Positions 1-64,000 of a DNA stretch of 64,000 nt are shown in pieces. The notes beneath the pieces are model-generated. The model did not search any database, was not told where the DNA came from, and saw only the letters and a program-made list of their open reading frames with translations. Location: positions 23,807,399-23,871,398 of the forward strand of contig NC_052394.1 of NCBI RefSeq assembly GCF_009389715.1, read 5' to 3'. The position numbers and the translations under genes were made by a program. The DNA comes from Phoenix dactylifera. Lineage: Eukaryota; Streptophyta; Magnoliopsida; Arecales; Arecaceae. The number at the start of each line of letters is the position of its first letter. Position 1 is the first letter of the stretch.

Positions 1-560
1 GGACTTGGGACATCATTCGCTGCGAACGCGGCGTACAACCATTCCAACAAATGGACACCTGACATGTAGCAAGACGCACTTTTTTTTTTACCTGCCTGTC
101 GGGCACGAGTTGGATGGAATGGCAGACCGGGATGGGAGAGAAGCCACGTCCTTAGCCGCCGTCTCATGCGTCCTTTCAAACACTTGGACACCGTGTTATA
201 CACGATGGCTGCGTTTGTGGTCACGGACGGACGGGCGTGCTGGAAGGCTCGAAGGTTTGGGATTCTACGGGGGAGGTTTGACGCAGTCAAGTGCCGTGAA
301 ACTTCCCTCCGGTGCTTCGGTTTCAAGTACTTGGGTCCACCCAAACCAATGGACGATCGGCTCATTCCTACTGACCCAACGATGGGACGGTCCTGATGGT
401 ACCCTTTTGTTGCTTGGCGTGGAAGTTCGGGGGATCAGAAATTGACATTGTTGACTTATCTCGCCAACCTACCTTGTTCGTTACTTAAACATGGTCCAAG
501 TAAATGATTCTAAAATTGGACTTTTCAAGCATAGGCTTCGGTATGAACATTGATCATGGT
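1..560. other. Gene-free stretch, unassigned
   Basis: This stretch is richer in GC and CpG than most of the window. Reading frames of up to 146 codons exist, but I recognise no protein family, splice structure or repeat ends in them. It may be the edge of a repeat that continues beyond the window. Confidence 0.4.
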
Positions 561-2700
561 GAGAACGCGGATGGTATGGACCCGGTTAGACGCCTCGTTA
601 GGACCATTCATAATGGAAACGATATATAAACCAGCCATCTTGTGCGCTGCCAAATTTAGCAGTTGGTTAACTTAATTAGGGTTTACAACCCGCCAGCTGA
701 TGCTAAATGAGATTTCAGTCACCTTGTCTTTTCATCGCCCGTGACCCGCAATTCTTCTCCCGTCATGCCTCCTTGCCAACGCCTTCATGACACAACGAGT
801 CATCCTAGCTTCAGGTTGTTCCGATCTCAGTATTGACCGGCGCGCCATTCTAATTTGTCTTGCCTAGAAGTAATGCCGAAGATCATTTAATGAGTTGCAA
901 TTATGATCGAAGCATAGGTTACACCCGCAATAAAGATATGCAATTATCACCACATGCTATCAATTGCGGAAAGTTAATCCACAATTAGCTGTTTATAGCG
1001 GTTATGACGCTTTCTAACAAATAAGGTAGCACCGCTCTCATCCAATATATAGATATTAAGCTCATATTTTTTGTAGAGCACCCCTCCGTACTCATTTTAT
1101 CTCTCTTCTATTATTGCTCTAGATTTCAATTAACTTAAGCATCGAAGAGACGTCCGCCGAAAGTTTGAACGGCCCTATCGTGCATTGATGTTAACCGACC
1201 TTGGTATACCTCGGTCTTCGCCAACCTCAGCACATGCTTGAGCGGTGACTGACCGCGGCCTAGATCCTAGCAGCAACAAATGCCAATCCCTTTCTCCTAA
1301 GGACCCATCTATGGGCCCAGTCAACGTTAATAGATTCGGGAACCATCAGCCAAGAGTTTTATCACTTAAAAGTCTTTCTGCTGGGCAGCCGGATGAAAGT
1401 CATCAAAAGAGGTTTTAGTCTTTGGTAATGGGCTTAGAGCCCTATTTTGGGAGGACGTTTGGCTTCGCGAAGCCCTCTTGAAAACTATTTTTCCTAACCT
1501 CTACCTCCTTCGCAGGAACAAAACAGGCAACATCCTGCCTATGCAATAATATCTCGGCCTGCACTCGAAGAGCTAGAGGAGCTTTACTCCATCTTGTCTC
1601 TTCTAGCTAACCTCCAACTTAATTAGGAGCCGTACAAGGTGATTTGGAGGCCTAATGAGACAAAAGGTTTTTCCACTGCTTCTATCTCCCGCTTCCTCGT
1701 CTCCAGAGGAGTTGAATGAAATCACGCCACCACGTTGTGAATAGCAAAAGTGCCAAAAAATATAAGTGTGATATGGTATATATTCATCAATTTGATCTCG
1801 GCATCTGATCAAAGAGATGACTTGGGCATCTACCGAGCTGCCAGTCTTAGCAACCGAACGAGCCACCAGCCATGACAATTGACCGAACCATTGACTTCGT
1901 TGTTGACCGAACTATCGACTTGAATCATCAAGCCAATCAAAGTGGATTGACCGACCGCGGCAATAAGCCATGTATCTCCAATTCAAACATATTCAAAGCC
2001 GTTAACAACTATTAAAGACATGATCACAATCTTGCCAATTAAGGAGTGGTTGCAGCTCATCCCGAGTGGATCGATCGTTACCGCACATTCAACAGGGTTA
2101 AAATCCACCAAGTGTACAATATGGGAACCATTACCGAGCAGTTAAGGTACACTTCTGCCTGACTCGACAAGATGATAACAGACATCAACCTCTCTCTATA
2201 TAAGGGGCCACCGAAGACTTCCAAATTCGCCTTCTCAGGCTCTCACACTCCCACATTTTGCAGCTCTTTGAAATTTTACATATTTCATCAAAATAGGGCT
2301 AACTTAAACATCGGAAGTTCTGCCTCCAAACAAACTCCAACAAATAGACTTCTTTTTCTATTTTTAGATTGGATAGGTCATGCCAGGCAAGCTTCTACAC
2401 CCAAGTTCAAGCTCAATCATTGTCAACATGAACCTCTCTAGCTTAATTGTTCAGCTTAAAGTCCGAACAACCAACCTCACCACTTCACTTCTGATTTTCT
2501 CTAACCTCAACGGTTCAGTTCAAATTCTAGCAGAAGCAGAGTACTTCCGCTAGATGGCTCTACTAAACAAGCTCAACATCCGCAACAATCTTCAAAAGAA
2601 GCTGGGCAAATCTATTGGAGGACCGCTTGAATAAGTTGATCAACTTCTGCTCAATAACATTTGCACACTCATATAATTACGACACGATTCATTGATTCCT
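560..2700 (+). mobile_element. LTR-retrotransposon fossil(s), probably Ty3/gypsy
   Basis: Two places carry the layout of a plant gypsy LTR R/U5 region. Near 1040-1160 a TATA-like AT stretch is followed by TAACTTAAGCATCGAAG. Near 2195-2330 TATATAAGG is followed by CTAACTTAAACATCGGAAG. Both are on the plus strand but differ clearly, so they look like remains of two different elements or very old copies. No gag or pol coding was recognised between or after them. The family assignment rests on the leader motif alone. The remains are broken and look old. Confidence 0.4.
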
Positions 2701-5047
2701 TGGCCAGGGAATGGAAAATATGATATCTCAAATTTAAAATAAATCTCTATCTAATATACTATTATAATTTCATATATTCTAAGATTTCTCACACAAAAAC
2801 CACAAAACAATTGTGGGTGATGATGGAACCGGTCCAATAAGAAATAAACATTAAAATTTAACTTTTCTCTAGGAATATAATATCTTATGCTTATAAATTT
2901 ATTTTGAACGTATGCCTATTTGTTTGAAGTGGAAACCTTGCCTTATTTATTATTAAATTATAAAAGATTAAGGGCTTATAGAATAAACCAAGCATTGAGT
3001 ATGATATATAGATGTTTTAAGATAATTAATATAAATATTATTGTAACTCAGCATCCTTCTGTACATAGAGGGAGAGAATTTTTCATGCACCAAATATGGC
3101 TGTTAGCATGACCTATATTTGGGTTCCTAATTAGGGTCATCCAATTCCGTGAATGGTGCCGCTTATGAACACGGGTGAGACACACTTCGTGGCGTCGAAC
3201 TCCCTCCCGTGGCACTTTGCATGCACCCAAATGCAACATGGTCGTTTATGTACGAACGGCTGCAGTTGCGCGGAGGCGGCATGGACGGTGCTGTGCGGGC
3301 GTTCCTATGCATCCCCGTCCCTAAAATAGCGTTGTCCCCTATTGGTTGGTTGCCTGAATTGCAGATTGACCCTAAACTGAAAAAAGGTCAAATTATCCGA
3401 GCCCAAAATCATGTTTAATTAACGGTTGACTATAAATCTCATTGCAATCATTAATCAGGAGAAGAAAATAAGATTGCTAAAAAAAAGTTCAAAAAAAAAG
3501 GAGACAAGTTCGAGAAAAAAAAAAAAGAGTAGAGGATGAAGACAAATGGAGCCTATCGGGACTGAGAAAGGAAGAAAAACCGTCAAGCTTAGGAAAAACA
3601 GCGGACAGCAACATGAAAACTCTCATAGAATCTGCAACCAAAACTAGACATTGCAAGTACCACCAAGTCTTCCTCATAATACCTAAAATGAACCAGATCA
3701 AGTATAATGATCTATAGAAAACTTTATCAATTCTAACTTTACTTTAACATTTGAAATGGTAAGAACTCTTGTTTTCAAGCTAAAATTAATTATGGGCCGG
3801 GCTTGGACACATAAAATGTCAAATTGCATATAAAGCCGACCTGAAGCTCGATTAAAAATAAATAGAGTCTAGGCTGAAGCTCGACCTATGATCAGCTCTA
3901 ATTCAGATATCTAGGACTCGAATTTTATTCCCACGATCGAAGCGATGGACCGTTGTGATTTACAAGTACCCACAGCAGGACTCGAGTACCTGGGTGGGGC
4001 ATTATCGGTTCTAACTTTATTCCTACATTAGAAGTGTTAAAGGGCTTGAGATGGTGGAAGGGACTGGAGATTTTGGGCCGGACTTTATCAAATCTCAACT
4101 TTAGTCTCACATCAGCAATTGTAGGGAATTTCATCAATTCCTACTTTATTCGTACATCAAAAGTGGTAGGTACCCTGGGTCGTTTAAGTACTCATGGGCC
4201 TGCCTACTGGGCATTGGGCCGACGTTTGTCAACTCTTAACTCTAATGCCACATCAGAAGTGACAGGGACCTTTAAGCATTCATGAGCCCTTCTACCAATC
4301 AACTCAAATTTTAGGATAGGACTTTATCGATTCTAACTTTATTAGAACTATAATTGTTACTTTCCTTTTTCATCATTATTTTGTCGGTTACTAAAATGAT
4401 TGATTCATCAAAAAGTTCCTGTCCATTGAAAGTGTGGAAAAAGGGGAGAAGGTGAAGAAGTTGGTGGTGATACACTAAGGGATCAAGGGTTGCTTGGACT
4501 AATTACACAATAAAATTCCCAGAGGCATTTACAAAGTATGCATTGCAAACTATAAATTCTTAGAATACTCTTTGCACCACAATCACAATCAGTTATTCCT
4601 GTCACATTTCAACATTGTTGCGAGAATATGAATTATTCAATATAGATGATTCAATGGTTTGTCCATTCTGGTTAAACTCAAGTGAACAACCTGTGATAAT
4701 ATTCTTGCTCCTTTTCTGAAAACAAGCACATTATTTTCACTGAACAATAATTTTATTCAATTGAGATAGCAAGAAATCTCAAAATAGGCTCATGAGATTA
4801 TTCAATTCATAATTAGAAAAAATGATTCTCCAAATATGGGTTATCAACTTTAAAATTCTTTAAATTAGAAAGCACAACAGAGCCCATAAATAGGCTCACA
4901 AGTTGGGATAACAGTGGCCTACCTATATACAGCGGGCTAAATCAATAACTAAATGGCAAAAACAGTTGGGTTAGAAAATGGAGGAATCAGCTCTCATCAC
5001 TAACATTTTAAAAACACAAGTCAGATTTATGACCAGATGCAGACTAG
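2700..5047. other. Gene-free stretch downstream of the LisH gene
   Basis: AT-rich, with no recognisable coding region. It lies downstream of the 3' end of the LisH gene, whose stop codon is at 5048-5050 on the minus strand. It contains a purine-rich tract at about 3460-3540 and the degenerate motif array described separately at 3725-4345. Confidence 0.5.
3725..4345 (+). repeat. Degenerate array of a ~38-bp motif (about six copies)
   Basis: A motif of the form TATCrATTCtAACTTTAtt...cACATcAGAAGTG recurs at about 3725, 4003, 4085, 4132, 4228 and 4325, all in the same orientation. Most copies are followed by a G-rich stretch including GGGCC. Spacing is irregular (about 278, 82, 47, 96 and 97 bp), so this is not a simple satellite. 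The core resembles the CCCACATCG upstream element of plant snRNA promoters, but no snRNA follows. A transposon origin is the likeliest explanation. Confidence 0.45.
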
Positions 5048-8000
5048 TTATGCTTTTGCTGGTGAATGGTGTTCTCTCAGAGAACAATTTCTCCTGCTTT
5101 TAACTGCAAATAAATTCATATCAGAATGTCCCTGAATGAAAATAGCGATTCCAAAACCAAGCATAAATTCAAAGAGAGAAACAGTTAGACAACAACTTAC
5201 CAGGACTTACAATTTTGATGCACCTCGTTATAGATCTTAATGAGGTTGCAGTATCAGAACCTATTGACATTGAATACAGTACTGATCAGAGATAAGAACT
5301 GGAAGAACAAAATTTTACTTAAGAAGCAAATGAAAAGTGTTATGATGGATCTTGATGAAAGATAAGAACAAAGAGATTCGAGAAGATAGAGATTAAAAAA
5401 AAATACAACATGCACAAATTTACGTGGACTGGCCACAAGCCTACATCTGCAGGAGAGGATGGAAAAGAGATTCCATTATCAAAAGGATTGGATAAGAATA
5501 AAGCCATCTCAATAAAACCCTAATCCTAGTACACCCAACTTTCAAACTTTCCAAACAAAACAAAAATAGATACATACCAAAAGAATTGCTCAAGTTCTCC
5601 GTTCTCACATCACGCGCTTTCCAATCTCCACATCCCATGCAGCCAGGAAGTGCGACTAGCATGAGCCATGGCCAATGCCATGCTTCACACGATTGTTATC
5701 GACGCTACTACAAATTTCTCAAACAAAATCATAGAGCAAGATGGAACAAGAAATTCAAGGCATCCTTAACAAATCTCCACTTTGATTTGAATTTTATCAA
5801 GCTACACCACAAAATAGTAAAACATCTCTCTACCTTCTCCACATAAGCCCCAAAAGACAAATCTCAAGTGCTGCATACATCAATCAAGTCCAAGCAATGC
5901 TTGAACTTGGCCACTAGAAGAGGCTTGTTCTCCTCTTGCAATAGCAACTAACGAATTAGTAGAATCAAACACAAGAAACAACTTTGAGGTAGCCTAATCT
6001 CTCTTCTCTATCTGCCTTTAGCAATACTGTACTTCCCATCCTATGATGTTTCTTTCGCCTCAGTAATACCAGGCACCAATTCTGAACCAGGCTAAGAAGA
6101 AGAGCTATGCTGCAAAGGAACTAAACCGCCTCTACATAAAAATCCTTTGACAAGCCAGCATTTGAGAGCATACAACGAGCTCTCTCCAAGAGGATTCTGT
6201 CCATATGCTTAACCACTCCATCCTGCTTTAGCGTATATCTAACTATCTCATGCCTGCCAACACCCTCATTTTTGCAGAACCCATCAAACTCATAAAAACA
6301 AAACTTCAATCCATTATCAGTTCTGAGCCTCTTGATCTTCTTTCCAGTCTACTTCTCAATCATAGCCTTCTGTTAATTAAAGTGCTTAAAGATTTCATCT
6401 TTGTGTTTTAACATAAACACCCAAATTTTTCTAGAATAATCATTAATAAATGTAACCATATTCCGAACACCACCCTTAGAACGAACACATGAAGGTCCCT
6501 AAAAGTCTGAGTGAATATAATCTAAGATAAAACTACATACTGAAACTAACTCTTTTCTGCTTGCCTAATAGACAAAGAAAACCACTCTTTTCATTCCTAT
6601 ACTCTAGCCACAAAGAAAACCTCATTTACTCAACATAGCCAACCATCTTTCACTCATGTCCCAACCTCATATGCTATATTTTGGTGATATCGGAATATAT
6701 CATAAATGACAAAGACATAGCTGCTGCACCTATAATAGTAGTACCTTAAAGTACATGCAAGTTACCTTTCATTACAACAAGGGCAGCTTTACTAACTTTT
6801 ATAACTCGAAATTCAGCTGCATACTTGCATCCATAAGCAACAAGGATGCCTAAAGAGATTGAGCTTTTTCTTCAAATTTGGAACATGCTGAACATCAATC
6901 AAGATTTACACCACACCATCATGCATTTTAATTTGGATTATCCCTTTTCCAATTATTTTACATGGGGTATTGTTGCCCATTAATTCAACTCCACCATCAA
7001 CTACTTCATATGTGGAGGACCAATCCCTATTAAAACATATATGGTAGGAACAACCTGAATCCAAAATCCATTCATCCTTAGGTCTAATTCCATTGGTTAC
7101 TGAGAAAACATCTTCAACACCTCCAGAATCATCTTCTGCTGCACTAGCTTTAACGAATTTTTCCTTCTTTTTCTGATCCTTCAATTGCTTATTTTTCAAC
7201 CTATGACAATCAATCTTAACATGCTCTTGCTTGCGACAACAATGATAGACTTGGATGTAGACTTACCTCTACTATTATCCAATCCCCTTTCATTAGACCT
7301 GTCTCTAGCAGCCAAGCCTTCTGCCTAACCTTCACTTGCATTCCTAAATAATGTGCTTTTCAAACAATTCTTTAGAAAGCAAAAATGTTTTAACATCTTC
7401 TATAGAAATCATATCTCTCCCATAGAGGAAGGTATCTCTAAAGTACTTATATGAAAGAGTTATATGAAAGAGGTAAAGAACACAATAACAAAAGAGCCCG
7501 AACTTCATCATCAATTTGGACATCGATATTCTTCATATCCATAATAATGGAGTTAGACTCAACAAGATGAGATTTAATGGATATACCTTCTACAATACAC
7601 AGCGTAAACAAATGTTGCTTCAATACAATTTGTTGGTAAGGGATTTTATCATATACAAGGACTCCAACTTAAGCCACAAACCAATAGTCGACTTCCTGCA
7701 AAACCTCATCAAACAAGTACAACTGACTTGCAGTAAGGACGCGCACACATTTCCAAATTGTTCTACTTTATTTATGACTTTTTTTTCCTTCTTTGTCAAT
7801 AAAGGATTTTCCACCTTGGGGCAGCAGCAATCTTGATTCTTGATCAACCCTGCTTGTATTCCCAATAGAGATTTCAAAAGGGAGATGTGTAGCCTACAGT
7901 TAGTCACTTAGTGACCCATTCGTACATTATTACCAGAAAAATGTTTTTAAAAGAATATGCATGTTTTTTTTCAAAAAAACAGCTTACGAAGTAAAAGGTT

Positions 8001-11000
8001 TGGTTGTGTGAAATTGGTGGCCAAGAAAATGATTGTAAGTTTATGGGGCAAAATTCAAACGAAAGGTTTCAGATCTAAAATAATGGATTTTGCCCCCATT
8101 TAGCCAATAAAGATGGTGTGCATGAAGCAGGAGGGAAAAAAGAATAGGTAACCTTGATTGGTATAGAAGATAAACGCACAGCAAAACATACTTTAACTCT
8201 GTTAGAAGACAAGGGATAATATAGGTGCGTTCTAGAGTAACAAGCTGAGCATTTTAGTAACACAAACTGTAAAGATATGAAAGCTTGTCATAAAAGAGAT
8301 GTTTCATTACCTTGAATGCTCATTTCCTTCTCTGAAAGAACACTTAATGTTGACAAACTAGAATCCGGTAATGTCTGATTTGTTTCCAAGCATTCACTGC
8401 TTAAATTATTCCCTGGCCTGTATTATTTTGTGGAACATACACAAGTTAGAAAGTATAAAACAATGCAAAAATAGCACAAGGAAAGTGTAATACAAGAGAA
8501 CATATAAAAGGTTCAGAGAAACTGTACCCTGGAATTGAATCCCCAGAGGGTGGCTGGCAAGATGGAATCCTTTCAAAGTCGATATCCATGTCGGCTAGAA
8601 GCTCAGAGAAGGAGAAATCACCATCTAAGATATCAAAATCTGGAAGATCTAAGTCAAAACTTCCAGGCAATTCTGCATCTGTTGACGAGGTAGAGCTGTT
8701 GGCAGCAACTGTTTTTTCTGAATTGATTGGTACCGGTACATCAGGCTCTTCAAAATCCAGCTTCCCTTTTACATGCTCTCTTTTGCTCAGCTTCTTTGGG
8801 CTTGATTTGTAGGGTGAAGTCATATGATAGCTCCTCTCAACAGCATAATAACCTGTACCCTTGAGAGGGCTGACTATGATAGTTTCAGAAGCAACTAAGG
8901 AGATTTTGGATGAAGCTATTTCCTGAGATTTGATCGCATCAGTCTTTTGAAATGATGGGTTTTTTTGTGGAGCGGCTAATTTGTCAGGTTGAGAAGGAAG
9001 TGCTTGTGGAGGGGTCTTAGGGGAAGAATCAGTTTGAGAATCAGGCGATTGATTGAATAAGCTCTTTTCAACAGAATATCCTTGAACTGGAGATTTAAAC
9101 ATCAGATGATGGGATGTTGACTGAACAGCTGATTTTTGTGTTTCATGACTGCATGTTGCATCTGAGATCAGCACATTATCTGAAAGAACAAAAAAAAAAG
9201 TGTAAGAAAGGAACCATAATTGGTATTTATTTGTTTAGGACTTTGATTATCACCTTCTACCAGGGAGGACCTAATTGGTAGTTCAGTCCGCTTTCTCTTT
9301 GCAGCTGAAGGAACCTTGGAAGCAGACTCTGAAGCTTTCCTCTTGTTAGCAGATGAAGAATTATGTACTGGAGTTGAACTATTGTTAGGTTCTGTTTCTA
9401 TATGCGGAAGCACAACGGGCTGTTGTGCAGTATTCATGACAGGGTTTCTGACCACTGCATGACCAGCAAATGTATCGTTAAGAACCTTGTCCATTAATCA
9501 TCAGAACTAGCATATGTTTTTAATAAATATTGCAACCCCAAATAACCGACAATACACAGTTTATTTTTTTCCCACTTCCTAGTTGCTTCATGTCAATTAA
9601 GTGTGAAGAGCATTCATTTAATAGTGTATAATTGATATGATAATACTAGCTAGCAGTTGCAGACATAAGTCAAATTTACGCTGAAATATTGTTGCACCAA
9701 GTTCATGTAACAAATTATCCTGCCCCCAGACCTGATCTGATGTCACGTGACTAGGATTAGTGAATAGAGATATGCCAGCAAAAAAAATGAGAAAAATAAT
9801 GCACAAATACGACCAAAACGACTCCACTACAAAAAGAAAGATACAGCTCCAACATGGCAGCATATGAAGCTTTATCTCAGAAGGACAATAAGTAGTATCC
9901 CAAATCCCAGAACTCCAACAAACTGCAATATAAAGCTATTGCACTTTAATTGGAATATGTCAATTTCTTTTAATTATTTTAAGCAACCTCAATGCTCTGA
10001 TCCTAGTGCTGACCCTTACAATGGTATAGCCAATTTCCTGACTGATTCTCGTGCTGAATCTTCACAAATTGCATTTATAAACACTGATATAAACTCGGAC
10101 AAAGATTTTACAGAATGCATTCAAGAGAACTGATAACCTTTCAAACAGACGGCGACATAAGCAACACCCAACTGAACAAGGGAATAGAAAATTGACAAGT
10201 CATTACAATGGGATTGAAGAACTTCATGATAAGGCAACTCGTTTAATTTTCCCTAAGAATTCTGACTATTTTCCAGCAGGGTTCTTTCTTCTTGTTTATT
10301 GTTGATCAGCATTCTTTCCCCTTGTTATATCTAGATAATTACAGGGTTTTTTCCATTACAACAAAAAAACAAACAGTTGGAAGGCATGGAAGAGAAATTA
10401 GTTGAAGCTAACAAGTAAAAAGAGTGTTCGGACCATGAAACAGCATGCAATGATCAATGTACAAACTAGATGTCGAAATATCGAACCTGGAGGAGACCCA
10501 CTAGTAGGGTATAAGGCCGGAAGAACCGGCGCCACTGGCGTTGCCATAAACTGAGAAGGAAGGAGAGGGGGAGAAGGAGGGAGAGCGGGATTCCCAGCAG
10601 AGTGGTAGGTCCGCATCACGTCTTGCATGCCTTGCAACGCCATCTCCACCCTCCGCTTCTCCTGATCCACCATCACCCTCTGCTCCTTCAAGCTTATGTA
10701 CTCGTCCAGAATCTCCCCCAAACTCAGCAACCCTTTCGGCACCTGCCAATTGCAGTCATGAGAATAATCTATCTAATAGATACTATCGAACGGAAGACGC
10801 AAAAAAATGTAAAAGAGAAGATATATCTAGGGATATATATATAGAGAGAGAGAGAGATTGCATCAGGGGCCATACCTCTTTACTCTTGGTTTTGGAGAAG
10901 AGATCGGAGGCTTCGGCTCGGAAGGCGGAGAGGGTGTCGGTGTAGTAGTTGTCGGCGAGGTAGCGGTCCACGATGAAGGCGATCTGGACGGGGGTGACCT

Positions 11001-11073
11001 TCCCCTTCCCTAGATTCTCTGGCTTCTTGGCTTTGTGCTGCTTCGCCATGTCGGCAGCCGGTGCAGGATCCAC
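5048..11073 (-). CDS. LisH-domain nuclear protein, 7 exons, 509 aa
   Basis: Exons on the minus strand are 11073-10876, 10742-10487, 9454-9254, 9179-8528, 8417-8311, 5260-5201 and 5103-5048. All junctions are GT-AG and the phases join into one frame of 510 codons including TAA. A LisH-like dimerisation motif lies at about residues 27-56 ([18 protein letters not shown]). A coiled coil follows at about 76-112, then a basic nuclear-localisation-like cluster (NKRKASES...AAKRKR), a Ser/Pro-rich middle and an acidic stretch ([15 protein letters not shown]). The C-terminus is short and conserved-looking ([14 protein letters not shown]). I recall unnamed plant LisH proteins with this layout; their biochemical role is unknown to me. 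The fifth intron (5261-8310) is 3050 bp and contains a copia fossil. The first ATG is used here, but a second at residue 9 (11049) is a serious alternative, because a TATA-like sequence lies only about 20 bp upstream of the first ATG. Confidence 0.85.
5290..7910 (-). mobile_element. Ty1/copia retrotransposon fossil in a host intron
   Basis: In the same orientation as the host gene, the minus strand shows copia parts in order. A gag-like region ([18 protein letters not shown]) lies at about 7440-7910, and a protease-like segment ([11 protein letters not shown]) at about 6900-7200. An integrase segment ([14 protein letters not shown]) lies at about 6120-6600. A probable 3' LTR at about 5290-5775 is preceded by the usual TGGAGATTTGTTAAG junction. 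No reverse transcriptase or 5' LTR was recognised. The element is incomplete and broken many times, so it is old. It lies wholly within the fifth intron of the LisH gene. Confidence 0.8.
10838..10858. repeat. AT/AG microsatellite in intron 1 of the LisH gene
   Basis: A short run of AT dinucleotides passes into about seven AG dinucleotides just downstream of exon 1 on the minus strand. It reads as a CT-rich tract in plus-strand complement and is probably neutral. Confidence 0.6.
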
Positions 11074-11088
11074 GGCGAAAGGGTTGGT

Positions 11089-11098
11089 ATTATTATAG
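11089..11098 (-). promoter_or_regulatory. TATA-like box close to the LisH gene start codon
   Basis: The minus strand reads CGCTATAATAATA about 20 bp upstream of the first ATG at 11073. If this is the functional TATA box, transcription would start near 11065, inside the first 24 coding bases. Translation would then begin at the second ATG (11049, MAKQHK). This is inferred from sequence position only. Confidence 0.3.
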
Positions 11099-11284
11099 CG
11101 AAGGAGAAGAGGAGCGAAAACAACAAGCGGGAGATTTTGAATGACTATTTGGGCTAAAAATGGTGAGGGACCGGGGGATATTCACGGAGGGAAAATAAAA
11201 GCAGACAGGAGATCGAGCGCGGCCGGCGAACCCCATCGGGCTGGGCCCTAGGACTGCACCAACTCTGCTGTGCTTTTGGCAAGC

Positions 11285-11421
11285 GAAGAGCACAACAAAA
11301 CGGGGGCAGGGTGGATGCGACATGCGACCGACCAAGCATTAAAAGGAGGCGACGAAGAGCACAACAAAACGAGGGGAGGATGGATGCGACATGCGACCGA
11401 CCAAGCATTAAAAGGAGGAGA
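11285..11421. repeat. 69-bp tandem duplication
   Basis: Two head-to-tail copies begin with GAAGAGCACAACAAAACG at 11285 and 11354, and each ends near CATTAAAAGGAGG. They differ at only a few positions, so the duplication is fairly recent. It lies in the GC-rich region upstream of the LisH gene. Confidence 0.9.
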
Positions 11422-13096
11422 TGATCCTCGGCGAGAGGGCCTACCTTTTCCCCTTCTCAACCTCGTCCCCAATCCCTCTTCCTGCTCCATCGCCTATCCC
11501 TGCAACGAAGCCCCTGGCAGCGAAGCACTCGAACTCAGCCGAGAGGCAGGTTGGCTTCACTGCCGCGGTCCACTTGGATGTAGTGGCCCACCCCGACGGT
11601 GTGATCCACAGTATCGAATGGCGTCCTCAACCCCTAATTGATCTACGACTATGAGGACCCCAATCCTCCATCTCCATCTTCCTCTACGTTGGCACCCCCA
11701 AGGTGGACCCCTTGCACCCTCCACCTCAAGAAAGCTCGCCTCGCCGGCCCTCGACGGTGTGATGGGCTTAATGCGTCGAACGATCAAGATTTTTATATCT
11801 CTCTGACTTTCATGATCCACGATCCACCTCAGGAAGTGATCATGATGGCAAGAGAATATATGGGCTTGGGAAAGTTCGGATAAACTATTGCCAAGGCCTG
11901 CGGGATACTTGTGAGAAAAAGCGTCGACCATTTTAGTCGCATGAAAATTTACAAATATATATGGTTGTTTTGTAAATATATTCATACATTTGGCTAATAC
12001 ATTTTTGTTTTCGTACCCTAAGTAAAAGTTAAGCAAATCAGTGCGTGTTCTTATAAAAGTTTTCTTATTCATTTCATCATTCGACTACAACTTGAAAATA
12101 AATTTAAAAGGTTCTAATTGATTCAATAGATTTTTTTTTTTTTTTTTTGCGTTGATGCAAGAAATTCAAGATACATTGCATCCTCACTCTCCCTTCCTCC
12201 CATCCACTCCATTCTCAAAATAACTTAGTATCTTATTTTGATGCATCTTCATTTTCACGATAGCAACTATAAAACTTAAATCTCAGCCATCAAAACTATA
12301 AAGTCTCAATTTTTTTTTTGCTATTGCTGTTGCTGCCGTTGTTTTGAAAAACTAGTGGTTCCTTAGACTGAAACCGTTGGAACCAAAATAATGAACAGAT
12401 TCAAAAATATACATGGTGCAGCAAAAGCCAATAGCTTATGCAGAGTTCTACTGATTTAATGGGCCCCGGTTGCACGTACGAAGAAAAAATATAGGCAAAA
12501 TCCAAATACGCCATTCTGCCCAATCGCTGTGCATTCCTACAGGGATCATCAGTCAATGTCAATGAGACAATACGAAGGTACACGCACCAACATCTTTCGC
12601 AAGGTCCCAGAAAAACACAAAGCATTGCAAGCTGGGCAACTTTGTTTCTTCTCTGCTCGCTAATCCTATCAACCGGTACAGTGGAATTAAGCCACCAATG
12701 CACCTGGTCCACGTTGGAACCGAGGGCAGAACCCAACCAACCCCCCCCCCCCCCCCCCCCCCCGGGAAAAGAAGACACGGCGACACGCTATCAGCTCCTG
12801 AGCACCCTGTTCGCTGTGCCATACCAGACACCGGATCCTCCAAAATTTCGCTGGCAGCGGCGTGGCACTCGGGAATTGGGATAAAGCCAGCACTCCCAAA
12901 AAGCAAACAGTCCCTTTCGATCCACCCCTCCGATCAACTGCATCCGACGGCTGAGATCTCATTTTCAAAGACAGTGGTGTGACTCCGTCTCCCACTTTTG
13001 ACCTCCTAGTCAGCCCGGGTGTGGAGTGACAGTGAGATTCTTTTTGGGGCTTCGCGTCATTATTCTTGCCTTGCCCTCCCCCCCTTCCCAACCTCG
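11422..13096. other. Intergenic region between LisH and lectin genes
   Basis: 11430-11780 is GC-rich, with open frames on both strands that match no family I know. 11900-12420 is AT-rich and includes a T run at about 12130-12150. 12420-13096 rises in GC towards the lectin gene and contains a 23-base C run. No gene is supported here. Confidence 0.5.
12741..12763. repeat. Run of 23 consecutive C
   Basis: An uninterrupted poly-C tract followed by GGG lies about 440 bp upstream of the lectin start codon. Tracts of this length are unstable and hard to sequence, so the exact length is uncertain. The complementary strand could form G-quadruplex structures. Confidence 0.95.
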
Positions 13097-13163
13097 CACG
13101 TGCACTTGTAACCCTAACCCTAAGTCCCAAATGTTCGAATCTGGGCCAAAACCCTAACCCTAT
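13097..13163 (+). promoter_or_regulatory. G-box and two telo-boxes upstream of the lectin gene
   Basis: A CACGTG G-box lies at 13097-13102. Two telomere-like boxes follow, AACCCTAACCCTAA at 13110-13123 and AAACCCTAACCCTA at about 13149-13162, ending 40 bp before the ATG. Telo-boxes are known from promoters and 5' leaders of plant genes active in dividing cells, and G-boxes bind bZIP and bHLH factors. Function at this gene is inferred. Confidence 0.55.
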
Positions 13164-13202
13164 ATGGGAGAAGGAAAGAGCTGAGCCCAAGAGAGGAGAA
13201 GA

Positions 13203-14255
13203 ATGGCGTTTTTGGTCGTCTCCAGGTACTCCCCCTTATTCGCCATCCTCTTCGTTGCCTCTCTCGCCGGCCTCCATTGCGAAAGTCCCGGCAAAAGCCC
13301 CGCTTTCTCCTTCCGCTTCGAGCGGTTCGAGAAAAATCGAAGCTTGGATGCGGTGATTGCTCTGTACGGCGACGCCGAGATTAGCGATTTTGTGGTCGGG
13401 ATCACGCGGCCCGCGGTCTTCAGCTCGGGACGGGTCGTGTACCGGAAACCCGTCAGATTTCTTGGGAGAAACCCTAGTTTCTCGACCTACTTCGCTTTCT
13501 CTGTCTCCTCCCCCGACGGTGGTGAGGGCTTGGCTTTCTTCTTGGCCCCGAGCAGTTCTCCTGTGAAAGAATCGACCAACGGGCTGCATTTTGGGCTTCC
13601 ACCCGGGGCTACCGCAGTGAAATTCGAGACACGGACGGAACCTGAGACTGGCAGCCACATCAGGGTCGAAGTTGGTGGCGAAATATCCAAGCAAAGCAGC
13701 AACCTTTCCAATGTCAGTCTGGTCTTGCATGGTGGAGAAAAGGTGCATTCTTGGGTCGATTATGATGGGGATTCGAAGAGATTCGAAGTGAGGCTGAGCA
13801 AATCGAGTGATTCGAGGCCGCTGAGTCCGCTGGTTTCCTACCCAATTGATCTGTCCAGGGTGCTGCAGAGGGAGGAGAAGCTTGTGGGCATCAGCTCTTC
13901 GAGTGGAAACTCGACTCAGACCAGCAGTGTCTACTCGTGGAGCTTTGCTGTTAAACGTGGAGCTCCGTATTCGATGCATTCTGAGCCCCTGGATCCTCGT
14001 CCATTCGTGGTGCGGGCTCGTGAGAGCCCTCCGATTCATCTTAGGAGGACTTATCCTTGGGGTGTGTTTGTAGCAATGGTGTTTGCTGCTGCTTGTGGGG
14101 GTCTGCTCACATTCTTTGTGATGTTTGTCTGGTTTGCCCTCATTGCCCGGCGTCCGGTCGCTCCGGTAGAGTATCCTGTGCATCCGGTCGAGGTTGGGTA
14201 TCAACAGATTGAGCTGGTTGCTGGCGAGAAGGGTGTAGACAGTACTAAGAAGTAG
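13203..14255 (+). CDS. Membrane-anchored legume-lectin-like protein, 350 aa
   Basis: This is a single-exon gene. Residues 1-26 look like a cleaved signal peptide. A legume-lectin fold follows, with the recognisable boxes GEGLAFFLAP (about 107-116), VKFETRTEP (139-147) and WVDYDG (184-189). A strong transmembrane segment lies at about 287-312 (VFVAMVFAAACGGLL...), then a short basic stop-transfer (ARR) and a cytosolic tail of about 38 residues. L-type lectin receptor kinases share this plan, but here there is no kinase domain after the membrane segment. In the usual lectin boxes an Asp sits where this protein has Glu108 and Glu142, so metal and sugar binding may be weakened or lost. It most likely sits at the plasma membrane with the lectin domain outside. 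The ATG chosen begins the signal peptide and has telo-boxes just upstream. Confidence 0.85.
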   Translation: MAFLVVSRYSPLFAILFVASLAGLHCESPGKSPAFSFRFERFEKNRSLDAVIALYGDAEISDFVVGITRPAVFSSGRVVYRKPVRFLGRNPSFSTYFAFSVSSPDGGEGLAFFLAPSSSPVKESTNGLHFGLPPGATAVKFETRTEPETGSHIRVEVGGEISKQSSNLSNVSLVLHGGEKVHSWVDYDGDSKRFEVRLSKSSDSRPLSPLVSYPIDLSRVLQREEKLVGISSSSGNSTQTSSVYSWSFAVKRGAPYSMHSEPLDPRPFVVRARESPPIHLRRTYPWGVFVAMVFAAACGGLLTFFVMFVWFALIARRPVAPVEYPVHPVEVGYQQIELVAGEKGVDSTKK

Positions 14256-14971
14256 AGGCTTGGAGGTGAAAATGTTGTCTGTCTTGTATATCTTTCTTTT
14301 TCTTTATCCCACTTTGTATTTTATCGTCTGTGATCTGATGGAAAATGTAGCTTTTGTGGCAAATTTCCTCAAATGCTATGGTTTCCATCAAGAAATCAAA
14401 CTGTTGTATTTGCATTCTCTTTGGATGTATGAACTAGAGGTCTCTGCTCTGCAAGTTTGGATTTCAACTGTGATTTCGGAGAATAGTAGTAATGGTAGCA
14501 TGAACATCTTTTCCAAATTGAAGAACTTCATATAATTCACTATTTTAAATTCTTAAACCTGTTACTGTTTCTCTCTTAGGTTGGTAATTTATGGTGCTGA
14601 CTGGTTTCCTTTTACGGTCTTTTTTTCCTTTTCTGATTGGAATTCAGTTGCTCATTTCATAGCAAAGGCAGCTAATAATAGATTTATCCAGGATAATTTG
14701 CATGATTCAGCTGTTAATGAGCTCATTTTGGAAGCTAATTGGTCCAGTTACAGCAGGCCTTCATCCTAGGATGAGAGAATCACCATGAGTTTTGAATTTA
14801 ACAGAATTTTCCTCCCTTTGTCATGAATTCTATATCCTAACTGGAATCAAGAACACCTGTGTTGGCAGCCTCTATTTTGTGAGCTCGAACCAATAACTGA
14901 CAGGTTAATCTGGGAACTCTTTTTTTGCCTCAATTATCAAGCACTGCATTCACCATCAGCTCGCGCTCAAG

Positions 14972-15250
14972 GAAACATATCATTTTTGGTGTTCAATCTA
15001 TGACTAACTGTTCGCTTGGCACCACCGTGGCTTGTTGGTTTTTTTGATCCAGACTTGCAAGCTGAAGGGATACCATGATGATATTGTTGATATTGTTATT
15101 ACCAGCTAATGAAACATATCATTTTTGGTGTTCAATCTATGACTAACTGTTCGCTTGGCATCACCCTGGCTTGTTGATTTTTTTGATCCAGGCTTGCAAG
15201 CTGAAGGGATACCATGATGATATTGTTGATATTGTTATTTACCAGCTAAT
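14972..15250. repeat. 139-bp tandem duplication
   Basis: Two nearly identical head-to-tail copies begin with GAAACATATCATTTTTGG at 14972 and 15111, and both end with ACCAGCTAAT. Only a handful of bases differ, for example CACCACCGTGG against CATCACCCTGG. This is a recent local duplication in non-coding DNA. Confidence 0.92.
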
Positions 15251-16223
15251 GAAGATAATGGTTGTTTATGCATTTCCCAACAAAAAAAAAGGGAAAATAG
15301 ATAAAGGTTCTTTATGGGAGAATCAATGCATAGAAGGACTTGTTGAGGTGAACCTATCATTAGTGTGTGTATATAGATATCATGCATGAAACAAGGATAC
15401 GATTGCTGTCAATTTAAGGCAATACCTATACAAAGAGAAATAGGATTAGAGGGATGGGCTATTGGGTTGTCTAGGGCTTATAATAGTGAAAAGGTTTAAC
15501 TGATTAGGATTTTGAGAAGAATGGTGTGCTGTTTTTCTTTTCAGCTAGAAGGTTGGCTGTTAGCAGATCTTAATACTGGTCTGAGAAAAGAATAAAAGAT
15601 AATACCAGGGTAGAAGCATGAGGAAGAAGACGAGGACTGATATAAGGAAATGCATCGACATCCAAGGAAAGCCAAGCTGCAAAACAATAGATAGATAAAG
15701 GAAAAGCAAAGCATACAAAGAAAGATATCACTCTCTCTTTTGTGAGGGGGATGGGAATCCCATCTAGCTTCATTTCAGTAAGGGAATAAACTAGAAGCAA
15801 ACTGTGTATGCTTAATGGAAAGAGCATGATTGGCACCAGCCTGAAATATACTGAAGTGGGGTACTACTCGACCACTAGAAGATTGCTTCTACAATAAGAT
15901 GCTACCATCTTTTCTAATATTCTCAGAGTATCTATCTCTAAATATTGTTATAATTTGCACCTGTGCTGAAAAATGTGTTTCCCCGGCTCTGTTTTTCATT
16001 TCTATTGCTGGAGGAATGATGCTATTAATTAGGAAAGCACTCAACTTTTGATTTTTCCCTGTAGGCGTTGCTTTTTATACACTCAATTCTTAAGCTTAAA
16101 AGAGAAGCTCTCTTCCTCTCCTTTATAATCCAACTTTCTTCCCTGTCCATAGAAAAAATGTAATCACTTTATTAAAGGAGCCATTTTTACTGTCTGAAAG
16201 CATCGGTGCATTTGGTTCGAATG

Positions 16224-16435
16224 GTTCAGACTTTAACAACTTTCTTTAACCTACTTCAGCTTCTCCATGAAATAAATAGTTTCAAGAAGGGCAATGCTAC
16301 AAAAACATCACTGAGCTGCTTGTTCAGACTTTACCCACTTTCTTTAATCTACATCAGCTTCTCCATGAATAAATAGTTTCAAGAAGGGCAATGCTATGGT
16401 AACCCAGAAAAATCATTCAAAAACATCACTCAGCT
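16224..16435. repeat. 98-bp tandem duplication
   Basis: Two head-to-tail copies start with GTTCAGACTTTA at 16224 and 16322 and share TCAGCTTCTCCATGAA and TTTCAAGAAGGGCAATGCTA. The second copy has an insertion of about 20 bp (GGTAACCCAGAAAAATC) before the shared AAAAACATCACT. Confidence 0.88.
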
Positions 16436-16984
16436 GCTTTTGCACCATTCACGATGTTTCATTATGTGGCACACTTCAGGTTACCAATTCAATGGGAAAA
16501 TACAACAAATTAGCTACTGAAGCATTTTTATTTGGCGAATTGGGATGGCGCTCAAATATATTTCTAGCAACCAAAGGTAAAAGATGGTGCTCTAATGCTC
16601 TTTTGCTTTGAAGAAGCATGGTGCAACAAAAGGAAACTGATTTGTCGGCATTCTTTCCACTTTCTTGGCATCAAAATTATCGTCCCTTCGCTGTAACCAT
16701 CATTTTCCTATTATCTCGGTACATGCAGTGATCTGACAGACCCCATATTTCCAGAACAAAAGAAATTTCATACTGTATCAGACTGAAATTTAGAAGCATG
16801 AAAACTTTTGTCATTGTTGTGCACAATCATTCAGAGGTCAATGGCTATAAACTAATTTAGTCATCTCCCAAAAAGGCATGGTGCATCCACAACAATATTG
16901 ACGCACCGGAAATAATAATTTTTATGTATCAACGTCAACATATTTTCATCATTTGTTTTCACCTGCAATTTTTTTTTTCAGAAT

Positions 16985-18473
16985 CTAAGACACCGGACAA
17001 AAACACAAGAGCCAGTGCTCTCCAATCACATTTTCCTGAGCTTCTTCCTCCTCATCATAGTCTTCATCCTCGTCAGCTGTTGCATCTTGGTACTGCTGAT
17101 ACTCTGAAACTAGATCATTCTTCTTGCTCTCTGCCTCGGTGAACTCCATCTCATCCATTCCTTCCCCTGATACTCTCCATCTCACCGTCCGGAGAATCTC
17201 CTGAATAGTAGTCGAATTCCCAGTAAAGGTCGATGCCATCTTCAGAACAATCGATGGGATGTCGCGCACCGTCGACTTGGCATTGTTTGGGATCCACTCG
17301 ACAGAAGTAGGAAGAGTTCTAGTTCTGTACACTGCTCTTCCGCTCATCTACTTCCTTGGTGCTCATCTTACCTCGGAACGTAGCCAAGGCCGTGAGTTAC
17401 CGTCCTTGGCGTGGGTCAGCTGCGCACGTCATGTTCGCATCCCACGTCTTTTTGGGTCAGCTCTGGGACTGTGAGGGCACGACACTGCTGAAACCCGCGG
17501 GAGGTTAATGGAGCGAATCCCACCATGAAGAAATGAGGACGAGGGAAGGGAATGACGTTAACCGCGAGCTTTTGGAGGTCAGAGTTGAGCTGGCCAGGGA
17601 ACCTCAGGCAGCATGTTACTCCATAAATGGTTGCAGAGATCAAGTGGTTCCAAAGTCTCCAACTGCTCAAATGGAAGATAGCAAAATTAGTAGAGAGTGA
17701 ACTAGAATTAGCAAGTACTCCATGTAAGCAGTTGGTACTAAGCAGGGAGCTTACAGCTAGGGGTAATGAGCTCGAGGGTTCTCAAGCAGATCTCAGAGAG
17801 GGCCTCATTGTCCAGGACCATGCATCCATGAGCGTTCTCGACAAGCTGGGGGACGATAAAGAGGCATTGTAAGGCTCAACGACAGCGTCGGAGACCCTGG
17901 GGGGAGGGGAAGACAGAATGTGAGCATCATACGATCAGGGTACTCTTCCCTGATATTAGATATCAGAAGTGTCCCCGAAATTTCTTTTCAAAAAAAAGGA
18001 AACGAGAAAGAAATTTAAAAGACGAGATTTAACATACAATGGAAAGGCCATCACATGGGCGTTCGTTGAAGACATTTGAGCGCAAGAGTGAAGATCATAT
18101 CTTGTAAGCAGTCGCAGTTCTCTGCTTCCTTCCCAACCACATCAAGCACTGAATCGATAAGCTCAGCAACTTCGGTGTGACGGCCCATTATCCCAGTTGT
18201 TCCCAGCACCGGACTGCCCAAAGACAAGGTTATCAGGACGGAAGCACTGTCGATACGGCCAGATCGGATGCTGTCCATGGTTCCTGGCTCTAAGATCCAT
18301 GAGCACGGCCCGGGGAACAAACTGGCCACAGCTTGCGTCATCGTAGTAGACATCGATCCTCTCAAGCTGGAGGTCTGGCATCAATCCCATGCTCGCCACA
18401 GACAAACCTCCCAGAAATCGGCTCCGATCTGGTTGCCACATTGCCCTCCCTAGATGTGAAGAATCTCGCGCAT
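16985..18473 (-). pseudogene. Beta-tubulin pseudogene that retains introns
   Basis: The minus strand shows beta-tubulin blocks from end to end. MREILHI starts at 18473, [12 protein letters not shown] and [10 protein letters not shown] lie at about 18200-18300, VVEPYNA and CMVLDNEAL at about 17800-17890, [11 protein letters not shown] at about 17590, and [11 protein letters not shown] with [13 protein letters not shown] near the C-terminus. The second plant tubulin intron is still visible at about 17655-17755 (GTAAGC...GAGCAG, after the TPS codons), so this is a duplicated gene and not a processed copy. It is dead. A stop replaces the Gln after MREILHI, and the first intron donor appears mutated (AAG|AT for AAG|GT, near 18100). 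The GGGTGSGM block is missing, the segment before GEGMDEMEF has lost about 20 codons, and there are several frame changes. Confidence 0.9.
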
Positions 18474-19870
18474 TTTTTCCTACCCTTTCACAAAGAAGAA
18501 GGAAAGACAACCGAAAATATTCGAGCACACTCTTTCGCGGGAAGCTTGAGAAAGAGATCAGATGTAGAAGAAAGGGTGGGTTGGCATATACAGGGAGCAG
18601 AAGTAACGGCTAGTATCATCCTTCATATTTTGAATCCTGGCCCTGTGGCACTGGGGATTTCTGTCGGGAACTGGTAGAAGCGAAGGGCTGGGACGAGCTG
18701 AGCTTCCAGCGGAGGGAGGGCAACGGTCAATTCAGCTGGAATTTTACGGGGCCCAAATCCTGTACCAATGAATAACGCCGACTCCCCGGCGACAGATTCC
18801 TGAAGCAAGGTTGGATTTTAAAGCATTTTCTAATTTAAAATATTCCTGAGGCTTTTTTCTTGATAGAAACATTGAGTTTTGAAGTTTTTTTTTAATTTGA
18901 AATATTGCTACGGCTGAGTAAAAGAGCTAGGCATGAGACTGGGGTGTGACCTGACATGCCGCTCCTCCAAGACACCTTGGCTCCTCGGGAAACTGCCAGG
19001 GTCCTAGGATAAATGGCCGGGGTATCTTGTCCCGTGGTCCGCTCATACCATTTGAAGGTAGTAGCAAGTTATGTGTTCAAAATAATATACGGAATATTGA
19101 CCTACGATCCGTTCAGCTGCCTGTAACTAGACATTTGACCTCACGAAGCGAACATTGAAGGTCTCAGATTTGCTTGGGTCCTACGTACTTGCCAGTAACC
19201 GGACATTCAAACTCCAAATTCAGTTCGAACTAGTAAAGACCCAATTCTGATAATTGATTGGCTCTAGATGGAGCTAAAATGATCCAATTTTGGAAGAAAT
19301 GAGAAACGACCCGGACTTGCCTTTTTGCTTGTGAAAGGAGCCCTGAAATGATTTTTAGCAAAGTGAGTTCCGGATGGATCTACTTACAGCAAACCCATTG
19401 GACCCTCGGAACAATGACGGACGGACAATCAACAACAGATGAAAATACAGGAGTATAAATACTAGAGGAATGTACAACCTAGACATACTAGCTTGTGACT
19501 AACATATCCCAGAAATTGGAACCTCCATTAGTCCTCCCCTGATACAAGCCAGGAAACTAATGCATGCGGGACTAATAATCCTATAGGAGACAATCATTTG
19601 CTTAAGAACACGAATCGGGCCAATTGGCATGTACCCCGAAGCGAACCTGCAAAAGTATAGCAACGCTTTATAGTCGGAGTAGGATATGGCTCACAGCATT
19701 CTTAGACGGCTTCCCCATCCATGTCTTGGTTAAACTTTTATTTGAAAAATTATAGGCGGTTTCAAAGAAAGTTTTCCGTCCACACAAATCTCCATTGAAC
19801 CAGTGTTTCTTTCCTTTTTTGGGACGGTCAAAGCAGCTGTTAGAACCAGTCATACCCTTCCATTACAAGC
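18474..19870. other. Intergenic DNA upstream of the tubulin pseudogene
   Basis: No gene or repeat family is recognised. The part just upstream of the pseudogene start (18474-18800) may hold the decayed tubulin promoter. The rest has moderate GC and no reading frame of interest. Confidence 0.45.
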
Positions 19871-19879
19871 ACCGAAACG

Positions 19880-20290
19880 GCAAAAGAAATTAAAGGCCAC
19901 AGGGTACAGCATTTCCCATGATACAGTCTTCTCCCCCTTTGCATGGTCGGCAATCCAATCCGCAGCAGAATTTGATCATATAGATCGAAGTTGAAGATAC
20001 TCAAAACAGGGATGGGCTAACCCCATTTCCCAATGGATAGCTAAGCAAGAGCATCACTTCAATAATGGCTCCATAAATATGCTGTGGCTGAGCATAGACC
20101 AAAGCCTTACAAAGAGCCCAGTCCTGATAGCCAAAAAAGGGAAGTCCGTGTGGATAATCTCACCTTGGGCTTCAACTCGCATGCCAAATTCATTCAGAAC
20201 CGAATTTCAGCTCCGTAAGGTGAGAACCTGTGTATCACTAAACCATCCATGTTAACACCATAAAGAGGGAGAGATGCCATCCAACCCACA
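19880..20290 (-). mobile_element. Degenerate RNase H trace, probably from a LINE
   Basis: The minus strand carries peptides recalling the RNase H domain at the 3' end of plant L1-type LINEs: NSAADWIADHAK at about 19930-19980 and a stretch like VGWMAS..LYGVNMDGL at about 20250-20290. They lie in different frames, separated by non-coding sequence. The call rests on these two short resemblances only. Confidence 0.3.
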
Positions 20291-20599
20291 GGCTCTGGAT
20301 TTCTTAATCGTATAACAATAAAGGCGAGGTTACCACTGACATTAACTCAATCATGTCATACAATTTCATCAAATAAATTCCAAACCCATAAGTTAAGAAT
20401 TCATATCTGGACTAGCAAAAATTTCTAGAGCAAATAAATGAAAACCAGAAAGACCGAAAAACGGTAGTACCTGAACGTACTAAAAAAAGGCCGCAATTCA
20501 GGTTTTTGAGCCTCCGAAGGCAAAATAGACAGAAGACAGATGTTGGATAATTTGGAAAATTACTGAAATAACTTAAAAACCTGGTTATACACAAAAGCC

Positions 20600-23500
20600 G
20601 GGGAGAGGATAATCTTAATCAACCGATCATTTCCCTGTTAGAATGGGAATGGCTAACAAGAATGAACATGTTATAAGAAAAAAAAAGAAAAAAAATCGAA
20701 CACTACAACAAGAAAAACAGGTTATTCCATCATAAAAAAAGAATAAAAAGGTTGAAATGACACCATACGACGGATCAGCAGCCCATCTGACAACCTCACA
20801 CTAAACAACACGACTGGCGACTATCATTCCTGACGACAAATGTTATGGGGAGCAATACCAGTCGTGAGACTCGGCAGACAAACCGAATGGTAAAAAAATC
20901 CTATGTTCACGGTTAGCTAGTCAAAGTACGTCAAACAGGGAGCATCACCTCTGTTACGTCCGATGGCAAGAAGGCAAACTTTGAAATAGGAATCTTTTTT
21001 CAGTCGATATCAAGCTACAACTATTATCTCCAAAGCTAGGTAATTAACTCAAGAATTTTTCTGATAAAAATTAACTCAAGAATTTTAATTGCCACCAATC
21101 CACAAATAACTACTACAAGATTACATCATGTCAATGTCACGATAAGTCTGAAACACAGTCCACCCAACGAACTCCTGACTGCAAAACTAGCTAGTACCGC
21201 AAAATCAAGTCAGTCGTCATTTTCTATCGGTCAAAAGTCATATTGATAAGACTCCAGCAGTCCAACCTTTACCTCTCTAATTTGCACTTGGCAAAGCGAA
21301 AAACCATGCCCCTGAAGTGGTTAGTTTTAACACGACACTAGATATCTACAAGCTGCGGTTATCGCGGCAATCGGTCAACCACCTGCATAATAATTGATCT
21401 TTTAAAGCCAATATCGGTTACCTTTCATGCTAGGGATTCTAAGTTACTGCACGATGCTTGTGCAACCCAGGCAGTGGTTACATTAGCATATTTGCATACA
21501 ATTCCACATGTTTAAAAGGATAAATGAATTTCTTCACTGGAAATCAAAGTGCAGAGATTAGCATAAGAGGTTCAGACGCACCAAGGCGCCAACAAACAAC
21601 AAAAAGTGTATACAAGGTGAAAAAGAACAAACAAAAGAGCAACATAACATAACATCAAAAACACTCATGAAAAGAAAGGATGGACATATCCAAAGATGAA
21701 GTATTCAAGTGGTAAAAAGAAGATGGCAATTGGGATATTGATGCGACGATGTTCCTAGTGTGGTAAGATCTAAAACATTAGTCGCTTGTCCAGGTACAAA
21801 GAGAACTTATTTTCCCTCCTACCAGAGTTAATTAAGAAATTGTTCACACAACATAAAGACAATATAAATAGAAACAAGCCAGACAATAGCAAGTGTATCA
21901 CAATGAAGTCAAGGTCAAAAGCATTGATCCATAGATTTAATTAACTAAACAACAAATCCATGGTTATGACTAATTGTTGTTGTACAGAACAATTTACAGA
22001 TAAAGTTAGTTAAATGTGATTAAATAATTCAAAGCAAAAAAATGATACTTTACATATAAGCACATTTTACCTTGTAACACTTAGAAGTTCATTATTGTTC
22101 AAAATTGAACAATCTATCTATGATTACAGAAGGCACATACAAAAGATCAATGTCAAAGCCTTGCAGACCAACACCAGATATCACTATTTTAGGCAAGAGA
22201 ATATCCCGCCATAAAACCTAGAACTTCAGCATACAGGTAGGAAAACTTGCCTTTGTTGAATGCATGGTCTATCAAACAAGGGGCAACCCTCCTTGATTAA
22301 CCCCTACCAAAGATGACTCTAAAGGGAAGCAGAAATCATACCCTAATCATTAATAAGGTATAAAAATTGAGCGACCATGACAAGCATTATTATAAAATTG
22401 GCAATTTTTGCCTAAACAAATATAGGAACACCCAAATGGGTTCAAGCTCAATGATCCAAGGCACTGTCAAGTCATCCAAAGCAGTGTCAAGTCTAACGAA
22501 AAATTTTATTCATCCAAATCAAAATTCCAATTAAACGACCTGAACTTATCCATCTGTAGCCTACCCAGACCTTCGCAATTGACTTCCAACAATTTAGTAT
22601 TGGGGCTATTAAAAAGGTTTCCTACAACATTATGTAATCCTCCTAATTTCATCCCATATCAACCATAATAACCACATTGCCGCCAAACACATCCAAACAA
22701 CTCCATTCTGTTCACTCACCCTGTACAATTGCTAATCCACATCCCTAGAATGTCCTTCAGGCATTTAGGTAATCATGAAATTGCTCATCCACTTCATCCA
22801 CCACGCCCTATATGGTTTCTGACACATCCAAATTCACTTACTCGCGAATGCAATGCTAGTAAAATTGCCGTATATTGTCAGCTGGTTTTAACTGCTCAAT
22901 AAGCTTTTTTGTGAACTGTGATTTCAAAATTTTAACAACAGAATTCTTTTCACATTCAATTTAACAATAACAGACAATGTTGTATAGCTGAATGCGCCAC
23001 TTTTAAAACTCAACAGTTAATGCATCTTTAAACAGTAACATTTGGAAGCCATCATATTGATGTGCTACCGATTTATGGCAACTGGAAATGAGTAATCTCA
23101 AGCAGACGCTAAAATTCGTTGTTTCAAACCAGCACTTAATATCCGTCACGAATGAATAAGTAAGTACATGTAAAAATTCAATTTAGTCATTTGTTTTTAC
23201 TGTTAACCATTGCAATCAGAAAATCGTTAACATGGTTGGCCTACTAGGAATAAAGCCAAATCAGGTATTTAAATCCCTGCAACAAGCATCAGTCTTTGCT
23301 CAAGCATTTATGGTAGCACATTTTTGCAGCTAGACAAAATAAGTCACAAATTTCAGACTCTTTCGAAGTATAGTTTATTTCATAACCTGAACAATGGGTC
23401 TGAGAAAGGGCCTTAATGATTGCTACGTGCATTCCATTAACCATCTAGAGTGATGGAATTCTTTGCTTTTTTTTCAAATTAATAGAACAAAACTAACAGA

Positions 23501-23814
23501 TCCTGAAATACAAGCACTTGTTTACCCTTTATAGGAGTGGCAGGTAACTCTCTCTTTTAGAAACTTTTTTGATTAGCATTATGGAGACAGGGTGGGCGGG
23601 AGGAGTATCAATTGACTTTCAAAGAGAATTAAAGAGTTTAAAAAAGTAATAATAAAAATAACATCCCAATATAACAAAAAATATATTTTTTAAAATAATT
23701 TTTATCTTCTATGAGGAGCGGCCAACATCAATCCTACATCAACATAGCATGAGCCTGCAGGATTATTATACATTTTGATAAATTAATAGCTTTTAACTCC
23801 ACCTATATTTTGTA
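20600..23814. other. AT-rich gene-free stretch
   Basis: No reading frame, splice-linked exon pair, RNA gene or transposon end was recognised. There are two very small local duplications, an ATTAACTCAAGAATTTT pair at about 21043-21085 and a pair of about 20 bp at 22455-22495. The texture resembles intron or old intergenic sequence. Confidence 0.45.
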
Positions 23815-24860
23815 CATAGCCAACCCTAAGCCCGAGCAAAGGAGAATTGCAGTAGGATGACAGCCAGCATAAAACTATAGTCACATGTTATGCAAATGAA
23901 GACATAAGCAAAGCATTGGGGTGTTCCCGTAACCCCAGGTATAGTGAAACGTGGGCAACAGCTAATTAGGACGTTCCCCGTAAGCAACAGGCCACATCGA
24001 TGTCCAGTCATGGTGAAAAGTAGAAAAACCTTGATAAAACTAATATCGTAAGAGAAGTCTACTAATATTATTGCTCAAATAGGATTGGATGATGCTATAA
24101 AGCAGCACTTTTGAGACAGCTTGGATGGACTGCTTCAAGAGATTTCTAGTCAAGAAAAGATATATATCAAAGTAGATTTGAATGGGCACGTGGAAAAAAT
24201 ATAGTATACATTTTGGAAAGGTGTGGACGTTATGGTTACAAAAATAGAAATGAGAAATAAGATAGCATTTCGGAGTTCGCTATGACATATAACTTAATAT
24301 TAGCTAACACTTGTTTAAAAAAGGACTGATAAATTTAAAAATGGGCAGCATGATAGCTAAATATATTTCTACCTTACTAGTAAGACTGACTAGGTTTCGT
24401 AAAAAGATTGAAGGGTTATACAAAGTTTAAGTACCCAGCAAAGAATCGTGGTTTTAGATGTGTATTAGGTAATGAAAACAATGAAAAAAGAAAATAAAAC
24501 CCTGAGAACTAGGTGATGAAATTTGTGAGGAGAAACAAATGAATTTCAAATATATAATGCTGAAAGAAGGGAATGGGGTCTAGATAAAGAAATCAATACC
24601 ATGTGAGAAGAAAGTGGCTACCGAGGTATTAGGAGAATCAAAGAGAAGGCCATCTGATAAAAAAACTTAGCTCACAACTCAGACACTAAGGATGGGAAAA
24701 AAAAGATAACGTATAAGATTGCAAACCTAAGAGAAAGGAAAACAAGAAACCGCAGGTTAAATGCATCAATGATAAAGATCAAAACATTTTGGTTAAGGAG
24801 GGTGAGATCAAAGAAAGATGAATAGTTATTTTCATAAGCTCTTCAAATGAAGTCATGTAC
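23815..24860 (+). mobile_element. RTE-type LINE remnant (endonuclease part only)
   Basis: 23815-24015 resembles the 5' leader of plant RTE LINEs (GGGTGTTCCCGTAACC and GACGTTCCCCGTAAGC). Then, on the plus strand, come pieces of the endonuclease and the following linker: IGLDDAIKQHF, then SLDGLLQEISSQEKI, then VDLNGHV, YNLILANTC, and finally NSYFHKLFK at about 24830. Stops and frame changes are numerous. Most of the N-terminal endonuclease is deleted between leader and IGLDD, and the reverse transcriptase that should follow is absent. The family is the one often annotated in plants as craniofacial-development-protein-2-like. Confidence 0.72.
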
Positions 24861-27800
24861 AATTTATGATGCCTAACTAGTTCTACTAAGCAAAACAAAA
24901 TATGAAGTATACATATAGAATCAGAATATTTGAGTTAAAGAAGGCCATAAAAAAAGATAAAAGTAGGGAAAACAATTGTGCCTAATAGAATGATGTTGGT
25001 CATCAAGTCAAAGAAGTCAAACAAAGTTGAAAGATCACTAGCCGGGTATTTCCTTTCAAGATTGTCTTGCATTGCATTAGTATAGAAGCAAAAAATTACA
25101 CCATGAACCGTACAAGATTTTTTGGCTTTAGATGCCTTCTTCTTAACTTGTGCATAAATCTTGGTAGTAACACCTTGATGTAGTATAACAGCAGCGAAGC
25201 AACCAATTGGCAGCAATCTACATTTTCTAAATGTACCATGCATAACGTAATCAGTGTCACTTTTATTGCAGTCTCTGCTTTATCAAGATGTTCCCTCTAC
25301 CTCATATTTTCCCAACTTACAACTTTCTGTTGCTCACTTCTTCACAAAGTCAGTAACCTACTCAAAAGATAACCTCCCTAATGCTTTAACATGGAAGCAT
25401 TTTCATACAACATGAATAGGTACACGTGTGGAAATACTATAACTAGAGAACTAATAATTGACAATCCAACTTAAACAAATCAATTCATAAGATTAAGTTG
25501 AAGAAAAGAAGAAACAAGAAGTAAAACTTCAATACGAAGCACCAAACATTTTTAAGTAATTGCAGCACGGTTGATAGTTGACAGGGTAGCCCTAGAATGC
25601 CATAGTAGAAAATGCTTGTGTTTTAACAGTTAGGATTGATGAAGACACAATAATCCAACTTCTTAGAGTCCAAAAAGTAGTGCGGCATGTCATGTCTACG
25701 AGTTCACCATCTCAGAAAATAATACTGAATACCAGTTCATCTCCAACAAAGCAAATTCAAGTACAATCAACCAACGATATAGAAAAGGGAGCGTATATGG
25801 ATTTCCATACCATACATGGTTGTATATGGAAGGTTAATTTTTGTCCTCTAATAGTGCAAGATTTTCTTTTAAAACAAGCTAGTGATCTGATGCAAACAGC
25901 ATAGACTTTTGGTGAACATACAATCTATGCATCAAATGCATGTGCTGGCCTAGAACCAATAAGCAGGTAAGACACAATCCTTCAGACAGTCTCAAGCAAA
26001 CAATGTTATCAGATAATTCAAGTGAGGTCTACAATCAACCACACTGTCAGCCTTTCCTTGAAATCCAAAAGATTAGAAAAAATAACAATTGTGCATTGAT
26101 TACAAATGGCACCTAATCCTTCTATAATGTCTAACTACATTATAGTGTTCCAGTCATTTCCCATGAGTAATTTAGAATATATATTTTGTCTGACAGTAGT
26201 TGATGGGAAATAATGCACTACATGTCATATACTTTAAAACCATTGCAACTTAAGAGCCATACAATTCACTATCCAATTATGGAAGGAATATAGATAGAAA
26301 CAAAAAAAGGCAGGCAAATACAAAAATCAAATACTCAGATACTGAAAACCCAGGAATAAAAGAAGTATGAAGAGAAAGACAGCCCTTCACTATTTCCCAA
26401 CAAAAAATATTCTGTTAATCACCAAATGTAACAAATCAATGGTCCAAATACTGCAAACTAAATTCTTATGATATTAAAATTATATAGTAAGTTTGTAATC
26501 ACTGAAAAAGTTTGCAAAATTTTACCAGTCACAAGACGAAAAAAAAGCCAGGCAACCAAAAAGTAAAGCCTAGCTCTTCAGGAAGCCACTTATGTAGACA
26601 ATGTGATAGTTTACAATGTAAACTTTATTGTATAAACATGAACATGCTCTTACCATCTTAAAATAAACCATGTCAAATATGGAAATAATACTCTCACGCG
26701 CTTTATTTTAAACATTTTTTGGTCTGCTTTGTGAATGAAACAAGTAAACTGTCAAAACATTAGAAAGCAAAATCAACAAATTGTAATTAAATAGCTGTAA
26801 AAACTTGATGTTAATTTGGCAAAACACCATCACCATCTCCACAAGAATCAAGAATTAAAAGGTGCTGTTCTGTTTGGGCTTTTCTTGTTCATTAACAAAC
26901 AACAATTAGCATATCTTTGCTCTGTTACTTGGATACCTAATTAGCTTAAGATAGTAGTTAATAACATGTTATGATGAGTCTGTGGGCAATATAGGTCATG
27001 AAATCAGATACTACTCATTGAGTTCGCTATACAAGACATGAATTTGGATTTGTTTCATAAAGACATCATCTAGCCGTTTACACCACATAGATCTTCACTC
27101 AACATCATATGCTAATGAATGGAGGCTCAAATATACGGATCCTATTTCCCTCACTCAAGGCTTTTAAAGCTACGATGTTAGAGAGTATCTGCCACACTAC
27201 ACTAGATTCTCTAAATCTGGTGCAAGAGTTCTAAAGGTTATGAGATTAGAGCATCGCCACCTTCACTTTGTCCAACTGGCTCCCAACAGATAAATGAAAT
27301 GACTCTAGCACTTTCATAACGAGCTAGAACTAGAATTATTGCATAAAGTGCCACAAAATTATATATTTGTTTCAATAATTGTAGATAAATCTTACTACTT
27401 ATTTGACAAAAAAATGGGAGAGAGATTCTAAAAATCATTATTTGGAAATGTGATCACGATTTATGTTAAATGTGACTAGCATCAAGCATATGAATGTAGT
27501 TTATTCGAAATGAAGAAGCATTTAGTAGAAATGGACATGTCCCCATCAACCATGACTATCTGGGCTCAGGAGTATAATTAATAGATACACTCCGCATTTT
27601 AGTTTCTATTTGCTACATTCTGTTTCATAGTCATCTATCAGTGAGTGAAATGTAAAAACGTGTATGTATCAAAGAAGAGTGACTAGAAGGGTAACCAAGA
27701 CGCACATCCATAACAAAGGCAACCAAGACGCACAATCCTGTGTGCAATTGTCAAACAACCATGTCGCATGCTTCGATATGTATATGGTAGGGAATTTTAG

Positions 27801-30800
27801 CTGTCTTCTTTTGTGGGATGAGTTTAGGATTATCCACTTGTTTGCTTGGACTGGGACAAATTTTGAAGACTACAAAGAATATTATGTCAAATTTCCATAG
27901 CCTCCAAAATGCACATTCTCATCATTAGAATAAACTAGTTTTCAAGTTTCAAAATCCTTCAAGCTCCCCACTAACTGATAATTTGTATATAGAGCTTGTT
28001 CATACATGGAAAAACATGGGCCAAGATGTGTACAAATACACTAGTCATAGCACTAAAGGTGAAATGGACAAACAGTTCACAAAATCAGGTGCATTGACAA
28101 GGAAACATACTGCATATTCAAAGAACTGGAACATTGATAAGGTGAATGGAGAATTACAGTCAAGCGAACAAGCGCCCAAAGAAAGTGACCAGAAAAGGGC
28201 AATAAATAAATGAGATCCTAAACAAATCCAAAATACTTCCTAACATGAAGCTATAGGGCATCAAATTTGAAAAAGGGAAAGCAACACAAAAAGAACGCAT
28301 CCTAAGCAACAAACCAGAGGCAAAAACAAGAAAATGAAACAGAATAAGGTAGCTGAAAAGATAAACATATTACGACTTTCGTGAAAGTTATTGCATTTAG
28401 AATAGAAGTAATAAAGAGACTGAAACTCTACATTCAAATTACAAGCACTTCAGCTAGCACAGAAAACTTAATTCTATTATTTTCTCCTCTAAAAGTTTGG
28501 AAATTTGAAAGGTAAGAATAAGTGAACCAAATATTCACTACAATGCTCATCTTCTATTGGAGAATAATATTCTGATATTCTGTAAATACGATGCCAAGGA
28601 CATCATTATCATCTCCTAACTCTTCTTTACATCTTGCATGCATATAATAATCATATAACACCCTAGAAAACTTCTCCATTTCATATACTTGGTATCAATT
28701 GCATTATCCATCCATTAATCCGTTCCTTGCATAACAAAGCAACAATGTATCTCTTTGCCATTATCACTAAAACTTATATCCTCCAAAACTTTTCCAACAA
28801 TAAAAGTGAATCAACCCAATATATTTTCAACTCATAAAGTCAAAGTTTGTTTATTGCTAATAACATAAAGTGTGGCACATCCTAATGAATATGACAGCAA
28901 GTTCACCTACAGAAAATGCAAGGATATATGGGTCCAACAGAACCATTCTCCTCACGTTGAACATCTGATGTTTCTAATCCTTTAATGTTCCTTCATACAC
29001 ATCCATATAATTTCAGCATACACATCAAATATGTTTTTTTTCAATTCTTAGCAAATAACATAATACAGCTACTCTATATGCTTTCTTCAGGTCAACAATG
29101 AAATTCTCTTTCCTATAATCCTTTCCACAGTTAAAACTCATAAAATAAAGTCTATGTGATAAAAAACTACAGTATTGATGACTTGCCAATATATGTCAAA
29201 GAGTTTATATATGGTGAAATAAAGGCCACAATCCAATAGGAAAAAGAAATGGGACAATAAAGATATCACCTCATCAAGGAAAAGAAAGGCAAAGGAATTA
29301 AGCATGGCAAAGTTGCAAAAAAAAAAAAATGCATACGCTCACATACACACACACACAGGAGGAAATTTTCTTATTGTTGTAACATAAATAAATGAAAGTC
29401 TATTAACTGTGATCAAATAAATGGACTCAAACTGTCCTTTCTAGATCCCAAGAACAGAAGAGAGTAGATTATTACATGGAAAGATCGATGGTTCAACCAG
29501 CAATGGAATGCTCAGTCCTAATAGCATCGTCCAGCACTGCAGTTACCAATAAAGCAATGAACAACCAAGGTTACTACATGTGCAACTTAGTAAGTTCAAA
29601 AAGTACTATAAAAATAATGATGCCTATATGAAACTACAGAAAAAAGGGATCTCTTCAAGGATTTTTAGGACAGGTCTGACAAGACAAGGTACACTAGTGA
29701 AAAGTGCTACCATATCTCACTAGCATTTTTGGCATATAGAAAGAAATAAAAGTAAACCCTATTCTTGCAAGAAACTAGGAGATGTTGGGAGATCATTTCA
29801 CCCAAACACATCGTACCAGCATAGCTTATAAATATCACCCAAAAAAAACAATCAGATTACTCAATTTCAAGTTATGATATGTTAAGATAAATATAAGAGA
29901 ATGGAGTGGAATATCATTTTTAGTTCATATTGCTGTAGAATAAATGGAGTTCCAAGTTTCCTTCTATAATAATTATAAGCAGTTCCAATTCTATTTCCCC
30001 TTCTTTTAATCACTCATGCACTGTAGTAACCCTTCCAATTCAACTCCCCTAACTAAAAAATTCATCATTCAATTATTGACTAATAGTATTTTTGCATATA
30101 GTAATTTGTTTTATTTGTAATTATGATTTAAGCATAAAAAAGGCTTCATAAAACATTCACATCATAACATAAACAGCATCGTTCATGAGTTCCATCTATA
30201 AATAGGCTATTTGATGTTCATCAAAAACTTCAAATTATTGAAAGGCCAATCATATTAGCATATATTCAACAGGTCCAATTATAATTCACAAATTGTTTTG
30301 TATATCATGAAATGTTTGGTGCTTCAACATTAAATTAGTCTGAAGTGATTTTCGAAACATTTCAAACTGATTAGCAATTCATTCCATAAATATGACACCT
30401 ATCTACTTGCAAGCATAACACAATCGATATTTATATGTGCATCCAATCTACTATGATTTGATTTTGGCACCACAATTCCCGTAGTTAAATCTGTTTTCCA
30501 AAGCAAAGACTATGGTTGACCTGGGCATTAGCACTATAAAACTACAATAACAAAAGACAAGCAGAATCCCGAATACTGAAATCAAATATATGATCAAACA
30601 GGTGAAACCATAACCCTGAATCTATCTAAAGGAACTTAACGAAAAAATAATGTCATGCAGCAATGCTAATTACAGCAACTCATACAATTTTTAGAATGGC
30701 CGCTCCCTTTAGCCACAGAATTATATTATGCCACGAATATATCCTAAGATGACAAACCCCCTTCCATTACTCTCATCAAGTTTTGTCCAAAGTCCTGGTC

Positions 30801-33156
30801 AACATATTGACCATACAGCCGACTTGCAAAGCATTATCATTCCCTGGTTAGCTTCCACAAAAACTACTTAGCTAAACTAAAACAGATGGCACCATCAAGT
30901 TAAGCCATCAGCAGCACAGGTTGATACCAAAAAACTATAGCCTACAAAACAATACTGCAGTTTAAACCTATAATTACAAACTTCCACAAATTTAATTGCA
31001 GCATAGGATTTCATATACAGTCATGTTAAGGGACCACCAAATCAAAAGAGAGTTGTAATATCATACAACATGCCTCCATATCAGATATTGAAAGATAGGT
31101 TTCGGTGACCTCCCATGAAATCAAAATAAATTAGTTCATCAAACTATCAAGGCATGACCATGACTGTTAAAGAAACCAAGATCACCTCCTCAAGGAATAA
31201 ATTTTGCAAAAAATGCTCTCAAATCATCAAGGACTCAGCGTCATGGATGTTAAAATTGTTTTGGGTTTTCAAGATTCATGTCTTTCTAATCATCAAAGAC
31301 CAAATATATGGAAGAAAAAAGGTTTCCCTATTCTCTTTTACCGGAAAAATTTTACCAATTGACGGAATTATTAGTAGAATATCTTTATTATATCATATCC
31401 AGCACAAACAATACACTCCTGTTCTGCATGTGATGCACGTAACAGGCTTTATATAAATTCCTTTGAATTTCTGATTGTAGCAATATTTAGGAGAGTAGGA
31501 AGACCATAGATTTCTCCATTAAAGATCAAAGAGGGCTGATGACTCTTGGAATTATGTATCTTTTATTTTTTGATCTTCAGAAATAGATTCATTGGTAGTC
31601 TCATTTGTTTAATCTCTCCCCCCACCTCCTCTCTCTCCCTCTCAATTTCATTATGCCATTGAAAGCATTAAACTTTCAATTAGAAAAGTCAAGCTACAAG
31701 GGGTATCTCGCTTGCAAACAAAAATCCAGTCACAAAGCTTCTCTTCTATCTGATGTCATTAGACATCTCGATGCTTTTTTGGGCATAAACCAGTAGAAAT
31801 ATTCACAGTAATGCAATATATTAAACACAACAGATCAGACATGTATTTTCAATCTGACTGGAATTTCATTTCATATCCAAAGGGAATATAAAGTTTGATA
31901 GAGAATCAAGCCTACAAAAACACACCATAAATATTAGCCCTCATTCCAGAAATCTCTAAAAGATTATGAAGAAGATAAAGCATTCCTTCATTCATCTCAT
32001 AAAGTAGATGGCAAATTTCTGAGTATGCCTGCTTCAACATATAAGGCCAAAACAAGAGCAAAATCCAAAACTTGCAATCAAGTTACAGATATAACCAGGT
32101 CAGGGTAGAGTTCTATCAAGAAGCTATTAATCCTAGTTAATGGTAAAACTTATTCTAACAGCTGCTAGACTTTGACATTTATGAAGATCATATTGGCTAA
32201 TCACTTGCCTAATAATTGTTCATGATAAATCAGTAGCACATATATAACTTACATGCCACATTTAAACAAATATACATCAAAACTTGCACGCACAGAACCA
32301 TAGCAGATTATGTAGAGATTCTGCATACCAATAGATAACATTGCACTCCATCCATATTATTAACTCTCAATCCCAGTCAAATGCTTTGATCTTTCAAAAA
32401 ATGCATTCCTAAGGATAGAATGTAATTAAAAATTCAAAAAAGTTTCCTGAAGGATATAGATGTCTCAGATTTCGTGAAGAGAACAAAAACTGTATGATTC
32501 TCCTAACAAGGAATAAGTTGGAAGAAACATAAAGATAACTGCTACTGCACCCAAAACAGCAGAGTTCCTTTTTAAATGATATTCAGAGAACTAGCTGGGC
32601 TAACAAGCTTAAATCAATCCAAAAAAGGTAGATCAAGGAAAGAACAGAGACCATGCAGAAAAGGAAAACAGGTGATTGAAGGGAGGTAATTACACCTAAA
32701 TCTACAAATTATTTAAAAATACGTGACTTACAACTTGAAGATAAACATGTAAAAATGAACTAAACAAAATAAGCATCAACTCAAATAAGCATTCTCGATA
32801 TGGAAAACTGCAATTCCAGTACAAAGGTGATAAAGACAATTTCTCCACCACTGGCAACCAAATCTAAGAAAGATCTTTGCAGTTATGACAAGGGAGTAAA
32901 TCACAAGATCTGTTCACAATATGACAAAGTTATCAAAATCGATCTTAACTTGCCACAGAAACTTCGGTTACAAAGAACCAGGTCCACAGCTATAGAAGCA
33001 ACCTGCAAAAAAGAAAAAGGATGATAGAAAAGCTTTAGCATCAACCATTTACTTTTTGTTTAAGCCAAAAACAGCAAATTGTCTCATACACAGAGCTTAT
33101 AGCTAAAGTATATGATTCACATGCTAAAAGCTGCAGTATGGTAAATTACCATGAGT
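24861..33156. other. Long AT-rich gene-free stretch
   Basis: About 8.3 kb lies between the LINE remnant and the 3' end of the RING/TRAF gene. I found no exon with convincing splice sites, no recognisable protein and no RNA gene. The longest open frames are about 100 codons and look random. A short CA repeat lies at about 29341-29358. It could be part of a long downstream transcript or contain old unrecognised transposons. Confidence 0.45.
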
Positions 33157-36100
33157 CTACTGTCGATTTCCATGGTTCTCAAAACTTGCCTTCCTTGATT
33201 TATTTGAATCTTCGAGTGGCATGTTGACTTCAGAGATCCTGCAAACATCAGGTGAAAACATCAACGATCCCGCTATCAGCCATCTGATCTCAGATGTATC
33301 ATTTTAGGTCAGACATCAGTAAAATATGTCCCGTCTAGAATTGTTATCAATTCCTGTTTTCTGTTTTTATTTTTAAACAGAAACAAAATTTAAGGCAGAG
33401 ACATGTTCAGCAGAGACATTTCATTCTGTGTTTTTGAAAACTGTTTCTAGAATTTCTTAAATTTTTGTACGCAAAAATTTTGCACTTCCAAAACTTTTGA
33501 AAAAAAAAGTCAATACAGCTCTCTGGCCTCTTTCCAGCATCTTGCCACTGCTGCCATCCGTCACGACCATCAGCCACCCGCCATTGCCGCCAAGGTTAAA
33601 ACCCCCATCACCACCAACACCACCCTCCATCCTCACCATCACCACCACCACCACCACCAATTCATCACCACCACAGCTGCCACCGCCACCACCACCACCA
33701 ACATCACCATCACTAATTATTGCCATGCCACCAACTATCAAACATTCTCGACTCTCAGAATATTGAAAATGAAATGAAAACGATAAGAACCAGAAAAATA
33801 AAAATTAAGAAATGGGAATGTTGCCAAATGCAACCTTAATATGTAGAAAGTTATTTTAAAACCTTTGCTTCTTGGCAATCTCTTGCTTAATACACAGAAT
33901 CATATCCATGGCCATCTTTTGGTGCTCCCTTGTTTGTGAATGCATATCCAAACCCTCTACTGTTTCACAGTCAATCCGACATATGCGGCACCACCCCATG
34001 CTCCCAGGCATTCTCTTTCTTGGAAACTCAAAGGCATCCATGTCACCCTGAAGAGAAACATACAGATGAACCAAGTAATCAGAAAGCATATTGGAAACGT
34101 ATGCAGGAAAGACGCTGAAGAAGAAATGAAGAAAACACACTCACAGAAGTAGGATGTCCAGCTTCATTTGGAAAACCATGCATAGGATAGCTGCTACTAA
34201 AACCTGGATCACCTGCACGAATGCGGCCTGGTACACTAAAGCCACCAAAGCTAGTTGGCTCACCCATGCGGAACTGACCTTGTCCAAGAGGTTCCCCTCC
34301 CCGTAGAAGACTAGGCAAATTTCGAGCTCCAAATGCTTCACCGCTCCTGTTGGTACCTGCTAAGCCATGACCAAGTGATTCACCAGTATGCAAGTTGACA
34401 GGAGGAATATCAGGAACATCCAGATCCTTTCTGATATTACCAGTCAAATAACCAGCACCTAGCTGCTCCATTCGATGGCTTCCATGACCATCAGGAACAC
34501 CTTTAAAAAGATGGCTTGGCAATCCACCAGAGCCTGGGGCAGAAGGTATAGGAATCTTACTATCATGGTATGTACTTCCAGTTGGATCTAAAGCTTTTGA
34601 TCGCTCACTGAATCCACGTGGATCTCTCCCATCAAAGTTCTCCATACCTAGTCCAAATCTACTTGATGGAAGGCCAGAGTATTCTCTACCCGGACTTCTT
34701 AGAGGAGGGAGAGCATCCATACGACGTCGACCAAATTCAGAAACAGAACTGCGGAAATCAGGAAGGGCAAGAGCTGGATCATACTTTCTTCCCAAATCTT
34801 CAGGAAATCCAACAGGCCTATGTCTCTCTCTGATATCCATACCATGGTGCTCTGGACCCAAACTACTAGTGGGAAAAGGACCACCTGATTGATAAGGAAG
34901 CAATGGTCTCGAAGGGAGAGCACTAGGACCTCCATCGGACCCAGGCAGAGGCCTTGATGAGGATATATAACCATCAAGCTTCAGTGCACCTTCACCATCT
35001 AAATGGGCTGGCCTAGGAAATTGTTTCAAATCTTCTTCAAACTCTTTCCGATTGACAATGCCTCTACCATGGTCCATTGCAAATGGCCTAAATCGTTCAT
35101 CTTGAGCTGCCCTTGTTCCATCTTCAGGCAGCAGTCTGAACCTTTCTTCTGTGAAAGGCCTAAACCTGTCTTCTGTCAAAACATGACCAATAGGTGGCCT
35201 CTGACCAGGAATTCCATTTGGTTTCACTGAATTTGACTGGGCAAAAGGTGGCTCAGGCTGCCTGCCATCAGGAAAAGCAGGTCTTGCCACACCAACATGA
35301 GGCGGCAGCATATGCCCCTGGCCTTGCCCTTGTGGAGTCATAGCTTGATCTGGAAAACCTTTCTGTGGGAGCCCGAAATGGGTGGGAGCCCTTGCAGAGG
35401 AGGTAGACAAGCCTGCTACTGGGGGCCCAGCAGATGGCACTTCAGAATGATATGAACCATAAGGTTGTTGCCCCGGAGGTGGCTGGAAAGGTTCTGGAAC
35501 AGCTGATCGCTGCCCCGGATGAGGTAAAGTTTCAGGGAAATTACTACCATGAGGTCTAATTTGACTTGCTATCCCATGCGCCTGCATTGGATGGAGAGGC
35601 TCCTGAAACCTTCTTTCTTGTATGGGACCAGGATGTGGTACATTGTGAGGTACAGGAGGTCTTTGGGCTGCATCCATCATATTTGAAGGATGTCCATAAG
35701 GAATGTGATGCAAGAATCTCTCGTGACTGGGTGCTGGACCTGCTGGAGGCATGCCTTGGAGCACCCCTGATCCAGGACCTTGACCCATGAATTGGGATGG
35801 ATTTCTGTCATGATAACCAGGCTGCAGAAATGCTCTTTCATTGGCTGAAAAAGCATTTTGGCGTGACGACTGTTGCAGCTGACTTCTATCTAGACCACCA
35901 GGTGTTGACACTTGTTGTAGAGACTGTACATGAGCACTATCTCCAGAGATATGGCCTTGGGAGACAATAGTTTGACTAGTTTTCTGAGAAACTGAGCCCA
36001 AAGACTCCCGCCGTCCAGCCTCAGTAGGAACCTGACCAGATTGAACAGTTTCAGTAGCATCCAGTGATAGATGAGCATCTCTACCCTCAACATGTGCAGA

Positions 36101-39100
36101 CTTTTCCTTGAGATCAGCTTCTAGAATTTGAATAACTCTGTCTCCCTGTACATCTTTCAGAACATGGGAACTTTCAGCTCCCACATCTGGCAAGTTGGTA
36201 GTTTCTTCCTTTTTTACCAGTTTAATCTCTGGCACTTCTGCTTTTTCATCTTTTGCATGTGACTCAAGTCCTTCCCCATGAACACGTGCTGATTCTGATA
36301 TATTCTTGTGATCTCCATCAGGTTGGATATCCTTCTTACCCTCTCCAATAACTTCATCCTTATTGATTGCAGATTTTGAGCTGGGAATCTTCACTTCAGC
36401 TGATTCAGATGCTTCAATCTGTGCATGATCTGATTTATTTGCTTCAGTCCCTTCAGCAATTTTTGAAACCATTTCTGCCTCCAGCTCAGATGCATGACCT
36501 GCTTTATCTGATATCCCTGGCCGCATAACAGATGATACAGGTACTAATGTACCCTGGCTCCCAGAGTGTGCGAGCTGAGACTGCTGCACTGGCCCTGGCT
36601 GCAATTCCGACAATATTGCCAAATGAGCAGCGGATCGCCCCATATGATTCTGACTCGGTGATTTGTGGCTCATGTCAGGCTGCATAAGCTTAGTGGGACC
36701 ACCTGTAGACTGTTGAAATGATTGTTGTGGCATTCCATGACTTACCATCATAGCCGGCCTACCAGCTACAGCCTGAGCTGGAAGAGTCGGCATACCCTGA
36801 GATTGAGGCAAACTCTGCTGTGAGTGGGGCTGTGCAGGAAAAGATTGCTGGATGTAAGGTGGGCCCTGAGGATGCACAGGTTGCTGAGGATGAATTAGAT
36901 GCTGTGGTGGGGGCATCCCCTGCTGATGTGCTAGGCTTGGATGCATATGACTTTGTGCTTGTAATGGAGGCAAACCCTGCTGTGGTCCCTGCGGCCGCAT
37001 GCCAGGATGCTGGTGCACTTGTTGTTGAGAAGGATGAAGATTTGTATGAGGGCCTTGAGGATGAGGCATAGCTGACTGTTGCTGGACTTGCATCGACAAA
37101 TGACCATGTGGCGGACGCATCTGAGGAGGCTGTTGGGATGGAAACTGATTCTGCACTTGAACAGGTTGTTGAGGATGCATGTGCAAAGGGCGTTGCTGTG
37201 GGGCACCAGGTGGGATTTGTTGGAGCGATTGCGGATGTGGATAAGATTGATGTCCTGTCACTGCACGAGCTGATGGATACTGAGGTTGTGGCTGCAGAAC
37301 TGGTTGTGGCTGTGGCTGTATATTGGGTTGAGACTGGGGATGGGGTTGCAGCTGCACAGGCTGTTGTTGAAACTGAGGTTGGGAATGGGCATGTAGATAA
37401 GCCTGGGATTGAGGTTGTGGATAGGGCTGGTGTTGAGGCCCTTGAGGGTGGGCTTGTGGATGTTGCATTTGGGGTTGTGGATGTTGTTGCGGTGGAATAG
37501 ACTGTTGAAGTCCTGGATGCTGCTGTGGTGGTTGCACTTGGGGATGAGGCTGAGGTTGTGGGTGTGTTGTTTGGGGATGATGATGTGGATGCTGAGCAGG
37601 TACATGAATCTGTTGTGCCTGCATTTGCGGAACTTGAGCATGTGGATGAGGCTGGAGCTGTGGGTGTGGTTGTTGTGGTTGAGGAAGATGTTGCTGTGGC
37701 AACTGCGGCTGGGCTGCCTGGGGGTGTGGCTGGGCCTGGGGCAGAGGTTGAGGCTGGGATTGGAGTTGGGGCTGGGGCTGGGGCTGGAGCTGGGCTTGTG
37801 CTTGGGGCTGGGGCTGGGGCTGGAGCTGGGCTTGTGTTTGGGGCTGGGGCTGGAGCTGGGCTTGTGGTTGGGGCTGGAGCTGGAGCTGGGGCTGGGGCTG
37901 GAGCTGGGCTTGTGGCTGGGGCTGGGGCTGGGGCTGGAGCTGGGCTTGGGGCTGGGGCTGGGCCTGTTGTTGAGGATGATGCTGGATATGGGGTTGCTGC
38001 GGCATATAAGGTGAAGGCTGCTGTTGTCCTTGAGTAGCATGCTGGGGAGCAACCAGCATCTGGGGTTGAGAATATTGTTGGTAGAATTGCGGCTGATATT
38101 GACCATACTGTTGATATTGCTGCTGATAAGGGTAGTATCCAGGATACTGCTGGTAATATTGCTGGTATTGCAGTTGCTGCTGCTGGTACCACTGCTCAGG
38201 GGTTGGAGCCTGTGTCACAGCTTGTGGATAGGTTGTTGCATTGGCTTGGGTTTGTCCCTGACTAGAAGTAGCAGGGGTAGCTGCAGAAGCAGAAGCAGGG
38301 GCTGCTGCAGCAGCAGTTGTTGGAGTAACAGTAGATGAAATTGTTGTGGCAGCAGTTGTTGAAGCAGCTGATGCAGGGGTTGTTGAAGAAGTTGATGTTG
38401 TTGATGCAGGAGCTACTGACGTATCTTGGTTAACAGCTTGATTCTGCACTGTTGAAGCTTGAACCTGGGCATTCTCTACCTGTTGTGCCTGAGGTTGCAA
38501 GCCCTGCACCCAGACCATCGCATAAACATCAATTCATGAAAAACAAATTTGCTCCTTCAAATAGTAGCACATTCAGAAAGCCTCTTTCAGACTTACAGGG
38601 CATATTTGTGCATGCTCTTGGACTTGGCGATGTATTATCTGTGTTCCACACCTGTTGCAAACAACAGGAGAGTTTCCAAAACTACATCCAGTGCAATGTG
38701 TAATGGAGTCAGACAAAGTACCCTGCCATTGGCAACCACTCCTGTGGTAGAGACAGTAAACCGCTACATTGCCAATGGTATCAGCAAGTGATTTGTTGGA
38801 TTCTATCAGAGGCTGCAAATCATAGTACAAAACTATCAGTGAAACAGATTGGTTCTTACAAAGACTGACTTTAGAATGAACTGGACAGGCAAGACATCAG
38901 GACCTTGGAATCTGCTTCAGTCACAAGATAACCATCATAAGGGCACGCATGAGTAGTAGCCACAATATAGGATAAGCAAGGCTTGCAGTATAGATGGGTG
39001 CACTGGGACTGTAGTGCTTCATTAGGATAGATAAGCGTCCGGCACACCGGACAGAAATATTCACCAGGAAGAGATTGAATATTCTGTATGCACTCATTAT

Positions 39101-39110
39101 CAAATCCCAT
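33157..39110 (-). CDS. RING / TRAF-type zinc finger / Q-rich / C2H2 protein, 1682 aa
   Basis: Exons on the minus strand are 39110-38904, 38812-38597, 38503-34145, 34047-33863 and 33238-33157. All junctions are GT-AG and the frame is unbroken. Residues 20-59 form a C3HC3D RING (C20, C23, C37, H39, C42, C45, C56, D59). Two TRAF-type zinc fingers follow (C89, C96, H108, C112 and C121, C124, H136, C140). About residues 150-650 are dominated by Gln and Pro with PQPQAQLQ repeats. The rest is low-complexity, rich in Gly/Pro/Ser, with one charged segment. A matrin-like C2H2 finger (C1614, C1617, H1630, H1636) closes the protein before a short basic tail. The RING suggests ubiquitin ligase activity, and the Q-rich part with the C2H2 finger suggests a nuclear, RNA- or transcription-linked role. 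Both are inferences. I know plant relatives only as uncharacterised proteins. A 5' UTR intron of about 1.4 kb probably precedes exon 1. Confidence 0.88.
33590..33725. repeat. CCA/CAC trinucleotide-rich tract
   Basis: Imperfect CAC/CCA repeats lie inside the last intron (33239-33862) of the RING/TRAF gene. Open frames on both strands (Pro/Thr- or Gly/Val-rich) are by-products of the repeat. Confidence 0.85.
37735..37985 (-). repeat. Coding minisatellite for Gln/Pro/Ala/Leu repeats
   Basis: Inside exon 3 of the RING/TRAF gene, units built from GGGGCTGGAGCTGGGCTTGTG (plus strand) encode PQPQAQLQ-type repeats on the minus strand. All lengths are multiples of three, so the frame is kept. Copy number is likely to vary between individuals. 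Confidence 0.85.
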
Positions 39111-40873
39111 GGTGATAAAAAACTCTCCAGCTCAAATTATACCAATGACTGAATTTTTCCTGCAAATATGGAGATTTCTAGTAACTACCAATTGACAGCA
39201 CAAATCTAAATAGAAAAAGCATGCAACAGACCACAAAGTCAAGAGCAAATTTCACCATGGAGTGTAAATGAATAATAAATGAATAATAGCCCGCAAAGAA
39301 AATAATTATCTAACTAAAGAATGCAGAACATGCCTAAAATACATCATGCAATGAATTCTTGTAGGGTTTTAGAGACGTATTCCAGGAATGCGAAAGATTC
39401 CACATGCTAACAAAAGACTACCTCCCTATCTACGACACTGGTATAATAATCAATATGAACATGCCATTCCAGGCAATTGAAAACTAGAAAACAAGGCATC
39501 ACCTTCCTTTTTTCCTTGCTCCAATAATGCATAGTAAGTAAGGGGAGAAGAAATATCAGATATGGTGGCGAAGGACAGCATATAAATAAATGAAACTATG
39601 TACTGTGCCTACATTAACCAGCTTCTGTGACATTGAATATAGTTACAGCATCATCCACCAACAAGATGAAGTAACAAAAGCAACATTGTACCAGGTTCAA
39701 CTAAATTTTGTCAATTCATTGTATCCATAATCACAAACAAAAAACAAATTGAGGGGACAAATATAACATCATCCCCTTCCACACCAATCTTGGGCTCGAG
39801 ATTCGATTAAACAAGTAATACTAACAGGCCATCACTTATGTCATCAGCATTGATATTGAGCTCAACAACAGAACAATCCGGTGATAATGTGAGACAGCCA
39901 CAAAAACCAAAAAAACGTATCAAGATAAACAACACCTTGTCAAATCACTAAATCCAATTCATATCGCAATCAAGGCGAAAACAAAAAGTACTATATTAAC
40001 GAACTAAAACTCTGTCCATATCATCCTAGGGTTCGAGATTTCATTAGACAAATAATACTAATTGGCCGTGGTTTGTTTTATCAGCATCGACGTTGAAAAT
40101 GGCTCCAGTACAATCCAGTAATAGGGTAAGACTGTCAGAAATGCAAACCCATATCAAAATTAACAACGCCTATGGATTCAGTTATCAATTCGTACTCAAA
40201 TACGAAGTAAAGAAGAATGTTGCAATGAAAAAATAAAATAAAATAACTACAACTTTTTCCATATCAATCCACGTTTCCAGATTCCGGTGGATGAGCAATA
40301 ATAACAACAACAAGCCATCAGAGACTTGAAGAAGACCATGAGAACAAACACTACGCGCGAATGTCTCGAAACCCTAATATAACACAAGCTCAAAAAATCC
40401 AATCCGCGCGACAGATTTGGCATAATAATGAAACGATTATCGTGAATGAAAATGAAATCCGATGGAAAGAAGAAGAAAAATACCCAAATTCCTCGTCAAG
40501 AACGATCAAAACGCCTACCGTCTAAAGCCGCACTGGAAATCAAATAGGGTTGGAGATCCATACCAGAAACTTTAGGGTTTTGCAACAAAGAGGCCTGATT
40601 CGCAAACGGCTCCTGAGAGACTGAGGCTTGAACCCTAGACTGGATGCGAGAGGAGAACCAGCCTAGGGTTTGGAAATGGGCTCGAGAGCTGCGGCGATGG
40701 TGGATGGCTGCGAGAAATAACCGAGACCTATCCTTTCTGTGTGGTGGGGGTGGGGGCGGAGGGAAGGATAGGGGAGGCCAGGGGGGAGCGGAGATGAGAG
40801 ATGGAGAGGTAGGGAGGTAGATGGTGGTATGAGAGACGTCAGAGGGCGGTCGGAGGGGGTAGTGACTAGTGAC

Positions 40874-40880
40874 TTATATA
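40874..40880 (-). promoter_or_regulatory. TATA box of the RING/TRAF gene
   Basis: The minus strand reads GCTATATAAGTC in a pyrimidine/GC-rich promoter context, so transcription should start near 40845. A probable 5' UTR donor (GACG|GTAGGCG) near 40518 and the ATG at 39110 imply a 5' UTR intron. AAACCCTAAC-type boxes occur nearby (about 40930 and 40630). Confidence 0.6.
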
Positions 40881-40999
40881 GCGGGCAAGATGCCAAAGTG
40901 ACCCGGCTCGTGCTCTTGTTCTTGGGTTAAAACCCTAACGCCTTTTCCGAACGGAACTATGAATGCGTCTTCGCTCTTCACGGAGGCGGTGGTGCATGG

Positions 41000-42482
41000 G
41001 TTTACATGGGCTTTGAAAATTGAGAGAGGGATCAGGGAAGCCCGTAACAGCCCATTAAACGAGGGTTCTCACTGGTAATATGTGGCTCAGGGTAGTACAT
41101 ATTCCAGCCCAGCGGCCCCAGCCTCATGCTCATCTGCCCGTGCTCGATTATTAAAGTCCCCAAAACATCTAAACGCCCGAGAAAAATTTATAATGAATGA
41201 GAAAAGACGGCAAGCCGTGCGTTAGATTTTTTTTAAAAAAATAAAAAAAATAAATTTTTAGTATTCATGATTTAAATAAACTATATTGAATGTAAGTGGA
41301 GCTATATGCAGCTCAAGTTGCAAATACATATAAATTCGTTTGTTTGGATGCTTGCAACTTAAATTATATAGTAAATCAAATTGCTTGTGAGTTGCAACTA
41401 AATACTATTTCATGGCATGGCAGGTCGACTTACAATCAAAATAACTATTGCATGACAAGTTGTAGCTACTCAAATAGAAACTTTAATTTAAAAAAAATTA
41501 CTTTCTTTCTCTTCTCCATTTTGCCTCCTCCTCCACCTTTGTTCCACCTTTACGTTGCCACCTCACCTTTCTTCTTCATCTTCCTCGTCCTCCTCAAAGT
41601 ATGCACCACCAGCAGCTCCCTCCATATGGATATCTAGGCCTATAGTTAAGCCTACATCATTAGTGCTACACCTTGGTATCCACTTATAAGGTGTTCAATG
41701 GAATATTTGTTGAGATGCCTCTTTTTTTTTCTAAACCCTCTTTGAAGCACAAGAATTTCTTACAAGTTAATTAGTACAATTTAAGTTGCAATACCTTCTG
41801 AGTTGCTGTATAATTTCAACAAGAGGTCTCTGTGTAGCTCTTAGTGAACTCCAGTAGCCCCGGGCCTCATTGAACCTTTGTATTTTAAACTCGTAAGAAT
41901 ATGTATACTCGTGTAGCTTGACCAAACGCATGGCATGCACAACATGAACATGCATGTGCTAATTACATCCCTCAACCAAATTTATTGGAGAAGTATTTAA
42001 ACCCTCGAATTCCTTTCTTTCTTTCTTTTTTTCCACGTCTTCATTCTTTGAATTTTTGCTTTTGGCCAAGTTGACTTCATTTCAAAATTTCCAATTTCTC
42101 CTCCCTTTTTATCTTCATCATTTCTTTATGTTGCCTTGCTACAAGTTGAGACGGATTTATTGAAAATAATTTTGCAAAATATTTCTACGAGAGCATAAAT
42201 TTTTTGCTTCTATACACCTTGCTCACTCCTCTATTATTCTGTTCAATATTCGTATAAAAAAATATATGAATATTAACTAGTTAATAGCTTTTGTTTATAT
42301 AATTTATGACAGTTTGGGCCATCGACGGACGACGGAGCACGGTCAGTCATGCTAACAAGTGAGCTGACAGTTTTGTACAGACACATCAGCTCGTCTGGAT
42401 GAAACCTTTGAGTATAAAGTTTTTAACTCCATAATCTTGAGTTGATTTACCATGCCACTTTCTTTAGTCGAGGTTAAGTGTG
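41000..42482. other. Intergenic stretch upstream of the RING/TRAF gene
   Basis: AT-rich from about 41220 onward, with no recognised gene. A frame at 41296-41637 ends in a T/C-rich low-complexity stretch and is not convincing as coding. No transposon ends were seen. Confidence 0.45.
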
Positions 42483-43395
42483 TATTTTAGTCCATGTTTA
42501 TATAGGAATTAGCTGGTTGTATTAGTTTTTATATTTTTTATTTCTCATTTAACTTTTGATATTTATGTCATCACTTATGTGGTACATTGTTGTCTACTTA
42601 TCATTGGTCTGTTTTACTGCTTATAGTTGGTTTGTTACATTTATCACATTTCCGATCGGTTCTTGCAAGGGTGCTCTCGCCCCTCAGAAGAAAAAAAATA
42701 TCTTATTGAATCAAAAGTTTATTTAGATGCTCAAGAGCAGTGCAAGCAGATGCGAGGTACATGGTATATAATTCAGCTTTGAGACTAAAGGTATATAGAT
42801 GGCAAATGCATGTGGCATTTTTTTTTTACCAAAAAAAAAAAAGAGAACGGTCAAAAGTTGGCCCTTCTTTTTATTTTTTTATATTTAAAATTAAGTTGGG
42901 CAAGAATAGAACTTATAAGTATAAATAAGAACTATATGAAGCAGTTTATTATCTATTAATAAATAAAAATTAAATTTGGATATTACATTCATCATTTTTT
43001 CTATTTTTTTAAATTTTTTGGCACTCAAATTGAGCAGGTCGTGGGATTACTTCATTCTCCTCCATTAAATCACCGGCTAACTTTTTTTTTCCTCTTCCTA
43101 CTCTTCCATATTCTCTCATTTGTATAGCAGTTTGTAGAATCATCAACATGCCGAATCGTATCCAATAAAATTTTGTTTAAGATTTTAAATTCTATGAGAT
43201 GGAGATGTCCTGATTTTTTTTTATATGATTGGATTTCTTGCTATCCCAATCTCTTTTATTTTTTTATTGACAAAACTGAAAAGTGTTAGATTAGATATAT
43301 GACACAGTGGAACAGAGCAAAGAGTGAATATGTACCTAAGTCTTGATTTAAGAGGAGAGCTGGAAATTCGGCACATGGAATGTGTATGCCTGCCT
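42483..43395 (+). repeat. 0.9-kb direct repeat, copy 1
   Basis: This segment is nearly identical to 49267-50180 in the same orientation; I see only a few substitutions, such as TGTGG/TGCGG and AAATGC/AAACGC. It starts with TATTTTAGTCCATG and ends with GTGTATGCCTGCCT. No terminal inverted repeats, target-site duplication or recognised coding were found, so it looks like a segmental copy and not a transposon. Confidence 0.93.
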
Positions 43396-44189
43396 CCTCC
43401 TCTCCTCAATTCCTTTTTTTTTTTTAACAACATAAAAAGATCATATACTTCTAATATAAATATGTCCAATAAAGTTAGCAAATTATAGAATATATTTCGG
43501 ACAGTTAACAGATCATTCCAAATCACTTCTTTAGGGTGCTCTACTACTAATGAGGCAATCTAGTCTGTAGTCTCATGATAAATATATCTAACCACCAGTC
43601 CACCAGAGAGACATACCAGATATCAGGAGCAAGTGAGCAGTCTTCAAAACCCGCCTTGCATAGGATTTATTTAATCTTCGATGGTAATGAGATCGGCCCT
43701 CAAAACCTACTTCGATGGTCACAGAGGATGCTAGTTGCCAGATCCGGCACTCCACCTTAAACTTCCGAGTTGAAATGAAATATCCTAGCCTGCAGATTTT
43801 CCATGAATGTATTCCATCCAGTTAAAGTTTTCTCCCTTTCCCTTAAATCTATTTCCAGTTCAAGAAAGTTCTACCATCTTTTACATTAAAAAAAAAAGAA
43901 GCTAATGCAAATCCTAGTTACATTCTAGTTTCACCAAATTTCAGCACAAACCACAGATAATGTACTTGCATAAAATTTGCCGAAATTGAAAGCAAACCGA
44001 AAACTTTACCTTATTCGAAAGGGCAGCATTTTTTTCGGATTTCGAGAAAGAATCCTCGGCGCAACTCTTGACGGTCTCGACCAGCTTCGTCCCACTGACA
44101 TCGTCGCGAAATCAATTTTCTCGTTGAAAGTCGCCGTTTAACTGCTGGATCGATCTCGACGGCCTAGTTTGCATCATGCGATAAACTAA
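43396..44189. other. Intergenic stretch with a possible orphan exon
   Basis: Mostly AT-rich and non-coding. At about 44010-44105 the minus strand has a short coding-like frame (DDVSGTKLVETVKSCAED...) ending exactly at a good donor (AAG|GTAAAG at 44009). No start codon in frame and no partner exon were found. It may be a left-over first exon of a gene cut by rearrangement. Confidence 0.3.
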
Positions 44190-44206
44190 GGCCCTGTTTG
44201 GGGGAG

Positions 44207-44246
44207 CTTTTGGAGGGCCAGAAAGTACTTTCTGGCCCTCCAAAAG
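44207..44246. repeat. 40-bp perfect palindrome
   Basis: The left arm CTTTTGGAGGGCCAGAAAGT is followed immediately by its exact reverse complement, with no spacer. It lies in the left subterminal region of the Harbinger-like element and could extrude as a cruciform or fold as a hairpin in RNA. Confidence 0.95.
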
Positions 44247-44719
44247 TACTTTTAGATGAAAAACCGTGTTTGGTAAATTTTTCAAAAAGCTGTTTCAGCT
44301 TTTGCGGAAAGCTGAAAACAGCTTTTGGAAGGAAGCTCCAATTTGGAGCTTTTGGGAGGAAGCTGTTTCAGCTTTTTTGGAAAGCTGTATTTTTGACAAA
44401 AATGCCCATATTAAAATAACATAATTACATAGTTTATCCCTATATAAACCTAAAAATCTGCTAGAGCCAAGAATCCAAGCCGTCAGACTTCCTTCCGTAA
44501 AAAAAGGTATTTTTCTTTTCAATTTTTGTATGCATCTCTTGAACCACATTTTAGAAGAAAAAAATTTTAATCCTTTCCATACCTTTCAAAATCAATCTAT
44601 TGTTTTTTTTTTTATCATCAACCTCGCGGCCCACGCTGAGGTCCTCCTCGAGCGTGGACCACGAAGAAGAGCCCCTGGACCGCGGAAAATTATTTTATGG
44701 AAAATTATAGAAAATTATT

Positions 44720-45440
44720 ATGGAAAATTATTTTATACTAATAATTATAATATTTTATACCTTTATTTTTGTATTATACTATAAATATAATATCATATTA
44801 TATTATATCATAATACATTAATATGTTATGTTAAATAATTTAATATTATGTTATATTATGGAAAATTAATTTATACTAATAATTATAATATTTTATACCT
44901 TTATTTTGTATTATACTATAAATATAATATCATATTATATTATATCATAATACATTAATATGTTATGTTAAATAATTTAATATTATGTTATATTATGGAA
45001 AATTAATTTATACTAATAATTATAATATTTTATACCTTTATTTTTGTATTATACTATAAATATAATATCATATTATATTATATCATAATACATTAATATG
45101 TTATGTTAAATAATTTAATATTATGTTATATTATGGAAAATTAATTTATACTAATAATTATAATATTTTATACCTTTATTATTGTATTATACTATAAATA
45201 TTGTATTATATTACATTACATTATAATACATTAATATGTTATTTAAAATAATTTAATATTATGTTAAATTATGAGAATTTAATTTATACTAATAATTATA
45301 ATATTTTATACTTTTATTATTGTATTATACTATAAATATAATATATATTACATTATATCATAATACATTAATATGTATGTTAAATAATTTAATATTATGT
45401 TATATTACTAAATATTAATTTACTCTAATAATTATTTTAC
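44720..45440. repeat. 138-bp AT-rich tandem array, about five copies
   Basis: The landmark TATACTAATAATTATAATA begins at 44734, 44872, 45009, 45147 and 45285, and a decayed copy lies near 45420. The period is therefore 137-138 bp. The first four copies are very similar and the later ones diverge. The array fills the centre of the Harbinger-like element. Confidence 0.93.
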
Positions 45441-45870
45441 TATTATGCTATATTAACATAATATTATTTTATATTACAATAATATTATACTATATCGTAT
45501 ATTTATGTATTAATTTTTGTTATGTTTTATTATGTTGTGTTGTATAATACTATGCAATGTCCTTTATGGTAATTTTGTCATATAAAAGTACTTTCTCACT
45601 TTGTTTACCAAACACAAAACAAAGTACCACAGCACTTTATGAATGTAGTTACCAAACAGCAAACAGCTTTTTATAACAGCTCTACTTCAGACAGCTCTAC
45701 TTCCAACAACTCTACTTCCAACAGCTCTACTGCCAACAACTCCCCCAAACAGGGCCTAAATCATTCCCGAAGTTTCGATCGATGAGAATGTCCTCGTTAG
45801 TGGCCCATACATGGACTTTGTCTAGTCCAGGGCCAGATGAACTCCGGCCCAATACTGTTGCAGACCGGCC

Positions 45871-45878
45871 CTTTATAA
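45871..45878 (+). promoter_or_regulatory. TATA box upstream of the truncated SYP81 copy
   Basis: CTTTATAA lies in a GC-richer promoter-like stretch and is followed by a C/T-rich leader (45895-46110) typical of plant 5' UTRs. A 5' UTR intron probably runs from about 46248 (AAG|GTAGAT) to about 46701 (CTGCCTCAG). The Harbinger-like element ends only about 115 bp upstream. Confidence 0.5.
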
Positions 45879-46543
45879 CCAGGGGTTGTCTTTGTCTTCC
45901 TCAATCTCTCTTCGTCTCCCCGTTCCTTTTCCTTCCTCTCTCTCTTCATCAGTTCATCTCCTTTTTCTTTCTCCACTCCATTCCTCCATTCTCCACTCTT
46001 ATCCTAATCCTTCCATCAATCCTAACGAGCCAATCACCGGCGACGCGCACCACATTCAGATCTCTTCTGCTCGTCTGATCTGCTTTCTTTCTTTTGTCGA
46101 TTTCAAGTACCGGAGGCTGTGGGTCATCCAAATTCGAGTATAATTATTTCTACGTAGAGCAGCCATCCGCACTAGAACTTGAAAGTGGAATTGATTCGGT
46201 GGTTATATCAAGAAATCGAATGGAACCCTAGCCTGAACTTGAAGAAGGTAGATTCTTTTCATCTGTTTGTGCAACAAGTCGTCCTTTTCTTATTCTCCTG
46301 GTGGATCGTTTGGAAGCCCCAGCTTGGTAAATGCTGCAATTGTTGAAATTCTGTTTTTTCCCCTCTGTTTACTGGATTTTTTTGGAGTAATTTATTATTT
46401 GATCTAGGGCTTATCCCTTTTTTTCGTGGTGGATTGCTTTGTGACATTCTTCAAGGAAAAATATCGCAAAATCTTTAAATATAGAGAATGGATATGAATG
46501 ATCAAATTGGTGCTAGAATGGTTTTGAATTTAAATAACATGTT

Positions 46544-49272
46544 CACTGTATATTTCTTTGCCCTCTGAAAATTCTTTTTCAATTATATACTTAGTTTTGT
46601 CTTTCTTTTAAAAGCTGACAGCACTAAGATTAGCTAGTTTGTGAGATATTACATTTGTCATGTTTGAGCTAGCATTCATTTGAATGTTGTGTCTGCCTCA
46701 GATGCTGTAAAGAGAAAAGGGAAGTGACAATTTAGATAACAATGAGCACTTGCTAAAGTGGATGCTTGCTTACAATTGGTGAACTCATGGCCAATGTTAG
46801 GGATAGAACTGAAGATTTCAAGGATGCTGTCCGTGCTGGGGCTCTTTCCCTCGGATATACTGAGGTTGTTGATTATTTCCAGTACCTTTTGTTTTGTTCC
46901 TTTTGGATGTGGGGCAGGCAAAAGCTCCTGAACCTGATTTATGCTTTGCTAACCACTTTAGGAAATTAAATTTAATGCTTTGAGCTATTATACTATGTTA
47001 AGTGGCAATACCTGCAACATGTAAGTGATATGCATGGCATATGAAAAATCCAAATGCCATGTAATTATATTCAGATTCAAATTTAATGCATGGATCTGAA
47101 ATTGTCTTATAGAATTAGCATCTAAAGCCCAAGCCTGGGGTGAACTTGCAAAAATTTTGATTCCTATATCGTAAGCAACTTGTTTGCATGCATTAGCTTT
47201 GAATTCGTTTGTCTTTTAACAACAGTTGCTCATGGTCCAATTTCACATTTGACAGTCTAAATTGGCTGCAATCTTGGCGTCCTTTATTATGCACAAGCCA
47301 CCCCAAAGGTCACCATTTACAAAAGCTGCACTCAAGACGGTATGAGAGGCGGCTCTGTCATCTTGATCTCTTCCATATCTTTTGTATTTTAATGTTTTCT
47401 TTCTTTGTCCTTTGAGACGGTTGTGATTTAGATTTTGGAAAAAAAAACATGTGTTATTCTATGAGAGGTTAATGTTTACATTTTTTATGTATTTATTTAT
47501 AGCTCGAAAGCATCGCAGAATTGGAACGTTTTATTGTAAAGCATCAGAAAGATTATGTGGATTTGCATCGCATTACAGAACAAGAAAGGGACAACATTGA
47601 GCATGAAGTGAGTTATTCGCCTACTTCCATTAACATCTTACTCTGTCCTATAACATATTAAATTGTTTTGTTCTATCGATAGTTTTTTTTCATATGAATA
47701 TAGTGTGTGCAATCTCTTTTGCCTTTTACACCTCTTCTCTAACAATTTCTTGACAGTTGGCATCTTGCAATTTTTTATCAAGAGAACAAAGTCAGAGCTA
47801 TGTTTTTGAATGGAAGTAACCCAAAGATTCCAATTAGCAGAGACATGTGACTATATAAGATGATTCTGACTTCCACAAATGGTCTGATTCGCTCACTGTT
47901 CAGTGCTTGAGTCATTCTTCATTTTCTTTCAGATCTTGGGATGTAGATTGAATGTTGCCTAATTTGAAAGCTAAATCAATGTGAGGGACAAATTGGATAG
48001 GGAACATTTTTTAACATATTTAACAATTGTGTGTACTTTAGATGACACCCTGATTTGGCACAATCTTTTCTAGCATTTGGTCTGAGTTTTTTTAACTATT
48101 GAATGTTCTGGGACTTTATCTATATATTTTAGGTAGATTCATGTGCATGTTGTCCCTTTGATTGCCTAGTGTCTTGTAAGAAAAATATCCTTCGATAATT
48201 CTCCTGGAAGTTGGTGGATGATAATTGGGCCCTCTGCTCAAAGTGATGTTATTTGGTGTAGACATTGACCTTGACACATGGTCATTGTAACTAGATGTGC
48301 TGAAGAGAAGGGCATTACAGAAATGCATTATGTATTCTTGCTTTGCTGTTAGTTGTCTCATGCAGGATACTTGTTGAAAGCTTTAGAGGTCCTACTAGTT
48401 GTGTATCCACTGCTTAAGACTCATTATTCATTTACTTTTATAGGCAATCATGAAATCCTAACGTAAATATTTGGCACATAATATGTTACTTCAATTGTGG
48501 AACAGTTTTTTTTTAATGTTTACTCAGTAGTATGATCTATTTCACATGGCTTATTTTTAATGATTGGTGGAGCACTGCTGGGATATTCTTGTTAATCTTT
48601 GTCTTTCTATTGATTAATGAGTTCTCTTTTCAGGTTGGTGTTTTTGTAAAAGCATGCAAGGACCAGATAGATATTCTTAAGAATAGAATACATGATGAAG
48701 AGAAGAACGGAAATTCTAAGACATGGCTTCGCATACGGGATGATACTTCTCATGCTGATATGGTAGCTCACAAGCATGGTGTGGTATGAATTAATGACCT
48801 TTCTTTGTGCATGATTCCTGGAAATAAACAATGGGGTTATAATGTTTTCATTCCTGCTACCTTGTTGTTTAATATGCTGGTTATAACATGTCTTGTAAAA
48901 TCTATCAAGAAATTGCTTTATTCTATAGGTGTGCTCCAAATTTTGCCATACTACTTATGATGTCATTTTTCATTTCTTTAGGAAAAATCAAAAATTGGTG
49001 GAGCTGCATCATCAACCATTTTGTTAATATATGAAATAACAGCAGTAGACGGACAAAGATGAGGATATGTGCCCTTGAAAGTATAATGGTCTAGTGTTAA
49101 TTATCAGTATGATGGCTATGTCAATGTGTGAGATTAGGAAAAAAGAGTGTATCTCAAAGTTGATTGTCTTTCTATATTCTGCCTGGTTTCCTATTATCAT
49201 GTTGTGCTTCTGTGAGTGCTTGGTTGCATTAGTCTCATTTGTCGGTCTGCAAGGCTCCTGAATCACTATTTT
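46544..49272 (+). repeat. Inverted repeat arm A (5' half of SYP81)
   Basis: This arm is nearly identical, as reverse complement, to 61277-64000. It holds exons 1-4 and introns 1-3 plus part of intron 4 of SYP81. Differences are scattered single bases and short length changes in homopolymers. The arm may extend further left, but its partner reaches the window edge at 64000 (which matches 46544). Confidence 0.95.
46787..48783 (+). pseudogene. SYP81: Truncated SYP81 copy, exons 1-4 only
   Basis: Exons 46787-46864, 47256-47339, 47503-47607 and 48634-48783 match exons 1-4 of the complete gene on the other strand. They encode residues 1-139 with intact splice sites and frame. The one amino-acid difference I see is Lys for Arg near the end of exon 4 (AHKHGV against AHRHGV). 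Exons 5-7, which carry the SNARE motif and membrane anchor, are absent; homology stops within intron 4 at 49272. The promoter-like region is present, so a transcript is possible. Read-through past exon 4 would add only one Val after HGV before a stop. Any product would have the N-terminal domain with its Sly1-binding-like peptide but could not fuse membranes. It is classed as a pseudogene because the functional core is missing. Confidence 0.88.
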
Positions 49273-50180
49273 AGTCCATGTTTATATAGGAATTAGCTGG
49301 TTGTATTAGTTTTTATATTTTTTATTTCTCATTTAACTTTTGATATTTATGTCATCACTTATGCGGTACATTGTTGTCTACTTATCGTTGGTCTGTTTTA
49401 CTGCTTATAGTTGGTTTGTTACATTTATCACATTTCCGATCGGTTCTTGCAAGGGTGCTCTCGCCCCTCAGAAGAAAAAAAATATCTTATTGAATCAAAA
49501 GTTTATTTAGATGCTCAAGAGCAGTGCAAGCAGATGCGAGGTACATGGTATATAATTCAGCTTTGAGACTAAAGGTATATAGATGGCAAACGCATGTGGC
49601 ATTTTTTTTTTACCAAAAAAAAAAAAGAGAACGGTCAAAAGTTGGCCCTTCTTTTTATTTTTTTATATTTAAAATTAAGTTGGGCAAGAATAGAACTTAT
49701 AAGTATAAATAAGAACTATATGAAGCAGTTTATTATCTATTAATAAATAAAAATTAAATTTGGACATTACATTCATCATTTTTTCTATTTTTTTAAATTT
49801 TTTGGCACTCAAATTGAGCAGGTCGTGGGATTACTTCATTCTCCTCCATTAAATCACCGGCTAACTTTTTTTTTTCCTCTTCCTACTCTTCCATATTCTC
49901 TCATTTGTATAGCAGTTTGTAGAATCATCAACATGCCGAATCGTATCCAATAAAATTTTGTTTAAGATTTTAAATTCTATGAGATGGAGATGTCCTGATT
50001 TTTTTTTATATGATTGGATTTCTTGCTATCCCAATCTCTTTTATTTTTTTATTGACAAAACTGAAAAGTGTTAGATTAGATATATGACACAGTGGAACAG
50101 AGCAAAGAGTGAATATGTACCTAAGTCTTGATTTAAGAGGAGAGCTGGAAATTCGGCACATGGAATGTGTATGCCTGCCT
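49267..50180 (+). repeat. 0.9-kb direct repeat, copy 2
   Basis: This copy of 42483-43395 is fused directly to inverted arm A. The two share TATTTT at the junction (49267-49272), and the same six bases occur at the corresponding point of the complete SYP81 gene. To the right of 50180 the sequence runs on towards the 3' end of the YOS1 gene and no longer matches copy 1. Confidence 0.93.
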
Positions 50181-50639
50181 GTAGAAGGGTTTATATTTCA
50201 TAAATTATTATAACCTACAAGCTAAAATTGGTTGGTAGAATATAAAATTTAATAACCTAAAAATATCACGATGAACCATTTTGGTCGCATGAAAGAAGTC
50301 AACATGGTTCATACCACTGCCAAGCTACACAAGCACTGTATTAACTTGCCGCAATTGAAAAAGACCCACCTAGCTTTCCTTCATCTGCTTGTCCTGGATG
50401 ATGACTCGCAAGATTCTGAAAGGAGCTCAAATGGCAATCCACAACCTATTTTTAACCGTTTCTTTCATCTATTTGCCATCTCAAATCAACTAGAATCATC
50501 AACACCATGATGAACATCAACAACACATGGAGAAAATTGGATCCCCACACAGTGCAGGCACGTTTAGTTGAATTACAGTTAAATGAAGTTCAAACAAACA
50601 AAATTTTGACAGGAACAATTGATCAATGACATGTCAAAC

Positions 50640-50876
50640 TCAGCCGGAGACCAACTTCACAAGAATTGTGATAACATTTAGAATTATAAGTGGAACTCTC
50701 AAATACTGTGTTGCATAGATAAGCCCTATGAGTTGGCCCTTCAATGACTTTGCTTGACCAGTTCCTGAAACTTCAGAGAAACTCCACCCTCTAGGAGCAA
50801 GAAATCTGTCCTCATTCAATATTGCCAATGCATTTGCAAGAAGCAAAAAACCCTCAAGCAATGTCCACAAGCCCAT
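50640..50876 (-). CDS. YOS1-like ER-Golgi transport protein, 78 aa
   Basis: The whole protein lies in one exon and matches the Yos1/IER3IP1 family from the first to the last residue (MGLWTLLEGFLLLANALAIL, then IYATQYLRVPLIILN, ending VKLVSG). Two hydrophobic segments, about residues 3-20 and 48-75, flank a short loop. The yeast relative binds Yip1-Yif1 and is needed for COPII vesicle traffic from ER to Golgi. Length and sequence are typical for the family. An acceptor at 50894-50895 (GCAG on the minus strand) puts only 17 bp of leader in this exon. The rest of the 5' UTR probably lies in an exon upstream of about 53057, beyond a 2.2-kb intron. Confidence 0.93.
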   Translation of the reverse strand: MGLWTLLEGFLLLANALAILNEDRFLAPRGWSFSEVSGTGQAKSLKGQLIGLIYATQYLRVPLIILNVITILVKLVSG

Positions 50877-50893
50877 TTCTGCACAATGCAGTC

Positions 50894-53057
50894 CTGCTTT
50901 ACACCAAAAATGTTTGCCAGGTTATATAGATCTCAACAGCTTGTCAGATAACTACTTGGTTCTTGAAGAGGCAAAAGGAAGCGCCCCCTCCCTCTCCCCA
51001 CCAAAAGAAAAGCATTAAGTTGATGGGTAAATAGCTCATTAGAGTGCTAACCAAGCCACTACTGAATCCGACCATGTTGGTGCCACAGGTAACAAAGACA
51101 TTATTTTCAAGAGATGTCTTCACACTATCAGGACATGTTCTTTGAGGTCATCTTTTCAGCATTTAATTAAACTAAAGTCCACTTTAGTTTTGTTAAAATT
51201 GAAGAACCGTAGACCATACAAGCAAGTAGCTTCAAGGGCTACTGAAAGACAAAGTAAAAAAGAGTTGGGGGTGGGGGGAAATCTGCTCCATTACAGAATA
51301 CAGATATAGTAGCAGCACTGCAATATTTAATCTAAAGATAAATATATTTGCTTCAAAGTTCAAAATATTCTTTATCCATGTAATGGTTGCTCACAATTTA
51401 ACCATTATTACAGGCCAAACTACAAAAGGTTTTTCTTAGCAAAGTATATCTCCAAACATGTGCTTAATCCGTTCTTCAAAGTATATTATCTCCAAGCTTG
51501 ATAAAAAACAGTAATCCCTTAACATGTTCTTCTAAGTACCAATATCAAAGACTAGTACAGCTGTTAACTACCTCATAAGCTATTGGGAACTCCGGGATTG
51601 GAATGATACGCACCTAATGACAAGTCCCTTAACAGCTTAATAAGAGAACAAACTCATTTTCCATCTACAAAATATTTGCTCCACTGAGCTAGAAAGCTAA
51701 TTTATATAACTAATTTCCTCCAGCAGACATAACCTTTATCCAATTAAATCGTAGATGCTCTTACTTTACAGTTAAAAAAGGGCGGCATTAGTGCATTACA
51801 TGCATTTGTACTCGAATAACATGCTTAAAATTATTCACGATAATCCAACAGCAAATCAAGCACCCCACAGAACAATGACATTTAACATTTGCATCGTTCT
51901 CTTCAACCTTTCTTGCATACTGTCGCTTTCTATTTATTTACGCTTCCTCTTCATTGTCCAGTCTCCATTATCACTCCCAGAGCCTAAGCCTCCAAGTCCT
52001 AGACTTCAGTTTCTTATAGTTTAGAAATAGAACCTAAATTATAGAACAAATCCAGCCTTTATAGTTAGACTCTCACTGTGACATATCTGGTTACTTATGC
52101 CCTCCTGACTCGAATATAGGCATGACCCTGAAAACCCATGTATATTAAAAATGAAAAACAGAAAAAGAAAAAGTTTTTCAGTGCTTATTAACTGGATGTG
52201 TTCTCAGGTCATCAGCATTCACTTTGATGGAAGACTGATAAGTACGCTAAACCTCTATAACAAGCTAACCTTGTAAATTCTACTTCCCTGGGAACAGTGT
52301 TAGATCATGGTTCAAAGCTTGAACAGTACATGCCACCAAAATGTTCTACGAATCGCAAGGCTAACTCCAATATCTATTCAATTATGATATGAAGTTAAAA
52401 ATGAAGTAGTCCACAATGAAGATCTTAAAGAATCAAAGCTCGCACAAAGTGCAAGATTAGTACTATAGAAGAAACAAAATGCTAACCCATAAGATGCAAA
52501 TAAAAGGAAATACGATCTCGTCTGATCGCAGTTTCTCGGGCAATCTATTCAAGTTCATAACAAGCAAGATCACAAATCCGTCATACAAGCTAGTGGGGAT
52601 GTAGAGTTAGGGTTCGATGGGGCAACAAATTTATGACGTCCAATTAAATCAAATCTTCGACCAAATCAGGCGCCACATAACACCCGCATATTCTGCATAA
52701 TTTTTGAAAAGGGGATTTGCTAGACCAATCGAAATCTTCAAAGGAACGAAAACAAATGGAAAAGAAGGACCAATAAATGGTAACACGGGAAAGGGATCAA
52801 AAAATTTACCTTACAACGGCTAGAATTAACCAAGAAGCTCAGTTTAGGCAATCCTATCGCATCAATCAAAGAACCGTTTTAGAGAGAAAAAAAAAGGAAA
52901 TCGACCTGCGAATCCTCTCGATTTTTCCATGCTTCAATCTTGCTCGATTAAAAAAAAAATACAGACGAAAAATCACACAAAAAGGGTACGCGATTATTTT
53001 GCAACGAATACGACTTCCCATTCAAGAGAAAGAAAACTGAAAAGAAAAGAATGAAAC
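50894..53057 (-). other. Probable 5' UTR intron of the YOS1-like gene
   Basis: On the minus strand a donor (ATCCAG|GTTTCATTC) lies at about 53057 and an acceptor (TAAAGCAG) ends at 50894. The interval has no convincing coding frame; the longest, at 52777-53040 on plus, is Arg/Lys/Ile-rich and looks random. The upstream GC-rich stretch (53060-53420) would be the first exon and promoter. Confidence 0.5.
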
Positions 53058-53429
53058 CTGGATCTCTCCCTTCGGGGAACGTTGCCGCGCTTTTCTCCAA
53101 CCTGCCGTGTTATCCTGGATGAGGAAGAATGGCGAATCTCTCTAAATTTCGACTTCGACCTCGACCTGGTTAATCTAGACCATTCCAGCTGGAAACGGAC
53201 CCGCTTCGAAGCGGCGCAGTCCGGGTCTACGCGGTCAAAGTAAGATGAAGGTACCGGAGGATTCTATATCTTCCTTCTGGGTCCTGTCGAAGAGAAGCCG
53301 GAGCAAGCCAGAAACTCCAGCGGAAACGAAACGATCGGGTGTAGGAGGAGATCAAGAAGCCCGAGGCGAAATCCAGCGAGATCTCCGGTTGAAATTTCGA
53401 GCCAGAGGGGCTTTGCAATGTTAGTGGCA

Positions 53430-55080
53430 ACTAAAATTAACGTTTATGGTCTGTTTGTGTGTGGGATAATAGCGATGTTACGGTAATGCCAGTGTTTTTG
53501 TAGGGTGATATGGATATCTGGTTGTAATTTCGCATTTTCTTATTATGAGAATTCATTTCTAGCATATGCTACTAGGTGAGTCGTAGCGCAATGTGCTAAA
53601 ATATTGTTATATGATTTCTAAAATTACTCTAATAAAAACACTAATAAAAAATAAGAATATAAGATGATATAAAATTATGCTAATAAAAAAATATTATATC
53701 TTTAAAATTATGCTAACAAAACGGCTTAGAAACTATTCAAAGCCCCTCTGGAAGATTTAACATAAAATCCATTCTTATGTTCTCTCTGTACGGGGGGGTA
53801 TTAGTAGAGATTTGAAGGCAGTTTGAGTGAGTTGGGCAATGGTAGGAACCTAAGATTCTGGCATCTTATTTGAAGACCTTTTCTAAAGAGCGCTGAAATC
53901 TAATACTTCGGTAGCATCACGTTGGAGCTGGAGGAGGCATTGCTCGACTCTTCTGATCAATGGACGTTGTGTTCCTCGTTGTCGCCTAAATGGTGGAGCT
54001 GTGAACTTTAGGAGCCGAGACAGAACCAACCCGCAACATTTGATAGCATAATTTTTTTTCATTATCTCCAGTTGATCAACTTGATGCCCAGCTGATCTGC
54101 AGATTTGTTTCTGCACTACCTTCATATGCTTAGCCAGAGTTTCTTCTTCTTCTTCTAATAATCGGAGTTGATAAAACTGCTGCCCATGTCCACGGAAGGC
54201 CTCGTACGTCAGAAAAACTAGACGTGCAGATCTAAAGATCCATGCATCGTGCTACACATTAAGATCATCATTGATTGGGTTTTTGATGAAAAACAGGAGG
54301 TATGGCCGGATGAGCCTGTGTCCGCACATCTCTTGAATTCAATAGATACAGCTCAAGAGGAAATTGCTGCATCTAAATATCTATTAAAAAGCTACATTGT
54401 TCAGAAGTCCCCCAGTAACGACATACAAATTTCTGAGCATCCAAAATCACCTGAAGGATCCATCTTCATTATCACACCAAAATAAAAAGATGAAAAGCGC
54501 CGCTTCAAAAGAATGTATGAGGAAACAAACAAATTTTTGGGGAAAAAAAAAGCATGGCCAGTATTGATTCTTCTTTATCCAGTTTCTGGGTATGTCTATG
54601 AAACGCTGCACGAGTATTTGATTACCATCTTCTGGAAAAGAAAAGGATGGTCATGAAGTTGCCCTGAAAAGAAAGTAACAACCGATATTTGACCAAATGA
54701 AACATCTACTACTGAATAGAGTAACACTCAGCAGTAAAGTAGCTCGCACTAGCTAATATTTGTTACTAGACCTGACGAAGATTTTAGAATTTGATGGTTC
54801 AAACCAAATTTCCCTTGCGAATAAACAACATGATGCTTTTGTTTCTCAAGTCCAAAACAGTAGCAGAACACTTTACTACCTATTCGAGAAAAAAAACAGT
54901 AGCATCTATTCACGTTCAAATCTTACATAGGTTGCAACTGATATTCCAGAAAGAAAAAACTCCTCACGAAGCATGACACAGCAGGTGGATGTAGGCGCTA
55001 AAAAGATGAAAGACCCTTCAGACTGTTCACACTAGTAACAACAAACGACCAGTCACACTTAACTGAGAACAAAACACAAA
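53430..55080. other. Intergenic stretch with unassigned coding-like frames
   Basis: 53440-53760 is AT-rich and repeat-like. At 53886-54215 the minus strand has a frame of about 110 codons with no start in its upstream part (GHGQQFYQLRLLEEEEETLA...KVVQKQICRSAGHQ) that looks coding. At 54249-54485 the plus strand has another (SIDTAQEEIAASKYLLKSYI). I recognise neither; they could be gene fragments. No other feature was seen. Confidence 0.3.
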
Positions 55081-55108
55081 CAGGACGCCTGCACTAGACC
55101 TTTTTCCT

Positions 55109-55588
55109 TCAAAAGGATCCTCGGCCAGAGATCTCGATGGATTTCACCTCCGACTTCTTGGCCTCCTCCTTGGGAACGGTCACCGTGAGCACTCCGTTCT
55201 CCACGGCCGCCTTCACCTGGTCCATCTTCGCGTTATCCGGCAGCCGGAACCGCCTCAAGAACTTGCCGCTGCTCCTCTCGACGCGGTGCCACGTGTCGGT
55301 CTTTTCCTCCTGCTCCCGGCTCCGCTCGCCGCTGATCTGGAGGAGGTTTCCCTCCTCCACCTCCACCTTCAGCTCCTCCTTTTTGACGCCAGGGAGGTCG
55401 GCCTTGAAGACGTGGGCCTCCGGGGTCTCCTTCCAGTCGATGCGGGCGTTGGCGAAGGCGGACGAGTCACTAGGAAGGGAAAGACGAGGGAAGGAGGAGA
55501 GGGAGGTGTCGAACGGGAAGCCCTCGAAGGGATCCCAGGGATCGAAGATGCTCGACCCAAAACCCCAGCCGCGAGGGATAAGCGACAT
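55109..55588 (-). CDS. Class I cytosolic small heat-shock protein (HSP20), 159 aa
   Basis: This intronless gene starts [18 protein letters not shown], the usual class I start. An alpha-crystallin domain spans about residues 48-143: [20 protein letters not shown], then LLQISGERS and FRLPDNAK, and finally [11 protein letters not shown]. The C-terminal I-x-I motif (IEI, 151-153) used in oligomer assembly is present. These proteins form dodecamers that hold unfolding proteins during heat stress. Length and lack of introns fit the family. A perfect heat-shock element and a TATA box lie just upstream, so strong heat induction is expected. The GC-rich coding strand produces long antisense frames that are not genes. 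Confidence 0.96.
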
Positions 55589-55711
55589 TTTCTTCTAAAC
55601 GATCAAGGAACTAAAGAAAAGATAGAGGGAAAGATGATTGAGACGACGGATAGCTTTTGCAAGACGAGTATTCCTAGGAACTTCCGCGGATGAGGGGAGG
55701 AAGAAAGAAGG

Positions 55712-55721
55712 AGATATTTAT
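55712..55721 (-). promoter_or_regulatory. TATA box of the HSP20 gene
   Basis: The minus strand reads CGATAAATATCTCC about 125-135 bp upstream of the ATG, between the heat-shock element and the coding region. It predicts transcription from about 55685. Confidence 0.6.
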
Positions 55722-55736
55722 CGAGTGAACAGATCG

Positions 55737-55749
55737 TTCGCGAAGCTTC
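55737..55749 (-). promoter_or_regulatory. Heat-shock element (three perfect nGAAn units)
   Basis: The minus strand reads GAAGCTTCGCGAA, which is GAA-nn-TTC-nn-GAA with no mismatch, about 16 bp upstream of the TATA box. This is the expected heat-shock-factor trimer site for a small HSP promoter. Further GAGAAG-type half sites lie just upstream. Confidence 0.85.
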
Positions 55750-56189
55750 TCTGACCTTCTCGCCTGGCGAGTTCGCGACGGTACTACGGTCTTCTAGAGA
55801 GACTTGCTGGCTGCTGCGGAAACGGCAAGGTTGTAAATGGGCTGGGTGGGCCTAGGCCCGAAGCAAGCTCCGAACTAAAAGATCAGGCTAGAGCGCGGCC
55901 TCACCTGTAGGGGTGCCGAAATCCGACCCAGCCTGCCAAAATCCATCCCCAATAAATTGAGGTCGGCGACTGGTTTCACGTTAAATCAGTATTGATCGCA
56001 AATGGGTGAGGTTCGGTAACCCGATGGGTCACCTGGGATTATCCAGTAGGCAACTAGTCGGCTAGGAATTATCCAGTAGGGACCTTGAAGCTCCGAGTTC
56101 ATCCTAGAGGTGCTCTGATCATCTAGAAGCTTTCTTAGGGCCATATTCCGACTGGAGGGTTCTAAGCAAAAGGGGCCTGAACATTTCTC

Positions 56190-57010
56190 CTATCTTCTTT
56201 AGTTGTGATGTGAAGGAGTCTGTTGACTATGCTCTCTTCCACTGGGAGCACGTGGCCTAAGCCCTAACTGTGGAGGTTAGCTAAGGCCTCTTTGGAATGC
56301 TTATCATATCTCGTTGGCTACCTATATTGCTTATCATATCTGGTTGGCTCGGAATGCTTGATTTTTTTGAGAAAGCAACTTACCTCTAATATTTTTTTAT
56401 TGGAGAGAGCCCTTTGTTCATGATGCGGAGATCATCCAATTGCACACTGATGGAATATCTTTGATGCTACAAGAGCTCTTTAGCTCTTGTAGCATCCACG
56501 ACGATGTTCATATCTTGGAAGTTTTCACCCCCGAGCTTCCTCAAAGTAAACTTCAATGGTTGTGTGTTGGAAAGCGGCACCAGCAGTGGAGTGGGCTTTA
56601 TGATCCGAGGCTCGGATTCGAGGCTAGTTGTTGCAGGTGGTAGCTTAATTTTTGATACCTCGGTGCTTGATGCAGAATTAAGGGCTGAGCAGGTATTAGC
56701 CATTATGTCCGACGCAAATTGGGAGTTGACTCCATCTTTATAAAGAGTAATTTTGTCACGGTGATCTTGTGGATTCAGGGCCAAGTTAGGGAGTTGGGTG
56801 TCCATCCCTCGTTACAGTACATTTGGAGCCTATTGAGAGGAGGCACCTAATTTATTATTACATACATATACTGAGAAGCTAATGGAGCCGCAGTCTGGAT
56901 GGCCTCTTTTGTTGCCCATCATTCCAACGATGGGTTGTGAACGGATGGTTTTCTTGCCTCAGGGGCATTTTGAGACATGCTACTTTTTTGATTTTTTTAG
57001 ATGTATTCGT
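56190..57010 (+). mobile_element. L1-type LINE 3' remnant (zf-RVT and RNase H)
   Basis: The plus strand shows VKESVDYALFHWEHVA at about 56210-56260, resembling the zinc-binding domain after LINE reverse transcriptase. An RNase H domain follows at about 56515-56930: PPSFLKVNFNGCVLESG, then RGSDSRLVVAGGS and VLDAELRAEQVLA, and finally IYREANGAAVWMASFVAHHS. The domain is split by stops and frame changes, and the first catalytic Asp position reads Asn (NFNG). The reverse transcriptase is missing, as usual for 5'-truncated copies. Confidence 0.75.
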
Positions 57011-58469
57011 ATCAGAATCGTATGAATCACCCGATTTAGCAAAAACAAAATTATGATATAGATGAAGCTCTCTAATTTCAGAATTTCTTCCATGTAGTTC
57101 AGATCGCTGTTTTTCTTTTTTTTAAGCATATTATCAAAAGTGATGGACATGAGGAGTTATATGATTTAACACATGGAATTTCATTTTAGCTGGTTTTATC
57201 TTTAGCTAATTTAGAAATATCATATAAGCTAAATTTTTAAATTGATTATGATGATGATGCTTTATGAAATTAAATTTAATTTTATTGTATGTGATCTTTG
57301 TATGCTATCTTTTGTCTTATTTTTTAGTCGCACATATGATTGATAAGTGAAAACTTGAACAAATGATTGATAAGTGAAAACTTGAACAAGTTGATGGTTG
57401 AATGTATATTTCCTATCTTCCAACTCGATTATAAATAAATCAGATATTAATGTAAAGGTTGAGAATTTCGTCCCCGTCGCACCAATTACCACCTCTAGCC
57501 AAAGGAGTCATAGCTATCATGTCAGGGCCTGCCCTAATTCAGGAAATACTTCTGGCCGGGCCAGGTTCTAAAACCTGAGGCTAGACCTGGTTTTTTCCAA
57601 GTCGCGAATTGAAGCCGAAAGGTAACAGTTCAAGACGAGTCATGGACAGATAGCTGCTTTGAGAGGCCAACAATCTCCTCAAACAAATTGGGATGAGACC
57701 GGATCTAAAGTCCCAAGAAAGAGAAGCGTGGATATTATCTAATTTCTCTACCATGCGCTTGCACCAGTAGGGATCCTCGCAAACGTCGTTACGCGTCGGT
57801 ACAAGGCTACCAGTTGGGAACTTGGGATCCTCACAAAAATTAATGCAGCACCGGTTCCTTTACACCAACTAATTGTACGCACATAATATGGATGAAGCAT
57901 GGAGGATTTGCACGCTTACACGGTACTTTCATTTCACCAGAGGTACACGGGAAGCTGATAGATCTTAAAATGTATATGCAGATCATGAGACTTCATTCAT
58001 GTGGAACTAGTCTGCACGCTTGGAAGTCAGTGATTGATCGCAGGATTCCCTTTCCATGGTCGCCACCAAGTTGGGGTGGGGTCATAAAGGACGGGAATCA
58101 GCTGTTTTCTCGGCTTAAATCCGGCATCGCATAAAATCACCGCATGACATCAACTGATTGGACGAGGTATATCGTACACTGAATAACTTGTTCATAAATA
58201 TCAGGTAGCATCAAACCCTTCTCACTCATAGGCACAGCCAGCGAAAGCATGATTTTTGTCATTGGAAAACTTGGGGCCTCCAAAGATGGTAATAGGATTT
58301 ATGCTTGCTTGCCTACTTTTAACATTAAAAGGATCATCAGATTCAATTTTAAAAGTAACAATACTCACTATGGCCATAAAACTAATTATAGATCTGTACG
58401 CTTGGTTTACTGCTTTAAGTTATGTCATTTGGGCATCAAGAAGAAAGGAATGAAAAATTACATCTCTAC
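57011..58469. other. Intergenic stretch downstream of SYP81
   Basis: AT-rich up to about 57460, then mixed. No gene was recognised; a frame of 80 codons at 57892-58134 matches nothing I know. The 3' UTR of SYP81 must lie in the right-hand part. Confidence 0.45.
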
Positions 58470-61400
58470 TCAGCTATACCAGTCGAGAAAGAGAATGGCG
58501 AAAGTAAGGACAAACAAAAAGAGCAAAAGAAAAGTTCTGCTGCTGCTATTTCGCTGGACTGCTTGAGAGAGTTCCTTGTTACCTTGCTCCACATTCTTTG
58601 TAGCTTCAATTGCCTGAGAACCACAGAAAAGATGCTCAGAAATCAGATTTGCATAGAACAATATTAGTAAATCTAAGTACAAGATTCACTTTTATTTTGG
58701 AAATATCGAGCACATTGACTAGAACCACTAAAAATAAGTATGAAATGCAGGAGTGCCTATGAAATCAGTGAGAGGAGTTCTGAATTATGTGTATAAAAAC
58801 TAAAAGGCAAATAAAAGAGAGAAAAAAAAGAAGCAAAGGACTATAGAAAGTTTATGTTTTCATTATCGACTCAAAATACAAATAATTGGTTTTCATCACT
58901 TTATTTTCTTTCCCTGTTTTTTTGCCTTTTGTTGTGTAAATCTGCCTCTCATTAAACACGCAAGCATGACTTGTTTTCCTAAATGGAATAGCAGCCTCAA
59001 GGAGTTGCCATCATTTCTTCCAAGCCTTTGTCCCGAAAAATACAAGAGCAACCACTATTTGTTTTTCTTACCATTGTCAAAAGGATGACTGATCCATCAT
59101 CTCATTGGGATCCACCCCTAGCACAACATAACAGTGATCCTAAACACCTTGCAATGCTGCAACAGCATCTAGAAGGAAAGCTGGCTTCAAAGGATTGCTG
59201 CTTCCTTCTGCCCATGAGTTTCCATACTTCCAGAATACATAACCATATCGACATATGGGACCCATCATGGCTTTCTTTTAACCTCTATTGTAGCCTACAG
59301 GGTCTTCAGATGCCTACAGACTACACAGACTGACAGGCCAAAGAAAATAAAAAGCAGCAGCTCTGTCAACACTCGCCAATGCCCTCCTGCTGGTAACAAA
59401 TTCCTCATATAGCTCCGACCTAGACAGAACTTGCATACCTCTTGTAGAGCAGATACCATAGCAAAAACGTCCTAATGCCAGGATTTTCACATTTCACCAT
59501 TGTCCTCAACAACAATCCCAATGGATAGTCCTAGGCCAGAGATCTACCCATCAATTCCACATTAAATTCCATGTGACTACAACCTGAAACTTATGCGATC
59601 AACAGGGAACTCTACTTGATACTCACTAGTAGTACAGAAATCTAGATGTTCTTACGATATTACTAATGAGAGATTTTCATGTAAAGAAAAGAAAAGGATA
59701 CTAATTGGCAGATGGTTCAGTCTAATTATATTATCTTCATGACATAGGAAAAAAAAACCCAATACAAATAGCAATAAGCAATATGTCCACTAATGAGGCA
59801 AGGAAGGTAGTCAGGTATCTATCAGATGAACCAAGTGAGGAACTAAATATCAACATTAAACAAACAAGCTGCTAACCTGTTCATACAAATGCTCAATCTG
59901 CTGAGCTTGCTGTAGAACATGGGTCGACATGAGATGATTCAATGCTGACATCTCCACCATCTTAGTTTCTGTTTCTTGAACAGCATCAAGGAGACCCGTC
60001 AACTCTACCTAATAAAGTACATTGTGAAAAGAAATTTATCAATTGCCAAAGAAGACCTTGACTTTTCCGAAAATATATAGTTAAACTAAAATCAACTCTT
60101 ACTCATTTTAAAGATTAATAACCTGAAGAGCTCTTGTTTCATCGTCCAGAAGTTGATCCTGGACTTTCACAGGTCCTGAAGGCAGCATTTGCTCTCCAAG
60201 ATCTGTAAGCTCCGGTTTAGAGGCTTCAAAAGATTTTGAGTCAGCTATTCTCGGCATCTTTCTTCTTGGCATTGCCCTATTAATAGCATCCTGAAAGCGT
60301 ATAGATCTAAGCCGGTCAAACCGAGCAGTGACCGAGTGGAGCCGCTCACTCAGAATCAAAACCTGCAGTAAGGAAGACAATTAGCAGGAAAATTGTAAAC
60401 ATGGAATTCAATCTTAAAAGCCAAAATACAAGCAAACCAAATCCAGAGGAATTACAAATGGACACATCAAAATCCTGCATCCACAGAAACTACCTTTACC
60501 TAATGAAATACTCGACAAAATGCTACAAAAGATATTCTATTAAGTAATGCAACACCTTTCAATTGATCAAAAAGATCAGACTGCCCCCTTTATCTCGCAC
60601 TTGTAAGAACAAGAGTAAGCAACATCAAACAACAATGCACCTATATACCTTTCTTTTCTAACTTGCTCAAACTCCCAAAATGGAAATAAAAAAAGGTAAT
60701 TCTTTTGCTGGTTGAAAAGCCACTAGCGGTTCATACAATCACCTACAGGTCACATTTGTATGCCCATATTCTTTTTTTTATTTAAAAAAATATGTTAACA
60801 GTGTAATAATTAAGCTCAAACCTAATCTAGTTGAGCCATAAATCAACCATGTCAAACTGGGGTAACAGTACATTGGTCAGTCCAACCTAATAGCAGACAA
60901 GAAACCACCTCAGTCTTGCTTGATATGAATTCCCAAGGACATTTTGGAAGTCAATATAAGTGAGCTGAGGTTCAGAGTAACATATGAAAGAATCTAAAGT
61001 CACTGTAGACCATTATCTTTCATAATGGAGACAGTAAAGTTAAGAAAGATATTTCAGCACACAGACTGCAAAAATTGTTGTGCCATAAAGATTCTTGCAA
61101 GGAAATATATGAAATTTTCATTAAGAACTAATGCTTCCTACAAAATCAAAATTCATGGTTGAGCAATTACTTTAAGTCCAATAGATGTATCTGTAAATAT
61201 TCCAAAAAAGTTTCACTAGATAAACGTAAGAACAGAAAAAAACAGCCACATCCACAAGATACTTTCTTTATAGAGAAAAATAGTGATTCAGGAGCCTTGC
61301 AGACCGACAAATGAGACTAATGCAACCAAGCACTCACAGAAGCACAACATGATAATAGGAAACCAGGCAGAATATAGAAAGACAATCAACTTTGAGATAC

Positions 61401-63757
61401 ACTCTTTTTTCCTAATCTCACACATTGACATAGCCATCATACTGATAATTAACACTAGACCATTATACTTTCAAGGGCACATATCCTCATCTTTGTCCGT
61501 CTACTGCTGTTATTTCATATATTAACAAAATGGTTGATGATGCACCTCCACCAATTTTTGATTTTTCCTAAAGAAATGAAAAATGACATCATAAGTAGTA
61601 TGGCAAAATTTGGAGCACACCTATAGAATAAAGCAATTTCTTGATAGATTTTACAAGACATGTTATAACCAGCATATTAAACAACAAGGTAGCAGGAATG
61701 AAAACATTATAACCCCATTGTTTATTTCCAGGAATCATGCACAAAGAAAGGTCATTAATTCATACCACACCATGCCTGTGAGCTACCATATCAGCATGAG
61801 AAGTATCATCCCGTATGCGAAGCCATGTCTTAGAATTTCCGTTCTTCTCTTCATCATGTATTCTATTCTTAAGAATATCTATCTGGTCCTTGCATGCTTT
61901 TACAAAAACACCAACCTGAAAAGAGAACTCATTAATCAATAGAAAGACAAAGATTAACAAGAATATCCCAGCAGTGCTCCACCAATCATTAAAAATAAGC
62001 CATGTGAAATAGATCATACTACTGAGTAAACATTAAAAAAAACTGTTTCACAATTGAAGTAACATATTATGTGCCAAATATTTACGTTAGGATTTCATGA
62101 TTGCCTATAAAAGTAAATGAATAATGAGTCTTAAGCAGTGGATACACAACTAATAGGACCTCTAAAGCTTTCAACAAGTATCCGGCATGAGACAACTAAC
62201 AGCAAAGCAAGAATACATAATGCATTTCTGTAATGCCCTTCTCTTCAGCACATCTAGTTACAATGACCATGTGTCAAGGTCAATGTCTACACCAAATAAC
62301 ATCACTTTGAGCAGAGGGCCCAATTATCATCCACCAACTTCCAGGAGAATTATCGAAGGATATTTTTCTTACAATACATTAGGCAATCAAAGGGACCATG
62401 CACATGAATCTACCTAAAATATATACATAAAGTCCCAGAACATTCAATAGTTTAAAAAACTCAGACCAAATGCTAGAAAAGATTATGCCAAATCAGGGTG
62501 CCATCTAAAGTACACACAATTGTTAAATATGTTAAAAAATGTTCCCTATCCAATTGGTCCCTCACATTGATTTAGCTTTCAAATTAGGCAACATCCAATC
62601 TACGTCCCAAGATCTGAAAGAAAATGAAGAATGACTCAAGCACTGAACAGTGAGCGAATCAGACCATTTGTGGAAATCAGAATCATCTTACATAGTCACA
62701 TGTTTCTGCTAATTGGAATCTTTGGGTTACTTCCATTCAAAAACATAGCTCTGACTTTGTTCTCTTGATAAAAAATTGCAAGATGCCAACTGTCAAGAAA
62801 TTGTTAGAGAAGAGGTGCAAAAGCCAAAAGAGATTGCAAACACTATATTCGTATGAAAAAAAACTATCGATAGAACAAAACAATTTAATATGTTATAGGA
62901 CAGAGTAAGATGTTAATGGAAGTAGGTGAATAACTCACTTCATGCTCAATGTTGTCCCTTTCTTGTTCTGTAATGCGATGCAAATCCACATAATCTTTCT
63001 GATGCTTTACAATAAAACGTTCCAATTCTGCGATGCTTTCGAGCTATAAATAAATACATAAAAATGTAAACATTAACCTCCCATACAATAACACATGTTT
63101 TTTTTCCAAAATCTAAATCACAACCGTCTCAAAGGACAAAGAAAGAAAACATTAAAATACAAAAGATATGGAAGAGATCAAGATGACAGAGCAGCCTCTC
63201 ATACCGTCTTGAGTGCAGCTTTTGTAAATGGTGACCTTTGGGGTGGCTTGTGCATAATAAAGGACGCCAAGATTGCAGCCAATTTAGACTGTCAAATGTG
63301 AAATTGGACCATGAGCAACTGTTGTTAAAAGACAAACAGATTCAAAGCTAATGCATGCAAACAAGTTGCTTACGATATAGGAATCAAAATTTTTGCAAGT
63401 TCACCCCAGGCTTGGGCTTTAGATGCTAATTCTATAAGACAATTTCAGATCCATGCATTAAATTTGAATCTGAATATAATTACATGGCATTTGGATTTTT
63501 CATATGCCATGCATATCACTTACATGTTGCAGGTATTGCCACTTAACATAGTATAATAGCTCAAAGCATTATATTTAATTTCCTAAAGTGGTTAGCAAAG
63601 CATAAATCAGGTTCAGGAGCTTTTGCCTGCCCCACATCCAAAAGGAACAAAACAAAAGGTACTGGAAATAATCAACAACCTCAGTATATCCGAGGGAAAG
63701 AGCCCCAGCACGGACAGCATCCTTGAAATCTTCAGTTCTATCCCTAACATTGGCCAT
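58470..63757 (-). CDS. SYP81: SYP81, syntaxin-18-type Qa-SNARE of the ER, 310 aa
   Basis: There are seven exons on the minus strand: 63757-63680, 63288-63205, 63043-62939, 61915-61766, 60362-60123, 60008-59877 and 58613-58470. All junctions are GT-AG and all are in phase 0. The protein has the same length as I recall for Arabidopsis SYP81 and matches it throughout. It begins MANVRDRTEDFKDAV, whose DRTxxF core resembles the Sly1-binding peptide of Sed5/Ufe1-type syntaxins. An N-terminal helical domain runs to about residue 200. The SNARE helix lies at about 235-290 (NHLMSTHVLQQAQQIEHLY onward). A C-terminal membrane anchor (TFLLLFLFVLTFAILFL) ends DWYS. The family works in Golgi-to-ER retrograde fusion at the ER. 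The start is the first ATG in frame. Its 5' half is duplicated in inverted orientation at 46544-49272. Confidence 0.95.
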
Positions 63758-64000
63758 GAGTTCACCAATTGTAAGCAAGCATCCACTTTAGCAAGTGCTC
63801 ATTGTTATCTAAATTGTCACTTCCCTTTTCTCTTTACAGTATCTGAGGCAGACACAACATTCAAATGAATGCTAGCTCAAACATGACAAATGTAATATCT
63901 CACAAACTAGCCAATCTTAGCGCTGTCAGCTTTTAAAAGAAAGACAAAACTAAGTATATAATTGAAAAAGAATTTTCAGAGGGCAAAGAAATATACAGTG
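61277..64000 (-). repeat. Inverted repeat arm B (5' half of SYP81)
   Basis: This is the partner of 46544-49272. Homology begins inside intron 4 at 61277 and continues through exons 4-1 and the region upstream of the ATG to the window edge, so the full arm is longer than 2.7 kb. The two arms are about 12 kb apart. Confidence 0.95.

Follow-up and report, generated by a model that had tools for sequence, protein, structure and literature searches.

Next to the intact SYP81 gene lies a truncated, inverted copy of its 5′ part. This copy most likely arose by DNA repair (probability about 0.72), in one repair or template-switch event in which reversed copying of the SYP81 5′ region would have filled a break and 913 bp of the target would have been duplicated. 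As read from the sequence, the donor and the complete gene remain in place, the copy lies between two copies of the target (X and X′), the order without the insert is preserved in a paralogue of the target (X2), and each arm carries a private transposon for which the opposite arm holds the empty site. The window analyzed was a stretch of 64,000 nucleotides (C3:23807399-23871398, from a contig of 24.7 Mb), which was read together with the 10 kb to its left and the 40 kb to its right; positions above 64000 are window coordinates carried on into segments L003 to L006 (64001 is L003:1). The genome searched, judged from its genes to be that of a plant, comprised 773 Mb in 2391 contigs. All candidates were scored genome-wide for the arm pieces (including the distal piece D), exons 4, 5 and 6 of SYP81, X and 58470-61276, and the best 40 candidates were scored for 50300-56000 (of 323), 40000-46544 (of 3535) and the solo LTR described below (of 1666).

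SYP81 and its truncated inverted copy

The intact gene (58470-63757, minus strand) has seven exons that encode 310 residues. With the stop codon included the exons lie at 63757-63680, 63288-63205, 63043-62939, 61915-61766, 60362-60123, 60008-59877 and 58613-58470, their limits having been set by eye from GT/AG splice sites and the reading frame. The product matches Pfam Syntaxin-18_N (PF10496) at 69.2 bits (cut-off 30.6) and Pfam SNARE (PF05739) at 25.4 bits (E 1.4e-5), just below the cut-off of 26.8, and its C-terminus is hydrophobic by eye. From these domains we take the gene to be a probable SYP81. Exon 4 was found twice in the 773 Mb, and exons 5 and 6 were found once each as protein. The 3′ half of the gene (58470-61276) likewise occurs at one place in the genome. 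No SYP81 other than the right-hand gene was found to have a 3′ half.

When the window was compared with itself by BLASTN, 46544-49272 aligned in inverted orientation with 64000-61277 over 2729 columns at 98.68% identity (31 mismatches, 4746 bits). The initial annotation had described near-identical reverse complements of more than 2.7 kb that covered exons 1-4 and were 12 kb apart, and this description was borne out by the alignment and by a spacer (49273-61276) of 12,004 bp. The match is thus present in the assembly, but the arms proved longer than 2.7 kb. The right-hand limit at 64000 is merely the edge of the window, as the match continued once 40 kb of downstream chromosome was added. In the extended sequence 45756-49272 pairs with 64790-61277 at 98.8% in a single alignment of 3.5 kb, 43668-44189 pairs with 65305-64787 at 97%, and 43388-43672 pairs with 68009-67739 at 81%, all inverted. 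The outer limits of the repeat are hence about 43396 on the left and about 68005 on the right. The gaps between the matching pieces are accounted for by a transposon of 1567 bp in the left arm and a solo LTR of 2433 bp in the right arm; once these later insertions are removed the copied unit is about 4.3 kb, with about 1% divergence over most of its length.

The two arms are not equivalent. The right arm, defined by the inverted alignments, occupies 61277-64000 of the window (minus strand), continues as L003:1-1305, is interrupted by the solo LTR at L003:1306-3738 and ends near L003:4005. It forms the 5′ end of the complete SYP81 gene, with exons 1-4 of the seven; the remaining exons 5-7 lie inside the spacer at 60362-58470. 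A view of the repeat as a symmetric duplication with equal arms was therefore rejected: the right arm belongs to the complete gene itself, and the left arm is an insertion with a flanking target duplication. The left arm (43396-49272, plus strand) is an inverted copy whose donor is the minus strand of 61277-68005, and a transposon entered it later. Its copy of SYP81 (46787-48783, plus strand) has exons at 46787-46864, 47256-47339, 47503-47607 and 48634-48783, spliced by hand at GT/AG sites. Intron 4 is where this copy ends. The reading frame through the four exons is open for 139 codons, and if intron 4 were retained one valine and a stop codon would follow, to give 140 residues. The translated copy matches Pfam Syntaxin-18_N at 71.1 bits. 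Between the arms the four exons differ at a single base in 417 (a lysine to arginine change in exon 4), in agreement with the earlier remark that exon sequences differ by almost nothing. In annotation the left SYP81 model should be treated as a truncated copy and not as a second gene.

Both arms also hold, in their outer part, a decayed fragment of a pfkB-type gene. The left fragment (43767-44164, minus strand), upstream of the SYP81 copy, is 70% identical to C12:533358-532941. The C12 relative (532150-534025) contains two long open reading frames with Pfam PfkB matches, and the fragment is probably FLN-like.

A duplicated target and the case for repair

The left arm is bounded by a direct repeat that had been overlooked in the initial annotation. 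By BLAST, 42483-43395 (X, 913 bp, plus strand) aligns with 49267-50180 (X′, plus strand) over 914 columns at 99.45% identity, with four substitutions in 913 aligned bases and a gap of one base. X and X′ abut the left arm on its two sides. Leftward, X is continuous with the rest of the local sequence, X1 (40073-43395), of which 40160-43395 aligned to 69481-72811 of X2. Rightward, X′ is continuous with 50180-50302 and the flank of YOS1, since 49267-50302 aligns across the junction to 71883-72892 of X2. The paralogue as a whole (69481-72892) therefore runs uninterrupted through the insertion point, which argues that the uninserted state, with one continuous X, is ancestral. X2 is 70-73% identical and is the sole witness of the empty site. 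It polarizes two of the four substitutions between X and X′, and in both the left X has the X2 state.

At the ends of the left arm donor and target share short microhomologies, GCCT (4 bp, in CT-rich sequence that blurs the exact left join) and TATTTT (6 bp). By a simple formula the chance of such microhomology at random joins is about 0.016-0.027 for the 4-bp match and 0.001-0.003 for the 6-bp match. In the sequence of events that we favor, a break or stalled fork in X would have been followed by reversed copying from 61277-68005, where the SYP81 5′ region supplied about 4.3 kb. Copying would have been entered via GCCT and left via TATTTT, back to the start of X, so that X would have been used twice and its 913 bp would have come to stand as a direct repeat on either side of the insert. 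The enzymatic route may have been template switching of the type seen in microhomology-mediated break-induced replication (MMBIR) or the repair of staggered nicks with filler DNA, and that a single event sufficed is, like the route, something we infer.

A transposon such as a Pack-MULE or Helitron, or retroposition, might instead have brought the gene fragment, and transposons are indeed present in both arms. Both of these elements lie inside the arms, however, with the empty site in the other arm, and a target duplication of 913 bp fits no transposon. The junction bases, inspected by eye, showed neither a terminal inverted repeat nor a short target duplication at the outer ends of the left copy. 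Transposon capture is thus unlikely. Retroposition was ruled out by the retention in the left copy of introns 1-3, part of intron 4 and the upstream region. Taken together, we regard an origin by mobile elements as extremely improbable.

An assembly or haplotype artefact, which the initial annotation had asked to be considered, would make the second arm either the other haplotype or a misplaced chimeric read. A difference of about 1% together with private transposons could also fit two haplotypes. The copy, however, is inverted, is cut inside an intron, is joined at microhomologies in low-copy sequence and is flanked by its own duplication of 913 bp with four substitutions. Palindromes due to missed adapters are expected to lack a spacer of 12 kb. 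The genome search also argues against an artefact. With all candidates scored, 46544-49272 has exactly two near-identical places in the genome, 45760-46543 has two, 43673-44186 has two plus the 70% match on C12, and 43420-43672 has two long matches genome-wide (itself and the right arm, at 83%). No further contig carries the arms, X or 58470-61276 at high identity, nor was 50300-56000 found on another contig among the best 40 of 323 candidates. On the evidence of intron truncation, microhomologies, target duplication and two near-identical places for each arm part searched, we consider an artefact very unlikely. The search with 43420-43672 also gave three partial matches of 46-53 bp.

The arrangement could also descend from an old inversion whose breaks, in X and in the SYP81 5′ region, were staggered and would have left inverted duplicates of each at the two ends; a later recombination between the SYP81 arms would then have returned the interval to its first orientation. 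Staggered breaks are a source of inverted duplications at the ends of inversions, and on paper this pathway yields the exact order observed: X, the reversed SYP81 segment, X′, the interval and the SYP81 segment. It invokes two events where one suffices, and we think it unlikely. For comparison, 80 kb was read from a colinear block on contig C12, which is probably homeologous to the C3 locus. The spacer holds, both on the minus strand, an open frame for a YOS1-like protein (50643-50921; Pfam PF08571 Yos1, 90.6 bits) and one for an HSP20 protein (55112-55594; Pfam PF00011 HSP20, 112.6 bits). From the shared left flank the order on C12 is YOS1, a match to 51.4-53.3 kb, a 51-bp HSP20 match and the pfkB gene. 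YOS1 and pfkB are oriented alike in the two blocks, and a net inversion of the spacer was rejected on this ground. The lack of a net inversion is neutral with respect to the inversion followed by flip-back, as the same end state is predicted. The comparison is not a clean one, as the 51-bp HSP20 match has opposite orientations in the two blocks and the YOS1-pfkB block as a whole occupies a different position on C12 with respect to the segment at 73.7-90 kb; these differences are probably older.

Divergence, later transposons and the age of the copy

Divergence between the arms is uneven. With one patch set aside, 19 of 3038 positions of the main arm differ (0.63%), and X and X′ do not differ from this value (4/913, 0.44%; Fisher P 0.63). 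In the patch (47695-48173), which was picked by scanning, 16 of 479 positions differ (3.3%); the scan statistic was reached in 9 of 1000 permutations that repeated the same scan, and in 5 of 1000 when exons were left out. Beyond the solo LTR site, the distal piece D of the left arm (43396-43672, plus strand) differs from its donor in 28 of 252 aligned columns (11%). Its core, hand-counted after a poly-T/CT stretch and the columns bordering a 25-bp gap had been removed (13 of the 28 differences and 36 of the 252 columns), differs in 15 of 216 (about 7%), compared with 41 of 4023 in the remainder of the arms (P 6e-8). Exons (1/417) and the non-exon main arm (34/3095) gave a P value of 0.12, and the likeness of the exons is hence no proof of selection or conversion.

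As divergence is patchy (0.6%, 3.3% and about 7%), the age of the insertion is uncertain. The unevenness of the D core and of 47695-48173 also counts against a repair insertion in the form of one recent event, as gene conversion or an allelic mosaic is needed besides. Either a recent event was followed by the formation of an allelic mosaic in the present right arm, or an old one was followed by conversion of most of the repeat. The latter possibility gives the copy the same origin but a greater age, with the arms and X/X′ kept alike by repeated gene conversion from which the part beyond the solo LTR was excluded, and it is compatible with a repair insertion. In its favor are the patchiness itself, with about 7% in the D core and 3.3% in the patch against 0.63% in the rest of the main arm, and the position of the divergence jump at the LTR insertion point, as a conversion block would give. 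Against it, X and X′ would need independent conversion to about the same low level (0.44%), and the patches are also explained by a recent event after which the right locus recombined with another allele. We regard an old, converted insertion as a real possibility that falls somewhat short of even odds. As the divergence of X and X′ agrees with that of most of the arm, we lean slightly to a recent event. The initial annotation had offered a recent event or arms kept alike by gene conversion; both readings fit low values of 0.63% (most of the arm) and 0.44% (X and X′) that stand beside patches of 3.3% and about 7%.

Judged by their empty sites, the transposons within the arms were each gained after the duplication. 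The left-arm element (44190-45756, 1567 bp) has terminal inverted repeats GGCCCTGTTTGGGGGAG, a target-site duplication TAA and internal tandem repeats of 136-138 bp. From the motif at its ends we take it to be PIF/Harbinger (Tourist)-like. The right arm holds its empty site with a single TAA. The query 40000-46544, which contained other sequence too, gave 140 matches from the best 40 of 3535 candidates, mostly to this element, as expected of a large family. The solo LTR of the right arm (65306-67738, or L003:1306-3738; 2433 bp) begins with TG, ends with CA and has a target-site duplication TATTT; at the corresponding empty site of the left arm TATTT is present once. Among the best 40 of 1666 candidates it has 12 other near-full-length places at 95-99% identity, and these include four pairs with a separation of about 4.4 kb, as expected for the two LTRs of a single element.

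Precedents and possible recombination between the arms

No paper on this SYP81 locus was among those listed by a literature search of partial coverage, which returned papers on general mechanisms. Patch-mediated (nick-repair) tandem duplications in plants were reportedly described by Vaughn and Bennetzen in 2014. In rice, perfect tandem duplications of more than 1 kb are on record, the longest of 4.9 kb (PMC7971508). The same study puts tandem duplications at 70% of events, falling to 5% from 200 bp on (PMC7971508), so that a 913-bp duplication lies outside the bulk of nick-repair events, a point against our reading. Our locus resembles patch-mediated events in the flanking direct duplication of local sequence and the signature of break repair, and differs in having a 4.3-kb inverted copy of a neighboring gene between the target copies. 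In grasses, gene movement through double-strand-break repair with gene-bearing filler DNA has been described (PMC3445842). As there, a piece of a gene would have been copied into a break by synthesis-dependent strand annealing while the donor stayed; unlike there, the donor here lies in inverted orientation at a distance of only 12 kb, and the break showed no inserted transposon. MMBIR and template switching have been put forward for human copy-number disease (PMC2621351). A complex duplication with short microhomologies at its joins is common to those cases and to our locus, where it is inferred from one plant assembly.

Inverted copying of half a gene is thus a known kind of event. The locus is an unusually legible plant case, since the donor, the target duplication, the microhomologies, the empty-site paralogue and the later transposons are all preserved and the order of events can be read from them. 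The unusual twist is that a later flip would move the working gene without destroying it. Inversions at intron 22 and intron 1 of factor VIII break that gene. They exemplify cases in which the inverted repeats that recombine contain a portion of a gene (PMC7507428). The likeness to that system lies in an inverted repeat whose arms could invert the intervening DNA; the difference is that here the repeat contains the promoter and exons 1-4 with the rest of the gene in the flipping interval, and an intact gene would remain.

The initial annotation had proposed that the arms can recombine to flip the YOS1-HSP20 interval. From their sequence (3.5 kb at 98.8%) the arms appear long and similar enough to do so, but the interval also holds SYP81 exons 5-7, and the intact gene would therefore relocate. 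After a flip, exons 5-7 would be expected to follow on from the promoter and exons 1-4 of the left arm, and the truncated half would stand at the right. As the breakpoint lies in intron 4 and exons 5-7 are inside the spacer, one intact SYP81 would exist either way, and the layout gives the clean prediction that a flip never breaks SYP81. No flipped form was seen in the one assembled haplotype. More speculatively, and with rather little confidence, we suggest that arm recombination could act as a switch that toggles the only SYP81 found between two positions and promoter contexts; such an inversion could segregate freely, and the left half-gene might make a soluble syntaxin-18 N-terminal fragment of 140 residues. 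The Harbinger-like element lies about 1.0 kb upstream of the left ATG, and the solo LTR lies about 1.5 kb upstream of the right ATG.

Direct repeats and the history of the YOS1-HSP20-SYP81 block

The entire YOS1-HSP20-SYP81 block is bracketed by older direct repeats of 73-88% identity: X1 (40073-43395), the local sequence hit by the recent insertion of the inverted SYP81 5' copy, and its old paralogue X2 (68731-72892, or L003:4731-8892 of the downstream sequence, where window numbering continues from L003:1 as 64001). On C12, another contig of the genome, the block is placed after a segment homologous to 73.7-90 kb, unlike the arrangement on C3, the contig of the window. Apparently the block was moved to a new place, or duplicated and thinned out, in the distant past, and the layout (X, insert, X) would match that of the recent SYP81 5' insertion. 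X2 itself contains a 662-bp tandem duplication (68819-69480 and 69481-70142; L003:4819-6142), the copies of which are 99.85% identical with one difference; this is another recent duplication in the same local sequence. A tandem pair of about 146 bp (96%) is found at 14969-15253.

The colinear block on C12

The stretch C12:490001-534025 (L024-L028) shows colinearity with the window region over 8-90 kb. A pfkB-type gene that is reduced to a fragment on C3 is retained in it, while a genome-wide search for SYP81 exons 4, 5, and 6 found none in this stretch, a combination that suggests reciprocal gene loss. The HSP20 region is present twice, at 54864-56003 and, inverted and about 34 kb away, at 90408-91532 (L005:6408-7532). 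The two copies are 90% alike, and the second is oriented like the short match on C12. C8, a further contig, has a dense cluster of HSP20-gene matches at 5.60-5.77 Mb (among the best 40 of 323 candidates scored).

Transposon-like sequences and other open frames

A 1.57-kb high-copy element with Harbinger-like ends lies at 44190-45756 and contains several internal tandem repeats of 136-138 bp. Further copies, among the best 40 of 3535 candidates, are partly clustered, as at C16:8283593-8288199 on another contig. By eye, open frames at 56465-56811 and L004:2246-4248 (76246-78248) resemble RNase H and other segments of non-LTR retrotransposons; Pfam searches gave no match for 56470-56811 (minus strand) or for the 122-codon frame at 53886-54251 (minus strand) in the spacer between the SYP81 arms. 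A glutamine/proline-rich open frame of 1484 codons (34079-38533, minus strand) is adjoined by a RING-finger frame (38874-39131), which matched eight Pfam models, one of them above its own cut-off.
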